The notes beneath the pieces are model-generated. The model saw only the letters and a program-made list of their open reading frames with translations, was not told where the DNA came from and made no database searches. A DNA stretch of 64,000 nt, from the NCBI GenBank assembly GCA_020073585.1, contig JAIQEV010000007.1:1-64000 (forward strand). Direction: 5' to 3'. Positions 1 to 64,000 of this stretch are shown here, piece by piece (the stretch's first letter is position 1; each line of letters begins with the position of its first letter). The position numbers were made by a program, and so were the translations under genes. The stretch comes from Terriglobia bacterium (lineage in GTDB: Bacteria > Acidobacteriota > Terriglobia > Acidiferrales > UBA7541).

Positions 1-183
1 CTGCGGGACGCGCGGCGGAAGATCGTGGCGTGGCAAAAGGAGTTCAATGAGGAGCGGCCGCACAGCGCGCTGGGCTATCAGACCCCAGCCGCGTATGCGC
101 GGCAACTTCTTCCTGCGCCTGGCTCCGCGCTTCGCGCTACGCCAGGCGCAGGAACTCTCTCACAGAGTGCGAATGTCGTATGA
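1..183 (+). CDS. IS3-family transposase (integrase core C-terminus), truncated by window edge
   Basis: Frame 1 reads LRDARRKIVAWQKEFNEERPHSALGYQTPAAYARQL...VV*, with the typical rve C-terminal motif FNxxRPHsaLgyqTP; stop at 181-183. Confidence 0.8.
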   Translation: MRDARRKIVAWQKEFNEERPHSALGYQTPAAYARQLLPAPGSALRATPGAGTLSQSANVV

Positions 184-196
184 TCCAGCCTGCGGA

Positions 197-212
197 TCCG
201 GGGGGCAGGTCA
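197..212. mobile_element. Probable right terminal inverted repeat of the IS3-type element (TCCGGGGGGCAGGTCA)
   Basis: Lies 14 nt past the transposase stop and ends in ...TCA, as IS3-family ends do. The left end is outside the window. Confidence 0.45.
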
Positions 213-217
213 CTTTG

Positions 218-333
218 TTTGCCGCTCTTACGAGCCACTCGCAAATCGTTGAGAAAACAGCCACTTCAACTCATTTCTTTGCCACTCTTACACAACCCCC
301 GCCGCTAACCCCCGTATTTGCCGCTCTTACGAA
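218..333. repeat. Three copies of TTTGCC(G/A)CTCTTAC next to the IS end
   Basis: TTTGCCGCTCTTACGA at 218, TTTGCCACTCTTACAC at 278, TTTGCCGCTCTTACGA at 317. Confidence 0.6.
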
Positions 334-499
334 AACACGGGGGGTAGGGGGCATCTCTTCCCATTCCGGAACCGCTCCCTCCGCCCACGAATGCTCCTCG
401 TGGCTTGGCTCCCTGCATTGCTTCTTGTTTCTCTCTCAACTTTTCACATTCAACTTTCGACTTTCAACCCCTCTCGCCCCTCCTTACATCTTTACTTCC

Positions 500-1753
500 T
501 TACTTCGTTGCTTCTTTCCCTCCGCCTTCCACTCCCAATGTCCGCACCAGCCAGGGAATGATGACCTGGCGGAAGATGACCGGGTCGGGCCAGATTTTCA
601 CCTGCCGTCCGAGATGGCCGCCCTGGGGATTGATCCAGGCTTCCTTCGGGACGTCGCCGTTGCTGAGCAGCAGGTAGGTGTCGGAGACGGGCACCTGAGT
701 GTCCAGAGCGCCGGAGATGATCAGCATCGGCGCGGTCGGCTTCCCGAGGAGCTTCTGGTACACGAGCGACATCTTGGGGAGAATCTCCGCCAGGTCGTCG
801 ATGGTCTTGGCGTGCTCGTAGATGGACGTGAGGGCCGGCACGAGACCGAAGAGATACTCGCGATTGCCCAGCGTTCTTTCCAGCACAAACTCTTTCTGAA
901 ACGTGGCATGCGCCGGAGGGGATTGTGCGACCACGGCTTTCACCCGCGCGTGCTCGATGATGGCCAGCTTGGTGGCCCAGTAGGCGCCGAAGCTCTGGCC
1001 GTCCACGCCAATTTTCGTCTTATCCACTTCCGGCCGCGTCAGGGCGTAGTCAATCACGTGCGAGAACATGCGTTCCGCGGTTTCGCTGGCTTTGATCGGC
1101 GCTTGGCCCGTGCCCGGCGAATCCACGGCCAGAAAGCCGATGTTGTAGGGCAGAATTGCGCCGAAGTTTTCGGACAGGTCTTCCTTGCGGCTATCCAGGC
1201 CGCTGATGGCGATCACCAGGGGCACGGGACCTTGCGCATTCTTCGGCAGGCGCAGGTAGCCGACGATCTCCGAGCCTTCGAAGGGGATGCGCACGACCTG
1301 CAAGGGCGGGTCCATGAAGCGCGTATGCGCCAGGAAGGCTTCGAGCGCTTTGGCGTAGTTGCGCCGCTTACCCTCGGACGACGGCACTGGCCAGCGCCCG
1401 AAAGAATAGATGCGCCAGGCCCGGATGTAGGCGGCGTTGGCTTTGGCGGGATCGCTGGTTTCGAGTGCCTTGGCCTGCGCCATATAGCGGTCGGCCACCG
1501 CGGCAAAGCCTGCGGCCCACTCATCGTCATTGAGCGACTTGATGGCAGCGAAGGCCTCGCGGACGTCCGCCGGATCGAGGCCGATGAGCGGATACATCCC
1601 ATTTTCCGCGCGGCGCATGGCTTCGGTTTTGATTTCGTCGATGGTGCGCTCGCGCTGTTGCTGCGCGCGGGCGCTGCCGGCGAGCAAACCGGCGGAAAGC
1701 AACAGAAGTGCCAGAGCAGGAATGCGATGCTGGAACGGTGTGAATTTAAGCAT
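500..1753 (-). CDS. Secreted alpha/beta hydrolase (FrsA/DUF1100-like esterase)
   Basis: 417 aa with N-terminal signal peptide; nucleophile motif GVDGQSFGAYWA and C-terminal ISGALDTQVPVSDT...GGHLG. Confidence 0.7.
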   Translation of the reverse strand: MLKFTPFQHRIPALALLLLSAGLLAGSARAQQQRERTIDEIKTEAMRRAENGMYPLIGLDPADVREAFAAIKSLNDDEWAAGFAAVADRYMAQAKALETSDPAKANAAYIRAWRIYSFGRWPVPSSEGKRRNYAKALEAFLAHTRFMDPPLQVVRIPFEGSEIVGYLRLPKNAQGPVPLVIAISGLDSRKEDLSENFGAILPYNIGFLAVDSPGTGQAPIKASETAERMFSHVIDYALTRPEVDKTKIGVDGQSFGAYWATKLAIIEHARVKAVVAQSPPAHATFQKEFVLERTLGNREYLFGLVPALTSIYEHAKTIDDLAEILPKMSLVYQKLLGKPTAPMLIISGALDTQVPVSDTYLLLSNGDVPKEAWINPQGGHLGRQVKIWPDPVIFRQVIIPWLVRTLGVEGGGKEATK

Positions 1754-1814
1754 GAGCGGCCTCTTTCGGTTTATTTTGCCTTACGGATCAATTCCATCGA
1801 GCGCGCCTGCGTTG

Positions 1815-1852
1815 TTCCGGAGATTCCCAGGCTCGCCTGGGAATCTCCGGAA
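1815..1852. repeat. 38-bp palindrome, 18-bp arms, 2-nt centre
   Basis: TTCCGGAGATTCCCAGGC-TC-GCCTGGGAATCTCCGGAA between two minus-strand genes. Confidence 0.8.
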
Positions 1853-1860
1853 GCAGAAAG

Positions 1861-2859
1861 TTACGGTGCGAGAACCAGGACGGTGAATTTGCCGGCGTCC
1901 ATGGCCGGGACGAAGATCCGGCGCGTCTTCGGATCCAGCGCCATCGTCCGGCCGCCGGGCAGCGTCTGCACCTTTTCGACGGCCGTGTATTTGTCGGGCG
2001 TGTCTTCATGGAAGATGGAGACCGCGCCGTCGCCGGTGGAGTAATAGATCATGCCCGTGGCCGGATCGAACGCTGTGGCGTCCACCCGCTCGCCAATCGG
2101 CTGCGTGGCGATGACATGCCCATTGTCGGCATTGAGGACGGCCATGGCCTTGCTGCGGCAGCCGACAAAGAGGCGGCGATGCGCGATGTCCATCGCCAGG
2201 CTGGTGGGTGTGGCGCAGGGCGCGAGAGGCCAGCGGTCCGTCACCTTCAAGGTCTTGGAATCGATGCGCAGGGTCATGTTTTCTTCTTCCAGATTGACGA
2301 AGAGATGCCCGGCGCCGTCGGCCACGGCGAATTCAGGGCCGCCGCCGAGCGCGATGGTGCCGGCGACCTTTCCCGTCGCGGCATCGATCGCGGTGGCGTT
2401 GTCGCTCTCGCCGTTCATGGCGAAGATGAGCTTGGTCGCCGGGTCATAGACGATGGCATCGGGTTTTTTGCCCACGGGGACATCGGCGATTTTCTTGAGC
2501 GTCTTCAGATCGAAGATGGTGACCGTGTCGGCCTCGCCTTGGGTGATGAATCCGCGTCCGGATTCGGGCGCCAGAGCGACGCCATGGGCGACGTGAAGAT
2601 CCGTGATCTGTCCGAGCGCCGCGCCGGAATCGGCATCCAGCAGATCCACGCGGTCCATGTGCGTGACGTACACACGGCGCGCGGCCTCGTCCACGAGAAG
2701 ATAATCCCATCTCTCGGGACCGCCGAGAGAGACCTTCTGCACGACATGGTAGCCGGCGGCCGCGGCTCCCGCGGCGAGCACGCCAAGGAGCATCCATCCC
2801 AGTCCAATATGCCGTTTCAAGTTGTCCTCCGTTTGAGCGGTGTGAAGCGCAAGCTGCAA
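1861..2859 (-). CDS. YncE-like (YVTN-type) beta-propeller protein; start may lie a few codons downstream
   Basis: 332 aa with repeats such as VYVTHMDRVDLLDADSG, IFDLKTLKKIADVPVGKKPDAIVYDPATKLIFAMNGES; N-terminal TM/signal. Confidence 0.7.
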   Translation of the reverse strand: MQLALHTAQTEDNLKRHIGLGWMLLGVLAAGAAAAGYHVVQKVSLGGPERWDYLLVDEAARRVYVTHMDRVDLLDADSGAALGQITDLHVAHGVALAPESGRGFITQGEADTVTIFDLKTLKKIADVPVGKKPDAIVYDPATKLIFAMNGESDNATAIDAATGKVAGTIALGGGPEFAVADGAGHLFVNLEEENMTLRIDSKTLKVTDRWPLAPCATPTSLAMDIAHRRLFVGCRSKAMAVLNADNGHVIATQPIGERVDATAFDPATGMIYYSTGDGAVSIFHEDTPDKYTAVEKVQTLPGGRTMALDPKTRRIFVPAMDAGKFTVLVLAP

Positions 2860-2922
2860 CTTTTTCTTAAAGCGGTTGTCCCGAGTACGTCCCTTCCAAA
2901 CTGCGCAGAGGCTTCGCGAACT

Positions 2923-3927
2923 TTACTGCTTCGGCTGCAGCATGCCCAGCGCCTTCTGGTAGACGGCGGAATCGTAATACTTCTCCGGCGCGGGCGGCTT
3001 GCCGCCCCACTGCCCCTCGACTTCGGCGCGCAGTTTGAGGACGTTCTGGAAGCCCTGCAGATCGAAGCGCGCGTCCTGCGCCCAGCCTCCCGGGCTGCTG
3101 ATCTCGAGCTGGTAGGTTTCGGCGGCGACGTCGGCGGGGAGATGCGCATCCTGCATGAGCAGATCGATGACCGCCTGCTTGTTGGCGGGAGCCAGGAGCC
3201 AGCGTTGCGCTTCGATATAGGCCGCGAGGTAGTGCGCCAGAAGATCGGCATGCTCGCGGGCCCAGGGGCGGAGCACGAACGCGCCACCCGCCTGGTACGG
3301 CCCGATCAGTTCCTGCGTGGCGCCGAGGCTGAGGAAGCCGGCGCGCTTGGCGAGAATCGAAGTGGGCGGAGCGAGCATGGAAGCGGCGTACTCCTTGTGC
3401 TCGCGCATGGCCACGAGGCGCTGCGGGGTGGCGCCGAGGGGCTTGATCTGGTAGTCGCGGCCGGCTTGCAGGCCTTTGGCGAGCAGGATTTTTTTGAGCT
3501 GCAGGGCGTAGGCGGTGTTGGGAGCATCGACGAGGAGAGTCTTCCCGCGCAAATCGGAAATCGATTTGATGTCCGGCTGCACGATCAGTTCGTTCAGCGA
3601 GCCCTCGCCGCCCATGACGATGAGCACGTCGGCGCCGGCGAGCTCCACCATGGCCACGGCGTTGTCCACCGCGGCATGGGCGAGATCGGCCTTGCCGCCG
3701 GCGAGAGCGCCGCGCAAATCGCTGGAATTGGGCATGACTTCGAGCTGCAAGGCGATGCCGTGGCGGGCGAGGATGCCCTGCTTTTCGGCAACGACGAGAG
3801 GCAGGGGACGCCCCGGCAGGCTGATGACGCGAATGGTTTGCAGGGCGGGAGCCTGCGCGAGTGCGGCCATGCCGGCGGCGAGAAGGGCGACGGCGGCGGA
3901 CCAGCAGATAAAGCGCGAAACCTTCAT
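2923..3927 (-). CDS. ABC transporter substrate-binding protein, NMT1/SsuA/ThiY-like
   Basis: MKVSRFICWSAAVALLAAGMAALAQA signal peptide, then IRVISLPGRPLPLVVAEKQGILARHGIALQLE, as in NMT1/THI5-like SBPs. Confidence 0.7.
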   Translation of the reverse strand: MKVSRFICWSAAVALLAAGMAALAQAPALQTIRVISLPGRPLPLVVAEKQGILARHGIALQLEVMPNSSDLRGALAGGKADLAHAAVDNAVAMVELAGADVLIVMGGEGSLNELIVQPDIKSISDLRGKTLLVDAPNTAYALQLKKILLAKGLQAGRDYQIKPLGATPQRLVAMREHKEYAASMLAPPTSILAKRAGFLSLGATQELIGPYQAGGAFVLRPWAREHADLLAHYLAAYIEAQRWLLAPANKQAVIDLLMQDAHLPADVAAETYQLEISSPGGWAQDARFDLQGFQNVLKLRAEVEGQWGGKPPAPEKYYDSAVYQKALGMLQPKQ

Positions 3928-4097
3928 AAACCCTCCGCGAGGTTCGAGTGGAACAAGACCAGGTGCTGCCGGCCGCTTGTCCCGCCGCTCGACGAGTGTG
4001 GCTCCGCTGCCGGTATGCGGAAACGCGCCGCTCTGGGTGCCATGGGCAGTTGCAGTAGTAGACGGCCAGAACGCCGGATTGGTTGCAGTCGCGCGAA

Positions 4098-5639
4098 CTA
4101 CGGCGCGCCTTCGTTCAGTTTGTCGAGCGACCACTCGGCGACCGGCATGGGATCGAGAACGGGCTTGCCCAGGTTCGGGCAGCTCAGCACATAAATGCCG
4201 GTGTCGGATGCGACATACATTACGTTGCGGTCCCATTCGATGAGGACATTGTCCACCGTGCGGTTCCAGCTGCCCGGTTCCTTGAAATCGCCGCCTTGGG
4301 GCGGGATGAAGTAAGCGACCTCTTCCGGCCGGTAGGGGTCCGCGATGTCGTAGCAGCGCAGGCCGGCGTCGAAATAGGAATAGGCGATGAAGTTCGGAGA
4401 GATTTTTCCCGGAGCCTTGAGGTGCGGGGGATTGTGCGCGCCGAAGCGCCCGCGCTTGAAGCAGAAGTCGCGGTAGGGCGCTTCCGGCGGAGGCACGGGA
4501 CGGGGAAATTGCGCCACGGGGACGGGATGCTTTTCATCGCGCACATCGATCACCCAGATGGGCAGGTAGATCTGGTTGCAGTCGGGGTTGGTCGTTTCGC
4601 CATTGCCGATCACGAATCCGCGATCGAGCATGCCGCACCAGATGGTGTGAAAGGGGATGCCTCCGGCGCCATATTGCGGGGGCGGCTCGAACTGGCCGAC
4701 CACCTTCGGATTCTTGGGGTCCGAGAGATCGTGAATGATCAAACCGAAGCATCCCCAGCCGCCGTAGCCGCGGTTTCCGCCGTCCTCGATTTTTCTGGGG
4801 ACATAGACCGGCCCGTGCAGGCCGACAAACGGCGTCTGATCCTTATGGTCATATTTGAGCTGGGACCACTGCCATTTTTCGTATGCGGCTTCCTCGCCCT
4901 TGCGCGATCCAGGCACCCACCACATCGAGACTTCCTTGGGGTTGGAGGGATCGGATACATCCACGATCATGTTGCCGTTCACCAGCGGGCGGAAATAGGA
5001 GATCTGGTGGATGAAGCTGTCGTCGGGAGCGGTGTCCAGATAGGCGTAGCGGCCGCCATCGTAATAGTTACGATGCGTGCCGGAGCCGGTGGCGCCGGTG
5101 CTGAATTCCGAGAGCTTGACGATCTTCGATGGATCCGTGGCGTCCCAGAAGCGCACCCCGCGCAGTCCCTTGAAGTTCCTCCAGGCGTCCAGCAGCTTGG
5201 GGTCGTCGTACTTGCCATTGGGCGCCGCGGGGGTCGAGCTGGTGATGGGCGCCCCCGCCCCGGTCATGAGGATCCATTTCTTCAGGTTTTTGTTGTAGGC
5301 CAGCTGAACCTGGTAACCCAGGAAGCCGTGCTGGTTGTGCATCTTCGGCTTGCGCGGGTCGCTGACATCGAACACGTCATCTTGCTGGAAGATGTAGCGC
5401 TGATTCCCCGCGGACATCATCTGCATCTTTCCGCCGCGGTCATGGCCGGGAAGGATGTGCGCGATGATCTCCATGTTGCGGATGTACATGCGGCGATCGA
5501 GGTAGGCGAGGCTCTGCGGGGAGGGATGGGGATGGTTATTGGCCCAGGAGGTGGCCGCGGAACCGGCCAGCACCAGGCCTGCCCCGGCGGCGTTTTTGAG
5601 GAATTCGCGGCGAGTGGGATGCTGGGATTTCTTTTTCAT
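4098..5639 (-). CDS. Tat-exported LVIVD-repeat protein
   Basis: MKKKSQHPTRREFLKNAAGAGLVLAG Tat signal; repeated MIVDVSDPSNPKEV, IHDLSDPKNPKVV, WVIDVRDEKHPVPV, CYDIADPYRPEEV units. Confidence 0.75.
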   Translation of the reverse strand: MKKKSQHPTRREFLKNAAGAGLVLAGSAATSWANNHPHPSPQSLAYLDRRMYIRNMEIIAHILPGHDRGGKMQMMSAGNQRYIFQQDDVFDVSDPRKPKMHNQHGFLGYQVQLAYNKNLKKWILMTGAGAPITSSTPAAPNGKYDDPKLLDAWRNFKGLRGVRFWDATDPSKIVKLSEFSTGATGSGTHRNYYDGGRYAYLDTAPDDSFIHQISYFRPLVNGNMIVDVSDPSNPKEVSMWWVPGSRKGEEAAYEKWQWSQLKYDHKDQTPFVGLHGPVYVPRKIEDGGNRGYGGWGCFGLIIHDLSDPKNPKVVGQFEPPPQYGAGGIPFHTIWCGMLDRGFVIGNGETTNPDCNQIYLPIWVIDVRDEKHPVPVAQFPRPVPPPEAPYRDFCFKRGRFGAHNPPHLKAPGKISPNFIAYSYFDAGLRCYDIADPYRPEEVAYFIPPQGGDFKEPGSWNRTVDNVLIEWDRNVMYVASDTGIYVLSCPNLGKPVLDPMPVAEWSLDKLNEGAP

Positions 5640-5715
5640 GGAGCGGGACCCCCTTTGCGTGCGCACGGGACTCCGGCGGCGGGAGAGCGCCGCGGAACCG
5701 CGCTCCGTTGCTTAT

Positions 5716-5731
5716 GATACATTCGTATGAA
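5716..5731. promoter_or_regulatory. Candidate operator GATACATTCGTATGAA (ATAC-N4-GTAT) within a minus-strand promoter
   Basis: The complement of 5735-5740 is TTGACA (-35), with a TATCAT/TCATAA-like -10 about 15-17 bp downstream on the minus strand; the operator sits in the spacer. Confidence 0.6.
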
Positions 5732-5746
5732 TAGTGTCAAGGAATA

Positions 5747-5768
5747 TTTTCATACGCGCGTATGAAAA
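5747..5768. promoter_or_regulatory. 22-bp perfect palindrome TTTTCATACGCGCGTATGAAAA upstream of tetR
   Basis: Perfect dyad with ATAC-N4-GTAT core, same spacing as the site at 5716. Confidence 0.7.
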
Positions 5769-5845
5769 AAACAGTGGCCATTCGAGGCGCCCGGTGCTAT
5801 TTATGGGGGCGCCGAAGGGCGCCGCGGGCGGCGGCAAAGGACGGC

Positions 5846-6499
5846 ATGAAAAAACGGCGGAAACAGAAAGCGGCGGTGAAGCGGCGGCCGGGGCTGGCCT
5901 CGCGGGAGCGGCTGCTGGATGCGGCGGAGAAGCTGTTCGCGCGCTACGGCTTCAACGGGGTATCGGTGCGGCAGATCGTGCACGCGGCGAAGGTCAACCT
6001 GGGCGCGGTGCCCTACCATTTCGGAACCAAAGAAGAGCTGTTCAAGGCGGTGATCTACCGGCGCGCGCTGCCGTTGCGGGTGGAACGCGAAGCACGCCTG
6101 CAGCGACTGGCGGAGGGAGGCAAGAAGCCGAGTCTCGAGGAGTTGCTGTGGGCGCTGCTGGAGCCGGCGTTCCGGGCGAGCCGGGAGAATGAATCGTTCC
6201 GGCGGCTGCTGGGGCGGGCATCGACGGATCCGACGCCGGAAGTGCGCAAACTGATGGCGGAGATCTACAGCACGGAATTCATGGTGGTGCCGAAGGAATT
6301 GCGCAAGGCCAACGCCAACTTGGCGGACGACGTATTTTACTGGCGGCTGAACTGTTTCTACGGGGTGATGCTGTTTGTGCTGGCGGATACGGGGAAGATC
6401 CAGACCATCGCCGGGAAGGGGTTCGACACGTCCCGGCCGGAAGTCGCTTTGAAGTACGTCATTCCATTCCTGGCGGCCGGTTTTCGGGCAGAGGTGTAG
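5846..6499 (+). CDS. TetR/AcrR-family transcriptional regulator
   Basis: SRERLLDAAEKLFARYGFNGVSVRQIVHAAKVNLGAVPYHFGTKEELFKAVIYRR HTH. Confidence 0.9.
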   Translation: MKKRRKQKAAVKRRPGLASRERLLDAAEKLFARYGFNGVSVRQIVHAAKVNLGAVPYHFGTKEELFKAVIYRRALPLRVEREARLQRLAEGGKKPSLEELLWALLEPAFRASRENESFRRLLGRASTDPTPEVRKLMAEIYSTEFMVVPKELRKANANLADDVFYWRLNCFYGVMLFVLADTGKIQTIAGKGFDTSRPEVALKYVIPFLAAGFRAEV

Positions 6500-6567
6500 C
6501 TGAGGGGCAGGTTTGCGGAAGAGCGAAGGGCGCGCGCGGAGCGGGATGCGCGCGCAGGAGGAATCGC

Positions 6568-8241
6568 ATGAGCAGCATGTCGCGGCGCGGATTCGTGAAA
6601 GGGGCGGCCATTGCGCCGCTGGCGGCCAAATCGATCGCTCTGGGCCAGGGAAGTGCACCGAGCGAGCGCTTCGACATTGTGGTTGCGGGAGGCGGACACA
6701 ACAGCCTGATCGCCGCGGCCTACCTGGCGAAGGCCGGCTATCGCTGCGTGGTGCTGGAGGGCCGGCCGATTGTGGGCGGCGGCGCCAAGACCGCGGAATT
6801 GACGCTGCCGGGAGTGAAGCATGACGTGTGCTCGTCGGCGCACGTCCTGATTCAAGACAGCCCGCTGATGCGCAACGACGAGCTGGGACTGGGCGAGTAC
6901 GGGCTGGAGTACATTTTTCCCGATCCGGTAGTGCATTTGCCGTTTGCCGACGGCAGTTACATCACGCAGTGGCGCGACCTGGAGCGCACCTGCGCGGAAT
7001 TCGCGAGGTTTTCGAAGAAGGACGCGGCGGCCTACCGGCGGATGATCACCGAGTATGCGGAGGTCGGACCGATCTTCGGCGCCAGCGCCTACACGCCGAT
7101 AGGATTCGGAAAGCCGATCAACGAACTGCTGGCGGCGCATCCCAAGGGCAAACTGTGGCAGCGGCGCGTGGCCATGTCGGCGTGGGAGATCATCCGCGAC
7201 AATTTCGAAGACGACCACTGCCGGGCGTTCATGATCTGGATGGCCTATCAGACGGTGGTGCCGCCGGAAGACTCGATGACCGGGCGGCTGGCCTATGCGC
7301 TGGTCTCCGGGCGGCAGCGCTGGAGCTGGACGACGCCCAAGGGAGGCTCGGGAGCGCTGACGCAGGCGCTGACGCGGTTGATCGAAGCGCATGGCGGAGT
7401 GATCCTGACCAACAAATGGGTGCGGCGGCTGATCGTGGAAGACGGGAAATGCACGGGCGTGGAATGCGGGGACGGCAGCGCGTATCGCGCGGAGAAGGCG
7501 GTGCTTTCCACGGTGCACATCAAGCATCTCGTGGACATGGCGCCGCGCGAGGCATTCGGCAAGGAGTTCATCGAAGGCGTGGAAACGTGGCAGGCGGGCA
7601 TCACGCTGTTCGTCACGCACTACACCACGACGGAACCCCCGACGTATGCGGTCGCCGGCGGCACGATCTCGCCGGTGGCTTCCGGCGCCATGGCGACTCC
7701 CGAGCGGGCCCTGCGCGTGGGATACGACTTTGCGTGCAAGAGGGTCAACGTCGAGGAGCCGCCGCTGCTGGTGGTGTGCAGCACGGTTGCCGATTCCTCG
7801 CGGGCCCCCAAAGGCATTCACACGATCAAAGTCATCGGGAATCAGCCTTACGAATTGAAAGAAGGCCCGCAGCACTGGGACAAGATCAAAGATCAGGTCT
7901 CCGACGCCAATCTGAATTACCTGCGGCGTTTTTCGCCGAATCTTACCGACGACAAGATCCTGGCGCGGATAGTGGAAAGTCCGCTGGATCTGGAGCGCAT
8001 GAACCCGCACAACTGGCACGGCACGTGCCACGGCGGGGCGCAGGACCCAGCGCAGACCGGCCCGCTGCGCCCGGTGCCCGGCTGGGCGCAACACCGCATG
8101 CCCATCGCCGGCTTGTATCAGACCGGGGCCACGACGCATCCCGGCGGTTCGATCTCGGGAGGGCCCGGGCGCAATGTGGCGACGGTAATGCTCAAGGACT
8201 TCGGGAGAAGCATCGAGGAAGTGGTGAAAAAAAAGGCCTAA
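6568..8241 (+). CDS. Tat-exported phytoene-dehydrogenase-like (PYROXD2-like) FAD/NAD(P) oxidoreductase
   Basis: MSSMSRRGFVKGAAIAPLAAKS Tat signal, then FDIVVAGGGHNSLIAAAYLAKAGYRCVVLEGR dinucleotide fold; C-terminal GATTHPGGSISGGPGRN. Confidence 0.8.
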   Translation: MSSMSRRGFVKGAAIAPLAAKSIALGQGSAPSERFDIVVAGGGHNSLIAAAYLAKAGYRCVVLEGRPIVGGGAKTAELTLPGVKHDVCSSAHVLIQDSPLMRNDELGLGEYGLEYIFPDPVVHLPFADGSYITQWRDLERTCAEFARFSKKDAAAYRRMITEYAEVGPIFGASAYTPIGFGKPINELLAAHPKGKLWQRRVAMSAWEIIRDNFEDDHCRAFMIWMAYQTVVPPEDSMTGRLAYALVSGRQRWSWTTPKGGSGALTQALTRLIEAHGGVILTNKWVRRLIVEDGKCTGVECGDGSAYRAEKAVLSTVHIKHLVDMAPREAFGKEFIEGVETWQAGITLFVTHYTTTEPPTYAVAGGTISPVASGAMATPERALRVGYDFACKRVNVEEPPLLVVCSTVADSSRAPKGIHTIKVIGNQPYELKEGPQHWDKIKDQVSDANLNYLRRFSPNLTDDKILARIVESPLDLERMNPHNWHGTCHGGAQDPAQTGPLRPVPGWAQHRMPIAGLYQTGATTHPGGSISGGPGRNVATVMLKDFGRSIEEVVKKKA

Positions 8242-8308
8242 GAGCGGGGAGAGAGGCCGGAGGATGCGGCGGGAGCGGCGGAGCAGGCAATCGTGCTCGT
8301 GCTGCGGC

Positions 8309-8328
8309 GGGCGGAGTAAGCTCCGCCC
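8309..8328. terminator. GC hairpin GGGCGGAG-TAAG-CTCCGCCC (terminator or REP-like)
   Basis: 8-bp perfect stem and 4-nt loop; no clear U-tract. Confidence 0.35.
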
Positions 8329-8384
8329 CTATAGGTGGGTCAGGTGAGAAATGCGGGGGAATTCTGATTCGCGGAGGTGGGCTC

Positions 8385-8951
8385 GTGAACCGAAATAAAG
8401 GCAGCTTCGCCGTGCTCGTGGCCGCGCAAACTCTGGCGGCGCTCCTATTCGCTGGCTTGGGTCTCCCGGCGCAACAGGCACCGTCGCCCTCGACCGCCAA
8501 GCAGGAGATCTTGAAAAGGGTTCTGGAAGCTCCGCCGCCCGTGCAGCCTATCCCGTATAGCCACAAAAAGCATCTGGCCATGGGGCTGACCTGCGATTTG
8601 TGTCACACCAATCCCGAGCCGGGCGTGCTGATGAAGTTTCCGGAAACGGCGACGTGCATGGGCTGCCACGCCACGGTCGCCAAGGACAAGCCGGCGATCC
8701 GCAAACTGGCGGAATACGCCAAGAGCAAGACGCCGATACCCTGGGTGCGCGTGTATGTGGTTCTCCCCGGCGTGAGCTGGAACCACCGGGCGCATCTGCA
8801 GGCGGGAACGAAGTGCGAGACGTGCCACGGGCAGGTGGAGCAACTGGAGGTCATGGCCCGGGTGACCGGGGTGACGGCCATGTTCGGGTGCATCGATTGC
8901 CACGAGAAGCACAACGCGCGAGCGGAGTGCGAAACCTGCCACAAGCCGTAG
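8385..8951 (+). CDS. Multihaem c-type cytochrome (cytochrome c7/c3-like), five CxxCH
   Basis: GTG start; CDLCH, CMGCH, CETCH, CIDCH and CETCH motifs plus PYSHKKH / WNHRAH distal histidines. Confidence 0.85.
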   Translation: MNRNKGSFAVLVAAQTLAALLFAGLGLPAQQAPSPSTAKQEILKRVLEAPPPVQPIPYSHKKHLAMGLTCDLCHTNPEPGVLMKFPETATCMGCHATVAKDKPAIRKLAEYAKSKTPIPWVRVYVVLPGVSWNHRAHLQAGTKCETCHGQVEQLEVMARVTGVTAMFGCIDCHEKHNARAECETCHKP

Positions 8952-8956
8952 TTGAA

Positions 8957-8977
8957 AGTTAACAGTTAACAGTTAAG
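8957..8977. repeat. 7-bp tandem repeat (AGTTAAC x3, last copy AGTTAAG)
   Basis: agttaac agttaac agttaag read directly. Confidence 0.8.
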
Positions 8978-9057
8978 AGTTTGAAGCGAGATTGTCCCCG
9001 GCTGTCAGGCCGACAGGGAATTCAGGCCGGCGAAGAATCCTGCGTCGGCCTGCGGAA

Positions 9058-9969
9058 TTACTTCTGGGACGGTTTTGGCGGCGCCTGGATGCCGGCTGCG
9101 GCGCGCAGCGCGTCGATCAGCTCGCTGTCGTTGGACGCGGCCATGCCCTGATTGACCATCTGCTCAAAGACATGCACGGTGGCTTGGCCGAGGACGGCCT
9201 GGCGATGGAGTTTCTCGGCGAGATGCACGCCGTAGAGGGAATCCTTGAGGCGGCCGCGGCCGGAAAAGGCGACGGCTTGCCCGCGCTCGCCTTCCGCCAT
9301 GATGGGAGCGTGGCGGATGACATGGGGGCTGCCGGTGGCGCCGGTGGCGAAGGCCCGCGCAGCGACGCGCAAGTCAATGCCCGCGGCCTCGGCGACCAGC
9401 ATACCTTCGGCGAGGGAGGCGATCTGTGTGGCGCCGGCGAGATTGTAGATGAGCTTGAAGGCCGTGCCGGCGCCGGCGGGGCCGAAGTGGAAAATATTTT
9501 TGCGAAGGGGCTCGAAGAGCGGGCGCACGGCCGCGAGATCGGCTTCCGTGGCGCCCACGAAAAGATTGAGCTGGCCGGCGGCAGCGGCGTCCGGGCGTCC
9601 GGCGACGGGGCAATCGATGTAACGGAGGCCGCGGGCGGAGACGATGGCGGCGAGTTCCAGCACCCAATCGTGGGAGAGGGTGGAGCACTCGATGGCGAAA
9701 GCGGCGGAGGAGAGACCGGCGGCGAGCGCGCCGTCGGTACCGGTCCAGACCAGTCGGGAGGCCTGATCGTCGCTGACGGAAGCGAAGACAGCGTCCGCGC
9801 CTTCCGCCGCGGCGCGCGGGGAAGCGGCGATGGCGGCGCCCGCCTGCTGCACTTTCAGGGTTTTGTCCGCGCTGCGGTTGTAGACGCTGACGTCGTGACC
9901 CGCGGCGAGCAAACGCAGGATCATGCCTTGGCCCATGTTGCCCGCGCCTAGAAATGCGATTTTTGCCAC
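9058..9969 (-). CDS. NAD(P)-dependent oxidoreductase, 3-hydroxyisobutyrate dehydrogenase family
   Basis: MAKIAFLGAGNMGQGMILRLLAAGHDVSVYNRS Rossmann motif; IDCPVAGRPDAAAAGQLNLFVG; GAGTAFKLIYN. Confidence 0.85.
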   Translation of the reverse strand: MAKIAFLGAGNMGQGMILRLLAAGHDVSVYNRSADKTLKVQQAGAAIAASPRAAAEGADAVFASVSDDQASRLVWTGTDGALAAGLSSAAFAIECSTLSHDWVLELAAIVSARGLRYIDCPVAGRPDAAAAGQLNLFVGATEADLAAVRPLFEPLRKNIFHFGPAGAGTAFKLIYNLAGATQIASLAEGMLVAEAAGIDLRVAARAFATGATGSPHVIRHAPIMAEGERGQAVAFSGRGRLKDSLYGVHLAEKLHRQAVLGQATVHVFEQMVNQGMAASNDSELIDALRAAAGIQAPPKPSQK

Positions 9970-10026
9970 GATAACACTCCCTTTCGATGTGCGGTCCCCG
10001 ATGTTGCCGAGGGGACGGGTGACCGT

Positions 10027-10779
10027 TTACTGGCCGATGGCCAGTCCTTCGAGCGCCAGACCGTAGCCCAGGAGATCGTGCATCTGCCGGCGCAGATGCT
10101 CGGTGAGCAGAATGCGGGTGTAGCGGCGGTTGAGCTCGGGCTGCTGCAGGAGCTGGCGGGCAAGCTGCCAGGCGCGCGGAAGCAACGCGGGCCGGGGCAG
10201 AAGCTCGTTGACGAGGCCGAGATCCAGGGCTTCCTGGGCGGAAAGTTTTTGCGCGGTGAGCAGGAAGTAGCGGGCGCGGTTGAGGCCCATGAGCAGCGGG
10301 AAAATGACGTGCACGCCGTCGCCGGGCACGAGGCCGCCGGCGAAATGCGCGGAGTCCTGAAAGGCGGCTTCCGGGGAAGCGAGCACGATGTCGCAGAGCA
10401 CGGGCAGCTCGGGATGACGCAGCGCGGGACCGTTGACGGCGCTGATCATGGGGACTTCGATGTTCAGCATGTTCATGGTGAAGCGCTTGGATTCCGCGCC
10501 CAGCTTGCCCCACTGGACGGGAGAGAGGCGGGGCACGGCGCGATTCACGGCGGGGGTTACGGCGGGGCCGGAAAATTCCTCGCCGACACCGGTGAGAATG
10601 ATGACCTGGTTTTCGGGGTCCCGGGAGATGTCCAGGAAGGCCTGCTCGAGATCGGCGTGGGCCGTGGGACCCCAGCGCAGGGAATCGCCATTGGTGTGCA
10701 GGGACATTTCGAGGATGCCATCCTCGCGGCGGAAGCGGATGGTTTCGAACTTCTTGGCGTAATCGTCGAACGCGGTCAT
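10027..10779 (-). CDS. Enoyl-CoA hydratase/isomerase family protein
   Basis: NQVIILTGVGEEFSGPA, MISAVNGPALRHPELPVLCDIVLASPEAAFQDSAHFAGGLVPGDG. Confidence 0.85.
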   Translation of the reverse strand: MTAFDDYAKKFETIRFRREDGILEMSLHTNGDSLRWGPTAHADLEQAFLDISRDPENQVIILTGVGEEFSGPAVTPAVNRAVPRLSPVQWGKLGAESKRFTMNMLNIEVPMISAVNGPALRHPELPVLCDIVLASPEAAFQDSAHFAGGLVPGDGVHVIFPLLMGLNRARYFLLTAQKLSAQEALDLGLVNELLPRPALLPRAWQLARQLLQQPELNRRYTRILLTEHLRRQMHDLLGYGLALEGLAIGQ

Positions 10780-10795
10780 CTTATTGACGCTCCTT

Positions 10796-11854
10796 TTAAG
10801 ACTGTAGAAATACGCTGTCCGCAGGGTGCCAGGTGATGCGGACTTGCTCGCCGGTTTGGCGAATGGTGACGCGGGGACGTTTTTGCTCGTGGACGATGAC
10901 GCGGTCCCCGCTGCCGAGTTCGATCAGGTATTCCATCGTGGAGCCGAGCTGCATGGCCTGGCGGATGATGCCGGGAAGGGAATGCGGCGCATCGGCGCTC
11001 ACAAACTCGATCTTTTCGGGGCGGACGGCCAGGACGCCCGCGGCGCCGGGCGCGTTTTCCGGCAGGATGCCGATTTCGAGGCCGCTCGTGCAGCGGAAGA
11101 GGCTGCGTCCGGCTGCGGGAAAAGGCGCGCCCTCGAAGAAATTGGAAATGCCGATGAAATCGGCGACGAAGCGGGTCTGGGGGCGGTCGTAAATTTCCGC
11201 GGGGCTGCCCACCTGGGCGATGCGGCCGCGGTCGAGGACCACGATGCGGTCGGCCATGGTCATGGCCTCTTCCTGATCGTGAGTGACGAAGAGCGCGGTC
11301 ACGCCCACCTCGCGCTGCAGGCGGCGGATTTCCTGGCGCATCTGCACGCGGAGCTTGGCGTCGAGATTCGAGAGCGGCTCGTCGAAGAGCAGGAGATCGG
11401 GCTTGAGGGCGAGGACACGGGCCAGGGCCACGCGCTGCTGCTGGCCTCCGGAAAGTTCGCGCGGGAAGCGATCCTCGTGGGAGGAGAGGCCGACGAGGGC
11501 GAGGACCGAGCGAACGCGCTCGTCCGCCTGGGCCGAGTCCACGTGATGGGCGTTCAGGCCGAACTCGATGTTGGCGCGCACGGTCATGTGCGGGAAGAGC
11601 GCGTAATTCTGGAAGACCAGGCCGACGTTGCGGCGGTGGGCCGGCAAGGCGGTGACATCGGCGCCGCGGATCCAGATCTCACCGGAGGTGGGCGGGACGA
11701 AGCCGGCGATCATGCGCAGTGTGGTGGTCTTGCCGCAGCCCGAGGGGCCGAGAAGCGCGACAAATTCGCCGGCCTCGACGGAGAGGTCGAAGTCTTCCAC
11801 GGCGACGGTTGCGCCGTAGGTTTTCTTCAGTTTGCGCAACGTGAGATAGGCCAT
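10796..11854 (-). CDS. ABC transporter ATP-binding protein, PotA-like
   Basis: Walker A GPSGCGKTT, signature LSGGQQQRVALARVLALKPDLLLFDEPLSNLDAKLR, C-terminal TOBE-like domain. Confidence 0.9.
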   Translation of the reverse strand: MAYLTLRKLKKTYGATVAVEDFDLSVEAGEFVALLGPSGCGKTTTLRMIAGFVPPTSGEIWIRGADVTALPAHRRNVGLVFQNYALFPHMTVRANIEFGLNAHHVDSAQADERVRSVLALVGLSSHEDRFPRELSGGQQQRVALARVLALKPDLLLFDEPLSNLDAKLRVQMRQEIRRLQREVGVTALFVTHDQEEAMTMADRIVVLDRGRIAQVGSPAEIYDRPQTRFVADFIGISNFFEGAPFPAAGRSLFRCTSGLEIGILPENAPGAAGVLAVRPEKIEFVSADAPHSLPGIIRQAMQLGSTMEYLIELGSGDRVIVHEQKRPRVTIRQTGEQVRITWHPADSVFLQS

Positions 11855-11871
11855 GCGACGATCGATCCTCG

Positions 11872-12645
11872 TTACGAGTGCCGTACCGACAAAAAGCGCG
11901 TATAGACCGGGATGCCGATGGCCAGCCAGGCGGCGATCAGACAGGTGGAGATGGCCGAGATGGTCGGATCGCTGGAGTACTGCACGTAGTTGAAAATGCG
12001 AATCGGCAAGGTCTGCAATTCGGGCCCGGCGAGAAGCAGGGTGACCACCAGTTCGTCAAAGGACATGATGAAAGCAAAGACCGCGCCGGCCAGGATGCCG
12101 GGACGAATGAGCGGCAGGGTGATGCGAAAAAAAGTGCGCCACCAGCCGGCGCCGAGATTCTGCGCGGCTTCCTCGAGGGAAGGATCGAACTCCGCCAGGC
12201 TGGCCATCACCAGACGGACGACGAAGGGAGTGATGAGCAGGGTATGCGCGGCGACGAGGCCGGTGAAGGTTTGCGTCAGGCCCACGCGCTGCAGGGCGAT
12301 GAGCAGGGCGAGAGCCAGGACGACGGCGGGGAACAGGATGGGAGAGAGCAGGACGGCGGAGATGGCGGTCTTGCCAGGGAGGCGATAGCGGACCAGGGCG
12401 AGTGCGCTGAAGGTTCCGATGATGGTGGCGAAAGCGGTGCTGGTGGCGCTGAGAGTGGCGCTGATGCGCAGCGCGTCGCGGAGTTCCGGCGTGCTCCAGA
12501 ATTGGTGAAACCACTTCAAGGTGAGGCCTTCCGGGGGGAAGAGGGGATAGGCGCTGGCGCCGAACGCCGTGGCCATGACGACGAAGATGGGCGCCAGGAG
12601 ATAGAGAAGGATGGCGGCGTTGAGCAAGCGCAGGAGGATGCGCAT
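11872..12645 (-). CDS. ABC transporter permease, PotC-like
   Basis: MRILLRLLNAAILLYLLAPIFVVMATAF; EAA loop EEAAQNLGAGWWRTFFRITLPLIRPGI. Confidence 0.85.
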   Translation of the reverse strand: MRILLRLLNAAILLYLLAPIFVVMATAFGASAYPLFPPEGLTLKWFHQFWSTPELRDALRISATLSATSTAFATIIGTFSALALVRYRLPGKTAISAVLLSPILFPAVVLALALLIALQRVGLTQTFTGLVAAHTLLITPFVVRLVMASLAEFDPSLEEAAQNLGAGWWRTFFRITLPLIRPGILAGAVFAFIMSFDELVVTLLLAGPELQTLPIRIFNYVQYSSDPTISAISTCLIAAWLAIGIPVYTRFLSVRHS

Positions 12646-13532
12646 CAGGCGCTCCGTCTCCGCTCGGTGAGCCGCAGCGAGGCCACGAAGAGGATGAGGA
12701 TGGCGATGAGCATGGTGAAGGCGATGGCCGCGCCGAAAGGCCAATCGAGGAGGGCCATGGCCTGCTGATAGATGATGGTGGACATGACCTTGAAGCGCGC
12801 GCCGGCGATGAGCGTGGGGGTGACGAAGGCGCTGAGCGTGCCGGTGAAGACGAGGACGCAGCCGGAGACGATGCCGGGGAGCGACAAGGGCAGGGTGATG
12901 CGGAAAAAAATGCGAGTGTCGCGGGCCCCGAGGTTCCGGGCCGCCTCGTAGAGCGAAGGATTGATGTTGAGCAGGGCGGTGTCGATAGACAGGACCATGA
13001 AGGGGAGGAGGACCTCTCCGAGGGCGATGAGTACGCCGGTGACGTTGTACATCAGGCGCAGCGGCGCGGCGATGAGATGGAAGCGCAGGAGGGTGTGGTT
13101 GATAAAGCCGTTGTTGCCGAGCAGGATCATCCACCCGAAGGTGCGCACGACGGTGCTGGTGAGCAGCGGCATCAGGATGCAGAAGAAGAGGACGGCGCGC
13201 TTCAGGCCGCGCGCGCGGGAGAGGGCATAGGCGAGGGGGAAACCGAGCACCAGGCAGAGTGCGGTGACTTCGGCGCCGAGCAGGAGAGTGCCCCAGAGAA
13301 TGCCGCGGTAGAAGGGATCGAAGAAGAACTTTTTGTAGTTGGCCAACTGCCAGGCGGGGATGATGCCGTGTCCCGCCTCGTAGCCCATGAAGCTGATCCT
13401 GGCGAGCAGCAGGAGCGGCCCCGCCATGCACAGAAGGAGGAGCAGCAGATTGGGACCGAGCAGCGCCCAGGGAGCGAAGGAACGGTGCGGCTTGGAGAAC
13501 CAGGATGGCATAGTGCTGCGGCGCGTCTCCAT
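12645..13532 (-). CDS. ABC transporter permease, PotB-like
   Basis: EAARNLGARDTRIFFRITLPLSLPGIVSGC; start of the next gene overlaps its stop. Confidence 0.85.
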   Translation of the reverse strand: METRRSTMPSWFSKPHRSFAPWALLGPNLLLLLLCMAGPLLLLARISFMGYEAGHGIIPAWQLANYKKFFFDPFYRGILWGTLLLGAEVTALCLVLGFPLAYALSRARGLKRAVLFFCILMPLLTSTVVRTFGWMILLGNNGFINHTLLRFHLIAAPLRLMYNVTGVLIALGEVLLPFMVLSIDTALLNINPSLYEAARNLGARDTRIFFRITLPLSLPGIVSGCVLVFTGTLSAFVTPTLIAGARFKVMSTIIYQQAMALLDWPFGAAIAFTMLIAILILFVASLRLTERRRSA

Positions 13533-13536
13533 CGGG

Positions 13537-14586
13537 CTATTGCGTCACTTCGCGGTTCCACCGGTCGATCCACTGCGGGCGAAGCTCGTTGGCCCTCTTC
13601 CAGTCGGGGCGCGTCAAGGTCTTGATGATCTTAAGCCCGTTGGGGATTTTGGCGGCGGTTTGGGGATCGAGGACGACCTTGGAGTTGGTGGGCGAAAGAA
13701 AAGTGTACTTGGCGTTGGCGGCTTGGGCCTCGACGCTCAAGGCGAAATTGACGTACTGCAGAGCGGCCTGCAGTTTCTTTGTTCCTTTGGCGATGACCAG
13801 CCCGCCCTCCTGAAGAATGCCGCCTTCTTTGGGCAACACCCAGGCGACCGGCACGCCTTTGCTGGCGAGGCCCACGACGCGGTCGGAAACCCAGGGGGCC
13901 ATGACGATATCACCCTGGGTGAAGAGCTGGGCGAGCTGGGCGTGCTGCTCCGGAAAGGTGAGGATGCCGGGCTTCAATTGTTTCATGGCGGCGAAGGCCG
14001 GGTCGGGGCGGTCCATGGCCGTTCCTTCCGTCTTGAGGAGCATGAGGAAGAAACTGAGGCCTGTGGCGCTGTCCAGGTTATTGATGGCGATGCGGCCGGT
14101 GTATTGCGCGTTCCAGAAATCCTTGTAGGACTGGGGAGCGGGCTTGACCTGCTGGGTGTTGTAGGCGATGACCGCGGCAACGTACATGAACTTGGCGAAG
14201 GAATCGCCGGGGACGCGGAACTCGGGATAGAGATCGGCGAGATGCGGGACGCTTTTTACGGAGACGGGCTGCACCAGTCCTTCGGCGGTGGCCTGCGCCG
14301 CGCCCACTTCGTCCATCATGAAGACATCGATCTTGACGTCGTCTTTCTGGGCGCGCATCAGGGCCATGCTTTCGAAGACCAGCTTCTGGACGAGCTTGAT
14401 CTTGATGTCCGGGTGGGCTTTCTCGAAAGGCTCGACGACGGCCTTGCGCCACCCGTCCTCGAACGTACCGCCGTAGTTGGTGACGACGAGCTCGGTCTGG
14501 GCGCGGGCGGACTGCGCACCCAGAGCCAACAGGAGTGCGGCAAAAAGAGCGAGCGCGATGCGCCGGCTGAGGCCACGGATGTTCAT
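13537..14586 (-). CDS. ABC transporter substrate-binding protein, PotD/PotF-like
   Basis: Signal peptide, TELVVTNYGGTFEDGWRKAVVEPFEKAHPDIKIKLVQ; FAKFMYVAAVIAYNTQQV. Confidence 0.8.
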   Translation of the reverse strand: MNIRGLSRRIALALFAALLLALGAQSARAQTELVVTNYGGTFEDGWRKAVVEPFEKAHPDIKIKLVQKLVFESMALMRAQKDDVKIDVFMMDEVGAAQATAEGLVQPVSVKSVPHLADLYPEFRVPGDSFAKFMYVAAVIAYNTQQVKPAPQSYKDFWNAQYTGRIAINNLDSATGLSFFLMLLKTEGTAMDRPDPAFAAMKQLKPGILTFPEQHAQLAQLFTQGDIVMAPWVSDRVVGLASKGVPVAWVLPKEGGILQEGGLVIAKGTKKLQAALQYVNFALSVEAQAANAKYTFLSPTNSKVVLDPQTAAKIPNGLKIIKTLTRPDWKRANELRPQWIDRWNREVTQ

Positions 14587-14677
14587 GAACGTTCTCCCCG
14601 CCGGCAAAGGCGGCCGTGCGCCAAACGCACGACAGGCCGTGTGCCGGGATGTACCGCGTTGCGAAAAGAGGTCTGGC

Positions 14678-16384
14678 TCATTTTCCCGTCGCGCGCCGTA
14701 CCGCCTCGAGGCGCTCATCGAAGAGAGCGACAGGCGGATAGGCCTGGGGATCGGTAAGGACGTCGATGACGGTGGTCTCTTTCACGGCGAGGGCTTCGCG
14801 CACGGCAGGGAGGTAATCCGCCGGCCGGGCAATGGTAACGCCGCGGCAGCCGCAGGCGCGCGCGATCTGCGCGTGGTCAACGGGGGCAAAGTAACAGGCG
14901 CTGGTGTGCCGGCCGAATTTCACGTCCTCCGCGTCCTTCTGATAGCCGAGGACGCCGTTGTTGAGCACGGTGAGGACGACGGGGGCGCGCATGCGGAGAG
15001 ATGTTTCCAACTCGGACCAGACGTGGGCGAAGCCGCCGTCACCGGTGATACAGAGAATCGGGCTGGCGGGGCGCGCCACACGAGCGCCGAGCGCCATGGG
15101 CAGTCCCCAGCCGAGGCCGGCGAGGCCGCGCGGGGTAATGAAGCGCATGCCGGGCGCGAGGGCGCTCAAGTAGCAGGCGACCCAGACGGTGGAGTAACTG
15201 GCGTCGGCGACGACGAGCGTATCCGGAGTGAGGACCTGCTGCAGATCGGCCATGAGGCGTTCGGGGCGGATGGGGCTGGCCTCGGAGTGCAGAAGCGGCG
15301 CGATCTCTCCGGCATTGCGATCGCGGGCCGCCGCAATAGCTTGGGCGAACTCCGGGCGCGGCTGGCAGCGGCCGCGGAGGCGCTCGGTCAGCGCCGGCAA
15401 AGTCAGCTTGGCGTCGCCAACGAGGCGCAGGCCTTCATAGTTGCGGCCGATCTCGGCGGGGTCGACGTCGAGATGAATGTAGCGAGCGCTGGGAGGGAAG
15501 AGGGACCAGGAGTCGGTGCCGTTCTGCGCGGTGCGCGTGCCGACGAAGAAGACGAGATCGGACTGCTCGATCAGCGGACGCAGGTGGCGTCCGGGGGACA
15601 TGCGGCCGAGATTGTAGCCGCCGACGCCCAGGGAAAGGGGATGGCGCTCATCCACGGCGCCCTTGCCCATCACGGTGGTCATCACCGGAAGATGCGCGGC
15701 TTCCTGCAGCGCGGCCAGTTCGGCCGACGCATTCGAGAGATGAATACCGCCGCCGGCAACGAGCAGCGGATGCCTGGCCGCGGCGATGAGTTCGGCGGCA
15801 GCGCTGATGCGCGCGGGATCGGCGAGCATGCGGTCGAGCGGGAAGGCGCCGAGGCGCGCCTGGCGGCGGCCGGGCGAGGTCACGCGCTCGTTGAGGAGAT
15901 CCGCGGGCAGGAGGAGAACAGCGGGGCCCGGGCGGCCAGAGGCCGCGATGGCGAAGGCCATGTCCACGTAATCTTCCATGCGATCGGGTTCGGTGACGCG
16001 GCGGACCCATTTGGCGCAGGACTGGAAGAGGCCGAAGTGGTCGAACTCCTGGAAGGCGTTGCGGTCGGTGGTGGGACGGTTGACGTCCTGCACCAGGGCC
16101 ACGATGGGGATGGAGGACTTGATGGCTTCGGCGAGACCCGGCACGAGCAAGGTGGCCGCCGGGCCGTTCTGCGCGGTAACCACGGCAACTTGGCCGGAGA
16201 CGCGCGCGAAGCCATCGGCCATGGCCGTTCCGGCGTTCTCGGTGCGGTAGGTGAACTGGCGAATGCCCAGGTCCTCGGCGGCCAGCAGGACGGCGGAAGG
16301 GAGGCTCTGTGAAAAAATGGTCCGGACGCCGTGGCGCAGCAGCGCGGCGGCGATGACCTGGGCGACAGTTTTGTCAGGGCTCAT
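14678..16384 (-). CDS. Thiamine-diphosphate-dependent enzyme (acetolactate synthase/benzoylformate decarboxylase-like)
   Basis: 568 aa; YRTENAGTAMADGFAR (catalytic Glu), GDGGFAHVWSELETSLRMRAPVVLTVLNN ThDP motif. Confidence 0.85.
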   Translation of the reverse strand: MSPDKTVAQVIAAALLRHGVRTIFSQSLPSAVLLAAEDLGIRQFTYRTENAGTAMADGFARVSGQVAVVTAQNGPAATLLVPGLAEAIKSSIPIVALVQDVNRPTTDRNAFQEFDHFGLFQSCAKWVRRVTEPDRMEDYVDMAFAIAASGRPGPAVLLLPADLLNERVTSPGRRQARLGAFPLDRMLADPARISAAAELIAAARHPLLVAGGGIHLSNASAELAALQEAAHLPVMTTVMGKGAVDERHPLSLGVGGYNLGRMSPGRHLRPLIEQSDLVFFVGTRTAQNGTDSWSLFPPSARYIHLDVDPAEIGRNYEGLRLVGDAKLTLPALTERLRGRCQPRPEFAQAIAAARDRNAGEIAPLLHSEASPIRPERLMADLQQVLTPDTLVVADASYSTVWVACYLSALAPGMRFITPRGLAGLGWGLPMALGARVARPASPILCITGDGGFAHVWSELETSLRMRAPVVLTVLNNGVLGYQKDAEDVKFGRHTSACYFAPVDHAQIARACGCRGVTIARPADYLPAVREALAVKETTVIDVLTDPQAYPPVALFDERLEAVRRATGK

Positions 16385-16483
16385 GCGTTGGACCTTTGCG
16401 GAGAGGGGAAGAGAGCCCGGCGGGGCCCAAGCAGCACCCGGCAGCGCGTTTCCTCGCGACCCTTCCGCCGTGGATGCGCTAAT

Positions 16484-16499
16484 GATACAGTTGTATGAA
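16484..16499. promoter_or_regulatory. Candidate operator GATACAGTTGTATGAA in a divergent promoter region
   Basis: ATAC/GTAT arms and N4 spacer as at 5716; minus-strand TTGACG-N16-TATCAT promoter overlaps it. Confidence 0.6.
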
Positions 16500-16593
16500 C
16501 TTTCGTCAAGGAGTTTTTACCTGCGCACGCGGAAAAAAGTTCCCCGAGCGGCGCGCGGAATGTTATCTTTATCTCCCCGAGCGAGGTTCTGCG

Positions 16594-17070
16594 ATGGCCA
16601 AGATGCAAATCAACGTAAATGGAAGCAGCCGCACCGTGGAAGCGGAGGCGGAAGCCAGCCTGCTCAGCGTGTTGCGCGAGCAACTCGATCTAACGGGAAC
16701 CAGGTACGGATGCGGCGAGGGCCAGTGCGGCGCCTGCACGGTGCTGATCGACGGCAAGGCCCGGCGCTCGTGCCTCACACCGGCAGCCGCGGCCGCCAAC
16801 AAGCAGATCACCACCATTGAAGGCCTGGCGCAAGGCGAGCATCTGCACCCGTTGCAGGAGGCGTTTCTCGCGGAGGGCGCCATGCAATGCGCCTACTGCA
16901 CCTCGGGGATGATCATGTCGGGGGTTTCGCTGCTGAACAGCAATTCCAATCCATCCGAGGCCGAGATCGTCCGCTTCATGGAGGGGAACATCTGCCGCTG
17001 CGGAACCCACCCGCGCATCGTGGCGGCGATCCGGAGGGCGGCGAGCGCCCTGAAGGAGTCCGGCCGATGA
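16594..17070 (+). CDS. (2Fe-2S) small subunit of xanthine-oxidase family molybdenum hydroxylase (IorA-like)
   Basis: CGEGQCGACTVLIDGKARRSC and CAYCTSGMIM...NICRCGTH [2Fe-2S] motifs. Confidence 0.9.
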   Translation: MAKMQINVNGSSRTVEAEAEASLLSVLREQLDLTGTRYGCGEGQCGACTVLIDGKARRSCLTPAAAAANKQITTIEGLAQGEHLHPLQEAFLAEGAMQCAYCTSGMIMSGVSLLNSNSNPSEAEIVRFMEGNICRCGTHPRIVAAIRRAASALKESGR

Positions 17071-19235
17071 ACGAGAAGCCCGAATTGCAAATGCCGCTGG
17101 AACCCGAGCGCTACGAGCTCAGCGCGCCGCCCACGTATCACTTTGAAATCGACCGGCGTGAATGGTTTAAATTTCTCGGCGCCGGGCTGCTGGTCGTGTG
17201 CGTGTCGAAGAGCGTGGCTGCCGCGCAGGAATCCGGCGGCAGCAGGCCGGCCCCGGGCGAGGCGCTGCCCAAGGAGATCGGGGCTTGGCTGCACCTCGGA
17301 GAGAACGGCGTGGTAACCGTCTATACGGGCAAAGTGGAAATGGGGCAGAACATCCGGACTTCACTCAGCCAGGGCGTTGCCGAAGAGCTGCACGTCCCCA
17401 TGGGCAAGATCCAGATGGTCATGGGCGACACGCAACTGACTCCTTTCGACCGGGGCACCTTCGGCAGCCTGACTACGCCGACCATGAATCTGCAGTTGAG
17501 GAAAGTCGCTGCGGCGGCGCGGAATCTGCTGGTGGATCTGGCGGCCGCGCAATGGAAAGTGGATCGCCAGCGGCTGGTTGCCGCGGACGGCAAGATCAGC
17601 GATCCGGGGACAAAGCGCTCGGTGGAATACGGAATTCTCGTAAAGGGGCAGCAGCTCACGCAAACCGTACCCGCCGAAGAGGCTCTCGCTCCCGCCACGC
17701 AGTGGACCGTGGCCGGCCAGCCGTTGCCAAAGGTCGATGGGCGGGACTTTGTCACCGGGAAACACAAATATCCCTCCGACCAGAAGCTGCCGGAGATGCT
17801 CTACGGCAAGATAGTGCGGCCGAGTTCCTTCAATGCGACGCTGGTCTCGCTGGACACGCACGAAGCGGAGCAGATGCCCGGGGTCACGGTTGTCCATGAC
17901 GGCAACTTCGTCGGCGTCGCGGCGCCAAGCAGCGTCATCGCCTCCCGCGCGGCCGCGGCCATCAAGACGGAATGGAAATCCGAAGCACAGCCTTCCAACA
18001 AGGACCTGTTCGAATACCTGAAGAAAAATGTAACCGAGGGCGGCGATCCCACGGGGGCCCCAACGCGTTATGACGCAGGGTCGGTCGAGCAGGCGCTGGC
18101 TTCCGCGGAGCACCGTTTGCAACAGACCTATACCGTTTCCTACATCGCGCATACGCCGCTGGAGCCGCGCGCGGCCCTGGCGCAGTGGTCCGGGGACCAC
18201 CTGACGGTGTGGACGGGGACGCAGAGGCCCTTCGGCGTGCGCAGCGAGCTGGCCGCGGCATTCCGGATACCGGAAGAAAATGTGCGGGTGCTGATGCCGG
18301 ACACGGGATCCGGTTATGGCGGAAAGCACACCGGGGACGCGGCGGTAGAGGCGGCGCGGCTGGCGCGCTCGGCGAAGCGCCCGGTCAAGGTGGTATGGAC
18401 GCGCGAGGAAGAATTCACGTGGGCCTATTTCCGTCCGGCCGGGGTCATCGAAGTGGCCAGCGGAATGCAGAAGGACGGCACGATCACCGCCTGGGAATTT
18501 CACAACTACAATTCCGGCGCGGCGGGAATCCGCACGCACTACGACATTGCCAACCAGCGCATCGCGTTTCATGCGGCACGCACCCCGCTGCGGCAGGGCT
18601 CGTACCGCGGGCTGGCGGCCACGGCGAATCATTTCGCGCGCGAAACCCACATGGATGAGCTGGCCCATGTGGTGAAGATGGACCCGCTGGAGTTCCGCCT
18701 GAAGAATGCGAAGGACGCACGGCTGCGCGACGTGTACCAGGCGGCCGCGAAAAAGTTCGGCTGGGGAAAAGCGAAGAGCGGGGCGGGGCAGGGGTTCGGC
18801 GTGGCCGGAGGATCCGAGAAGGGCGGCTATGTGGCCACCTGCGTGGAGGTGGCCGTCGATCGGGCCTCGGGCGAGGTCAAGATCGTGCGCGTGGTCACGG
18901 CGTTCGAATGCGGCGCGGTCGTCAACCCCGACGGGCTGCGCAATCAGATCGAGGGCGCGAACATCATGGGGCTGGGCGGAGCGCTGTTCGAGGCCGTGGA
19001 ATTCGAAAACGGGCGTATTTTGAACGGGCTGATGTCGTTGTATCGCGTTCCGCGGTTCCGCGACATTCCGCCGGTCGAAAGCGTGATGCTCGACCGCAAG
19101 GACCTGCCCTCGATGGGCGCGGGGGAAACTCCGATGATGGGCGTCGCGCCGGCCATCGGCAACGCCATCTTCGACGCCACGGGCGTGCGGCTGCGTTCGC
19201 TGCCGCTAGTCCCGAACGGACTGAAGCTCGACTGA
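17067..19235 (+). CDS. Molybdopterin-binding large subunit (IorB-like), Tat-type leader
   Basis: RREWFKFLGAGLLVVC leader; GKVEMGQNIRTSLSQGVAEEL; GSGYGGKHTGDAAVEAARLA; GAGETPMMGVAPAIGNAIFDATG. ATGA overlap with the small subunit. Confidence 0.9.
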   Translation: MNEKPELQMPLEPERYELSAPPTYHFEIDRREWFKFLGAGLLVVCVSKSVAAAQESGGSRPAPGEALPKEIGAWLHLGENGVVTVYTGKVEMGQNIRTSLSQGVAEELHVPMGKIQMVMGDTQLTPFDRGTFGSLTTPTMNLQLRKVAAAARNLLVDLAAAQWKVDRQRLVAADGKISDPGTKRSVEYGILVKGQQLTQTVPAEEALAPATQWTVAGQPLPKVDGRDFVTGKHKYPSDQKLPEMLYGKIVRPSSFNATLVSLDTHEAEQMPGVTVVHDGNFVGVAAPSSVIASRAAAAIKTEWKSEAQPSNKDLFEYLKKNVTEGGDPTGAPTRYDAGSVEQALASAEHRLQQTYTVSYIAHTPLEPRAALAQWSGDHLTVWTGTQRPFGVRSELAAAFRIPEENVRVLMPDTGSGYGGKHTGDAAVEAARLARSAKRPVKVVWTREEEFTWAYFRPAGVIEVASGMQKDGTITAWEFHNYNSGAAGIRTHYDIANQRIAFHAARTPLRQGSYRGLAATANHFARETHMDELAHVVKMDPLEFRLKNAKDARLRDVYQAAAKKFGWGKAKSGAGQGFGVAGGSEKGGYVATCVEVAVDRASGEVKIVRVVTAFECGAVVNPDGLRNQIEGANIMGLGGALFEAVEFENGRILNGLMSLYRVPRFRDIPPVESVMLDRKDLPSMGAGETPMMGVAPAIGNAIFDATGVRLRSLPLVPNGLKLD

Positions 19236-19238
19236 TCT

Positions 19239-19285
19239 CCGGCGCCTAGCGCAGGGATGCCGCTCTGTCCCGCGGCAGGCGCCGG
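19239..19285. terminator. Candidate bidirectional terminator between convergent genes
   Basis: CCGGCGCCT ... AGGCGCCGG 9-bp arms, followed by CAAAACTCCGCAAAAAA. Confidence 0.45.
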
Positions 19286-19310
19286 CAAAACTCCGCAAAA
19301 AATCTCAAGT

Positions 19311-20618
19311 CTAGGAATGATCCGTGGCGGGCGCGCCGCCATTTTCCGGCGGCGAATCCGCCGAGTCGGCCATGATCGCGCGCATGCGGGGGACGTCGAG
19401 TTCGCCTTCCCAGCGGCTGACGACCAGCGTGGCGACGCCGTTGCCGATGACATTGGTCAAGGCGCGGCATTCGCTCATGAACTTTTCGACGCCGAGCAAA
19501 ATGGCCAGGGACTGGACGGGGATGGAGGGGACCGCGGCGAGGATGGCGGCCAGGGTAACAAAACCGGTGCCGGTGACGCCGGAGCCGCCCTTCGAGGCGA
19601 TCAGGGCGAAGAGCAGAATGGCGCCCTCCTGCGCCAGGGAGAGATGGGTGTTGGTGGCCTGGGCCAGGAAAAGCACGGCGAGGGTGAGATAGATGTTGGT
19701 GCCGTCGGTATTGAAAACATAACCCGTGGGAAAGACCAGGCCGACGACAGAGCGCGAGGCGCCCAGGCGTTCCAGCTTCTGCATCATGTCCGGGAGCACG
19801 GTCTCGGACGAACTGGTGCCGAGGACAATGAGAAGCTCGTCCTTGATAAAGGCGAGGAAGCGGAAGATGGAAAAGCCGACGCCGTAGGCGATCGCTCCAA
19901 AGATGATCACGATGAAGAGGATGCTGGTGAGATAAAACGTTCCGATCAGCTTGAGGAGGCTGGACAGGGAGTTGAGACCGTAGCTGCCGACAGTGAAGGC
20001 CATGCCGCCGAGTGCGCCGAGGGGAGCGGCCTTCACGATGATGCGGATGATGCCGAAAACGACCTTGTTGGCGAGCTCGATGGCGCGCGTGGCGCGCTGG
20101 CCGGCTTCGCCCATGCGGGAGATGGCGAAGCCCGTCAAGATGGAGATCAGGAGGACCTGCGGGACGGCGCCGCCGGCCAGGGCATCCACGAAGGTGCGGG
20201 GGATGAAGCCCAGGAGGAAAGCAATGAAGCCAGCCTCTTTGGCGTGGGTGACGAAGGTCGCGGCCGTCTTGGGATCGAGGGTGGCGGGATCGATGTTGAG
20301 GCCGCTGCCGGGGTGCAGAATCTTGGCGACCAGGATGCCGGCGATCAGCGCCACGGTGGAGACGATTTCGAAATAGACGAGGGCCTTGACGCCGACCGTG
20401 CCGACCTTCTTGAGGTCGCTCATCGAGGCAATCCCCTGCACCACAACGCAAAAGATCACCGGGGCGATCATCATGCGGATGAGCGAGACGAAGCCATCGC
20501 CCAGGGGCTTGAGCGCGATGCCGGCCTTCGGGAAAAAACGGCCGATGAAAATGCCGACGACGATGGCGATGAGGACCTGCACATAGAGAGTGGCGTACCA
20601 GGGCCGGCGCTGTGGCAT
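19311..20618 (-). CDS. Dicarboxylate/amino acid:cation symporter (DAACS; DctA/GltP-like)
   Basis: [85 protein letters not shown]. Confidence 0.9.
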
Positions 20619-20685
20619 GGATCCCCCCTTCTCCCACGAATCGCGTGGGGCACTTTGGAAACCGAAAATCATTCCGTTTCCGCCG

Positions 20686-21666
20686 TCAGTACGCGCGATC
20701 AAGCGGCAGCTCGTTTTCGAGGAGCACGCGCTGGACATTGCGCCAGGCGGAACGGCACAAAAATGTGGTGGCCTGGCGCGTGACGCCGGCGATGTGCGGC
20801 GTGAAGACGAGCCGGCGCGCAGCGTCTCCCCGGAGCGCGAGCAGCGGATGGCCGGGCACCGGCGGTTCGCTCGCGTAGACGTCGATGGCGGCGCCGCCAA
20901 TGTGCCCGGTCTCGAGGTGCTTGGCAAGCGCGGCTTCGTCCACGATGCCGCCGCGCGAGGCTTGAATCAGCACCGCCCCGGGCTTCATGTCCGCGAGCTG
21001 GCGGTCGCCGATGAGGCCCTGAGTCGCGGGGAGCAGCGGCACATGCAGGGTGACCACGTCCGCGGTTTTCAGCAGCTCATCGAAGGAAAGCGACTGCGCT
21101 TCGAGGGCCTGGGCGGCCTGCGGGTCGCGGGGCGCAGGATCGAAATAGCAGATGCGGCAGCCCATGGCGTGAAAGCGCTGGGCCACCGCCAGGCCGATGA
21201 TGCCCAGGCCGACGACGCCGACGAGCAGGCCGTCGAGGCCGGCGACGTTGGCGGCCAGCAGGCGTGCGCGGTACGCGGCGTAGTTTCCACCGCGGATTTC
21301 GGCATCGGCCCAGGCGAAGCGGCGCAGGAGAAGGGAAGCGGTGGTGACCGCATATTCCGCCACGGCGCCATTGCTGCCGCCGGGGACATTGGCCACGGGA
21401 ATGCCCAGGCGCTTGAGCGCGGCTTGGTCGAGGCGGTCGAGGCCCGCGCCGGTGACCTGCACAAGTTTCAGGGCCGTGCCTTCGAAGAGCGCAGCGGGAA
21501 TCGGCGGGCCGACCGCGGGAATCACCAGGGCGCGGGCGGACTTCATCAGCGCCGGCACGTCGGCGTCGTTCAGGGAGCGGTAGGCGACGTGGAGCGATGG
21601 CGGGGGCAGCACGCCCACGCGTTCGAAGTCGGCCAGGGGGCGCAAACAGAGGACGTCAATGGTCAT
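20686..21666 (-). CDS. D-2-hydroxyacid dehydrogenase family protein
   Basis: [87 protein letters not shown]. Confidence 0.85.
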
Positions 21667-22061
21667 GGTTTTTTCGCCGCCTGGGGAGGGACCGGGGGTT
21701 CGTGGGTGCCGCCGGCGATATCGGCAACTGGAAAGAAGCACAGGAGGCGAAGCGGCTCCGTGCCGGTATTGCGGGTCACGTGCTTTTCGCCGGGAGGAAT
21801 CAGAATGGTGTCGCCTGTGTGGAGCGGGAACTCGCCGCTTTCCGCGAAGGTCGTGCCCTGGCCGGAGAGTACGAAGATGCATTCCTCGAATTCGCTATGA
21901 TGATGGGTGCCGCGGGGGGATTCTTCCAGCCCGGAGACAGGAATTTCGGCGAGGCGGAGAGTCACGCCGCGCGCGCCTTGCGCGCCGGAGACGATCTCCA
22001 GGGATTTGCGCCCGGCGAGGCCGAGCCGTTTTGCTTCCGCCTGCGTGAAAACGCGCGCCAT
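21663..22061 (-). CDS. Cupin-domain protein
   Basis: THHHSEFEECIFVLSGQGTTF...LHTGDTILIPPGEKHVTRNTG. Confidence 0.85.
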   Translation of the reverse strand: MARVFTQAEAKRLGLAGRKSLEIVSGAQGARGVTLRLAEIPVSGLEESPRGTHHHSEFEECIFVLSGQGTTFAESGEFPLHTGDTILIPPGEKHVTRNTGTEPLRLLCFFPVADIAGGTHEPPVPPQAAKKP

Positions 22062-22069
22062 GCCTGTCC

Positions 22070-22861
22070 TTACCGCAACTTCTTGATTTCAGCGACGCCG
22101 CCCTGGACCTGGTCCAGTTGCCGGAAGATTTCGGTGGCTTCCTTGGCGATGGCATCGGCGATAGCGTTGAGCATGCGCGCGCCTTTTTCCGCGGTGGCGT
22201 GCTGCGGGCTGCCGTACCAGCCGGTCGGGGCGATGGAACGGATGTCGGTCAGGACCGGCTGATAGCAGATAGTGCGGCGCAGCTTGTCCATCTTGCTGGC
22301 CTGCCGCGCGTCGGAGGAATAGTCGATGCGGTCGAGATGCACGAGATCCGGGCGGTAAGCGAGGACGGCGAGGGCTTCGATCTCGCCGCCATGGGTCAGG
22401 CCGTTGCATTCCTGGCCGAACATCTCCGCCGCGACGTAGCAGGCCTGCACGGTGAGCACGGTCATGCCGTGCTCGCGGTGCAGGGCTTCGGCGGCGATGC
22501 CCAAGGAGGAGATGTTGCCTTCGTGCCAATTGAGAATCAGCAGGTACTTTGCGCCGTGCTTGGCCGTGGAGACGCAGGTTTCGGTGACCACGCGCATGTA
22601 GGTGTCTGGCGAGAGCGTAATGGTGCCCTCGTACGGCATGTGCATCGGGGTGACGCCCAGGGGAGTGCCGGGCAGCACCAGCCCATCCATGCGTTCCGCC
22701 ACGGCATGGCCGATCACTTGCGCGGCATAGGTGTCGGTGCCGGTCGGCAGATGCGGGCCGTGCTGTTCGACGCTCCCCGCCGGCAGAATCACCAGCGGGT
22801 GGCGCTTGAACTGCGCGGCGATTTCCGGCTGCGTCAGATCGATGAAGTAGCGGCTCGGCAC
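22070..22861 (-). CDS. Creatininase-family amidohydrolase
   Basis: VILPAGSVEQHGPHLPTGTDTYAAQ; LILNWHEGN; GEIEALAVLAYRPDLV. Confidence 0.85.
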   Translation of the reverse strand: MPSRYFIDLTQPEIAAQFKRHPLVILPAGSVEQHGPHLPTGTDTYAAQVIGHAVAERMDGLVLPGTPLGVTPMHMPYEGTITLSPDTYMRVVTETCVSTAKHGAKYLLILNWHEGNISSLGIAAEALHREHGMTVLTVQACYVAAEMFGQECNGLTHGGEIEALAVLAYRPDLVHLDRIDYSSDARQASKMDKLRRTICYQPVLTDIRSIAPTGWYGSPQHATAEKGARMLNAIADAIAKEATEIFRQLDQVQGGVAEIKKLR

Positions 22862-22872
22862 AGGGACAGCTC

Positions 22873-23943
22873 CTATCCGCGGCTCTTGCGCGCTTCCGCG
22901 AGAATGTCGGCGATGCGCACGTACTGGCCATTCTTCTCGAGTGAGCGCAGGGCGGCATTCACGACGGCGACGGCGATATTGCCGTTCTCCGCGGTAAGTT
23001 CGCCCGGCTGGCCGGTGCGGCAGCTCTCCGCGAACATTTCCAGCTCCGTCCGGAACATATCGCTCTGCGGGACCTTCAGTTCCTGGCGCTTGGCGTAGCC
23101 GTCCTTGCCGCGCTGGATGTAGAGGGTCGAGGTTTCGTGAAGTTTTTCGGGGGTATCCCAGGTGCCAAAGTCGATCTCATAGTGCATCAGGCCCTTGGAG
23201 CCGAAGACGCGCACGGCGAAAACGCCGGGGGAGGTCCAGCAGGAGCCCACATAGCCGACCTTGCCGTCGGTGAACTTCAGCAGGGTCATGGACTGATCGT
23301 CCACTTCCGCTCCGACCGGCGAAAGCTTGGAGGCCATGGCGCTGGCCTCGGCGATTTCGCCGCCGAGATAGTGCAGCACGTCGAACATGTGAATGGCCAG
23401 CTGGGACAAGGGTCCGCCGGGCGCCTTGGCCTTGTACCAGCGCCAGGTTTTGGGCGTCAGCTCCAGGGCGCGCTCGTTGGAAAAGTTGGCTTCAAGGAAG
23501 GCCACGCGGCCCAGCTCGCCGCTGTCGATGGCTTCGCGGATCTTGCGCATGCCGGCCATCAGCCGCGCGCTGTGACCCACGGTAACGGTGATGCCATATT
23601 TCTGCTGCAGCGCGGCGATCTCCAGACCATCTTTGAGCGTGCTGGCGATGGGTTTCTCGGTATAGACATGCTTGCCAGCCTTGGCTACTTCCGTCGCCAC
23701 GGGGAGGTGCTGCTCGTTGGGGACGGTGAGAATGACACCCTTGATGTCGGGGTTGGAGAGCAGGGAATTCATGTCCGGGGCAGCTGGAACGCCCATTTCC
23801 TGCTGGAAGGCCAGGCGCTTCTCTTCGGAGCGGCTGTAACCGGCGACGATCTTCAATTGCTGGGAATTACTGGCGGCGCGGGTCAGTACCTTGGCCCAGC
23901 GGCCGAGACCCACGATGCCGACTTTGACTGGAGTAGAGCTCAT
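22873..23943 (-). CDS. Gfo/Idh/MocA-family oxidoreductase
   Basis: VKVGIVGLGRWAKVLTRAASNS; GVILTVPNEQHLPVATEVAKAGKHVYTEKPIASTL. Confidence 0.9.
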   Translation of the reverse strand: MSSTPVKVGIVGLGRWAKVLTRAASNSQQLKIVAGYSRSEEKRLAFQQEMGVPAAPDMNSLLSNPDIKGVILTVPNEQHLPVATEVAKAGKHVYTEKPIASTLKDGLEIAALQQKYGITVTVGHSARLMAGMRKIREAIDSGELGRVAFLEANFSNERALELTPKTWRWYKAKAPGGPLSQLAIHMFDVLHYLGGEIAEASAMASKLSPVGAEVDDQSMTLLKFTDGKVGYVGSCWTSPGVFAVRVFGSKGLMHYEIDFGTWDTPEKLHETSTLYIQRGKDGYAKRQELKVPQSDMFRTELEMFAESCRTGQPGELTAENGNIAVAVVNAALRSLEKNGQYVRIADILAEARKSRG

Positions 23944-24013
23944 GCCTGCCCTTTCAGCGGATGTAGAATGCGCATGAAATTCCGAAGAAACAGTTGCAAA
24001 GCGCGGCAACTCA

Positions 24014-24034
24014 TCATACGATATTACGGTATGA
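24014..24034. promoter_or_regulatory. Candidate operator TCATAC-N9-GTATGA in a divergent promoter
   Basis: Minus-strand promoter TTGACT-N17-TATCGT spans it; also contains GATA-N5-GTATGA as at 5716 and 16484. Confidence 0.55.
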
Positions 24035-24756
24035 CGCGACAGTCAAGGAATATAGAAACCAGCGGGGCGGTTCTTCCGGTGATTCGCAAACTTGCCGCGC
24101 CCTTGCGCCGGCAAGTTCTGGATGAGCTGCGCCAGTCTATTATCTCCGGACGCCTGGCACCGGGCTCGCGGCTTGTCGAGCGCGAACTCATCAGCATGAT
24201 GGGTGTCTCGCGCACGGTCATCCGCGAAGCGCTGCGCCAACTGGAAACCGAGGGGCTGATCGCCATCATTCCCAACAAGGGGCCGGTGGTGCGCGAACTC
24301 ACGGTAGCGGAGGCCAAAGATCTTTATGCCATCCGCGCGGTGCTCGAGGGATTGGCGGCCCGCTTGTTCGTCGAAAACGCGGACGCAGCGCAGGTGGGAA
24401 AGCTGGAGCAGGAGCTCAACGCCACCGAGAAAGCCTACAAGAGCGGCGATGCGGAGCAAATTCTGGCGAGCAAGAACCTCTTTTACGATGTGCTGTTCGA
24501 AGGGGCGGGGAGCGAGACGCTTTCCTCGATGATCGGCATGCTGCATGTGCGCATCTGGCGCTGGCGCGCGCTGGGCCTGGGGCATCCCAAGCGCACGGCG
24601 GAGCGCTGGAAAGAGAGCATCGCCGGGTTGCGCGGCATGCTGGAGGCGATCAAGAAGCACCAGGCGGAGCTCGCCGAGAAACTCATGCGGGAAGAGGCGA
24701 CCAAGGCGGCCGCCGAAATCATGCGCCTGCTGGCCAACACCGAAGAAGGCCGCTGA
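24031..24756 (+). CDS. GntR-family (FCD) regulator; start possibly GTG at 24079
   Basis: IISGRLAPGSRLVERELISMMGVSRTVIREALRQLETEGLIAIIPNKGPVVREL wHTH plus FCD-type helical domain. Confidence 0.85.
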   Translation: MTRQSRNIETSGAVLPVIRKLAAPLRRQVLDELRQSIISGRLAPGSRLVERELISMMGVSRTVIREALRQLETEGLIAIIPNKGPVVRELTVAEAKDLYAIRAVLEGLAARLFVENADAAQVGKLEQELNATEKAYKSGDAEQILASKNLFYDVLFEGAGSETLSSMIGMLHVRIWRWRALGLGHPKRTAERWKESIAGLRGMLEAIKKHQAELAEKLMREEATKAAAEIMRLLANTEEGR

Positions 24757-24810
24757 CCGGGCAGGCGGCCGTCTGCCGTCTTTCTTTACGAATTCATTGA
24801 GGAGAAACGC

Positions 24811-25095
24811 ATGGCTACTCACTTTATCGTTCACGACAAGGCCGATACGGTCGGTGTCGTGGTTGTCGAAGACGTACAGCCGGGCAAGGATGTAACCGGC
24901 TGGATCATGGAGACCGACGAGACGATTACGCTCAAGGCTCTGGATGCGGTGCCTCTGGGCCACAAGATTGCGCTCCAGGATCTCAAGACGGGCGACACCG
25001 TCCTGAAATACGGCCATGACGTCGGCCGGATTGTGGCGGCGGTCGGCAAGGGACGGCACGTGCACGTTCATAATCTCAAGACGAAAAGGTGGTAA
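24811..25095 (+). CDS. UxaA-family small subunit (SAF domain), SuyA-like
   Basis: 94 aa, [81 protein letters not shown]. Confidence 0.75.
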
Positions 25096-26264
25096 TGATG
25101 GGTCGCTATCAGTTTTTTGGCTATCGCCGCGAAAACGGCCGGGTGGGAATCCGCAATCATGTGGTCATTTTGCCGCTGGATGATCTTTCGAATGCGGCCG
25201 CGGAAGCGGTTGGGAACAACATCAAGGGCACCCTGGCGCTTCCGCATGCCTACGGCCGCCTGCAGTTCGGGGAGGACCTCGAACTGTTCTTTCGCACGCT
25301 GATCGGGATAGGTTCCAATCCGAACGTCGCGGCGTGCGTGGTCATCGGCATCGAGCCCAGCTGGACAGGCCGCATCGTCGAGGGCATCGCCAAAACGGGG
25401 AAGCCGGTGGCGGGTTTTGCGATCGAGTGCAACGGGGACATCAGCACTATCGCTTCCGCTTCACGCAAGGCGAAGGAGTTCATGCACTGGGCTTCGGAGA
25501 AGCAGCGCGAAGCCTGCGCGATCGAGGAGCTCTTTGTTTCGGTGAAGTGCGGGGAGAGCGACACCACCTCGGGCCTGGCTTCCTGTCCGACGGTGGGAAA
25601 TCTGATCGACAAGCTGGATCCACTGGGCGTTACCACCTGCTTCGGGGAAACTTCCGAGCTCACCGGCGCTGAGAAGGTCTGCGCCAGCCGCGCCGCCACG
25701 CCGGAGGTGGGCAAGCGCTTCATGCAGGTTTTCGACGCCTACCAGGAAGTCATTAACCGGTACAAGACCAGCGATTTGTCCGAATCCCAGCCCACGAAAG
25801 GGAATATCGCCGGCGGCCTGACGACCATCGAGGAGAAGGCCTTCGGCAATCTGGCGAAAATCGGCCGGAAGACGAAGTACATTGACGTGCTGAAGCCGGC
25901 CGAGGCGCCGGCCAAGGGCACAGGGCTGTATTACATGGACACTTCGTCGGCGGCGGCGGAGTGCATAACGCTGCAGGCGGCCGCCGGGTTCGTGGTGCAT
26001 CTCTTCCCCACCGGACAGGGCAACGTCATCGGCAATCCCATCGAGCCGGTCATCAAGCTGACCGCCAATCCCAAGACCGCGCGCACGATGAGCGAGCACA
26101 TCGACCTGGACGTTTCCGGGATTCTGCGGCGGGAGATGACGCTCGACGAGGCCGGTGACCGGCTGATCGAAGTGATGATCCGCACCTGCAACGGCCGGCT
26201 CACCTGCGCCGAAGCCCTGGGGCATCGCGAGTTCGTGCTCACCAAGCTCTACCAGAGCGCCTGA
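25095..26264 (+). CDS. UxaA-family large subunit (altronate/galactarate dehydratase superfamily), SuyB-like
   Basis: [87 protein letters not shown]. Confidence 0.8.
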
Positions 26265-26279
26265 GGGCGCTCGTTCCTT

Positions 26280-26321
26280 GCGAATTCGGGCGGCGGCCAT
26301 GCGGGCGCCGCCCGAATTCGC
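26280..26321. terminator. Strong hairpin, 16-bp perfect stem, likely intrinsic terminator after the UxaA gene
   Basis: GCGAATTCGGGCGGCG-(GCCATGCGGG)-CGCCGCCCGAATTCGC then GTTTTCC; 15 nt after the stop codon. Confidence 0.75.
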
Positions 26322-26360
26322 GTTTTCCGGCTGCGGCTTGACGACAAGTGAGGGCTTTCC

Positions 26361-27158
26361 ATGAAATATTGCCGGTTCCAATTCGAAGGCCAGGCGCAGT
26401 ATGGGCTGGTCGAATCGCTGGCGGGCAAAGAGATCATTACCCGTTTGCTGCTGGTTGCTCCCGAAGAAAGCGGAGGGGTGGAAAATGTTCCCTCCAAGCA
26501 TGTGGCCCATCTGCCTCTAAGCGAAGCGAAACTCCTGGCCCCGGTGCGGCCCTCGAAGATCGTCTGCGTGGGCCGGAACTATCGCGGACATGCCGCGGAA
26601 ATGGGCCACGAAATTCCCAAGCAGCCGCTGATTTTTTTCAAACCGCCTTCTTCGCTGCTGGCCACGGGAGAAACCATTCTTCGCCCGAAAAGCTCCCAGC
26701 GCACGCATTACGAAGGGGAACTGGGTGTGGTGATCGGAAAGCGCTGCCGCAAACTGGCCGGGGACGAGGACGTGCGTCCCTATATCCTGGGCTACACGGC
26801 AGTAAATGATTTCAGCGCGCGGGACTTGCAAGACGTTGACGGGCAGTGGGCGCGCGCCAAGGGGTTCGACACCTTCTGTCCAGTGGGGCCGCTGGTGACG
26901 GAACATCTGGATCCTTGGGCGGGCGTGGGCGTGGAAACGCGCGTGAATGGGGAAGTGCGCCAGCAGGGCAATACCCGGGATTTGATTTTTCCGCTCGATG
27001 CCATCATCCGCTTTGTTGCAGAGGTCATGACGCTTTTTCCCGGCGACTTGATCGCCACCGGCACACCCCAGGGAGTCGGGGCGGTCGTTTCCGGCGATGT
27101 GGTGGAGGTTAGCGTGGAAGGCGTAGGGACGCTGCGCAATCCAATCCGCGACGAGTAG
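26361..27158 (+). CDS. Fumarylacetoacetate hydrolase family protein
   Basis: KIVCVGRNYRGHAAEMG, IFFKPPSSLLATGETI, YEGELGVVIGKRCRK, VNDFSARDLQ, GDLIATGTPQGVG. Confidence 0.9.
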   Translation: MKYCRFQFEGQAQYGLVESLAGKEIITRLLLVAPEESGGVENVPSKHVAHLPLSEAKLLAPVRPSKIVCVGRNYRGHAAEMGHEIPKQPLIFFKPPSSLLATGETILRPKSSQRTHYEGELGVVIGKRCRKLAGDEDVRPYILGYTAVNDFSARDLQDVDGQWARAKGFDTFCPVGPLVTEHLDPWAGVGVETRVNGEVRQQGNTRDLIFPLDAIIRFVAEVMTLFPGDLIATGTPQGVGAVVSGDVVEVSVEGVGTLRNPIRDE

Positions 27159-27304
27159 TGGAAGACGAAAAAGAAGATTCTCCGAAGACAGGTTCGACCG
27201 CACGACGGCAGGGTAATCTGATTTCCACAGAAAGCTTTTCTATCTTCTTTATATAGTGACATGCAGCGACGTAGTGCGAGCTGTGCGGATGGCCTATGGT
27301 ATAA

Positions 27305-27315
27305 TGGTCGGACCA
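27305..27315. promoter_or_regulatory. Candidate FadR/GntR operator TGGTCGGACCA
   Basis: TGGT-N3-ACCA immediately after extended -10 TGGTATAAT (27298-27305), upstream of the ALDH gene. Confidence 0.65.
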
Positions 27316-27416
27316 AAAAGCTTCACCTAAGCTTGGCACTATGTTCGGCTGGCAGCAGCCTTCTCGATGGATAGAAGCGACCTGATGCCGAAAGACACCC
27401 CGGAGGAAGAGCAGCG

Positions 27417-28787
27417 ATGGCGATAGCCACGATTAACCCTGCAACAGGCGAGACCCTGAAAACTTTCGAACCGCTGAGCGACGCGCAGATCGAAGAGAAA
27501 CTGCAGCGCGCAAGCAGCGCGTTTGCCAAGCACCGCAAGATGCCCTTTGCGGAACGCACCCGGTTGATGCTCAAGGTGGCGGAGATCCTGGAAAAGGACA
27601 AGGAAGTTTTCGGCCGGGTAATGACCACGGAGATGGGCAAGACCTATCGCTCCGCGGTGGATGAAGTCCTGAAATGCGCATCGGGATGCCGCTACTACGC
27701 GGAGAACGCCGAGCGCTTTCTGGCGGATGAGGTCATCGCGACCAGCGCCAGCCGCAGCTTTGTGCGTTACCTTCCGATCGGTCCGGTCCTGGCGGTGATG
27801 CCGTGGAACTATCCCTTCTGGCAGGTGCTGCGCTTCGCCGCGCCGGCTTTGATGGCGGGCAACGTGGGGCTGCTGAAGCACGCGTCGAACGTGCCGCAAT
27901 CGGCGCTGGCCGTCGAGGATCTCTTCCGCAGGGCGGGTTTTGCCGAAGGCGTCTTTCAGACGCTGCTGATCGGCTCGGCCAAAGTCGACGGCATCCTCAA
28001 TGATCCGCGGGTCGTGGCGGCCACGCTTACGGGCAGCGAAGGCGCAGGGATTGAAGTGGGCATCGGCGCGGCCAAGCGCATCAAGAAGGTCGTGCTGGAG
28101 CTGGGCGGCAGCGATCCTTTCATTGTCATGTCGAGTGCGAATCTGGACGCCGCGGTGGAGACCGGCGTGAAGGCGCGGTGCGTGAACAACGGGCAATCGT
28201 GCATCGCCGCCAAGCGCTTTATCGTGGCCGAATCGATTGCCGAGGCCTTCGAACGCAAGTTCGTCGCGCGCATGGAGGCGCTGAAGGTGGGCGATCCGTT
28301 CGATGAGAGCGTGGACGTCGGGCCGCTGGCCACTCCGGACGGCGTGACCGATCTCGACCGGGACGTGCAGAAGTCGGTGCAGGCTGGTGCGCGGATTCTG
28401 ACTGGCGGCAAGAAGCTGCCGCGCCCGGGCAATTTTTATGCGCCGACGGTCCTGACGAACATTCCCAAGAATGCGCCCGCATACAAGGAAGAACTGTTCG
28501 GGCCGGTGGCGTGTATCTTCCGCGCAAAAGACGTGGACGACGCCATCCGTATCGCCAACGACACGCGCTTCGGGCTGGGCGCCAGCGCCTGGACCAACGA
28601 TAAAGCCGAGCGCGAGCGCTTCATCAACGATCTGGATGCGGGGATGGTGTTCATCAACAAGATGGTGGCCTCCGATCCGCGGGTCCCGTTTGGGGGTGTG
28701 AAGCAGTCCGGGCACGGGCGCGAGCTGAGCATCCACGGGATTCGGGAGTTTACGAACGCCAAGACGGTGTGGATCGAAGAGGCGTAA
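27417..28787 (+). CDS. Aldehyde dehydrogenase (succinate-semialdehyde dehydrogenase-like)
   Basis: PIGPVLAVMPWNYPFWQVLRFAAPALMAGN; VVLELGGSDPFIVM; NNGQSCIAAKRFIV. Confidence 0.9.
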   Translation: MAIATINPATGETLKTFEPLSDAQIEEKLQRASSAFAKHRKMPFAERTRLMLKVAEILEKDKEVFGRVMTTEMGKTYRSAVDEVLKCASGCRYYAENAERFLADEVIATSASRSFVRYLPIGPVLAVMPWNYPFWQVLRFAAPALMAGNVGLLKHASNVPQSALAVEDLFRRAGFAEGVFQTLLIGSAKVDGILNDPRVVAATLTGSEGAGIEVGIGAAKRIKKVVLELGGSDPFIVMSSANLDAAVETGVKARCVNNGQSCIAAKRFIVAESIAEAFERKFVARMEALKVGDPFDESVDVGPLATPDGVTDLDRDVQKSVQAGARILTGGKKLPRPGNFYAPTVLTNIPKNAPAYKEELFGPVACIFRAKDVDDAIRIANDTRFGLGASAWTNDKAERERFINDLDAGMVFINKMVASDPRVPFGGVKQSGHGRELSIHGIREFTNAKTVWIEEA

Positions 28788-28821
28788 AAAGAATTGCCTG
28801 GCTATTGGTCCTGTGATATGG

Positions 28822-28832
28822 TGGTCATACCA
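28822..28832. promoter_or_regulatory. Candidate FadR/GntR operator TGGTCATACCA
   Basis: TGGT-N3-ACCA identical in design to the site at 27305, upstream of the GntR gene. Confidence 0.65.
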
Positions 28833-28926
28833 ATGGACCGGTGCATGGCTAATCTTGACCTGAAATTTTGTTCTGAGCTTCTGCCGCTGTACCGCAGCTA
28901 AAGCACAGCCTATCAGGCGATTCGTT

Positions 28927-29664
28927 ATGCGTAGGGAGAACATCGTGTACAAAGCAGTTCAGTCTTTGCGCTTGTACGAGCAGATCGTTCAACAGATCGA
29001 GGAGTCGATTCAGAAGGGCGCGCTCAAGGCGGGCGATCAATTGCCCGCGGAACGTGAGCTTGCTCAACGGTTTGGGGTCAGCCGCACCGCCGTCCGGGAA
29101 GCCGTCAAGGCCCTGCATGAAAAGGGTTTGGTGGAGGCCTATTCGGGCCGCGGCACCTTCATTACCAACGGCACCTCGCAAGCCATCCGGCAGTCGTTCG
29201 ATCTGATGATTAAATTTGGGCAGTCGGACGGGTCCGCGCATCTCGCGGAAATGCGCGCCATACTCGAGCCGGAGATTGCCGCTCTAGCGGCGAGCCGCGC
29301 GGATGAGGCGCATCTGGCCGTCATGCGCGAGGCGGTCGCCGTCATGGACCGTTCCATGGAGGATCCCAACGCGTTCATCGAGGCGGATCTCGATTTTCAT
29401 CTGGCCCTGGCCGAAGCGGCGGCCAACCCCCTGATTTTGTCGGTGACCGACTCCATCGTGGGGTTGCTGCGCGAGCAGCGCATGCGCATCTTTTTGGCCC
29501 CGGGCGGTCCGGAGCGCGGACAATCTCACCACAAACGTGTTCTCGATGCCGTGGAGCGTCGCGATCCGGACGGCGCGCGGGAAGCGATGCGTGCGCACTT
29601 GCGACAGGTCCGGGAGGATTCGCAAGACGCGTCCGGGGGGCAGGTACCGGGCGTTACGAAATAA
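28927..29664 (+). CDS. FadR/GntR-family regulator (FCD)
   Basis: ESIQKGALKAGDQLPAERELAQRFGVSRTAVREAVKALHEKGLVEAYSGRGTFI. Confidence 0.9.
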   Translation: MRRENIVYKAVQSLRLYEQIVQQIEESIQKGALKAGDQLPAERELAQRFGVSRTAVREAVKALHEKGLVEAYSGRGTFITNGTSQAIRQSFDLMIKFGQSDGSAHLAEMRAILEPEIAALAASRADEAHLAVMREAVAVMDRSMEDPNAFIEADLDFHLALAEAAANPLILSVTDSIVGLLREQRMRIFLAPGGPERGQSHHKRVLDAVERRDPDGAREAMRAHLRQVREDSQDASGGQVPGVTK

Positions 29665-29690
29665 GTTCAATAGGCTGGAGACGGAGAGCG

Positions 29691-30572
29691 ATGGCAAATC
29701 TTGGGTTTGTAGGCCTCGGAGTAATGGGCAGTCAGATGGTGAGCCGGCTGCTGGACAAGGGCCACACGGTGACGGGTTACAACCGCACGCGTGGGAAGGC
29801 CGAATGGCTGATCAAGAAGGGCATGAAGTGGGCCGATTCGCCGCGCGCGGTGGCAGCCGCGGCTGACGTGACCTTTTCCATGGTTACCAATACCAAGGCG
29901 CTGATGGCCATCATGGAAGGACCGGACGGGATATTGGCCGGGGTTACCAAGGGCAAGGCGCTGGTGGACATGAGCACCATCAGCCCGGAAGCGAGCCGCA
30001 GCCTGGCCGCCAAGGTGCGGGAAAAGGGCGCGGACCTGGTGGATGCGCCGGTTTCCGGAAGCGTGATTACGCTGCAGGAAGGGAAGCTGTCGGTGATGGT
30101 CGGCGGGCGCAAGGAAACGTTCGAGCGGGTGCAGCCGCTGCTGCTGGACATCGGCCCGAAGGTCACCCACGTGGGGGACAACGGGCTGGCGCTGGCGATG
30201 AAGATCGCCGTGAATCTGAGCCTGGCCGTGCAGATGCTGGCGTATTCCGAAGGGGTGCTGCTGGCGGAGAAGAGCGGAGTGGCGCGCGAGGTCGCGGTGG
30301 ACGTGCTCACGCACAGCGTGGTGGCGTCGCCGATGGTGCAGTACCGCGGGCCGTTCATTCTGAAGATGCCCGACGAGGCGTGGTTCAACGTGAACATGAT
30401 GCAGAAGGACATGCTGCTGGCTCTGGAGCTGGGGCGGCAGCTCGACGTGCCGCTGCCGACGACCGCGGTGACCAACGAATTTCTGACCGCCGCGCGGGGC
30501 ATGGGCATGGTGGAGCAGGATTTCGCCGTGCTGTTTGACGTGCTGGCCCGCATGTCGGGAGTTGCGAAATGA
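29691..30572 (+). CDS. NAD(P)-dependent oxidoreductase, 3-hydroxyisobutyrate dehydrogenase family
   Basis: ANLGFVGLGVMGSQMVSRLLDKGHTVTGYNRTRGKAEWL; VDAPVSGSVITLQEGKLSVMVGG; GLALAMKIAVN. Confidence 0.9.
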   Translation: MANLGFVGLGVMGSQMVSRLLDKGHTVTGYNRTRGKAEWLIKKGMKWADSPRAVAAAADVTFSMVTNTKALMAIMEGPDGILAGVTKGKALVDMSTISPEASRSLAAKVREKGADLVDAPVSGSVITLQEGKLSVMVGGRKETFERVQPLLLDIGPKVTHVGDNGLALAMKIAVNLSLAVQMLAYSEGVLLAEKSGVAREVAVDVLTHSVVASPMVQYRGPFILKMPDEAWFNVNMMQKDMLLALELGRQLDVPLPTTAVTNEFLTAARGMGMVEQDFAVLFDVLARMSGVAK

Positions 30573-31567
30573 CGATAGCCGCCGGGAGCTCCGAGACGCA
30601 GACCGCGCTCGGCGTCCAGCAGTGGATGGGCATGTACAGGCAGATGCTGAGCATCCGCCTGTTCGAAGAGCAGGTCAACGAATTGTACAAGCGCGCGCTG
30701 ATGCCGGGCCTGGCCCATCTGTACTCGGGGGAAGAGGCCGTGGCGGTGGGGATCTGCGAGGCGCTGCGGGGCGACGACTACATCACCAGCACGCATCGCG
30801 GGCACGGGCACTGCCTGGCCAAGGGCGCCACGCCGGACCGCATGTTCGCGGAGCTGCTGGGCAAGGAAGCGGGCTACTGCCGCGGCAAGGGCGGCTCGAT
30901 GCACATCGCCGACCCCAAGACGGGCAACCTGGGCGCGAACGCCATCGTGGGCGGGAGCGCGGGGATTGCCACGGGCGCGGCGTTTTCCGCCAAGCAGCTG
31001 AAGACCGGGCAGGTGGCGGTGTGCTTCTTCGGTGAGGGCGCGCTGGGACAGGGCCTCTTCTACGAAGTGATGAACCTGGCGCAGCTCTGGAAGCTGCCGG
31101 TGATCTACGTCTGCGAAAATAATCTGTATAACGAGTACACGCACTACACGGAAACGACGGCGGGGGACATTCTGGCGCGGGGCACGGCGTTCGGGCTGCA
31201 TGCGGAGAGCGTGGACGGGCAGGATGTGCGCGCGGTGCATGCGACGGCCGCGCGGCTCGTCGAGCGGGCGCGGCGCGGCGAGGGGCCGGCGCTGCTGATG
31301 TGCAAGACCTACCGCTACACCGGCCATCATGTCGGCGACATCAGCCGCGAATACTACCGTTCGAAGCAGGAAGAGCAGCACTGGATGGGGGAGCGCGATC
31401 CCATCAAGCTGTTCGCGGGCTGGCTCCTCGAGCAGAAGCACGCGGAGAAGGCCCAGCTCGAGGGGATTTACGCGGAGATCGAAACGCAAATGAAGAAAGC
31501 CGTCGAGTTCGCCGTGGCGGCGCCCTATCCCGGTCTGGACCAAGTGGAGCAAGACATTTATGCCTGA
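30569..31567 (+). CDS. 2-oxoacid dehydrogenase E1 alpha subunit (pyruvate/acetoin type)
   Basis: SGEEAVAVGICEALRGDDYITSTHRGHGHCLAKG; GEGALGQGLFYEVMNLAQLWKLPVIYVCENN. Confidence 0.9.
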   Translation: MTIAAGSSETQTALGVQQWMGMYRQMLSIRLFEEQVNELYKRALMPGLAHLYSGEEAVAVGICEALRGDDYITSTHRGHGHCLAKGATPDRMFAELLGKEAGYCRGKGGSMHIADPKTGNLGANAIVGGSAGIATGAAFSAKQLKTGQVAVCFFGEGALGQGLFYEVMNLAQLWKLPVIYVCENNLYNEYTHYTETTAGDILARGTAFGLHAESVDGQDVRAVHATAARLVERARRGEGPALLMCKTYRYTGHHVGDISREYYRSKQEEQHWMGERDPIKLFAGWLLEQKHAEKAQLEGIYAEIETQMKKAVEFAVAAPYPGLDQVEQDIYA

Positions 31568-32555
31568 AGCAGCCGTGCGGGAATTGACGTTCGCGCAAGC
31601 GATCAAAGAAGCGCTGGCCGAAGAGATGCGCCGCGATCCGAAGGTGTGCATTCTCGGCGAGGATGTGGCCGAAGCCGGCACGCCGTTCAAGGTGCTGTCG
31701 GGCCTGGTGGAAGAGTTCGGCACGGAGCGCGTGATTGATACGCCGATTTCGGAAGCCGGGTTCACGGGCCTCGCGGTGGGCGCGGCCATGACCGGCGTGC
31801 GTCCCGTGGTGGACATCATGTTCGGGGACTTCATCACGCTGACGATGGATCAGATGGTGAATCAGGCGGCCAAGGTGCATTACATGTCGGGGGGCACGTG
31901 GAAGGTCCCGATGGTGATGCGCACGACGCTGGGCGCCGCGCGGCGTTCGGCGGCGCAGCATTCGCAGTCGCTGCATGCGTGGTTCAGCCACGTTCCGGGG
32001 CTCAAGGTGGTGCTGCCATCCACGCCGTACGATGCCAAGGGGCTGCTGAAGACGGCGATCCGCGACGAGAACCCGGTGGTCTTTTTCGAAGACAAGATGA
32101 TGTACAAGCTGAAGGGGCCGGTGCCCGCCGAGGAGTACACCATTCCGCTGGGCTTGGCCGACGTGAAGCGCGTGGGCCGCGACATCACCCTGGTGGCCAC
32201 CAGCAGCATGGTGCAGGTGGCGCTGGGCGCGGCGAAGCTTTTGGAAGAGGCGGGGATCAGCGCCGAGGTGGTTGATCCGCGCACGACCTGGCCGCTCGAC
32301 GAGAAGACCATCGTCGAATCGGTCAAGAAGACCTCCCGGGCCATCGTCATGGACGAAGGCTATGGGCGGTACGGCGTGGCGGCGGAAATCGCCGCGGTGA
32401 TCGCCGAAGGCGCATTTTATCAACTGGACGGGCCGGTGAAGCGCATGGGGGCCATGCACGTTCCGATTCCGTTCTCGCCGCCGCTCGAAGATGCAACCTT
32501 GCCCACCGACCGCACGGTGTTCGAAGCGGCCCGTGCGCTCTGTAGCCGTTCTTAA
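31560..32555 (+). CDS. 2-oxoacid dehydrogenase E1 beta subunit
   Basis: ILGEDVAEAGTPFKVLSGLVEEFGTERVIDTPISEAGFTGLAVGAAMTGVRPVVDIMFGDF; overlaps the E1 alpha stop. Confidence 0.9.
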   Translation: MPEAAVRELTFAQAIKEALAEEMRRDPKVCILGEDVAEAGTPFKVLSGLVEEFGTERVIDTPISEAGFTGLAVGAAMTGVRPVVDIMFGDFITLTMDQMVNQAAKVHYMSGGTWKVPMVMRTTLGAARRSAAQHSQSLHAWFSHVPGLKVVLPSTPYDAKGLLKTAIRDENPVVFFEDKMMYKLKGPVPAEEYTIPLGLADVKRVGRDITLVATSSMVQVALGAAKLLEEAGISAEVVDPRTTWPLDEKTIVESVKKTSRAIVMDEGYGRYGVAAEIAAVIAEGAFYQLDGPVKRMGAMHVPIPFSPPLEDATLPTDRTVFEAARALCSRS

Positions 32556-32577
32556 GATTGCAACAAGGAGACCTGCC

Positions 32578-33924
32578 GTGGCATTGCCGACACATGGATT
32601 GATGGCCGTTGATTGGGAGCAGAGGATCGATTACGACCGGCTGCGGCGCGAGCGCCTGGCCCGGGTGAAAGCGCATCTGGCCAAGTCCTCGATGGGCGCG
32701 CTGCTGTGCTTCGACATGAACAACGTGCGCTACATCACCGCCACGCACATCGGCACCTGGGCGCAGGACAAGATGAGCCGGTTCACGCTGCTGCCGCAGA
32801 AGGACGAGCCCATCCTGTGGGACTTCGGATCGGCGGCCAAGCACCATCAGTTGCATTGTCCGTGGCTCGGAGAGCGTTCGCGGCCGGGCATCGGCATGCT
32901 GCGCGGAGCCATGTCGCCGGAGATGGGCCGCGCCGAAGACGTGGCCAAAAAGATCCGCATCGAGCTGGAGAAGCGCGGGCTGCACAAGGAGCCGGTGGGA
33001 GTGGACATCATCGAGCCACCGATCCTCTTCGCCCTGCAGAAGGAAGGAATCAGCATCGTCGACGGGCAGCAGCTCATGTCCGATGTGCGCTTGATCAAGA
33101 CCCAGGACGAGATCGCGCTGCTGAATACCTCGGCGATGATGGTGGACGCGGCTTACGACGAGCTGTACCGGGCGATGAAGCCGGGCATGAGCGAGAACCA
33201 GGCGGTCGGGCTGGTCAGCAAGGTGCTCTACGATCTCGGCTCGGAGTACGTGGAGGCGGTGAACGCGATTTCCGGAGAGCGCTGCAACCCGCACCCGCAC
33301 GTTTTTTCGGACCGCATCCTGCGGCCCGGCGATCCGGTGTATTACGATGTGCTGCATTCGTTCATGGGCTACCGCACCTGCTACTACCGCACCTTCACCA
33401 TCGGCTATGCATCGCACGCGATGACCGACGCCTACAAGCGCTGCCGCGAGTATCTGGATGCGGCGATTTCGCTGGTGCGGCCCGGGCGCACGACCGCGGA
33501 GATCGCCGCGGTGTGGCCGAAGGCGCAGGAGTTCGGCTTCCCGAGTGAAGAGGCGGCGTTCGCGCTGCAATACGGCCACGGCATTGGGCTGGCCATCTGG
33601 GAAAAGCCGGTGATCAGCCGGCTGGTTTCGCTGGAGCACTCCTGCGAGATCAAGCCGGGCATGGTGTTCGCGCTGGAGACCTTCTGGCCTTCCACCGACG
33701 GCTGGAGCGCGGCGCGCATCGAGGAAGAGATCGTGGTGACGGAAACCGGGCACGAAGTGATCACGCGCTTCCCGGCGGAAGAACTGCTGGTCGCGGGCTC
33801 GCACTATGTGTCGGTGAAGGGGCCGCTGCCGACGCTGCGCGAGCACGATCCGGAGCCGAGCCACCGCGTCAAGGAGATGATCGCCGCAAGCGCCAAGGTG
33901 GAAGGAGTCGGAGTCAAGAGCTGA
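32578..33924 (+). CDS. M24 (pita-bread fold) metallopeptidase-like protein
   Basis: GALLCFDMNNVRYITATHIG; YYDVLHSFMGYRTCYYRTFT; YGHGIGLAIWEKP; KPGMVFALETFWPS; RIEEEIVVTETGHEVIT. Confidence 0.8.
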   Translation: MALPTHGLMAVDWEQRIDYDRLRRERLARVKAHLAKSSMGALLCFDMNNVRYITATHIGTWAQDKMSRFTLLPQKDEPILWDFGSAAKHHQLHCPWLGERSRPGIGMLRGAMSPEMGRAEDVAKKIRIELEKRGLHKEPVGVDIIEPPILFALQKEGISIVDGQQLMSDVRLIKTQDEIALLNTSAMMVDAAYDELYRAMKPGMSENQAVGLVSKVLYDLGSEYVEAVNAISGERCNPHPHVFSDRILRPGDPVYYDVLHSFMGYRTCYYRTFTIGYASHAMTDAYKRCREYLDAAISLVRPGRTTAEIAAVWPKAQEFGFPSEEAAFALQYGHGIGLAIWEKPVISRLVSLEHSCEIKPGMVFALETFWPSTDGWSAARIEEEIVVTETGHEVITRFPAEELLVAGSHYVSVKGPLPTLREHDPEPSHRVKEMIAASAKVEGVGVKS

Positions 33925-33953
33925 GGGCGCGGCCTTCACCTTTCTCACTGACC

Positions 33954-35150
33954 ATGGCTATCAGCGTCGTAATGCCCGCACTGGAGTTGATGCAGGAGAC
34001 CGGCAAGGTTCTGGCTTGGCGAAAAAAAGAAGGCGAACAGGTAGTCAAAGGCGAGCCGCTGCTGGAAATTGAAACCGACAAAGCCGTGGTGGAAGTGGAA
34101 GCCCCCGGGGAGGGCATCCTCGCGGGGATTACGGCGCCCGAAGGCGCGGTCATTCCCGTGGGACAGACCATTGCGTGGCTGGTCCTTCCGGGCGAGGCGG
34201 TTCCCGCGGCTGGCGCGCCGGCGGCGGTCCCCGGTCCGGCGCGCGCAGAAGCCGCGCGTCCGGCCGTAGCGGCCGCGGAGAGTTCCGCGCCGGCGGCGGG
34301 CGGCGGAGCGCGGATTTCGCCCAAGGCGCGGCGAATGGCGCGCGAGCACGGCATTGACATTGCCCAGGTGCGCGGATCGGGCGCCGACGGCGAGATTCTA
34401 GCTTCGGACATTCAGGCATTGGTGGACGCGAAGGGCGCTCCCGCTGCTGCTCCGGTCGCCGCCGGCGGTACTGAAGCGCTGGGTATCATCGGGCGACTGA
34501 TGGCCGAGCGCACCACGCAGAGCTGGACCAGCGTGCCGCATTTCTTCGTGGTGCGGGAAGTGGACGCCGGCGCGCTCGTGGATGCGCACAAGAAGCTGCG
34601 CGAGAGCGTGGAGAAGGCGCGCGGGGTGAAGCCCACGCAGACCGACATGCTGGTGGCGCTGGTGGCCCGCGCGCTGGCGAAGCACCCGCGGATGAACGCC
34701 AGTTGGACCGGCGCGGCAATCCGCCTCAATCCCGACGTGAATATGGCCGTGGCCATGGCCGTGAACGACGGCGTGGTCGCGGCGGTAATTCCCAAAGCGG
34801 ACTCCCTGGACCTCGGGGAAATCGCCGTGCAGCGGCGGGACCTCACGGAGCGCGCCCGCGCGGGGCGTTCGCGCCCGGCGGACATCGCCGGCGGGACGTT
34901 CACGATCAGCAACCTGGGGATGTTCAACGTGGACTCGTTCACCGCGATCATTAATCCGCCGCAAGCCGCGATTCTCGCCGTGGGGCGCATTGCCGATCGC
35001 GTGGTGCCGGTGGATGGCAAGCCGGCGATCCGGCCGATGATGACTTTGACGCTCTCCAGCGACCACCGCGTCGTGGACGGGGCGCGTGCCGCGGCGTTCA
35101 TGAACGACGTGGTCGAAGCACTCCGCGAACCCGAGAAGTGGTTGCGCTGA
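33954..35150 (+). CDS. 2-oxoacid dehydrogenase E2 (dihydrolipoamide acyltransferase)
   Basis: Lipoyl motif EIETDKAVVEVEAP; PSBD RISPKARRMAREHGIDIAQVRGSGADGEI; catalytic SSDHRVVDGA. Confidence 0.9.
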   Translation: MAISVVMPALELMQETGKVLAWRKKEGEQVVKGEPLLEIETDKAVVEVEAPGEGILAGITAPEGAVIPVGQTIAWLVLPGEAVPAAGAPAAVPGPARAEAARPAVAAAESSAPAAGGGARISPKARRMAREHGIDIAQVRGSGADGEILASDIQALVDAKGAPAAAPVAAGGTEALGIIGRLMAERTTQSWTSVPHFFVVREVDAGALVDAHKKLRESVEKARGVKPTQTDMLVALVARALAKHPRMNASWTGAAIRLNPDVNMAVAMAVNDGVVAAVIPKADSLDLGEIAVQRRDLTERARAGRSRPADIAGGTFTISNLGMFNVDSFTAIINPPQAAILAVGRIADRVVPVDGKPAIRPMMTLTLSSDHRVVDGARAAAFMNDVVEALREPEKWLR

Positions 35151-35173
35151 CGGGAAGCGGTTTCAGGTTTAGC

Positions 35174-35223
35174 GCTGTCTCTGGTCTCTGAACCCCTGAT
35201 GGTTCAGCGCGTTAAGAGACAGC
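35174..35223. other. Two-tier hairpin 1 (structured intergenic element)
   Basis: GCTGTCTCT/AGAGACAGC (9 bp) enclosing CTGAACC/GGTTCAG (7 bp). Confidence 0.65.
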
Positions 35224-35230
35224 CAAAGTT

Positions 35231-35295
35231 CGGCTCCTCTCCTCCGAGCCTTGGCCGTTCCGCCACGGTCCAAGCCGCTCGGGCGAGAGGAGCCG
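35231..35295. other. Multi-tier hairpin 2 (structured intergenic element, possibly terminator)
   Basis: CGGCTCCTCTC/GAGAGGAGCCG (11 bp), then CGAG/CTCG, CTTGG/CCAAG and CCG/CGG nested symmetrically; followed by ATTCAGTTTT. Confidence 0.7.
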
Positions 35296-35376
35296 ATTCA
35301 GTTTTCGGCCCGCCCCCCTGCTGTTCTTCCTCCGCCTGGAGCTATCCGCACACTTCGGAAGCCCGCAGCGTTCATA

Positions 35377-35399
35377 ATATGAAACGCAGTTTCATATTG
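35377..35399. promoter_or_regulatory. 23-bp IclR-type operator AATATGAAAC-GCA-GTTTCATATT overlapping the -35 of TTGACT-N16-TACAAT
   Basis: Perfect 10-bp arms; promoter TTGACT 35398-35403, TACAAT 35420-35425. Confidence 0.75.
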
Positions 35400-35547
35400 A
35401 CTTGGAAGCGATTTTCACTACAATGCGCCAAGCGTCCAGGGAACAGTCTGCGGCCCGGTCCCGGGGGGCAATCCGCGCGCCCTCTTGCGGAACGCCGGGG
35501 GCGGGTTGACCGCATCGCGGTCACCCTGGAGCGAAGGAGCGTACGCT

Positions 35548-36381
35548 GTGGCAGTGGCATCACGGAACAAAAACATACGCACCGCCAGGAAGGCGGAAAG
35601 GTCGGCCGGCTCCAGCAAGTCGCTGCAGAAGGCGCTGCGCATTCTTTTCCACATGGGCCAGAACGGGCCGGAGATGCGGGTGACGGAGATTGCTTCCGGG
35701 CTGCGGCTGAACAAGACCACCGTGTATCGCCTGCTGAGCGCCATGGAGAAGTTCGATCTGATCGAGCGGGACCCGGAGAGCGAGCGCTACCGGCTGGGGT
35801 TGAAACTGCATGAACTGGGCACCCGGGCGGCGCAGGCCAGGACGCTGCAGAGCGAAGCGCGGCGCTACCTGACGGAACTGGCGCGCACTTCGAGGGAGGC
35901 GGTGAGCCTGGCGGTGCCGGGCGCGGGGGGAATCGTGTGCGTCGACCGCTATGACTCCGCGCATACGATGATCAGCGTGCGCACGCCGGTGGGAGCGCAG
36001 TTCCCGGCGCATTGCACGGCGGCGGGCAAGGCCGTCCTCGCCTATCTCAGCGAGGAGGAGGTGGGCGCCATTCTGTCCAACAACGGAATGCCGCGCTATA
36101 CGCCGCACACGCTGACGCAGATCGACGACCTGAAAAATGATCTGCGGCGCGTTCGTCAGCGGGGATACGCGCTGGACGAGCAGGAGTTGGAGCGCGGGCT
36201 GAACGGCGTGGCGGCGCCGGTGTTCCTCCGCAACGCCTGTGTGCTGGGCGCGGTTGGATTGGCCGGGCCGACGCAGAGGTTCCAGGGAAGAGAACAGGTG
36301 GAGAAGATCGAGATGGTGCGGGAGACGGCGCGCAAGATTGCCAGGAGCCTGGGCGATCGCACGACGTGGTTCGAGGCCTGA
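35548..36381 (+). CDS. IclR-family regulator (GTG start assumed)
   Basis: SSKSLQKALRILFHMGQNGPEMRVTEIASGLRLNKTTVYRLLSAMEKFDLIERDPESERYRLGLKLHELG. Confidence 0.9.
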   Translation: MAVASRNKNIRTARKAERSAGSSKSLQKALRILFHMGQNGPEMRVTEIASGLRLNKTTVYRLLSAMEKFDLIERDPESERYRLGLKLHELGTRAAQARTLQSEARRYLTELARTSREAVSLAVPGAGGIVCVDRYDSAHTMISVRTPVGAQFPAHCTAAGKAVLAYLSEEEVGAILSNNGMPRYTPHTLTQIDDLKNDLRRVRQRGYALDEQELERGLNGVAAPVFLRNACVLGAVGLAGPTQRFQGREQVEKIEMVRETARKIARSLGDRTTWFEA

Positions 36382-36542
36382 GGAAGCACCGGGGCCAGGG
36401 GGCGTGCGCCAGCCAAACTTGCGCGAGCCGCGAATTTCGCGTATCAAAGCCAGATGTTTTCGGGCGCAAGGTGAGCCGTAGGAGACGTGCGCGGCAGACG
36501 GGCGCCAGAACTCGCTATCTAAGCCAGGGAAGGGACACGCGG

Positions 36543-37643
36543 ATGCCAGCACAGTACCGAGCCGATCATATCGGGAGCTTTCTGAGGCCCGCCGAGATTC
36601 TGGAAGCGCGGCGTTCCGCGCCGGCCAGTGCCGTGCAGTTGCGGAGCATCGAGGACCGGCACATCCAGCACGTTCTGGCGAAGCAGAAAGAGCTGGGGTT
36701 CGAGATTTTTACGGACGGCGAGCTGCGCCGGCGCAACTTCATGAGTGATTTCACCGACGCGGTCGAGGGCTTCGACTTGGGCGACGCCGTCTCGCGCACC
36801 TGGAAGGCCGGAGAATCGAAGGACGCCGCGGTGAGCAGCGTGACCGGGATCGTGACCGCGAAGCTGCGCCAAGTGCGCCCCCTGACGGGACACGAGCTGG
36901 CGTTCCTCAAGACGCACAGTCCCGGCGCCATTAAGATGACGCTGCCGAGCGCCACGCAGTTTCCGGCGATCTCCTTCAAGCGCGGCGTCACGGAAAAGGT
37001 ATACAAGGACCATGCCGCGCTGCTTTGGGACATCGTGGAGATCATGAAGGCGGACCTCGCGAAGCTTTCCGCGGATGGCGTGAGCTACATCCAGATTGAT
37101 GCGCCGCGCTACAGCTACTACATGGACCCCAAGTGGCGCGAGTGGATCCGCAAAGAGATGCATGCCGAGCCGGATGCGCTGCTGGACGAGGCCATCCGCG
37201 CGGACAACGCCTGCTTCGCGGCGGCGCGGCGCCCGGGCGTGACCTTGGCTATCCATCTGTGCCGGGGCAACAATCGCAGCCATTGGTACGCGGAAGGCGG
37301 CTACGACGCGGTAGCCGAGAAGTTGTTCGGGACGCTGGCGGTGGACCGCTTCCTGCTGGAATACGATGACGAGCGCTCCGGATCGTTCGAGCCGTTGCGT
37401 TTTGTGCCGCGGGGCAAGACGGTGGTTCTGGGGCTGGTGAGCTCGAAGCTGGCTAAGCTGGAAAGCGGCGATGAGCTCGTGCAGCGCATCCACGAGGCCG
37501 CGCGCTACGTGCCGCTGGAGAATCTCGCGCTGAGCCCGCAATGCGGCTTCGCTTCCACCATGGAAGGGAATCTGCTTACCGAGGACGAGCAGTGGGCCAA
37601 GATGCGGCTGGTGGCGGAGACCGCCCGCCGCGTCTGGCGCTGA
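36543..37643 (+). CDS. Cobalamin-independent methionine synthase II family (MetE C-terminal-like) protein
   Basis: RADHIGSFLRPAEILEAR; ligand-type motif IHLCRGNNRSHW; final LSPQCGFAST. Confidence 0.85.
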   Translation: MPAQYRADHIGSFLRPAEILEARRSAPASAVQLRSIEDRHIQHVLAKQKELGFEIFTDGELRRRNFMSDFTDAVEGFDLGDAVSRTWKAGESKDAAVSSVTGIVTAKLRQVRPLTGHELAFLKTHSPGAIKMTLPSATQFPAISFKRGVTEKVYKDHAALLWDIVEIMKADLAKLSADGVSYIQIDAPRYSYYMDPKWREWIRKEMHAEPDALLDEAIRADNACFAAARRPGVTLAIHLCRGNNRSHWYAEGGYDAVAEKLFGTLAVDRFLLEYDDERSGSFEPLRFVPRGKTVVLGLVSSKLAKLESGDELVQRIHEAARYVPLENLALSPQCGFASTMEGNLLTEDEQWAKMRLVAETARRVWR

Positions 37644-37669
37644 GCGATTCGCATAACGGAGGAGAGAAC

Positions 37670-39109
37670 ATGGTTTCTACGCCTTATATCGGTGGCAAGG
37701 CCATTGATGTCCCGGCTTCCGCGCTCAGGGATGTCGTCAATCCCGCGAACCAGCGCGCTTTCGCCAAGGTATTCATGGGGCAGGAGCAGCACATGCGCGC
37801 CGCGATCGACGCCGCGGATGCCGCCCGGGCGGCCTGGGGAGCGACGCTCGCCGCCGAGCGCGAGCGCATCCTCCATCGGGTGGCCGACGAGCTGGAAGCG
37901 GCGCGGCAGGAGCTCGTGGACCTGCTGATCGACGAGGGCGGAGCCACCTTTGGAAAGGCCATGTTCGAGGTGCCCTTCGCCGCAAACATGGTGCGCTCGA
38001 TCGCCGGCGAAGCTCGCCGCATTCACGGCGACGTCTTCCCCTCGGACATGCCCGGACTGATTTCCATGGCCATCCGGCGCCCGCTGGGCGTGGTCGCGGG
38101 CATTTCGCCGTTCAATTTTCCGATCATCCTCTCTCTGAAGAAGGTCGCATTTGCGCTGGCCGCGGGCAATACCTTTGTCCTCAAGCCCTCGGAAGAAACT
38201 TCGCTCATCGGACTCAAGCTTGCCGAAGTCTTCGAACGGGCGGGGGTGCCGCCGGGCGTCTTCAACGTCGTTCCCGGCGACGGCCCCACGCTGGCGCGCG
38301 TGATCCTGGACGATCCGCGCGTGAGGCTGGTGACCTTCACGGGTTCCACCGCCGTGGGACGCATCATCGCCACGGAATGCGCCAAGCGCGGCAAGCGTGT
38401 CGTTCTGGAAATGGGCGGCAAGAGCCCGGTTATCGTGTTGAAAGACGCGGACCTCGACTATGCCGTCAATACGGCGTGTTTCGGCATTTTCATCCACCAG
38501 GGCCAGATCTGCATGGCGGGGTCGCGGATCATCGTCGAGGAGCCGGTCTACGAAGAGTTCCTGAAGCGCTTCGCGGCCAAGGCGCGGACCATGCAGGTGG
38601 GCGACCCGCGCGATCCGCATACGGTGATCGGGCCGCTCATCCGTTCTTCGCAGTGCCCGATGATCGACGGCAAAGTGAAGGCGGCGGTCGCCGCGGGCGC
38701 GCGGCTGCTCACCGGCGGGCGCTATGAGGGCAATTTCTATCACCCGACGGTGCTCGCGGATGTGACCCCGGAGATGGCGGCGTTCCGCGACGAACTGTTC
38801 GGTCCGGTGGCGGCGGTGAGCAAGGCGAAGGATGCCGATCACGCCCTGGCCCTGGCCAATACCTCGGTCTACGGGCTTTCTTCCGCCGTGCTGACCAATG
38901 ATCTGCAACTGGCCATGCGCTTCGCTTTGGAGCTGGAAGCGGGCATGGTGCATCTCAACGGCCCGACGATCCACGACGAGGCCACCGTTCCGTTCGGCGG
39001 CGTAAAGGATTCGGGCAGCGGCCGGGAAGGGGGCCGCTGGTCCGTCGAGGAAATGACCGAGGTGAAGTGGGTAACGATCCAGATGGGCCGCCACCCGTAC
39101 CCGTTCTGA
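37670..39109 (+). CDS. Aldehyde dehydrogenase (vanillin/benzaldehyde dehydrogenase-like)
   Basis: PLGVVAGISPFNFPIILSLKKVAFALAAGNTFVLKPSEET; VVLEMGGKSPVIVL; HQGQICMAGSRIIV. Confidence 0.85.
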   Translation: MVSTPYIGGKAIDVPASALRDVVNPANQRAFAKVFMGQEQHMRAAIDAADAARAAWGATLAAERERILHRVADELEAARQELVDLLIDEGGATFGKAMFEVPFAANMVRSIAGEARRIHGDVFPSDMPGLISMAIRRPLGVVAGISPFNFPIILSLKKVAFALAAGNTFVLKPSEETSLIGLKLAEVFERAGVPPGVFNVVPGDGPTLARVILDDPRVRLVTFTGSTAVGRIIATECAKRGKRVVLEMGGKSPVIVLKDADLDYAVNTACFGIFIHQGQICMAGSRIIVEEPVYEEFLKRFAAKARTMQVGDPRDPHTVIGPLIRSSQCPMIDGKVKAAVAAGARLLTGGRYEGNFYHPTVLADVTPEMAAFRDELFGPVAAVSKAKDADHALALANTSVYGLSSAVLTNDLQLAMRFALELEAGMVHLNGPTIHDEATVPFGGVKDSGSGREGGRWSVEEMTEVKWVTIQMGRHPYPF

Positions 39110-39116
39110 GCGGGGC

Positions 39117-39503
39117 CTAGCGCTTCGCGGTGAGCTCCGCGAATAGTTCTTCCGCGATGTGGAACGCGGAGTTGGCGGCGGGCACGCCGCAGTAGATGGC
39201 GGTTTGCAGCAGGACTTCCTTGATCTCCTCGCGGGTTACGCCGTTGTTGAATGCCGCGCGGAGATGCATGCGCAGCTCCTCGCCGCGGTTCAGCGCCACC
39301 ATCATTGCCAGGGTGATGCAGCTCCGGGTATGCCGCGGCAAGCCGGGCCGCGTCCAGATTTCGCCCCAGGCGTAGCGCGTGATCAGGTCCTGAAATTCCG
39401 CGTTGAATTCGTTTTTGTTCTGCAACGAGCGGTCCACGTGCGCGTCGCCCAGAACGGCGCGGCGCACGGCCATCCCCTGCTGATACTGTTCGCGTTCGTC
39501 CAT
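39117..39503 (-). CDS. pcaC: 4-carboxymuconolactone decarboxylase
   Basis: RRAVLGDAHVDRSLQNKNEFNAEFQDLITRYAWGEIWTRPGLPRHTRSCITLAMMVALNRGEELRMHLRAAFNNGVTREEIKEVLLQTAIYCGVPAAN. Confidence 0.92.
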   Translation of the reverse strand: MDEREQYQQGMAVRRAVLGDAHVDRSLQNKNEFNAEFQDLITRYAWGEIWTRPGLPRHTRSCITLAMMVALNRGEELRMHLRAAFNNGVTREEIKEVLLQTAIYCGVPAANSAFHIAEELFAELTAKR

Positions 39504-39518
39504 TGCCGCTCCTTCTCC

Positions 39519-40298
39519 TCAGGCCTTCAGAAAGCGGATGAGTTCCGCGGTAAATTGCGCGGGCGCTTCGACATTCGAAAGGTGCGCCGTGGGAAGCTCG
39601 GCGTAGCGCGCTCCGGGAATCCGTTCGGCGAGGAAGCGGCCCTCGGCGGGCGGCGTCACGGGGTCCTTGGCGCCGGCGATCACCAGCGCGGGCACGCGAA
39701 TCGCCGCCAGGGCTTCGCGCTGGTCCATCGCACCGATCGCCGCGCAGCAGGCCATGTAGCCTTCCGGCGGGGAGTTTTCCAGCATGCGCAGCGCGGGCGC
39801 GACAATGGCCGCGGCGGACGCCCGGAACTCCGGCGTAAACCAGCGTTCGATTACCGCGGGGGCCACCGCCTGCATGCCGCCCTTGCGCACGGCTTCGATG
39901 CGCATGTTCCAGTTTTCCGCGGTGCCGATCTTCGCGGCGGTGTTGCACAGCACGATTTTGTGAAAGCGCTTCGCGGCGTGCGCCCCCAGCCACATGCCGA
40001 TCATTCCGCCCATGGAGAGGCCGCAGAAGTGCGCGCGCTCGAGGTGCAGGGCATCGAGCAGGCCGAGTACGTCGCGGGAAAGCTGTTCGATGGTGTACGG
40101 GCCGGGCGTCACGGAGGTTTGGCCGTGGCCGCGGGTGTCGTAGCGGAGCACGCGGAACTCTTTCTCGAGCGCCGGCAGTTGCGGGTCCCACATCGAGAAA
40201 TTCGTGCCCAGCGAGTTGGAAAGGATCAGCACGGGCGCGCTGGCCGCTCCCGTCAGCGCGTAATGCACGCGCAAGTCCCCGTATTCCACGAAGGGCAT
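39519..40298 (-). CDS. pcaD: 3-oxoadipate enol-lactonase
   Basis: VLILSNSLGTNFSMWDPQLPALEKEFRVLRYDTRGHGQTSVTPGPYTIEQLSRDVLGLLDAL; HFCGLSMGGMIGMWLGAHA; position within pca operon. Confidence 0.9.
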   Translation of the reverse strand: MPFVEYGDLRVHYALTGAASAPVLILSNSLGTNFSMWDPQLPALEKEFRVLRYDTRGHGQTSVTPGPYTIEQLSRDVLGLLDALHLERAHFCGLSMGGMIGMWLGAHAAKRFHKIVLCNTAAKIGTAENWNMRIEAVRKGGMQAVAPAVIERWFTPEFRASAAAIVAPALRMLENSPPEGYMACCAAIGAMDQREALAAIRVPALVIAGAKDPVTPPAEGRFLAERIPGARYAELPTAHLSNVEAPAQFTAELIRFLKA

Positions 40299-40303
40299 TT
40301 CCG

Positions 40304-41671
40304 TCACCTGCTTTCGCCGGATGTTTTTGTGCGCTGGGAAGAATGCGCCGCCAGCGCGCGGTCGATGAACTGCTCCGAGACGCCGAGATACTGGCGCGGG
40401 TCGAAGAGCCGGTCGAGATCGTCTTTTGCAAGATGCATGGCCACGATGGGGTCGTCGGCGAGAACGGCGCGCAGGTGGCGTCTCTCCGTTTGCGCCCGCT
40501 TGCACGCCTTCTGCACGAGATCGTGAGCCGTCTGGCGCCCCAGAGCGCGGCCCAGGGCCATCTGCGCGGCTTCCGCGAAGAGCAGACCGTGGGTCAGCTC
40601 GAGATTTCCGGCCATGTGTTCGGCGTTCAGTTCCAGGCCCGTTATGGTCTCCGTCAGGTGATGCAGAGCCCCGGCGCTCAAGCCGATAATCTCCGGCATG
40701 GTCTCCCACTCGGCGTGCCAGCCGCCCAGCCCGCGCTCCTGTTCCTGCACCATGGCGCTGAGGATCGTGCTGACCAGGCCGGGCATGCGCGTGGCCGCTG
40801 CCAGGATCACCGCGGAGATCACCGGGTTGCGCTTGTGCGGCATGGTGGAGGAGCCGCCGCGCCCTTCCGCGGCGGGTTCGAAAAGTTCGCCGACTTCGGT
40901 CTGCGTGTGCAGCGAGATGTCGCGGGCGATCTTGCCGAGCGTGCCGGTAAGCAGCCCGAGCATGGCGGCCACTTCGCCCACGCGATCGCGGTGCGCGTGC
41001 CAGGGAAGATCGGGGACGGCGAGATGCAGCTCTTCGCCGAGCGCCGCGGCCACTTCCAGGCCTTTGTTCCCGAGGGCGGCCAGCGTGCCGACCGCGCCGC
41101 CAAACTGCACGACGAGCGCGCGGCGGCGCGCCTCCGCGAGACGCGCGCGATGCCGCGTGACGGCATCCAGCCAGCCCGCGGCCTTCAAGCCGAACGTTGT
41201 CGGCAGGGCCTGCTGCATCCAAGTGCGGCCGGCCACCGGAGTGGCGCGGTGCTTATCGGCGAGCTGCGCCAGCGCGCCCGCCAGGCGTTCGAGTTCCGCC
41301 TCGACGTGCCGCAGCGCCTCGCGCAACTGCAGCACGAAGCCGGTATCAATGGCGTCCTGGCTCGTGGCGCCCCAGTGGACAAAGCGCTGCGCCTCTTTGT
41401 CGGTGGCTCCCACCAGTGCGGTGAGCTGCTTGACGAGGGGAATGGCGAGGTTGCCGGCGAGGGCCGCGTCGCGGGCGAGAGCTTCGCTGTCGAACAGCTC
41501 GGCGCGGCATTTCGCGGCGATGGCCGGCGCCGCCGCCGCGGGGATGACGCCCGCGCGCACTTCCGCGCGGGCCAGCGCGGCTTCGAAATCCAGCATGCCT
41601 TGCAGGCGCGCGCGGCCGGAAAACAGCTCTTCCACCGCTTTCCATCGGAACAACGGTTCCAGCAAGCTCAT
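40304..41671 (-). CDS. pcaB: 3-carboxy-cis,cis-muconate cycloisomerase
   Basis: 455 aa fumarase/lyase superfamily; GGSSTMPHKRNPVISAVI signature; between pcaD and pcaG. Confidence 0.9.
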   Translation of the reverse strand: MSLLEPLFRWKAVEELFSGRARLQGMLDFEAALARAEVRAGVIPAAAAPAIAAKCRAELFDSEALARDAALAGNLAIPLVKQLTALVGATDKEAQRFVHWGATSQDAIDTGFVLQLREALRHVEAELERLAGALAQLADKHRATPVAGRTWMQQALPTTFGLKAAGWLDAVTRHRARLAEARRRALVVQFGGAVGTLAALGNKGLEVAAALGEELHLAVPDLPWHAHRDRVGEVAAMLGLLTGTLGKIARDISLHTQTEVGELFEPAAEGRGGSSTMPHKRNPVISAVILAAATRMPGLVSTILSAMVQEQERGLGGWHAEWETMPEIIGLSAGALHHLTETITGLELNAEHMAGNLELTHGLLFAEAAQMALGRALGRQTAHDLVQKACKRAQTERRHLRAVLADDPIVAMHLAKDDLDRLFDPRQYLGVSEQFIDRALAAHSSQRTKTSGESR

Positions 41672-41690
41672 GCCGCCAGTCTAATCGTTC

Positions 41691-42260
41691 TTAGCAGTCG
41701 AAGAAAACCGTTTCTTCCGGGCCCTGAATGACCACGTTCCATTCCAGAACTCCGCTCTGGCCCGGCACCTTCTTGGCGATCAACGTGCCCCGCCGCGCCG
41801 GCTCGACCTGGTTCAAAGCAAAATCCCCGGCGTTTCCGGGATCGTCCGGAAAGTAGATGCGCGTCACGAGGCGGCACAGTAGGCCGCGGGCGAAGACGGA
41901 GGCCACGATGTGCGGGGCCTGCGGCTTTCCATCCGGGCCCGGCACAGCACCCGGCTTGATGGTGCTGAAGCGGAATTTCCCGTTGGCATCGGCGGGAATG
42001 CGCCCGAAGCCCAGGAACCCCGGCTCCACGGGTTTGTTCTGGGTGTCTTCCGGGTGCGCGTATTTCCCGTGGGAGTTGGCCTGCCAGACTTCGAGCAGCG
42101 CGTCCGGGATCGGCTGGCCGTCGCCGTCAAGGAAGCGGCCCTCGATCATCACCCGCTCGCCCGCGACGCCCGGGCCGGCGAGGTTGTCTTTGTTCAGCCA
42201 GGTGAGGCCGATGGCGAAGTAGGGTCCGACGGTTTGCGACGTTGTCTTGCACAGGCTCAT
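41691..42260 (-). CDS. pcaG: Protocatechuate 3,4-dioxygenase alpha subunit
   Basis: TTSQTVGPYFAIGLTW; ALLEVWQANSHGKYAHPEDTQ; PHIVASVFARGLLCRLVTRIYFPDD. Confidence 0.92.
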   Translation of the reverse strand: MSLCKTTSQTVGPYFAIGLTWLNKDNLAGPGVAGERVMIEGRFLDGDGQPIPDALLEVWQANSHGKYAHPEDTQNKPVEPGFLGFGRIPADANGKFRFSTIKPGAVPGPDGKPQAPHIVASVFARGLLCRLVTRIYFPDDPGNAGDFALNQVEPARRGTLIAKKVPGQSGVLEWNVVIQGPEETVFFDC

Positions 42261-42261
42261 C

Positions 42262-42966
42262 TTAGGGCTCCATGGGCGTGGCTTCGCGCCCGTTGAGAAT
42301 AATGTCAAATTTATAGCCCAGGGCCTTTTCCGGGAGAGTCGACTCCCAGTCGAAGAGCGAGATCAGGCGGTTGCGGGCTTTTTCATCCGCGGTGCAGTTG
42401 AAGATGGGATCGTAGGGAATCAGCGGATCGCCCGGGAAATACATCTGCGTGACCAGACGCGTGGCGAAGGCCGGTCCGAACAGCGAAAAATGGATGTGTG
42501 CAGGACGCCAGGCGTTGTGATGATTGCGCCAGGGATATTCGCCGGGGCGGATGCTCACGAAGCGGTAGCGGCCTTCGCCGTCCGTCAGCGTGTGGCCGCA
42601 GCCGGTAAAGTTGGGATCCAGCGGCGCGCGGTGCTGATCGCGCTTGTGCAGGTAGCGCCCCGCGGCGTTGGCTTGCCAGATTTCGACCAGAGTATGCGGC
42701 ACCGGGCGGCCGTTTTCGTCCAGCACCCTCCCGCTCACGATAATGCGCTCGCCCAGCGGTTCGCCGGAATGCTGGCGGGTCAGGTCGCAGGCCTTGACCT
42801 GCACCGTTTCTTTCCCGAAGACCGGGCCGGTCACCTCGGAAAGCGTGTGCGGGAGGTAGATCAGGGGTTTCCCGGGGGAGCGCTTGATGCTGGAGACGTA
42901 CGGGGGATGAAGGGGATTAGGCTGGGTCCCGATATAAGGCCGTCTATAGCCCGCGATCTTCGTCAT
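42262..42966 (-). CDS. pcaH: Protocatechuate 3,4-dioxygenase beta subunit
   Basis: Fe ligand motifs GRYLHKRDQH (Tyr), RPGEYPWRN (Tyr), RPAHIHF (His, His). Confidence 0.94.
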   Translation of the reverse strand: MTKIAGYRRPYIGTQPNPLHPPYVSSIKRSPGKPLIYLPHTLSEVTGPVFGKETVQVKACDLTRQHSGEPLGERIIVSGRVLDENGRPVPHTLVEIWQANAAGRYLHKRDQHRAPLDPNFTGCGHTLTDGEGRYRFVSIRPGEYPWRNHHNAWRPAHIHFSLFGPAFATRLVTQMYFPGDPLIPYDPIFNCTADEKARNRLISLFDWESTLPEKALGYKFDIILNGREATPMEP

Positions 42967-43072
42967 TGGTTCCTTTCTGCTCTCAACCACCACCCCGTAA
43001 CGCCGTGGGGCGCCGGAAACGCGCCGGATGGGAGGCCAAGGGGAATCTAGTAAGCAGCGGAGGGGAAGTCAA

Positions 43073-43087
43073 GGGCGATTATCGAAG
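43073..43087. promoter_or_regulatory. PcaR-like box (complement CTTCGATAATCGCCC) between pcaH and the divergent iclR
   Basis: 13/15 match to the PcaR box as I remember it (GTTCGATAATCGCAC). Confidence 0.55.
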
Positions 43088-43156
43088 TGCTGTGCGTATA
43101 TTGGCCAGTTCGTGTATCCTTCCTCTGGCCGCTGACCGACGTTCCAGGAGATCCCC

Positions 43157-44026
43157 ATGGCTCGCGCCTCCTCGCGCAAACTTGCCGAAAAGAAGCCTCC
43201 CGACTCTTCTCTTGGGGAGATCCCCCCGGGCGTCGCGCTCTTGCCCGCGGCCCAGATCTCCGCCCTCAGCGGGGATCCCAACTTCATGACCTCGCTGGCC
43301 CGCGGGCTGGCGGTCATCCAAGCCTATTCCCATGCCAAAGCGTTGCTGACCATTTCCCAGCTCAGCACCGCCACCGGACTTTCCCGCGCGGCGGTGCGCC
43401 GCTGCATGTACACGCTGGGCAAGCTCGGATTGGCCGATTCCGAGGACGGCCGGCACTTCTCCCTTAAGCCCCGCATCCTCACGCTCGGACATTCCTACGT
43501 TGCTTCCATGCCGCTGGCCAAGATTGCGCAGCCCGTTCTGGATCGCGTCAGCCAGCTCCTGCGGGAGTCCTGTTCCATCGGCATGCTGGATGGGCGGGAC
43601 ATCATCCATGTGGCGAATGCGAATGTGACACGAATTCTGGCGATTGATCTCGCGATCGGCAGCCGCGTGCCGGCGCTGTACACTTCCATGGGCCGGGTCT
43701 TGCTGGCCTACCTTCCCCCCGGGGAACTCGAATCCTACCTGGCGCACGCCGAGTTCACTTCCTACACCGAGCGCAGCATCGCCAGCGCGGATAAGATGCG
43801 CGAGGCGCTCCAGCTCGTGCGCCGCAATGGCTATGCGCTGGTCGATCAGGAATTGGAATTGGGACTGCGCGCCATAGCCGTCCCGATCCACAATACAGAC
43901 GGAAAGGCGATTGCCGCTTTGAATGTCGGAGCCCACGCGCAGCGTGTTTCCGTGCAGGACATGTTATCCAAGTTCCTGTTGCAGCTGCAGGCTGCCGCGC
44001 AGGAACTCTCCATGCTCCTGAAATGA
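43157..44026 (+). CDS. IclR-family regulator, probable PcaR/PcaU/PobR-type
   Basis: FMTSLARGLAVIQAYSHAKALLTISQLSTATGLSRAAVRRCMYTLGKLGLADSEDGRHFSLKPRILTLGHSY; divergent from the pca operon. Confidence 0.88.
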   Translation: MARASSRKLAEKKPPDSSLGEIPPGVALLPAAQISALSGDPNFMTSLARGLAVIQAYSHAKALLTISQLSTATGLSRAAVRRCMYTLGKLGLADSEDGRHFSLKPRILTLGHSYVASMPLAKIAQPVLDRVSQLLRESCSIGMLDGRDIIHVANANVTRILAIDLAIGSRVPALYTSMGRVLLAYLPPGELESYLAHAEFTSYTERSIASADKMREALQLVRRNGYALVDQELELGLRAIAVPIHNTDGKAIAALNVGAHAQRVSVQDMLSKFLLQLQAAAQELSMLLK

Positions 44027-44076
44027 TCGCGCGGGCTGCGCAACGGAATCCGCGGGAAGGGACCGGCCGGACCTGG

Positions 44077-44397
44077 TCAATTGCCGCCGTGGCGGGTGCG
44101 ATGCTTTTTTCCCCAGGCGGACATGAGTTCCAGGATCGGCCGCAGGCTCTGGCCATGGCGGGTGAGCGAATATTCCACGCGCGGCGGCACTTGCGCGTAG
44201 ACTTTGCGGCGGATGATGCCGTCGCGTTCCAGTTCGCGCAGGCGCTGCGTAAGCATCTTCTTGGTGGTTTCCGGAATCAGTTTCTGCAGTTCGCCGAAGC
44301 GGCGCGTTTTGCCCTGGAGGTGGAAGAGAATCAGCGGCTTCCATTTTCCGCCGATGATTTCGGTGGTCAGCCCGACCGGGCAGTTGCTCTCATCCAT
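44077..44397 (-). CDS. HxlR-family winged-helix regulator
   Basis: [74 protein letters not shown]. Confidence 0.92.
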
Positions 44398-44432
44398 TGC
44401 GGAGGCTCCTCGGATACCAGGTTACGAAATTG

Positions 44433-44444
44433 TGCCTACTGGCA
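44433..44444. promoter_or_regulatory. Candidate HxlR operator TGCC-TACT-GGCA
   Basis: Short inverted repeat in the divergent intergenic region. Confidence 0.35.
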
Positions 44445-44501
44445 TAAAAGAGACTTTAGCCTAAGATGCTCTGCGAAGCCAGGGCCGAGGTTGCTCTGGG
44501 C

Positions 44502-44561
44502 GGCCCGGGGCACGGACCCGGGCCCGCGGTGGTCTCCGGGAAATTCCTGGGGGCACCGCGG
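44502..44561. other. Two consecutive hairpins in the leader of the saccharopine-dehydrogenase-like gene
   Basis: GGCCCGGG-(gcacgga)-CCCGGGCC and CCGCGGTG-N22-CACCGCGG, sharing one nucleotide. Confidence 0.5.
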
Positions 44562-44582
44562 ACATTGCGCGCGAGGGATACG

Positions 44583-45695
44583 ATGAAAGACAAAAGACCC
44601 GTTGTTCTATACGGCGCCAGCGGATTTTCAGGCCGCCTGGTCGCGGAATTCCTGCGGGAGTACAACGTGCCGTTCGTTGCCGCGGGGCGCAACCGCGCCA
44701 AGATCCGCGACGTGATGGATCGCGTCCCCGGGATCGAGACCGCGGATTACGAAATTGCAGAAACCAGCGGCTCGCTTGACGATCTGATTAAGCTCTTCAG
44801 CGGCTCCAAGGTTGTCTGCAATACGGTCGGCCCGTTCCTCTATCACGGCCCGCGGGTGATCGAAGCCTGTCTCAAGGCCGGCTGTCACTACATGGACATC
44901 GGCGGCGAGCAGGCCTGGCATCGCGACGTCGAGGAAAACTGGAGCGAAAAGTTTGCGCGGCAGGGACTGCTGGCCGCGCCCGGCATGGCCTATATGTCGG
45001 CGGCCAGCGATATTGCCGCGCATCTGGTTCTCGAGACCCGCGGGATCGATACCCTGGACATTCTCTCCATGTTCAATGGCATTCCGACCTTCGGCTCCAC
45101 GCAGACGATTTTTGCGGCCATCCCCACGGATGCCTTCTACCTGGAGCAGAACCAGTACAAGCCGTGGCCGCGCGCCACGCCGCACGAGGTCGCCGTGCCC
45201 GGCCTGATCCAGACGCAACTGGCGCTGCCCTGGGGCGGCTTCCCGCACCCGGTGTGGTTCAAGCATCACCCGCAGGTGGCCAATGTGCGCACCCTCGGCG
45301 GTCTTCTCAACCGGCAGATCATGGAAACGGTCGCCGCCACGGAGAAACATTTCGAGGAGAACATCCGGCCGCTGCCCAAGCAGGAGCAAGAGCAGAAGCT
45401 GGCGGAGATGGCGAATTCCGTGCAAGGCGGCACTCCCCCGCGCGAGAACATGCGCGAGCACCGCACCATCGACGTGGTCTACGGACGGGGCACCACGGCC
45501 TGGGCTCAGTGCGTCATGTACGGGACCTGCTGCTACCGCCAGACCGGACTGGTGCAGGCCTACGCGGCGCACACCCTGGCGCACAACGCGCCGCGCAAGG
45601 TGGGTTATGCCTCGCCCTGCGCGGCCCTCGGACATCGCGAATTGCTAGGCGCGCTCGAGAGCTACGGCCTGCAGAAAGCGAAGCTGGATGCATGA
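44583..45695 (+). CDS. Saccharopine dehydrogenase / trans-acting enoyl reductase-like NAD(P)-binding protein
   Basis: RPVVLYGASGFSGRLVAEFLREYNVPFVAAGRNRAKI; VCNTVGPFLYHGPRVIEACLKAGCHYMDIGGE. Confidence 0.8.
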   Translation: MKDKRPVVLYGASGFSGRLVAEFLREYNVPFVAAGRNRAKIRDVMDRVPGIETADYEIAETSGSLDDLIKLFSGSKVVCNTVGPFLYHGPRVIEACLKAGCHYMDIGGEQAWHRDVEENWSEKFARQGLLAAPGMAYMSAASDIAAHLVLETRGIDTLDILSMFNGIPTFGSTQTIFAAIPTDAFYLEQNQYKPWPRATPHEVAVPGLIQTQLALPWGGFPHPVWFKHHPQVANVRTLGGLLNRQIMETVAATEKHFEENIRPLPKQEQEQKLAEMANSVQGGTPPRENMREHRTIDVVYGRGTTAWAQCVMYGTCCYRQTGLVQAYAAHTLAHNAPRKVGYASPCAALGHRELLGALESYGLQKAKLDA

Positions 45696-45897
45696 CTGTG
45701 GGCGATTACCGGCCCGGTGAGCGTTTTTTGCAGCGGCTGCGGAAATAGCCGTGAGTTGACACTGGCTGGGAATTGCGTTAACTAAACGCTCTTCGCGTGT
45801 GGAACGTCCGTTCTTCACGAGGGCGAGAGGCAGCCGGGATTTTACGCAATACCGCGGAGCCACGGGCCAGCACTGCGCTCGTAGCCGCGGCAGGAGG

Positions 45898-46167
45898 ATG
45901 GCCATCGTAACCGCGCTCAGAGTACCGAAGACCGGGGGAATCCCCACCACGAAAGTCAGCGTGATCAAGTGGTTCAAGCAGGAAGGGGAGACCGTGCAGC
46001 GAGGCGAGCCCCTGGTCGAGTTGCAGACCGACAAGGTGAATTACGAACTGGATGCCCCGGTGGGCGGCGTGCTGCTGACGATTGTTGCGCAGGAAAACGC
46101 GGAAGTGCCGGTGGGGGATCTGCTCGGATTCCTGGGCGAACCAGGCGAGGCCATCCCGCAGTCCTGA
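45898..46167 (+). CDS. Stand-alone lipoyl-domain protein (89 aa)
   Basis: KTGGIPTTKVSVIKWFKQEGETVQRGEPLVELQTDKVNYELDAPVGGVLLTIVAQENAEVPVGDLLGFL; ends without PSBD or acyltransferase. Confidence 0.85.
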   Translation: MAIVTALRVPKTGGIPTTKVSVIKWFKQEGETVQRGEPLVELQTDKVNYELDAPVGGVLLTIVAQENAEVPVGDLLGFLGEPGEAIPQS

Positions 46168-46185
46168 AGCCGGAAGGAGCCAGCG

Positions 46186-47217
46186 ATGCAGAAAAAAGAA
46201 GATCTCGCAAAAGACCGCCTGCTCTGGATGTATACGCAGATGCTGCGCATCCGCGAGTTCGAGGAGCGCATCAAGCGCACCTTCGTCGAGCACCCCGGAG
46301 TGATCCGCGGCCACACGCATCTCGGCGACGGCGCGGAAGCTTCCATCGTCGGGGCCCTGGCGACCCGCAGCGAGAACGACCTGGCCATGCCCAGCTACCG
46401 CTGCCACGGCTATCCCATCGTGCTCGGCACCTCCACGAAAAAAATGATGGCGGAGATCTACGGGCGGAAAGATGGTCTGTGCCAGGGCTTTGGCGGTTCG
46501 ATGCATTTGGCCGATCCCGCGCACCATTTTCCCGGCACCTCGGGGATCATCGGCCAGGCCATCGCCCATGCCACCGGCGCCGCTCTGACGGCCCAGGTGA
46601 AGAACACCGGCCAGGTGATCTACTGCTTCTTCGGCGACGGTTCGAGCAAGCAAGGAGCGTTCTACGAATCGCTGAACATGGCGGCGGTCTGGAAGCTGCC
46701 GATCGTTTACGTTCTCGAGAACAACGAGTATCAGGTTTACACCCACGTCAGCCTCGAGGACGCCAACCATGCCGCCGGGGACCCTCTGTCCCAGAAGGCC
46801 AAGGCCTTCAGCATCCCTGGCGTCACGGTGGACGGCAACGACGTCCTCAAGGTGTACGAAGAGGTGGGGAAGGCCGCCGAGCGGGCGCGTGCGGGTCGGG
46901 GCCCGAGCCTGATCGAATCGAAATTTTACCGTTTCAGCGCGCATGGCAATGCCATCACCGTGCCTCCGGTGCCCACGCAGTTCCCCGAGCACGAAGCCAT
47001 CGAAACCTACGGCAAGAAGGACGAGTACGCCGCGGCCAAGGCCAAGGATCCGATCCTGCAGTTCCGCACCAAGCTGCTGGGCAGCGGCGTTTTGTCCGAA
47101 GCCGAAAATAAGCGCATCGAAGAGACCGTTCGCGCGGAGATGGAAGAGGCCGTGAAGTTTGCGCTGGCCAGCCCGTTCCCGGCGCCCGAAGAAGCGGTCA
47201 AGTACGTGTACGCCTAG
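46186..47217 (+). CDS. 2-oxoacid dehydrogenase E1 alpha subunit (second copy)
   Basis: GDGAEASIVGALATRSENDLAMPSYRCHGYPIVLG; GDGSSKQGAFYESLNMAAVWKLPIVYVLENN. Confidence 0.9.
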   Translation: MQKKEDLAKDRLLWMYTQMLRIREFEERIKRTFVEHPGVIRGHTHLGDGAEASIVGALATRSENDLAMPSYRCHGYPIVLGTSTKKMMAEIYGRKDGLCQGFGGSMHLADPAHHFPGTSGIIGQAIAHATGAALTAQVKNTGQVIYCFFGDGSSKQGAFYESLNMAAVWKLPIVYVLENNEYQVYTHVSLEDANHAAGDPLSQKAKAFSIPGVTVDGNDVLKVYEEVGKAAERARAGRGPSLIESKFYRFSAHGNAITVPPVPTQFPEHEAIETYGKKDEYAAAKAKDPILQFRTKLLGSGVLSEAENKRIEETVRAEMEEAVKFALASPFPAPEEAVKYVYA

Positions 47218-47231
47218 AAGGGGGACAGCTT

Positions 47232-48212
47232 ATGCCGCGCGAAATGATGTACGGGGAAGCAATCGCCACGGCCATCGTGGAAGAGATGAAGCGCGATGGC
47301 GACGTCATTTTCTATGGCCAGAATCTCGGGATGACCGAGAAAGATCACATGGTCAGGTTGTTCGGCAAGAATCGCGTGCGCATCACCCCCATCTCGGAGA
47401 CGGCGGAGATGGGCATCGCCGTGGGCGCGGCCATGACCGGGCTGCGCCCGGTGGTCGAGCTGTGGATGAGCGAGTTCATGCTGGTGGCCATGGATCAGGC
47501 GCTCAACGAAGCGCCGCGGCTTCGCTACATGACCGGCGGGCAGGTGAAGGTGCCGCTCGTCTTCAAGGCGGGCTACGGGTTCGGCGCTGGGTGGGCGGGC
47601 CAGCATTCCAATTGCATCTACCACATGATGATGGGAATCCCCGGCTTGAAAGTGGCGCTGCCTTCGACGCCCGCGGACGCCAAGGGGCTCCTGACTGCCG
47701 CCATCCGCGACGACAACCCAGTCGTGTATCTGCATCACTACATGTTGACGCTGGACCGGGGCGAGGTGCCGGACGGGGATTACGTGATCCCCTTCGGCGT
47801 AGCCGACGTGAAGCGGGCCGGCAGCGATGTCACGCTCGTGGCCACGGGATGGATGGTGAAGAAGTCGCTTGCGGCTGCGGAAGTTCTGGCCAAGGAGGGC
47901 ATCAGCGTCGAAGTGATCGATCCCCGGACCATCGCGCCTCTCGACGTGCAGACCATCGTGGCGTCGGTGAAAAAGACCGGCCGGCTGGTGCTTGTGGATC
48001 AGGCCCCCCGCCACGCTTCTGTTGCGGTGATCATCGCCGGCGAGGTCGCCGAGCACGGCTTCCAATACTTGAAGGCGCCGGTCAAGATGGTGACCGCGCT
48101 GGATACCTCGGTCCCCTACAGCGAGCCGCTGGAAAAGTTCGTGCTCCCCGACGAAGACAAGATCGTTCGGGCGGTCAAAGCGGCGATGGCCAGACAGGCC
48201 GCCACGGTCTAG
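47232..48212 (+). CDS. 2-oxoacid dehydrogenase E1 beta subunit (second copy)
   Basis: DGDVIFYGQNLGMTEKDHMVRLFGKNRVRITPISETAEMGIAVGAAMTGLRPVVELWMSEF. Confidence 0.9.
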   Translation: MPREMMYGEAIATAIVEEMKRDGDVIFYGQNLGMTEKDHMVRLFGKNRVRITPISETAEMGIAVGAAMTGLRPVVELWMSEFMLVAMDQALNEAPRLRYMTGGQVKVPLVFKAGYGFGAGWAGQHSNCIYHMMMGIPGLKVALPSTPADAKGLLTAAIRDDNPVVYLHHYMLTLDRGEVPDGDYVIPFGVADVKRAGSDVTLVATGWMVKKSLAAAEVLAKEGISVEVIDPRTIAPLDVQTIVASVKKTGRLVLVDQAPRHASVAVIIAGEVAEHGFQYLKAPVKMVTALDTSVPYSEPLEKFVLPDEDKIVRAVKAAMARQAATV

Positions 48213-48303
48213 CGCCGAAAAGCGTGTCGAGAACCTCGTTGCGCCGGTCCGTCCGGAAAGCCTCCGCGGGCGGGCGGCGCGCAATCTCTTTCAGTGCGGC
48301 GCT

Positions 48304-50439
48304 TCATTTGGTTTCCGCTAGGCTCTGATTCGCCCGGAAAATCACGTAGGCGCGGATGGTTTCGGCATCTTCGCGGGATAGCTCCTTGGCGAAGGAGACC
48401 ATGCCCGCCTGCTTGAGCATCCCCCCGAGCACGATGCCGTACCACATCTCATCGTCCAGCATGCCGGAGTAGCGCAGGTCGGGCAGCACGCCTCCGCTCA
48501 CCGCGACATCCCCATGGCAGTTCGAGCAGTAGCTCTGGAATAGTTGCTCTCCCTTGTGGATGGTGGCGGGCGTGGCGGTGGAGGCCGGCGGATGCAGCAC
48601 GGGCTGCTCCATGTGCGCCGGCGGCAGGCTGGCCTTGCCGCCCAGTTTGAAGACCAGCATGCGGCCGAGGTTCGGCATCTTGCCGGACTTCAACGCGACC
48701 TCCCCGGCGATCAGCGGCAGCGCGCCTCCCCAGCCCGCCAGCACCGCCACATACTGTTCCCCTTTGACCGTGTAGGTCATGGGTCCGGCCATCACGCCCG
48801 TCTGGGCGGGCGCCGACCACAGCTTCTCGCCCGTGTCCGCGCGGTAGGCTTCGAAGTTTCCGCCCGCCGTGCCTTGGAATACGAGATTCCCGGCCGTTGT
48901 CAGGATGCCCCCGTTCCAGGCGGCAGGCCGCTCGACTTCCCAGACCTGTTTCTGGCGGACCGGGTCCCAGGCCACGAGGTGCCCCTTGACGCTCGCCAGG
49001 ATCGCCTTCTTGATGTTCGGATCCTGCGGCAGCCCGGCAGCCACGGCATCGGTAGCGGTATTGAATCCCAGGCTCTTCGGTTCAAAGTGCTCCACCGCTT
49101 TGTACTTGAAGCCGGTGTCCTGCTCCGGGATGTACACCAGACCGGTGAGCGGGCTGTAGGACATGGGCTGCCAATTGTGTGCGCCGCCCGGTCCGGGGAT
49201 GATCGGCGCGGGGTCGCTGCCCGGGTATCGTGCAATGGGCGTTTCGATGGGGCGGCCCGTTTTCATGTCCACGCCGGTGGCCCAGTTGATGTTGGTATAG
49301 GGCGTCGCGGAGATCAGTTCGCCGCTCTTGCGGTCCAGCACATAAAAAAAGCCGTTCTTCGGCGCGTGCAGGAGAACCTTGCGCACCTGCCCGCCGATGG
49401 GGATATCCGCCACGATGATCTGTTGCGAGGAGGTGTAATCCCAACTGTCGCCGGGGGACTCTTGGTAATGCCAGACGTACTCCCCGGTGTCCGGCTTGAG
49501 CGCCACGATTGAAGCCAGAAACAGATTGTCGCCGCCTTGCGGGCTGCGCACTCTCCGATCCCACGGGCTGCCATTGCCGACCCCGATGTACAGCAGATCC
49601 AGGTCGGGGTCGTAGACGATGGAATCCCAGACGGTGCCTCCGCCGCCGTACTTCCACCACTCGCCGCTCCAGGTCTTCGCCGCTTTTTCCAGGATGGAGC
49701 TTTCGAACGGCTTGGAAGGATCGCCCGGCACGGTGTAGAAGCGCCACACCAGCTTGCCGGTCTCCGCGTCGTAGGCGGAAACGTAGCCGCGCACGCCCAT
49801 CTCCGCGCCGCCGTTGCCGATCAGCACCTTGCCTTTGACCACCCGCGGCGCGCCGGTGATGGTGTAGCGGAACTTGCGGTCGATCGTGAGCGTCTCCCAC
49901 ACCGGCTTGCCCGTGGCGGCGTCCAGCGCCACCAGCCGGCCGTCCAGCGTGCCCACGAAGACCTTGCCGTCCCAGATGGCCACGCCGCGATTCACCACGT
50001 CGCAGCAGGCGTTGATGGCCCACTCCGGGGGCACCTTCGGATCGTAAGCCCACAGCCGCTTGCCGCTCGCGGCCTCCAGCGCCACCACCTTGCTCCAGGC
50101 AGTCGTGAAGTACATCACGCCGTCGACTACCAGTGGCGTGGCCTCCTGCCCGCGTCGCGTATCCAGATCGTAGTACCACGCCAGCCCCAGCCCGCCGATG
50201 TTCCGGTCGTTGATCTGCTTCAGCGGGCTGAAGCGCTGCTCGCTGTAGGTCCGCCCATGGCTCATCCAGTTTCCCGGCTCCTGGTCGGCGTTGCGGATGC
50301 GCGCACCGTTCACGCCGGCGCGCTGCGCGGTTGCCCCGGGCTTGGCGCCGTCCGCGTGGTGCAGCCCGGGCGCGGCATAGCCGGCGCCTACCGCCAAAGC
50401 GAGCGCAATCGCGACCATGGAAAGTTTTCTCTGAGACAT
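48304..50439 (-). CDS. PQQ-dependent alcohol dehydrogenase with C-terminal cytochrome c domain (quinohaemoprotein)
   Basis: W-motif propeller repeats; vicinal CC ([13 protein letters not shown]); [10 protein letters not shown]-terminal [21 protein letters not shown]. Confidence 0.9.
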
Positions 50440-50556
50440 GTGTTCTCCTGACCGCCAGGGTTGCGTGAAGTGTTCCTGGAGACGTGTGCGCGGCCCTCCA
50501 GAACAGCCGGTTCGCGGCGTGGACCGCTTCGCGGTCACGCATACAAGCGACGAGTT

Positions 50557-50585
50557 TCCATATCGCCTTGTGTGCGCAATGTCAA
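50557..50585 (-). promoter_or_regulatory. Candidate promoter for the PQQ dehydrogenase (TTGACA-N17-TATGGA)
   Basis: Complement of 50580-50585 is TTGACA; complement of 50557-50562 is TATGGA. Confidence 0.4.
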
Positions 50586-50784
50586 GCGCTGCTGCTTTGC
50601 CTTGAAAAGCAGCGGCGGCAATTTTCGGGGTTGCGCACAGAAACGAGCCACAAAATTCCGGGATCTGTCCCTCGCGCCAGCGCGGGCCAGTCGAATTGGG
50701 CGCTGGCATCCAGATCCCGGAAAGCCTTCCGTCGGTCATTCCGGGGAAAGACGGGCGCTGGAGGGACAAACCAAAAATCCGGCG

Positions 50785-50808
50785 ATATTCGCACAACCGC
50801 CCGAATAT
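50785..50808. promoter_or_regulatory. Inverted repeat ATATTCG-N10-CGAATAT upstream of the -35 (TTGACA 50813) of the TonB receptor promoter
   Basis: 7-bp perfect arms directly upstream of TTGACA-N16/17-(G)ATATGA. Confidence 0.5.
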
Positions 50809-50926
50809 TGGCTTGACAAGGAACTCCTGCAGAAGATATGACCAACATCACATTTTAGTGAAACTTCAGGTGCAATGCGTCTTTAAGACTGGGGAGCGCG
50901 ATTGCGCGCTAATAAGGAGTCATAAA

Positions 50927-53900
50927 ATGAGGGTACGTGGGAGCTTGCTGGTCTTTCTGGCGGTCCTGATTTTGTTTGCGGGTTTGCCTGTGGCCTCCGC
51001 GCAAGTCAGCGGTAGCGGAGCCCAGTTGAACGGCATCGTGCGCGACGAAAGCGGCGGCTCTGTGGCCAAGGCGGCCATCACCCTGCGCGAAGTAGATACC
51101 AATCGCACTTATACCTCGGTCTCCATCGACAATGGCACGTACGTGATTCCTAATATCGCGCCGGGCCGCTACGAGCTGACAGTGGACGCCGCGGGCTTCT
51201 CCAAGTCCACGCATACCGGCATCGTCCTCAGCGTCGGCCAGGTGGCCACGATTGACATCGACCTGAAAGTCGCTACCGTCGGCCAGAAAGTCGAAGTGAC
51301 CACGGAGACCCCGGCCGTCGAGCCCAGCCGCACCGAAGTCAGCCAGGTCATCGACTCCAAGCAGATCGGCTCGCTGCCCATCAGCGGCCGCCTGTTCACC
51401 GACTTTGCCCTCTTGACCCCCGGCGTGACCACCGGGCGCACCAGCCTGCAGTCCACCATCACCGAAGCGGAAGTCACGCGCATCTCCTTTGGCGGCATGC
51501 GCGACTTGAGCAACATGGTCACTGTGGATGGCGCGGACACTGTTAACTCCGCCACCGGCTCCCAGCGCGCCACGCCTTCGCAGGAAGCGGTCAGTGAATT
51601 CCGCGTGGTCAATAACGGCTTCAGCGCGGAGCAGGGCCGCGCCATGGGCGGCATCGTCAACATCATCACCAAGTCCGGCACCAACGACCTGCACGGCTCG
51701 CTCTACGACTACCTGGAAAATGACGCCATGAACGCGCGCGCCATGTTGCAGCCCGCTCCTCTGCCGAACACCCTGCGGCAGAACCAGTTTGGCGGCACCC
51801 TCGGCGGGCCCATCAAGAAGGACAAGACCTTCTTCTTCATGAACTATGAAGGCCAGCGCCGCGCGGAAGCTCCGGTTCAGTCTCCGGTATTGATGGCCAA
51901 CTTGGCGTTGATCAACGCGGCCAAGGCGGAACTGTTCGGCGGTGCGCCGGGCCAATTCAACGAGAACACCGGCGCCTTGAAGACACAGGATACCGATAAG
52001 GGGTTCGTCAAGCTCGACCACGAAATCAGCAAGAACAATCGCATGGCGCTGCGCTACAACATCGAGGATGGCCGCAGCCTCAACGTGTTGATGGGCGATA
52101 CCCTGGACGGCGGCGGCATTGGCGCGCCCAGCAGCGCCCACAACAACTTCTTGCGCGATCAGTCCCTGGTCGGCATCGTCTCTTCGCAGCTCACGCCCTC
52201 TCTGATAAATACCGCCCTCGCTCAGTACGCGCGGCGCCACTCCACCTTCCCCGGCGTCACCGGCCAGCCCAATCTGGACATACCGAACTCGCTCCTCATG
52301 GGCCACAACTTCGGCGTTTTCGATGCCACCTATGAGAGCCGCGCGCAGTTTGCGGACTCCGTCTCCTGGGTCAAGGGCTCGCACCTGGCCAAGTTCGGCG
52401 TGGACTACAACCACGTCAACGATCACATCATCTGGCCCGGCTTTTCGCCCATGCGCATTGTTCTGCCTAGCATCAACTGTCTGGTGATCTTCGCCAACTA
52501 CGTCTCCGGGGGCAGCTTGGCACAGTCGCCAAACCCCGGCGATACCTGTCCGCTCCCCCCGGTCATGAATGGCGTGCCGGTCGTCTTCTGGCCCTCTCCG
52601 CTCGGAACGGGAGACACCTCGGTCGTGGATGGCACTGCTGCGACTGCTCCGCCATTTCCGCTGCCTCTGAATTGGGGCAACGCCTATCTGCCCAATGAAA
52701 CTCCGAATTACTTCTCGGACATGACCCACGGCTATTTGGGGACTTTCGCGCAGGATCAGTGGCGCGTCACTCCCAAGTTCACTCTGAATTACGGAATGCG
52801 CTGGGATTTCGAGCCGGGCATCAGCGATGTAGTGAACCACTACTACAAGGCCTTTCAGCCCAGGGTCGGCCTCGCTTATTCTCCGGACAAGCACACCGTC
52901 ATTCGCGCCGGTTTCGGTCTCTTCTTCGACCGTTACAACAAGTCATTCTTCTTTGTCACCCGGCCGCAGCGCCCCACAACCTTCGTCTGTGCGGTGAGCA
53001 CTCCGAACTGTACCGGAGCCACCTATGCGCTGCCGGGCATTCGTCAGGGAGGTCCCAACGCTACGTACGCCCTGAACCAGATGGCTTTTGTTCCAGGTGT
53101 GGGCTGGGATCCCGCAGCTACGGCCAAGCAGTTGCTCACGACCGGTACTTATCTGCCCGTTCAGTTGGTCACCGACATCACGAGGTTACCGATCCCCGAG
53201 TTCTCCACCGTGGGTGACGGAACCGTCGAAACCAACAGCAAGATGCCTTACTCCGAGCAGGGCAGTCTGGAAATTGACCGCGAGCTCGGCCATGGGTTGG
53301 TGGTCAACGTCGGCTATCTCTTCGTCTCCGCGCACCACCAGGTCCGCGCCGAGAATCTAAACGTCTGCCCGGTTAACACCACCGGCGGGGTCAGCCCCAG
53401 TATGACCACCGGATGGTATCAGTGCGGATCGAATGCATTTGGGAATTACTCCGCAGCGCCTCCGGATTTCCCCAGCGGTAAGAGCTATTTCCAGAGCGTT
53501 CTTATGCCGGTCGGCCTGCTCTATTACACCGACAACAGTGGCAATAGCGTTTACCACGGCGTGACGTTCTCCGTGACCGAGAAGGCGGGGCAGTATTTCC
53601 GCCTCAACGCCAACTACACCTTCTCCAAGACCCTGGATGACGGCACGTTTACCACGTTCGTCAGCACCCCTGAGGATTACTACAGGAGATATCTCGAGCG
53701 CGCCAACTCCAACCAGGACGTGCGGCACCGCTTTGTGGCCAACTTCACCGCCACCGGTCCGCAAAAGACCTTCCTGCGCAATACCGAGCTGAGCGGCATC
53801 GTTACCCTTCAGGGCGCGCGTCCTTTCACCATGTTTGTGGGGCATGACGCCAATAACGACACCAACCCGGTCACCGATCGCGTCGGTCTCACCGCTCGCA

Positions 53901-54244
53901 ACGCCTACTGGGGCGACAAGTTCCGGACCGTGGATCTCCGCCTCTCGCAGCATTTCAAGTTCCGCGAGAAGCAGAGGATTGACGTGGCCTTGGATGCCTT
54001 CGACGTGTTCAACCGGCCCAACGTGAACGAGGTCACTTCCGTTTACGGCACGTACGACTTCTGCGGCGGAAAGGTGCCGGTCAGTTATAAGGACGCCACC
54101 TCGCTGCAGATTCAGACGAACCCCGGGTCGTTCTTTGGCTCATGCCCATTGGTCGGGCCTCCGGTCCCAAATCCGAGTTTCGGCTCGGCGCGGACCATGT
54201 TCAACCCCCGGCAGCTCCAGATCTCGCTCAAGTACTCCTTCTAG
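50927..54244 (+). CDS. TonB-dependent receptor with N-terminal carboxypeptidase-regulatory domain (Oar-like)
   Basis: 1105 aa; signal peptide, AQLNGIVRDESGGSVAKAAITLREVDTNRTYTS, plug VDGADTVNSATGSQRATPSQEAVSEFRVVNNGFSAEQGRAMGGIVNIITKSGTN, C-terminal LQISLKYSF. Confidence 0.92.
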   Translation: MRVRGSLLVFLAVLILFAGLPVASAQVSGSGAQLNGIVRDESGGSVAKAAITLREVDTNRTYTSVSIDNGTYVIPNIAPGRYELTVDAAGFSKSTHTGIVLSVGQVATIDIDLKVATVGQKVEVTTETPAVEPSRTEVSQVIDSKQIGSLPISGRLFTDFALLTPGVTTGRTSLQSTITEAEVTRISFGGMRDLSNMVTVDGADTVNSATGSQRATPSQEAVSEFRVVNNGFSAEQGRAMGGIVNIITKSGTNDLHGSLYDYLENDAMNARAMLQPAPLPNTLRQNQFGGTLGGPIKKDKTFFFMNYEGQRRAEAPVQSPVLMANLALINAAKAELFGGAPGQFNENTGALKTQDTDKGFVKLDHEISKNNRMALRYNIEDGRSLNVLMGDTLDGGGIGAPSSAHNNFLRDQSLVGIVSSQLTPSLINTALAQYARRHSTFPGVTGQPNLDIPNSLLMGHNFGVFDATYESRAQFADSVSWVKGSHLAKFGVDYNHVNDHIIWPGFSPMRIVLPSINCLVIFANYVSGGSLAQSPNPGDTCPLPPVMNGVPVVFWPSPLGTGDTSVVDGTAATAPPFPLPLNWGNAYLPNETPNYFSDMTHGYLGTFAQDQWRVTPKFTLNYGMRWDFEPGISDVVNHYYKAFQPRVGLAYSPDKHTVIRAGFGLFFDRYNKSFFFVTRPQRPTTFVCAVSTPNCTGATYALPGIRQGGPNATYALNQMAFVPGVGWDPAATAKQLLTTGTYLPVQLVTDITRLPIPEFSTVGDGTVETNSKMPYSEQGSLEIDRELGHGLVVNVGYLFVSAHHQVRAENLNVCPVNTTGGVSPSMTTGWYQCGSNAFGNYSAAPPDFPSGKSYFQSVLMPVGLLYYTDNSGNSVYHGVTFSVTEKAGQYFRLNANYTFSKTLDDGTFTTFVSTPEDYYRRYLERANSNQDVRHRFVANFTATGPQKTFLRNTELSGIVTLQGARPFTMFVGHDANNDTNPVTDRVGLTARNAYWGDKFRTVDLRLSQHFKFREKQRIDVALDAFDVFNRPNVNEVTSVYGTYDFCGGKVPVSYKDATSLQIQTNPGSFFGSCPLVGPPVPNPSFGSARTMFNPRQLQISLKYSF

Positions 54245-54249
54245 CTCTT

Positions 54250-54300
54250 CGTCCGCGGGGCGGCGCCGAGGCAGGATTCTCGGTTCCGCCCTGCCGGACG
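54250..54300. terminator. Three-tier hairpin just after the TonB receptor (terminator-like, no U-tract)
   Basis: CGTCCG/CGGACG, GGGCGG/CCGCCC, CCGAG/CTCGG nested around an 8-nt loop. Confidence 0.5.
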
Positions 54301-54447
54301 TAACTTGAAAAAGAGCACCTGCGGGGCTGTAGATACTGTCAGTGAGTTTTTTTCAGGCTTCAAAGCAGGCGGGCCCATAGCTGCTCCTGGGCTGCGAATT
54401 CTAGCTCCGCGTAATTTGGCAGCGCACGATACTCAGGGGAAGCTCGT

Positions 54448-55173
54448 ATGGCGGTTTTCGTCTTAGTGCACGGGGCCTGGCATGACGGATCGGCTTGGGA
54501 CGCGGTCGTTCGGCAGTTGGAAAGCAAGGGCCACAAGGCCTTCGCTCCTACCGCGGCGGGTCACGGCCATGGCGTTCCCAAGAATGTCACCCACGCCGAT
54601 TGCACGCGCTCGCTGGTGGAGTTCATCACCGCAAATTCGCTCTCCGAAATCATCCTCGTGGGCCACAGCTTTGGCGGCACGCTCATTTCCAAGGTGGCCG
54701 AAGCCATTCCCGGGCGCATCCGCCGTCTCGTCTTTCAGAATGCCTTTGTCCTTCGCGATGGCGTGAGCCTTTTGGATGAAGTGCCCCCGGAAACGGCTGC
54801 GGGATTCGCGCAGTTGGCCGGGCATTCCCCGGACAACACGGTCATGCTGCCGTTCCCGGTCTGGCGCGACACCTTCATCAATGACGCCGATCTGGAAACC
54901 GCGAAGCTCGCTTACGAAAAACTTTCTCCCGGTCCTTTTCAGCCTTTCGCCGACAAGCTCGACCTGAAGAAGTTCTACTCCCTGCAGATTCCCAGGAGTT
55001 TCATCAATTGCACGGAGGACATCGCACTTCCTCCCGGTGAATACGGCTGGCATCCGCGGATGTCCGCCCGCCTGGGCCTGTACCGCCTGGTGCAAATGGC
55101 CGGAAGCCACGAAGTGCTGTTCACGAATCCGCGGGGCCTGGCGGAGAAAATTCTGGAGGCTGGAAGGGATTAG
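54448..55173 (+). CDS. Alpha/beta hydrolase (salicylate esterase/MES-like fold)
   Basis: MAVFVLVHGAWHDGSAWDAVVRQLESKGHKAFAPTAAGHG; ILVGHSFGGTLISKVAEAIPGRIRRLVFQNAFV. Confidence 0.88.
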   Translation: MAVFVLVHGAWHDGSAWDAVVRQLESKGHKAFAPTAAGHGHGVPKNVTHADCTRSLVEFITANSLSEIILVGHSFGGTLISKVAEAIPGRIRRLVFQNAFVLRDGVSLLDEVPPETAAGFAQLAGHSPDNTVMLPFPVWRDTFINDADLETAKLAYEKLSPGPFQPFADKLDLKKFYSLQIPRSFINCTEDIALPPGEYGWHPRMSARLGLYRLVQMAGSHEVLFTNPRGLAEKILEAGRD

Positions 55174-55225
55174 CCGGAAGGCCCCGCTTCGGACGCGGTG
55201 CGGAAGCGCCTGGGGCACGGTGCAC

Positions 55226-56557
55226 ATGAGAACAGACGAATATTTCGATCTGGAAATCGAAACCATGACCCCTGCAACGTTGAGGTTGCTGCAGGAGATC
55301 AAGCTCGCCAAGCAACTCGACTATCTGTATGCCCGGTCGCCCTTCTACCGCGATAAATTCGCCGCTGCTTGGATTCGCCGCGAAGATTTTCGAACCCTCG
55401 GGGATCTGGCGCGCTTTCCTTTTACCACCAAGGAGGAGTTGCGCGAAAGCCAGGCCGCCTGCCCGCCCCTGGGGAGCCACATGGCCGCGGACATGGCGGA
55501 TGTCATCCGCCTGCACGCCTCCACGGGTACCACGGGACGCCCCAGCTTCGTCGGCGTCACCCGCCGGGATGCCCAGGTCTGGACGCACGTCACCGCCCGC
55601 TCGTTTTACGCCCAGGGCATCCGGCCTTCCGACATCGTCATTCACGCTGCGGGCCTGACCATGTTCGCCGGCGGCTTGCCCTCCAAGGACGCCATGGAGA
55701 TGATCGGCGCGGCCTTCGTTCCCGTGGGCACCGGCGCCTCCGAAAAAGTCGTGCTATTCGCGAAAGCCCTGCGCGCCAATGCCATTCATTGCACGCCCTC
55801 CTACGCCATCTACCTCGCCGATTACGTGCGCCGCGAGGCCAAGATGGATCCGCGGGAGCTGGCCATTGCCAAGCTGGTCTGCGGCGCGGAACCCGGCGCC
55901 GGCATCCCTTCGGTCCGCGCCAAGATGACCGAGGAATGGGGCGCGCGCGTGACCGAAGGCCTGGGGAACGCCGATATGGCCCCCATCATCTTCGCCGAAT
56001 GCCGCGAGCAATCCGGCATGCACTACAACGGGTACGAGTACGTGTACATCGAGATCATCGACCCCGAGAGCGGGGAAGTGCTGCCCATCGAAACCGGGGT
56101 TTCCGGGGAGCTTGTCTACACCAGCCTGGATCGCGAATGCGTTCCCCTGCTGAGGTTCCGCACCCGGGACCGCGTTTCCATTCTGGCGACCTCCTGCAAG
56201 TGCGGACGAACCGGATTTAAGATGCGCTGCATCGGCCGCACCGACGATATGCTCATCGTTCTGGGCGTCAATATCTTCCCCTCGGCGGTGCGTGATGTCG
56301 TCTCCAGCTTCTACCCGCAGACCACCGGAGAAGTGCAGATCCTTCTGGATGAGCCTGGGCCGGGCGTGAAGCCGCCGTTAGAGGTGGCGGCGGAATACGG
56401 CAGCGGCACGCAGGACCTGCCGGCGCTGCGGAAGAAAATCGAGGAAAAGATCAAGGCCGTGCTCTCCGTTTCCGCGGCCGTGCAGCTTGTGCCCCCGGGG
56501 ACGCTGCCCCGTTTTGAGATGAAAGGCCAGTTGATCAAGAAGCTCTACGAGAAGTAA
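55226..56557 (+). CDS. Phenylacetate-CoA ligase family (PaaK-like) AMP-forming ligase
   Basis: ARSPFYRDKF; FPFTTKEELRES; RLHASTGTTGRPSFVGVT; RTRDRVSIL; GRTDDMLIVLGVNIFPSAVRDVV. Confidence 0.9.
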   Translation: MRTDEYFDLEIETMTPATLRLLQEIKLAKQLDYLYARSPFYRDKFAAAWIRREDFRTLGDLARFPFTTKEELRESQAACPPLGSHMAADMADVIRLHASTGTTGRPSFVGVTRRDAQVWTHVTARSFYAQGIRPSDIVIHAAGLTMFAGGLPSKDAMEMIGAAFVPVGTGASEKVVLFAKALRANAIHCTPSYAIYLADYVRREAKMDPRELAIAKLVCGAEPGAGIPSVRAKMTEEWGARVTEGLGNADMAPIIFAECREQSGMHYNGYEYVYIEIIDPESGEVLPIETGVSGELVYTSLDRECVPLLRFRTRDRVSILATSCKCGRTGFKMRCIGRTDDMLIVLGVNIFPSAVRDVVSSFYPQTTGEVQILLDEPGPGVKPPLEVAAEYGSGTQDLPALRKKIEEKIKAVLSVSAAVQLVPPGTLPRFEMKGQLIKKLYEK

Positions 56558-56577
56558 GAGAGAAGTCGAGGCCATCC

Positions 56578-57258
56578 ATGGCAATGCTGATAGCCAAGCC
56601 GCAGCCGCTCAAGATCGATCTCCGGAAGGCGGCCGTCGTCGTCGTGGACATGCAGAATGCCTTCGCCGCCAAGGGCGGCATGCTGGATATCGCCGGCGTG
56701 GATATTTCCGGTGCCGCCCAAGTGGTGCGCACGATTCGCGGTATGCTGGATGCCGCGCGCCGCGCGGGCCTTCCCGTGGTGCACCTGCAAATGGGGTACA
56801 AGCCCGATCTCAGCAACAGCGGCGGGCCGGCTTCCCCCAATTGGCACAAGGAACTGGCCATGCATCTCATGACCTGCAGGCCGGAGCTGAAAGGCAAGCT
56901 GCTGACCGAAGGAACCTGGGACTTTGCCATTGTGGAAGAACTCCAGCCGCAGCCGGAAGATCTCGTGGTGGTGAAGACGCGTTACAGCGGGTTCCAGGGC
57001 ACGACCCTGGATTCCCAGTTGCGCATGCGCGGCATCCAGTATCTGTTCATCACCGGCATCGCCACCAACGTCTGCGTGGAATCCACCCTGCGCCATGCCT
57101 ATTTCCTGGACTACTGGCCGATCCTGATCGCCGACGGCGCCATGCAGGCGGGGCCGCCGGCCCTTCAGGACGCCACGGTTTTCAACGTCGAGAATTTTTT
57201 CGGTTGGACGATGCAGTCGCAAAACTTTCTGGCGGCAGTCAAATCATTGAACTCCTGA
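56578..57258 (+). CDS. Isochorismatase-family cysteine hydrolase, RutB-like
   Basis: VVVVDMQNAFAAKGG (Asp), VVVKTRYSGFQGTTLDSQLRMRGIQYLFITGIATNVCVESTLRHAYFLDYWPILI (Lys, Cys). Confidence 0.88.
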   Translation: MAMLIAKPQPLKIDLRKAAVVVVDMQNAFAAKGGMLDIAGVDISGAAQVVRTIRGMLDAARRAGLPVVHLQMGYKPDLSNSGGPASPNWHKELAMHLMTCRPELKGKLLTEGTWDFAIVEELQPQPEDLVVVKTRYSGFQGTTLDSQLRMRGIQYLFITGIATNVCVESTLRHAYFLDYWPILIADGAMQAGPPALQDATVFNVENFFGWTMQSQNFLAAVKSLNS

Positions 57259-57265
57259 GGGCCCT

Positions 57266-59263
57266 GTGCTGACCGTAGACATTGATATCGGCGGAACGTT
57301 AACCGACGGGATTTTCAGCGACGGCCGGAAGGTCGTCTGCGCCAAGGTGGACACCACCCCCCACGACCTGACTATCTGCCTGTTCGACTGCCTGACGCAG
57401 GGCGCCACGCAACTGGGCTACTCCGACGTGGATCTGTTTCTGGAAAACGTCGAGCTCATTCGCTGGTCCACGACCATCACTTCCAACGTCCTCGCGGAAT
57501 TGCGCGGCCCGCGCATCGGCCTGCTTATCTCGCGGGGCCACGAAAAGGACCTGTACGGCAAGGAGCCGCGCAGCATCGTCCTCGGCCGCATTCTTTCCGA
57601 GCGCGATGTCACCGGGATCAATGGGGACAGCAGCGAGACGGAGATCATGAACGCCGTGCGCACCCTGCTCGAGAGCGGCGCGCGCCGCATTTGCGTCAGC
57701 CTCCGGGACGCCCATCTCCATCCCGAACAGGAAATCCGCATCAAGCGCATCGTCGACCAGCAGTACCCGGACCATTTCCTCGGCTCCGTCCCGGTTCTTG
57801 CCGGCAGCGATATCTCCAAGAGTTCCGACGCCATGACCCGCACCTACTGCGCCCTGATCAATGCCTATACGCACGGCGCGCTGGCGGCTACGCTCTTCAA
57901 GGCCGAGGACGATCTGCGCGAGGTCCATCGCTATCCCGGCACGTTCCTCGTCAGCCACATCAACGGCGGCGTCTCCGGCATCGCCAAGACCAAGGCCATT
58001 GATACCATCGAATCAGGCCCCATCCTGGGCATCCACGGCAGCGCACACCTGGCCAGAGTCTACAAAGTGAACGAGGTGGTGGCCCTGGACGTCGGCGGCA
58101 CCACGGCTAAAGTCAGCGTCCTGCGCAATACCGCTCCTCTGCTGCGCAAGCCCTCGGATTTCTTCGGCATCCCCGTCGAGATCTCCTTGCCCTACCTGCG
58201 CTCGATTGCCCTGGGCGGCGGGAGCGTGGTGAAAGCCGGCGCAAAAGGACAGCCGCCGGAAATTTCCCTGGGGCCCGAAAGCATGGGCTCCTATCCGGGC
58301 CCCGCGTGCTATGGCTTGGGCGGTGAACAGCCCACGCTCACGGATGCCTTCGTCGCCGCCGGGCTCATCAACCCGGACTACTTCCTCGGCGGCAGCAAGC
58401 CCATCAGCCTGGAGACCGCGCGCCAGACCATTCAGCAGCGCGTCGCCGAGCCCTTGCGGAAATCGGTCGAGGAGGCTTCCCGCGCCATCATCGAACGCGC
58501 CTTCGCGCTTGTCGCCGGCACCATCGCGCACACCAGCGCCGAGCTGCAACAGGATCTTTCCCGGCACACCCTGTTTGCTTACGGCGGAAACGGCGGCCTG
58601 ATCGCCTGCGGCGTCGCCGAGCAGGCCGGGCTGAAGGAAGTTTTTTTCTTCAACCTGGGGCCCGTCTTCAGCGCCTTTGGCTCTTCGGTCTCGGACATCT
58701 CCCACGTCTACGAGCGATCCCTGCATCTGACCTCGCTCGGCGACGCCGAACTGCAACGTCTCAGTGATGCCCTCCTGGACAGCAAAGCCGAGGGCACGCG
58801 CGATCTTCTGGGAGAAGGCATCAAGCCCGACGGTATCGAGTACGCGATCGAGCTGGAAGTTTCGCGCAACGGTCAGCCCTCGGCTGCCGTACCCTGCCCG
58901 GCGGACGCTTTCCGGAGCGCGCAGCAACTGAAAGCGTTTTTGGAGAAAACGCTCGGCGGCGGCAGGGAAGCGTTTGTCGTCGATCTCCTCCGCGTGCAGA
59001 TCAAGAAGGCCATGCCCAAGCCGTCGCTCGCCGCAAAGCCGCTGCAGGGTGCCGATTCCTCGCACGCCAGCAAGGGCCGGCGGCAAGTCGCCTGGGGCAG
59101 CACCACGGGAGAAGCGCAGCTCTACCGCTGGGAAGATCTGCAGCCCGGCAATCGCGTCGAGGGATGCGCCGTGCTGGAAGGCGCGAACAGCACCTATTTC
59201 GTTCCCGAAGGCTGGACGCTGCTCATGGATCACTACGGAAACGCAAAGCTGACGCGGTGCTAG
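57266..59263 (+). CDS. Hydantoinase/oxoprolinase family HyuA-type subunit 1 (ApcA-like); GTG start
   Basis: LTVDIDIGGTLTDGIFSDGR; VALDVGGTTAKVSVL; GSYPGPACYGLGGEQPTLTDAFVAAGLINPDYFLGG. Confidence 0.88.
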   Translation: MLTVDIDIGGTLTDGIFSDGRKVVCAKVDTTPHDLTICLFDCLTQGATQLGYSDVDLFLENVELIRWSTTITSNVLAELRGPRIGLLISRGHEKDLYGKEPRSIVLGRILSERDVTGINGDSSETEIMNAVRTLLESGARRICVSLRDAHLHPEQEIRIKRIVDQQYPDHFLGSVPVLAGSDISKSSDAMTRTYCALINAYTHGALAATLFKAEDDLREVHRYPGTFLVSHINGGVSGIAKTKAIDTIESGPILGIHGSAHLARVYKVNEVVALDVGGTTAKVSVLRNTAPLLRKPSDFFGIPVEISLPYLRSIALGGGSVVKAGAKGQPPEISLGPESMGSYPGPACYGLGGEQPTLTDAFVAAGLINPDYFLGGSKPISLETARQTIQQRVAEPLRKSVEEASRAIIERAFALVAGTIAHTSAELQQDLSRHTLFAYGGNGGLIACGVAEQAGLKEVFFFNLGPVFSAFGSSVSDISHVYERSLHLTSLGDAELQRLSDALLDSKAEGTRDLLGEGIKPDGIEYAIELEVSRNGQPSAAVPCPADAFRSAQQLKAFLEKTLGGGREAFVVDLLRVQIKKAMPKPSLAAKPLQGADSSHASKGRRQVAWGSTTGEAQLYRWEDLQPGNRVEGCAVLEGANSTYFVPEGWTLLMDHYGNAKLTRC

Positions 59264-59312
59264 AACGACATTCCGCACCGCGGGAATGCGCAGATCGGGC
59301 AAGGGGAGAGCA

Positions 59313-59699
59313 ATGGCATCCGAACAACCAAGCCGCATCCGGGTCACCGAGTACCTCGACCTGGATATTGACCGGGAAAAGTGGCTGTGTAACCGCTGCA
59401 ATTTCGAGATTGGTCCGGCCCGCGAATCCTACAAGAAGGGCTGCCTGCTCCACGACCGAGATCCCCGCGAGGTTCATCCGCCACTGGTTTCCGGCGATTT
59501 CAGTTTTTCCCCGGACCCCCTGTGGGTCCGCATTGTCGAGTTTTACTGCCCCGGCTGCGGCGCGCAGGTGGAGACGGAATACCTGCCCCCGGGACATCCC
59601 CTCACCTGGGACATCGAAATCGATCTGGACAGCTTGAAGGAAAGATTGCGCGCCGGCGAATTCAAGATTCGTAAGCAGCGACTCGAGGTCTCCGAATGA
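59313..59699 (+). CDS. Small zinc-ribbon subunit (acetophenone/acetone carboxylase small-subunit-like, ApcB-like)
   Basis: 128 aa; WLCNRCNFEIGPARESYKKGCLLHDRDPREVHPP...EFYCPGCGAQVETEYLPPG; lies between the two HyuA genes. Confidence 0.65.
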   Translation: MASEQPSRIRVTEYLDLDIDREKWLCNRCNFEIGPARESYKKGCLLHDRDPREVHPPLVSGDFSFSPDPLWVRIVEFYCPGCGAQVETEYLPPGHPLTWDIEIDLDSLKERLRAGEFKIRKQRLEVSE

Positions 59700-61825
59700 A
59701 CTCCATTGATATCGACGTGGGCGGCACCTTCACGGACCTGGTCCTCAACTACGAGGGCAAGAGCCTCATCAAAAAGGTTCCCACGACCCCCTACGACCTC
59801 TCCGTCTGCTTTTCGAAGGTCATCGAAGAGGGCGCGGCCTCCCTGGGCCTCAAAATCGAGGAGTTGCTTCCCGGGATCGACATGATCCGCTACTCGACGA
59901 CGATCGCGTTGAATCGCCTGATCGAGAAAAAAGGTCCCCGCCTCGGCCTGATTACCACCGAAGGCCACGAAGACGTGGTCCTCATCGGACGCGGCGCGCA
60001 GTGGATCGACGGAACCCGCGTGGCCGAACGCAGAAACCTGGCCATTCAGAAAAAACCGGACCCGCTCATCCCCCGCGACCGCATCGTCGGCGTGAAGGAG
60101 CGCATCGACTCCCGCGGCAATATCATCCGCCCTCTCGACGAGGATGACGTGCGCGCCAAGGTGCGTTCCCTGGTAAGCAAGGGCGTGCGCGGTTTCGTGG
60201 TCTCCCTTCTCTGGGGCTTTTTGAACCCCATCCATGAGAAGCGCATCAAGGAGATCATCCGCGACGAGTACAAGGAATTTCACATCGGCTATCTTCCCGT
60301 CGTGCTCGGCGGCCAGGTGGTCGGTAAGCTCGGCGAGTACGAGCGCACGCTCGCCGCGATCCTGGACGCCTACCTGCAGCGCTCCATGCAGATCGAGCTC
60401 TCCGCGATGTGGGACAAGCTGCGCGACCGCGGCTATAAGAAGCCCCTGCTCATGATCCAGAGCTCCGGGGGCATCGCCGAGGTCTTCCGCACCGCCGCCA
60501 GCCGCACCTTCAACAGCGGCCCCGTCTCCGGCCTCATGGGCGCGCATCACGTGGCCAAGTCTCTCGGCTACAAGAACGTCGTCATGACCGACATGGGCGG
60601 CACCAGCTTCGACGTCGGTCTCGTCGTCAAGGACAGCGTCCGCAGCTACGACTTCCGCCCCATCATCGATCGCTGGATGGTCGGCATCACCATGATCAAG
60701 ACCCTCTCCATCGGCGCCGGCGGCGGCTCCATCGCCTGGCTCAACAAGCTGCTGCAGAACCAGCTCCAGGTGGGCCCCAAGAGCGCCGGCTCCATGCCCG
60801 GGCCGGCCTGCTTCAATCTCGGCGGCACCGAGCCGACGGTCACCGATGCCGATGTCGTGCTCGGCTATCTCAATCCCGACTTCTATTACGGCGGCAAGCT
60901 GCGCCTCGTCAAGGAGCGCTCCATCCAGGCCATCCGCGACAAAATCGCCAAGCCTCTCGGCATCGATGTCGAACAGGGCGCCCAGATCATCCGCAAGATC
61001 GTCAACGGCAACATGGCCTCGGCGATCATGAAGGAAGTCCACCTGCGCGGCTACAGCCCCGAGGAATTCATTCTTTTCGTCGGTGGCGGCGCGGGCGCCA
61101 CGCATGTGGAAGGGTATATGGCCGATGTGCCCAAGGCCGTCACCTTTTCCTTCTCTCCGGTCTTCTGCGCGTTCGGCTCGTCCACCATGGACATCATGCA
61201 CGTCTACGAGGCTTCGAAGAAGATTACCCTGATGGAGCCGCGCACGCAGAAACTCGCCGAAGAGTTCACGGGCTTTAACCGCGCGGTCGAGATGCTGATC
61301 GAGCAGGCCAAGCGGGATCTCGTGGCCGACGGCCTCAATCCCGGAGATGCCGGCTTCGTCCTCGAGCTGGACATGCTCTACGGCGGACAGTTCCACGTGA
61401 AACGCACGCTCTGTCCCCGGCTGTCCCTGCACGGCGCCGAGGACGTCCGCGCGATCTGCGACGCTTTCGAAAAGGAGTTCAGCGAAGCGTTCAGCCCGTT
61501 CGTCGTCAACCCCGAGGGCGGTGTCTTCATCGAGAGCTTCATCCTCAAGGCCATCGTTCCGACCAAGAAAGTGGAATTGCCCGTCATGCGCCTGGAAGGC
61601 CACGATCCCAGCGCCGCCCGCAAAGGCGAGCGCCCGGTCTATTGGACCGAGGCCAAGGGCTTTAAGACCACGCCGATCTATGCCTATGAATCGGTGCGTT
61701 CCGGTAATCTGATCGAAGGCCCCGCGGTGGTCGAAGGCGAATACACGACGCTCGTGGTCCCGCCTTCGATGCAGTTTTCCGTGGATGCACGGGGCCTCGG
61801 AATTCTGGAAAACCGGAAAGCCTAG
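59696..61825 (+). CDS. Hydantoinase/oxoprolinase family HyuA-type subunit 2 (ApcC-like)
   Basis: NSIDIDVGGTFTDLVLNYEGK; VVMTDMGGTSFDVGLVV; GSMPGPACFNLGGTEPTVTDADVVLGYLNPDFYYGG; ATGA overlap with the small subunit. Confidence 0.9.
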   Translation: MNSIDIDVGGTFTDLVLNYEGKSLIKKVPTTPYDLSVCFSKVIEEGAASLGLKIEELLPGIDMIRYSTTIALNRLIEKKGPRLGLITTEGHEDVVLIGRGAQWIDGTRVAERRNLAIQKKPDPLIPRDRIVGVKERIDSRGNIIRPLDEDDVRAKVRSLVSKGVRGFVVSLLWGFLNPIHEKRIKEIIRDEYKEFHIGYLPVVLGGQVVGKLGEYERTLAAILDAYLQRSMQIELSAMWDKLRDRGYKKPLLMIQSSGGIAEVFRTAASRTFNSGPVSGLMGAHHVAKSLGYKNVVMTDMGGTSFDVGLVVKDSVRSYDFRPIIDRWMVGITMIKTLSIGAGGGSIAWLNKLLQNQLQVGPKSAGSMPGPACFNLGGTEPTVTDADVVLGYLNPDFYYGGKLRLVKERSIQAIRDKIAKPLGIDVEQGAQIIRKIVNGNMASAIMKEVHLRGYSPEEFILFVGGGAGATHVEGYMADVPKAVTFSFSPVFCAFGSSTMDIMHVYEASKKITLMEPRTQKLAEEFTGFNRAVEMLIEQAKRDLVADGLNPGDAGFVLELDMLYGGQFHVKRTLCPRLSLHGAEDVRAICDAFEKEFSEAFSPFVVNPEGGVFIESFILKAIVPTKKVELPVMRLEGHDPSAARKGERPVYWTEAKGFKTTPIYAYESVRSGNLIEGPAVVEGEYTTLVVPPSMQFSVDARGLGILENRKA

Positions 61826-61851
61826 ACGGCTCGGAGCGAGCAAGGAGAACC

Positions 61852-63912
61852 ATGCCCATACCTACGTTAGCGGAAAAACTTCAGTGGCTGAAGCCCGCCC
61901 CGGCCACGCCGCACGAGATCGAATGCGCCGCGAAGCTCCGCCAGGGCGACTACGAAATCGGCGTGCAGATCACCAACGACATTCTGGACGAAGCCATGGA
62001 GATCTTCGTCCGCTCCTCGCGCAGCTATTTCGGCGTCTCCGGCGACTCCATGGTGGCCATCTTCACGGCCGGCGGCGATCTGATCAACGCTTCCTGCGGC
62101 ACCTATCTGCACGCCATCATTCAGCCCATCGTCATCAAGTTCATCCTCAAGTATTACTCGGAAAATCCGGGCATTCACGATGGCGACATCTGGTACACCA
62201 ATGACGCCCTCTATGGCGGCATTCACAACCCCGACCAGGTGGCCTTGATGCCCGTCTTTCACGACGGCAAGCTTCTGGCCTGGGCTTCCGCCGCACTGCA
62301 CACCACCGAAACCGGCGCCATCGAGCCTGGCGGCATGCCGGTCAGCGCCAAGTCCCGCTTCGAGGAAGGCCTGAACCTTCCGCCCATCAAGATCGGAGAA
62401 AATTTCAAGCTGCGCAATGATTTCCTCGAATTTTACGCCGTCTACGGCCTCCGCGCCCCGGCCATGTTCATCTCCGACCTCCGCGCCCGTTGCACCACCA
62501 CCGATCGCGTCCGCGCCCGCTTGCTCGAACTGGTCGAAAAGCGCGGGCCGGACTACCTGGTGGGTTTGATCCGCAAGATGCAGGACACCGCCGAAGCCGG
62601 CGCACGCCAGAAGGTCAAATCTCTTCCGGACGGCAAGTTCCGCGCCGTGGTCTTCAATGACGCCATCGGCTGGACGCCCGCCCTCGTGCGCTCGTGTTTC
62701 CTCACCCTCACCAAGAAGGGTGAAAAGATCACTTTCGATTTTGCGGGTACTTCACCGGAAAATCCCTCCTCCTACAACGTGCACACGCAGGCCGTGGTCG
62801 GGCACATCGCAAATTTCATGTATGAGTACATCTTCCACGACCTCCCGATTTGCAGCTCCACCTTTGCCCCCATCGACTTCGAATTTCCGGAGGGCATCAT
62901 TCTCAACCCCGGCAAGCTGGCTGCTACCAGCTGTTGCGTCTTCATCGGCATGCAGGCGCGCAACGCCACGCACAACGCTTTCGCCAAGATGGTCTTTTCC
63001 AGCGAAAAGTTCTGGCACCAGGTGGCCGCCGCTCCCGGCAGCCAGCATACCTCGCAGATCTGCGCCGGTCTTTCGCAGTGGAACTTGGCCGTCTCCGACG
63101 TTCTTTCTTTCTCCTTGAATACCCAGGGCCAAGGCGGGCGCTCCGGAACCGACGGGATGGATTCCTACGGCTTCGCCTGGTGCGCGTTCGGCCGCGCGCC
63201 CGATTCCGAACAGGTCGAAAGCGAACTGCCCTTGTCGGTCATGCTCTCCCAGCACTGGCGGGATTCCTGCGGCCATGGCGTACATCGCGGCGGCTCCGGC
63301 GCCGTGCAGCAGTGGATGATCCACAAGATGCCGAACATGGTTTCCATGTGCATGGGGAACGGGAGCAAAGTGCCGATCGGCCAGCCTCTGTTCGGCGGAT
63401 ACGCTTCGTCGCCCATTCCGGGTATCAGCATCCGCAAAGCCGACCTGCTGAAACAGATGAAGGAAGGCAATCCCGATCTCGTGATGGATCACCGCACGAT
63501 CATCGAGAAAGGCACGATTCACGGCGATTGGAAATTTGAGCTCGTCGCCCGCACCCCCAAGGTCTATGAAGAGGGCGACTTGCTCTTCGGCTTCAGCGGC
63601 GGCGGCCCGGGCTATGGCGACCCCCTGGAACGTGATCCCGAATCCGTGATGGACGATCTGAAGAAAAAGATCATCTCGGACTGGACCGCGCAGAATATCT
63701 ACAAGATCGCCTATGATCCCGAGCGGCGAAAAGTGGACATCGAGAAGACCAGGCAGCAGCGCCAGGAGGAAAGAAAGGCCCGGCTGGCCCGCGGTAAATC
63801 CTACGACGACTTCCAGCAGGAGTGGGCCAAAAAGAGTCCGCCCAAGGAGGCGTTGCTTTATTACGGCACCTGGCCCGATGCCAAGCCCACGGGACCCGTC
63901 TTCCGGCCTTGA
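61852..63912 (+). CDS. Hydantoinase B/oxoprolinase family subunit (HyuB/ApcD-like)
   Basis: SRSYFGVSGDSMVAIFTAGGDLI; DGDIWYTNDALYGGIHNPDQVALMPVFHDGKLLAWASAALH; FDFAGTSPENPSSYN; GFSGGGPGYGDPLERDPESV. Confidence 0.9.
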   Translation: MPIPTLAEKLQWLKPAPATPHEIECAAKLRQGDYEIGVQITNDILDEAMEIFVRSSRSYFGVSGDSMVAIFTAGGDLINASCGTYLHAIIQPIVIKFILKYYSENPGIHDGDIWYTNDALYGGIHNPDQVALMPVFHDGKLLAWASAALHTTETGAIEPGGMPVSAKSRFEEGLNLPPIKIGENFKLRNDFLEFYAVYGLRAPAMFISDLRARCTTTDRVRARLLELVEKRGPDYLVGLIRKMQDTAEAGARQKVKSLPDGKFRAVVFNDAIGWTPALVRSCFLTLTKKGEKITFDFAGTSPENPSSYNVHTQAVVGHIANFMYEYIFHDLPICSSTFAPIDFEFPEGIILNPGKLAATSCCVFIGMQARNATHNAFAKMVFSSEKFWHQVAAAPGSQHTSQICAGLSQWNLAVSDVLSFSLNTQGQGGRSGTDGMDSYGFAWCAFGRAPDSEQVESELPLSVMLSQHWRDSCGHGVHRGGSGAVQQWMIHKMPNMVSMCMGNGSKVPIGQPLFGGYASSPIPGISIRKADLLKQMKEGNPDLVMDHRTIIEKGTIHGDWKFELVARTPKVYEEGDLLFGFSGGGPGYGDPLERDPESVMDDLKKKIISDWTAQNIYKIAYDPERRKVDIEKTRQQRQEERKARLARGKSYDDFQQEWAKKSPPKEALLYYGTWPDAKPTGPVFRP

Positions 63913-63915
63913 TCC

Positions 63916-64000
63916 ATGCCTGAGAATCCCACTCCCCGGCAGATGGTGAAGGGGCTGTTGCAGGGAATCGCCCCGCCCCGCCCTCTGTTTTTGCCGATTG
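63916..64000 (+). CDS. 5' end of a further gene (possibly uroporphyrinogen decarboxylase-like), truncated
   Basis: MPENPTPRQMVKGLLQGIAPPRPLFLPI; too short for a firm call. Confidence 0.35.
   Translation, partial: MPENPTPRQMVKGLLQGIAPPRPLFLPI

Follow-up and report, generated by a model that had tools for sequence, protein, structure and literature searches.

An M24-fold protein with a cysteine in place of the bridging metal-ligand aspartate, encoded in a 2-oxoacid dehydrogenase cassette of Acidobacteriota

Comparison with described M24 enzymes

The M24 fold and superfamily are already known. In aminopeptidase P (AMPP), Asp271 binds both metals (PMC5723419), mutation of either Asp260 or Asp271 in the E. 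coli enzyme has been reported to be inactivating (PMC10377022), and both His350 and His361 contribute to catalysis and to binding of the peptide (PMC5723419, PMC5774706). The metal site of the DMSP lyase DddP comprises six iron ligands, including Asp297 and Asp307, and Asp377 is its proposed base (PMC4108388). Creatinase and the ectoine hydrolases DoeA/EutD are non-peptidase, catabolic enzymes on the same fold.

Here we describe an M24 protein encoded in a window of 64,000 nucleotides, positions 1 to 64,000 of contig JAIQEV010000007.1 from a Terriglobia bacterium. Its open reading frame was recovered at 32578-33924 on the plus strand, exactly where an earlier, sequence-only reading had placed it, and encodes 448 amino acids between a GTG start at 32578 and a stop codon ending at 33924. 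An alternative upstream ATG at 32491 lies within the E1 beta gene; we prefer the GTG because the orthologues share a conserved 'MA' N-terminus. Residues 182-389 match Pfam Peptidase_M24 (PF00557; 3e-36, 125.6 bits against a curated cut-off of 23 bits). Using the metal-free AF2 model of the protein (pLDDT 84.8), Foldseek retrieved M24B structures with a probability of 1.00, indicating a pita-bread fold, so that profile and structure agree with the M24 assignment of the sequence-only reading. DddP structures were the top PDB folds (TM 0.73-0.76); creatinase, EutD and prolidases were also among the structural neighbours.

The five-ligand metal set of Asp, Asp, His, Glu and Glu is incomplete in this protein: four are kept, and the second Asp is Cys268 (codon 33379-33381), which in the alignment replaces the bridging Asp271 of AMPP and Asp307 of DddP. 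The first ligand position, Asp257 (33346-33348), is invariant, corresponds to AMPP Asp260 and DddP Asp295, and is spaced from the cysteine as D-x10-C. The others are His334 (33577-33579; AMPP His354), Glu367 (33676-33678) and Glu382 (33721-33723; bridging in AMPP), all codons being on the plus strand. Both the Asp-to-Cys exchange and the retention of the His and the two Glu had been read from the sequence, and both are borne out.

PepP and PepQ have in common with the window protein the pita-bread domain, four of the five metal ligands and the Arg preceding the last Glu, but where they carry the bridging Asp271, His350 and His361, it carries Cys, Leu and Trp. The two histidine equivalents are Leu330 and Trp341 (codon 33598-33600, plus strand). 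A control set of 34 other M24 proteins, drawn from nine genomes of the same class and including the window's own paralogues, has His at position 341 in all but one case. Since the position varies among the Cys-bearing relatives described below, with His in Rhodobacterales and Tyr in haloarchaea, Trp341 is a weaker feature than Cys268. What we take to be the proline-peptidase signature was matched by 15 of the 34 control proteins and not by the window protein, which automatic annotation places in the Xaa-Pro peptidase family.

DddP is the nearest solved relative by sequence, profile and fold (24% identity; PDB 4rzy, 4s00, 4s01, 4b28) and has the same two-domain M24B fold. Its Asp295, His371, Glu406 and Glu421 align with Asp257, His334, Glu367 and Glu382 (PMC4108388). 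In HMMER alignments, however, DddP Asp307 is replaced by Cys and Asp297 has no equivalent, while the proposed base Asp377 corresponds to Ile340 and Tyr366 to Ala329. The DddP model NF043017 was missed, with 117.2 bits against an equivalog cut-off of 600 bits, as were the DoeA/EutD models (61.8 and 60.6 bits against cut-offs of 575-613), and no creatinase family model was matched among the NCBIfam profiles. The gene neighbours of creatinase and DoeA/EutD are also unlike those of the window gene. An identity as DddP or creatinase, both of which the sequence-only reading had named as non-peptidase examples, is thus not upheld: the DddP and ectoine hydrolase models are short by hundreds of bits, and no creatinase model is matched. 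Because the peptidase histidines are replaced and the DddP-specific residues are absent, the protein appears to be neither a typical peptidase nor DddP.

Fixation of the cysteine and the Cys-bearing clade

Whether the cysteine is conserved had been left to an alignment of homologues; it is present in 110 of 110 acidobacterial matches, all of which keep the other four ligands. Edaphobacter lichenicola (L110, L114, L115) is a cultured relative. A diverse set of 30 relatives, drawn from Acidobacteriota, Actinomycetota, Rhodobacterales and Halobacteria, has the same residue without exception. It persists in Rhodococcus and Paenarthrobacter proteins of 60-64% identity, in those of Streptomyces, Rhodobacterales and other acidobacteria (52-56%), in a divergent branch of acidobacteria (36-37%) and on haloarchaeal plasmids (34-35%). 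These proteins have the signature GY[RK][ST]CYYR in common. Invariant in their alignments are Asp257, Gly264, Tyr265, Arg271, His334, Glu367 and Glu382, together with Cys268-Tyr269-Tyr270 (tyrosine codons at 33382-33387, plus strand). All 34 control proteins have Asp in the Cys268 column.

An exchange of Asp for Cys requires two base changes, and both Cys codons occur among the 109 distinct sequences (TGC in 89, TGT in 20). Among near relatives, dN/dS of the M24 gene is 0.05-0.10, showing strong purifying selection. Fixation in every acidobacterial match, the use of both codons and the low dN/dS rule out a sequencing error or a one-off substitution. Homologues with Asp at this position, which would have undermined the original claim, occur only outside the Cys clade. 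Reversion to Asp inside the acidobacterial family was likewise rejected: a degenerate search for an Asp version of the signature in 399 genomes of the class returned one match, GYHWDYYR, which we judged to be due to chance. Two viral contigs matched by pattern (L164, L165), and both were rejected as virus-borne copies: the match in L165 lies outside the listed phage open reading frames, and L164 has neither the cassette nor an M24 match.

In a tree of 39 proteins, the 30 Cys proteins lie on one side of a branch with support 99/96, and removal of the motif columns left this support at 96/95.6. The window protein carries the signature and falls within this single clade. The signature was also detected in six genomes from other classes of the phylum, with the same cassette at those loci. 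The closest relatives with Asp are L123-L128, a clade of acidobacterial proteins that has Asp-Phe-Val, and a DddP-like rhizobial protein, which has Asp-Phe-Ser; Cys-Tyr-Tyr is absent from both. At approximately 30-33% identity, the acidobacterial sister clade resembles the window protein in length and overall alignment, whereas its Asp-Phe-Val stands in place of Cys-Tyr-Tyr and its Asp-Asp spacing is one residue longer. Taken together, alignments and tree indicate that the bridging Asp was replaced by Cys once, with the other four ligands kept, in what is a distinct conserved clade.

Gene neighbourhoods of the Cys-bearing M24 proteins

The window cassette lies on the plus strand. It begins with an aldehyde dehydrogenase (27417-28787) that comes near the model for NADP-dependent succinic semialdehyde dehydrogenase (700 bits, cut-off 730), followed by a GntR/FCD regulator (28927-29664) and a 3-hydroxyisobutyrate/tartronate-semialdehyde-type dehydrogenase (HIBDH-type; 29691-30572), for which 2-hydroxymethylglutarate dehydrogenase ranks second among the solved sequence relatives; all three are conserved neighbours. 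Next come the pyruvate-dehydrogenase-like 2-oxoacid dehydrogenase E1 alpha (30569-31567) and E1 beta (31560-32555), the M24 gene, and a dihydrolipoyl acyltransferase E2 with lipoyl, E3-binding and catalytic domains (33954-35150). The M24 gene therefore does sit between E1 beta and E2, as first noted from the sequence.

This cassette recurs at about 100 loci. Among 114 loci carrying the M24 gene, many of them short, we found E1 beta at 106, E2 at 104 and E1 alpha at 101; the 59 longer acidobacterial loci include the HIBDH-type gene in 55 cases and the GntR gene in 47. Of 80 acidobacterial loci, 18 include a Na:dicarboxylate symporter (PF00375), usually directly downstream of E2, and a TonB-type receptor is often encoded upstream. 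With identities of roughly 86% for M24, 86% for E1 beta, 75% for E1 alpha and 60% for E2, the M24 protein and E1 beta are conserved to about the same degree, clearly above E1 alpha and E2.

In other phyla, Rhodobacterales plasmids carry genes for an SDR, M24, E1 alpha, E1 beta, a lipoyl protein, succinic semialdehyde dehydrogenase and E2, and a Streptomyces plasmid those for HIBDH, M24, aldehyde dehydrogenase, a fused E1 and E2. In Rhodobacterales the neighbours further include SDRs and an ABC transporter of the ribose type, and in Actinomycetota an amidase, RidA, an LLM monooxygenase or a flavin reductase. Adjacent E1/E2 genes are lacking at three acidobacterial loci: L103 and L022, which read GntR-HIBDH-M24-dicarboxylate symporter, and L073 (GntR-HIBDH-M24); L102 has E2-like fragments only and L116 is without a cassette partner. 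What unites these neighbourhoods is not the E1/E2 complex itself but small acids of the hydroxy, oxo and semialdehyde types. As the neighbourhoods differ by phylum, the substrate may differ as well, or it may be a shared downstream intermediate.

These results qualify the proposal of the sequence-only reading that the M24 protein feeds the dehydrogenase. The presence of E1/E2 beside M24 at about 100 loci, and also in other phyla, speaks for it, whereas their absence at L103, L022 and L073 speaks against it, as does the 36-37% Cys branch, which instead adjoins genes for a D-2-hydroxyacid dehydrogenase and an HMGL-like enzyme. Because three loci keep the regulator, the dehydrogenase and M24 without adjacent E1/E2, such feeding is plausible and not obligatory. 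The Asp sister clade resembles this Cys branch in adjoining D-2-hydroxyacid dehydrogenase and HMGL-like genes.

A cassette of M24, D-2-hydroxyacid dehydrogenase and HMGL-like genes, in some cases with a zinc alcohol dehydrogenase, recurs at L123-L127, L120 and L122, the last two of which additionally encode a PEP-utiliser/PPDK-N protein. Cys-bearing M24 genes were also seen on Paenarthrobacter plasmids (L143, on Paenarthrobacter sp. R1 plasmid NZ_CP127116.1; L149; L150). One strain has two copies on separate plasmids. One of the Paenarthrobacter copies is about 2 kb away from sulR, a flavin reductase gene, on a plasmid that reportedly bears genes for sulfonamide degradation; a publication on sulfonamide-degrading Paenarthrobacter makes no mention of a peptidase or a ketoacid dehydrogenase. 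On the haloarchaeal plasmids L140 and L141, the Cys-bearing genes are near LLM oxidoreductases and acetolactate-synthase-like TPP enzymes.

Elsewhere, the window encodes another 2-oxoacid dehydrogenase E1 alpha/E1 beta pair (46186-48212), separate from the first and scoring under the pyruvate dehydrogenase cut-offs. Four consecutive genes at 57266-63912 resemble those for acetophenone carboxylase ApcA, ApcB, ApcC and ApcD, all under the equivalog cut-offs, and perhaps encode a ketone carboxylase or a lactamase-type ATP-dependent enzyme. A gene for a cobalamin-independent methionine-synthase-like protein (36546-37640) adjoins those for an aldehyde dehydrogenase and an IclR regulator, a neighbourhood that is odd for methionine synthesis.

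Proposed function and alternatives

The sequence-only reading had favoured a lyase or hydrolase over a peptidase. Its negative half holds, since Leu330 and Trp341, the missing proline-peptidase signature and the catabolic cassette all argue against an ordinary peptidase; the lyase or hydrolase assignment stays putative. The protein is quite probably an active enzyme other than a Xaa-Pro peptidase. Because the cysteine is fixed in bacteria and archaea alongside conserved acid-degrading genes, it is probably an uncharacterised enzyme. The window protein is most likely a metal-dependent lyase or hydrolase acting on small carboxylates. The fuller proposal, in which this distinct M24-fold clade would consist of active non-peptidase metalloenzymes with a thiolate in the metal site that serve small (di)carboxylate catabolism, seems to us about evenly balanced between right and wrong. 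We infer metal binding, thiolate ligation, catalysis and substrate class alike, and the exact reaction is speculative. Cys268 could be kept as a thiolate ligand, or fewer metals could be bound, with the cysteine as base or nucleophile.

In one scheme, the M24 enzyme would cleave an activated carboxylate, acting as a C-C lyase, by beta-elimination or by hydrolysis. One product would be a 2-oxoacid, oxidatively decarboxylated by the adjacent pyruvate-type E1/E2, and the other a semialdehyde, taken by the adjacent aldehyde dehydrogenase and HIBDH-type dehydrogenase; the dicarboxylate symporter would bring in the substrate. We favour this scheme because all conserved partners get a use, but cleavage to precisely a 2-oxoacid and a semialdehyde is rather doubtful, and the presence of both dehydrogenases is insufficient to identify a lyase. 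As sources of the substrate we considered the pathways of pantothenate, N-heterocycles and sugar acids, none of which explains the neighbourhoods of all phyla.

The structural resemblance to creatinase and EutD allows another reading, which we regard as unlikely: a metal-free or single-metal hydrolase resembling creatinase or ectoine hydrolase, in which one or both metal sites would be empty once the bridging Asp was lost, and Cys268 and the remaining acids and His would provide the base or nucleophile for attack on a C-N bond. The amidase and RidA genes beside the Paenarthrobacter copies suggest nitrogenous substrates there. However, the invariance of the four other ligands in the clade argues that the metal site is retained, the ectoine-hydrolase model reaches 61.8 of 575 bits, and the genes around it in acidobacteria encode dehydrogenases for 2-oxoacids and aldehydes and a dicarboxylate symporter.

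That the protein is a peptidase or dipeptidase with a changed metal site, its operon position being incidental, is quite unlikely given that the equivalents of His350 and His361 are both replaced, that the equivalent Asp mutation is reported to inactivate AMPP (PMC10377022) and that the gene is strongly co-conserved with catabolic genes. It would nevertheless agree with the Pfam match and the automatic annotation as a Xaa-Pro peptidase, with the prolidase-like fold and with the retention of Arg380, which aligns with the proton-relay arginine of AMPP.

A pseudoenzyme that has no catalytic activity and acts instead in regulation or as a scaffold, for example by binding the E1/E2 complex, between whose genes it is placed, might also lack a ligand on which AMPP depends, and M24 pseudo-peptidase domains have been proposed for PID-5 (PMC10377022). 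Invariance of the rest of the site across phyla, a dN/dS of about 0.05 and the three loci that retain M24 without adjacent E1/E2 make such a role very unlikely. A variant of DddP is barely conceivable: DddP is the top sequence, profile and fold match, but the score is 117 bits against a 600-bit cut-off, identity is 24%, equivalents of Asp297, Asp307, Asp377 and Tyr366 are missing from the alignment, and the hosts are mostly soil organisms.

Our preferred reading is thus a metalloenzyme that is not a peptidase. The open-access literature searched contained no description of an M24 gene with E1/E2 or of a Cys ligand. On that literature, an Asp-to-Cys exchange that is fixed throughout a cross-domain clade and accompanied by a conserved catabolic cassette appears to be undescribed. 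More tentatively, these proteins may form a bacterial and archaeal metalloenzyme family with a bridging Cys thiolate, whose novel lyase reaction on small carboxylates would feed 2-oxoacid and semialdehyde dehydrogenases in an undescribed catabolic pathway widespread among soil acidobacteria. The fixed cysteine, a sister clade with Asp and the conservation of the cassette could together make a clean experimental system. If the reading is true, a cross-domain catabolic family is now misnamed as Xaa-Pro peptidases, and the M24 fold would hold an unusual metal site with Cys at the bridging position.

Follow-up and report, generated by a model that had tools for sequence, protein, structure and literature searches.

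The operon at the downstream end of the window (the whole stretch of 64,000 nucleotides analysed here) belongs to a soil acidobacterium and, judged by its sequence, encodes a relative of the ATP-driven acetophenone carboxylase (Apc) with all five subunits. Homology, clade membership, motifs and synteny were established by computation, and from these we infer the reaction, the substrate and the order of steps: the operon probably encodes a five-subunit, ATP-dependent, biotin-independent carboxylase of aryl methyl ketones of the Apc type, with 4-hydroxyacetophenone as the likeliest substrate and with a downstream route to 4-hydroxybenzoate. This type of enzyme is already known, while 4-hydroxyacetophenone as the substrate and this aerobic route would be new for Apc. 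As of 2017, just one enzyme of the Apc branch had been characterised (PMC5214803), and no relevant paper on Apc in Acidobacteria was found in the open-licence PMC literature.

The initial annotation described a four-gene complex in the order HyuA, zinc ribbon, HyuA and HyuB, linked by start/stop overlap. The four reading frames are present at the sizes given there and Pfam agrees (Hydantoinase_A, Acetone_carb_G, Hydantoinase_A and Hydantoinase_B from apcA to apcD), but the complex comprises five genes, and apcE was missed. This gene starts 3 bp past apcD and runs over the end of the window to contig position 64947. The only true overlap among the first four genes is between apcB and apcC (ATGA at 59696-59699), the remaining pairs being spaced by 49 bp (apcA-apcB) and 26 bp (apcC-apcD); an alternative ATG at 59286 would give an ApcB of 137 aa. 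Beyond the window, the same contig carries genes for a beta-ketothiolase, a 4HBT-type thioesterase and a 4-hydroxybenzoate hydroxylase (pobA); apcE and these genes all run in one direction, each starting 3 to 62 bp past its predecessor. The features of the window are listed in Table 1.

Table 1. Features of the apc operon and its upstream neighbours in the window.
Feature	Position	Strand	Evidence and remarks
pcaC, 4-carboxymuconolactone decarboxylase	39117..39503	-	TIGR02425 195 bits, above cut-off
pcaB, 3-carboxy-cis,cis-muconate cycloisomerase	40304..41671	-	NF006554 677 bits, TIGR02426 439 bits, above cut-off
pcaG, protocatechuate 3,4-dioxygenase alpha	41691..42254	-	TIGR02423 214 bits, above cut-off
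pcaH, protocatechuate 3,4-dioxygenase beta	42262..42993	-	TIGR02422 355 bits, above cut-off
IclR-type regulator, PcaR/PcaU/PobR family	43157..44026	+	TIGR02431 293 bits, above cut-off
PQQ-dependent alcohol dehydrogenase with cytochrome domain, divergent	48304..50796	-	TIGR03075 679 bits (cut-off 480); position is ORF extent, protein scanned 48307-50451
TonB/Oar-like outer-membrane receptor, possible uptake component	50696..54244	+	weak TonB-receptor matches; precedes apc in many relatives
alpha/beta hydrolase, first gene of tight run	54448..55173	+	PF12697; conserved in three relatives
PaaK-like AMP-forming CoA ligase, predicted beta-keto acid activation	55226..56557	+	PF14535; NF041878 and TIGR02155 about 290 bits, below cut-offs; start picked by matching length to relatives
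isochorismatase-family hydrolase, RutB/biuret hydrolase-like	56578..57258	+	PF00857; TIGR03614 288 bits, below cut-off
apcA-like, alpha' subunit, 665 aa	57266..59263	+	NF042960 650 bits, E 2.7e-195 (cut-off 1250); best PDB 5l9w_b, E 2e-160
apcB-like, gamma subunit, zinc ribbon, 128 aa	59313..59699	+	PF08882 Acetone_carb_G; NF042974 188 bits (cut-off 250); 5l9w_C E 4.6e-49
apcC-like, alpha subunit, 709 aa	59696..61825	+	NF042975 1084 bits (cut-off 1500); 5l9w_B E 8e-297
Lys335 codon of apcC, at the place of pocket residue Gln344 in A. aromaticum Apc-alpha	60698..60700	+	Lys in 22 of 22 acidobacterial ApcC
apcD-like, beta subunit, HyuB family, 686 aa	61852..63912	+	NF042976 907 bits (cut-off 1500); 5l9w_A E 5e-259
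apcE-like start, epsilon subunit, URO-D/MtaA fold, 343 aa	63916..64000	+	NF042977 75.8 bits, E 3.5e-21 (cut-off 450); PDB 9fou ApcE E 1.9e-13

The top PDB match of each of the first four subunits was 5L9W, and their top NCBIfam matches were the respective ApcA, ApcB, ApcC and ApcD families; for ApcE, too, the top match in both collections was Apc. In a tree of the alpha-type subunits, a check that had been proposed earlier against Apc, acetone carboxylase, caprolactamase and hydantoinase, alpha and alpha' fell into separate clades, each with its A. aromaticum counterpart at a support of 100, and Acx, CapA and N-methylhydantoinase lay outside both. Together these results strongly support the earlier choice of an Apc-like system over a two-gene hydantoinase or caprolactamase. 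The gene order apcABCD(E) is that of an Apc-type aryl ketone carboxylase (PMC5214803). Because all five subunits scored below the NCBIfam equivalog cut-offs, the plain name "acetophenone carboxylase" is unwarranted and should not be used.

ASKHA ATP-binding motifs are kept in both ApcC and ApcA; ApcC contains KERIDSRG, which fits the alpha fingerprint R/KERiDsxG, and equivalents of E248, D274 and K281 are conserved in ApcA. The zinc-ribbon-like CNRC and CPGC pair noticed in the initial annotation is borne out, with Cys26, Cys29, Cys79 and Cys82 of ApcB aligning with Cys22, Cys25, Cys75 and Cys78 of the published four-cysteine zinc site. Conserved D65, H123, D126 and H148 in ApcD correspond to the metal-type site of Apc-beta. 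ApcE was recognised as the epsilon subunit by remote homology and fold, and the top fold match of an acidobacterial ortholog was 9fou.

The operon thus shares with ApcABCDE of A. aromaticum EbN1 (5L9W, 9FOU; PMC5214803) the gene order, the five subunit types, the ATP motifs, the zinc cysteines, the alpha and alpha' clades and the ApcE fold. It differs in the subthreshold equivalog scores, the lysine in place of Gln344, a very divergent ApcE and a PaaK-like ligase, and in the addition of the thiolase, the 4HBT-type thioesterase and pobA. Acetone carboxylase AcxABC (5M45, 5SVB) also combines HyuA- and HyuB-family subunits with a small zinc subunit, but neither its three-gene, three-subunit layout nor its gene order was found here, it lies on a separate branch, and the small-subunit match was only about 25 bits. 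CapAB and N-methylhydantoinase (6YRA, 7HK5) have the HyuA and HyuB folds in a two-subunit alpha-beta arrangement; unlike the present operon, they are without alpha', gamma and epsilon, hydrolyse without CO2 fixation and lie outside the Apc clade.

If the subunits have the roles published for A. aromaticum Apc, ApcC would phosphorylate the ketone in its enol form, ApcA would convert bicarbonate to carboxyphosphate, ApcD and ApcB would form the scaffold, and ApcE would be a loosely attached fifth subunit required for turnover. The PaaK-like ligase would then activate the aroylacetate product as a CoA thioester, the thiolase would split this thioester into acetyl-CoA and aroyl-CoA, and the thioesterase would set free the aromatic acid. 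The gene content of this genome makes 4-hydroxybenzoate the most likely acid: pobA comes next, and the contig also carries pcaGH, pcaB and pcaC. From this we predict 4-hydroxyacetophenone, a compound of lignin and spruce, as the substrate; some relatives may use acetovanillone. The pobA step would be the 3-hydroxylation of 4-hydroxybenzoate to protocatechuate. The pca genes and the PcaR/PobR-type regulator lie about 13-18 kb upstream of apcA.

The pattern recurs in other genera: one locus (L127) combines apcABCDE with an AMP ligase, a thiolase, a thioesterase and pobA, another (L126) has pcaB, pcaC and a PcaR-type gene beside apcA, and in two genomes (G102, G126) pobA is about 20 kb from apcB. 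The initial annotation held that the substrate could not be read from the sequence; the substrate does stay inferred, but this was too pessimistic since gene content, both here and in related operons, speaks for a 4-hydroxyaryl methyl ketone. Genome-wide, pobA was present in 14 of 19 genomes with apc and in 6 of 20 without it, figures that are confounded by kinship (within its own genus, 2 of 4 with apc against 6 of 20), and pobA is missing from G251 and G275, apc-positive genomes that belong to a different family. We discarded this association as uninformative.

The predicted substrates, 4-hydroxyacetophenone and acetovanillone, are shared with the Hpe/Acv pathway of Rhodococcus GD02 and Sphingobium SYK-6 (PMC9618137, PMC13101465), in which carboxylation and CoA activation likewise lead to 4-hydroxybenzoate or vanillate. 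Hpe relies on a kinase distinct from its carboxylase, which is biotin-dependent and acts on the phosphorylated phenol, whereas neither enzyme adjoins the acidobacterial cluster: no biotin-dependent carboxylase was found among the genes scanned there, and an Hpe-type aryl kinase of the PEP-synthase type beside the carboxylase was rejected, as the sole PPDK_N gene of the genome (a 909-aa frame) is on contig C87. A Baeyer-Villiger route was rejected because the genome contains no FMO-type Baeyer-Villiger gene.

Unlikely, though the strongest of the alternatives, is a plain acetophenone carboxylase of the Aromatoleum kind, with benzoyl-CoA entering the aerobic box pathway and pobA a mere neighbour. 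The clade is common with A. aromaticum Apc, and the pocket is almost the same. The objection that plain acetophenone would have no outlet here was rejected, since boxB is present and would provide one for benzoyl-CoA; it is, however, in two pieces on two contigs, neither of them the apc contig. Against this reading, the thioesterase and pobA are inside the operon, the thioesterase would waste benzoyl-CoA, and linkage to pobA or pca recurs in other genera. The pocket also differs at Gln344, a published pocket position, throughout the clade: lysine was found in 22 of 22 acidobacterial ApcC proteins, glutamine or glutamate in the other 9 members of the Apc clade, and lysine in none of 50 wider relatives. 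As the change to lysine is one ancestral event, it is only a hypothesis that Lys335 recognises the 4-hydroxyl of the substrate.

We regard as improbable a carboxylase of acetovanillone or a related methoxylated 4-hydroxyacetophenone, which would yield vanillate and, by demethylation, protocatechuate. It would suit vanA near apc in one relative (L020) and the MetE-like and MTHFR genes in the vicinity of apc in others (L014, L010, L015, L123), which might serve tetrahydrofolate-linked demethylation; in the present genome, however, no VanA_C gene (vanillate demethylase) was found and the operon holds pobA instead of a demethylase. Another 4-hydroxyphenyl alkyl ketone (e.g., 4-hydroxypropiophenone) or an unknown ketone is very unlikely: the thiolase and ligase match broad families with no specific equivalog and the Apc branch counted one characterised member in 2017, but nothing speaks positively for such a substrate, and 4-hydroxyacetophenone is the simplest compound that fits the operon.

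The isochorismatase-like gene, 7 bp upstream of apcA and adjoining it in many acidobacterial relatives, has no place in the proposed pathway. N-methylhydantoinase works together with N-carbamoylsarcosine amidohydrolase, and this conserved gene could be taken to suggest an ATP-dependent cyclic-amide hydrolase with an amidohydrolase partner. That reading is the least credible of all, as hydantoinases have two subunits only (PMC5214803) and the present operon also encodes alpha', gamma and epsilon, the tree excludes the hydantoinase branch, and the thiolase, thioesterase and pobA do not suit it.

In A. aromaticum itself, the breakdown of 4-hydroxyacetophenone follows a wholly different pathway, and the apc-bal genes of this organism are reportedly used aerobically as well (PMC4729919); to the authors of the GD02 study, Hpe was the only known aerobic aromatic pathway with a carboxylation (PMC9618137). 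If the preferred reading is true, a second, differently selective Apc with a full pathway would open to experiment both what ApcA and ApcE do and what governs the choice of substrate, and would be another ATP-driven, C-C-forming enzyme for lignin-derived ketones. For the wider proposal we see the chances as even: an Apc complex that uses neither biotin nor a distinct kinase would carboxylate 4-hydroxyacetophenone directly and feed an aerobic protocatechuate pathway in soil acidobacteria, a lineage-specific pocket lysine would recognise the 4-hydroxyl, and plant glucosides of the picein type would perhaps be served in relatives with sugar-oxidising genes nearby. The PQQ-dependent alcohol dehydrogenase, also found near apc in five relatives (G102, G126, G022, L019, L020), could oxidise 1-arylethanols to the ketones.

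The window's gene cluster very probably encodes an Apc-type ketone carboxylase, judging from family, structure and tree comparisons. The four open reading frames called in the initial annotation were all recovered at their positions by an ORF check of the window, which corresponds to bases 1-64000 of a 94.5-kb contig (C4) in a 4.03-Mb genome. In order, they match the Pfam families Hydantoinase_A, Acetone_carb_G, Hydantoinase_A and Hydantoinase_B and have ApcA, ApcB, ApcC and ApcD as top NCBIfam families, with none reaching the equivalog cut-off. The closest solved structure for each core subunit is 5L9W, the core of the Aromatoleum aromaticum acetophenone carboxylase, Apc (described in PMC5214803). 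The start/stop overlap cited for a single complex holds for apcB/apcC (ATGA), the only overlapping pair, and not for the remaining junctions.

A FastTree phylogeny of 167 alpha-type sequences (drawn from related loci, from the remaining HyuA homologs of the genome and from the aligned part of reference chains; clade counts include the window sequences) placed the window and A. aromaticum ApcC in one 31-member clade and the two ApcA in one 32-member clade, both with support of 100. Acetone carboxylase, caprolactamase and N-methylhydantoinase fell outside both. Within the ApcC clade, 22 acidobacterial sequences form their own clade (support, 100). The genome carries four further HyuA-family genes and one fragment (contigs C113, C86, C111, C46 and C31); the four that were placed in the tree all fell outside the Apc clades.

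The cluster had been described as a four-gene complex, but a fifth gene runs beyond the window end at 64000 (see the table). Its product scores 75.8 bits against the ApcE family (E, 3.5e-21; cut-off, 450) and also matches 9FOU, the crystal structure of ApcE (E, 1.9e-13). A structure model of the acidobacterial ortholog from locus L010 (pLDDT, 86.7) gave 9FOU as the first Foldseek match (E, 8.8e-15; TM, 0.65/0.73; 20% identity), with URO-D-type proteins ranking next, and apcE is kept in the acidobacterial relatives having sufficient downstream sequence. The complex therefore comprises the five subunits known from A. aromaticum (apcABCDE); its epsilon subunit is divergent, in agreement with the remark that epsilon is the most variable Apc subunit (PMC5214803). 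A same-genus genome (G005:C2, locus L132) has a second, distant Apc-like cluster with an apcE-like gene before the alpha' gene.

Features downstream of apcD, all on the apc strand
Feature	Position	Location	Evidence
apcE-like, epsilon	63916-64947	3 bp past apcD stop	ApcE family and 9FOU match
thiolase	64996-66240	downstream of apc	TIGR01930 over cut-off
4HBT-type protein, 148 aa	66250-66696	downstream of apc	own protein: YbgC-type families only, below cut-off
pobA	66759-67931	downstream of apc	TIGR02360, 542 vs 538.7

The alignment reproduced the published A. aromaticum Apc numbering exactly (L81, F281, N282, P285, I333, Q344 and T345 all match). The phosphate and adenosine motifs are retained in both ASKHA subunits, as are E248, D274 and K281 in ApcA, the KERIDSRG fingerprint in ApcC, the four zinc cysteines in ApcB and the D65/H123/D126/H148 site in ApcD. 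Six of the seven ApcC pocket positions are unchanged in acidobacteria, position 81 being Leu or Met. Position 344 is Lys in 22/22 acidobacterial sequences, whereas the remaining nine Apc-clade members have Gln (eight) or Glu (one), and it is Lys in 0/50 wider relatives; the window residue, Lys335, was invariant in a separate alignment (n = 11). This is a clade-wide difference of single origin, and one of several, since 30 positions distinguish the acidobacterial ApcC clade. We infer that the pocket Lys reads the substrate 4-hydroxyl.

A 4-hydroxyaryl methyl ketone is the substrate that we favor with moderate confidence. Upstream of apc lie genes for a PaaK-like ligase, an isochorismatase-like hydrolase and an alpha/beta hydrolase, and farther upstream within the window are pcaC, pcaB, pcaG and pcaH, each above cut-off, and a PcaR/PobR-family regulator. 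Apart from the window pcaGH, no intradiol dioxygenase in the genome exceeds the Pfam cut-off. A candidate pcaD is an alpha/beta-hydrolase-like stretch located between pcaC and pcaB. Orthologs of the 148-aa protein at L014 and L018 match 4HBT families of Pfam. Genome-wide, pobA occurs in 14/19 genomes with apc and 6/20 without, a comparison confounded by all apc-negatives being from the window's own genus; inside that genus, the counts are 2/4 and 6/20. No VanA_C gene was found in the window's genome. Acetophenone itself could also be used, because boxB (benzoyl-CoA epoxidase) is present, in two pieces (C99:8390-9475 and C28:30911-31246) probably separated by an assembly break. The isochorismatase-family gene (56578-57258) also immediately precedes apcA in many acidobacteria, and at Dehalococcoidia/Chloroflexi loci L074 and L079 (48% identity) it is located downstream of apcE; the predicted pathway offers it no role, which counts as a weak point.

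A. aromaticum degrades 4-hydroxyacetophenone by a pathway other than apc-bal, and its apc-bal route operates under both aerobic and anaerobic conditions (PMC4729919). The Hpe and Acv pathways for 4-hydroxyacetophenone and acetovanillone employ phosphorylation and a biotin carboxylase (PMC9618137; PMC13101465), whereas the window cluster has an Apc-type enzyme with a predicted Hpe-type substrate. What would be new relative to these systems is this predicted combination with an aerobic protocatechuate outlet.

Relatives of apcB occur patchily, in 20/399 genomes of the class. Most apc loci with sufficient flank carry a CoA ligase, either PaaK-like or an AMP-binding enzyme of ~650 aa; neither family was seen at the G122 and G241 apc loci. 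Thiolase and thioesterase genes recur. pobA directly follows the cluster in three genomes (the window's own, G005 and G342); in G102 and G126 the distance is ~20 kb. At L126, pcaC, pcaB and a PcaR-type regulator adjoin apcA, and at L020 a gene for a vanillate O-demethylase oxygenase occurs near apc. A PQQ alcohol dehydrogenase occurs near apc in varied arrangements (window's genome, G102, G126, G022, L019 and L020). Genes for GMC oxidoreductase, Gluconate_2-dh3 and xylose-isomerase-like TIM barrel proteins lie near apc in several relatives (L019:540-5805, L020, L115 and L117) and might, speculatively, form a sugar-oxidizing set for the deglycosylation of aryl glucosides, for example picein. 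Spruce compounds include the hydroxyacetophenone piceol (4-hydroxyacetophenone) and its glucoside picein. MetE-C-like (PF01717) genes near apc (L014:1210-3820, accompanied by a methylenetetrahydrofolate reductase gene; L010:16147-17217; L015; L123) possibly serve tetrahydrofolate-linked O-demethylation. A DUF5938/saccharopine dehydrogenase-like protein, encoded at 44580-45692 of the window, also occurs near apc in L021, G251 and G134.
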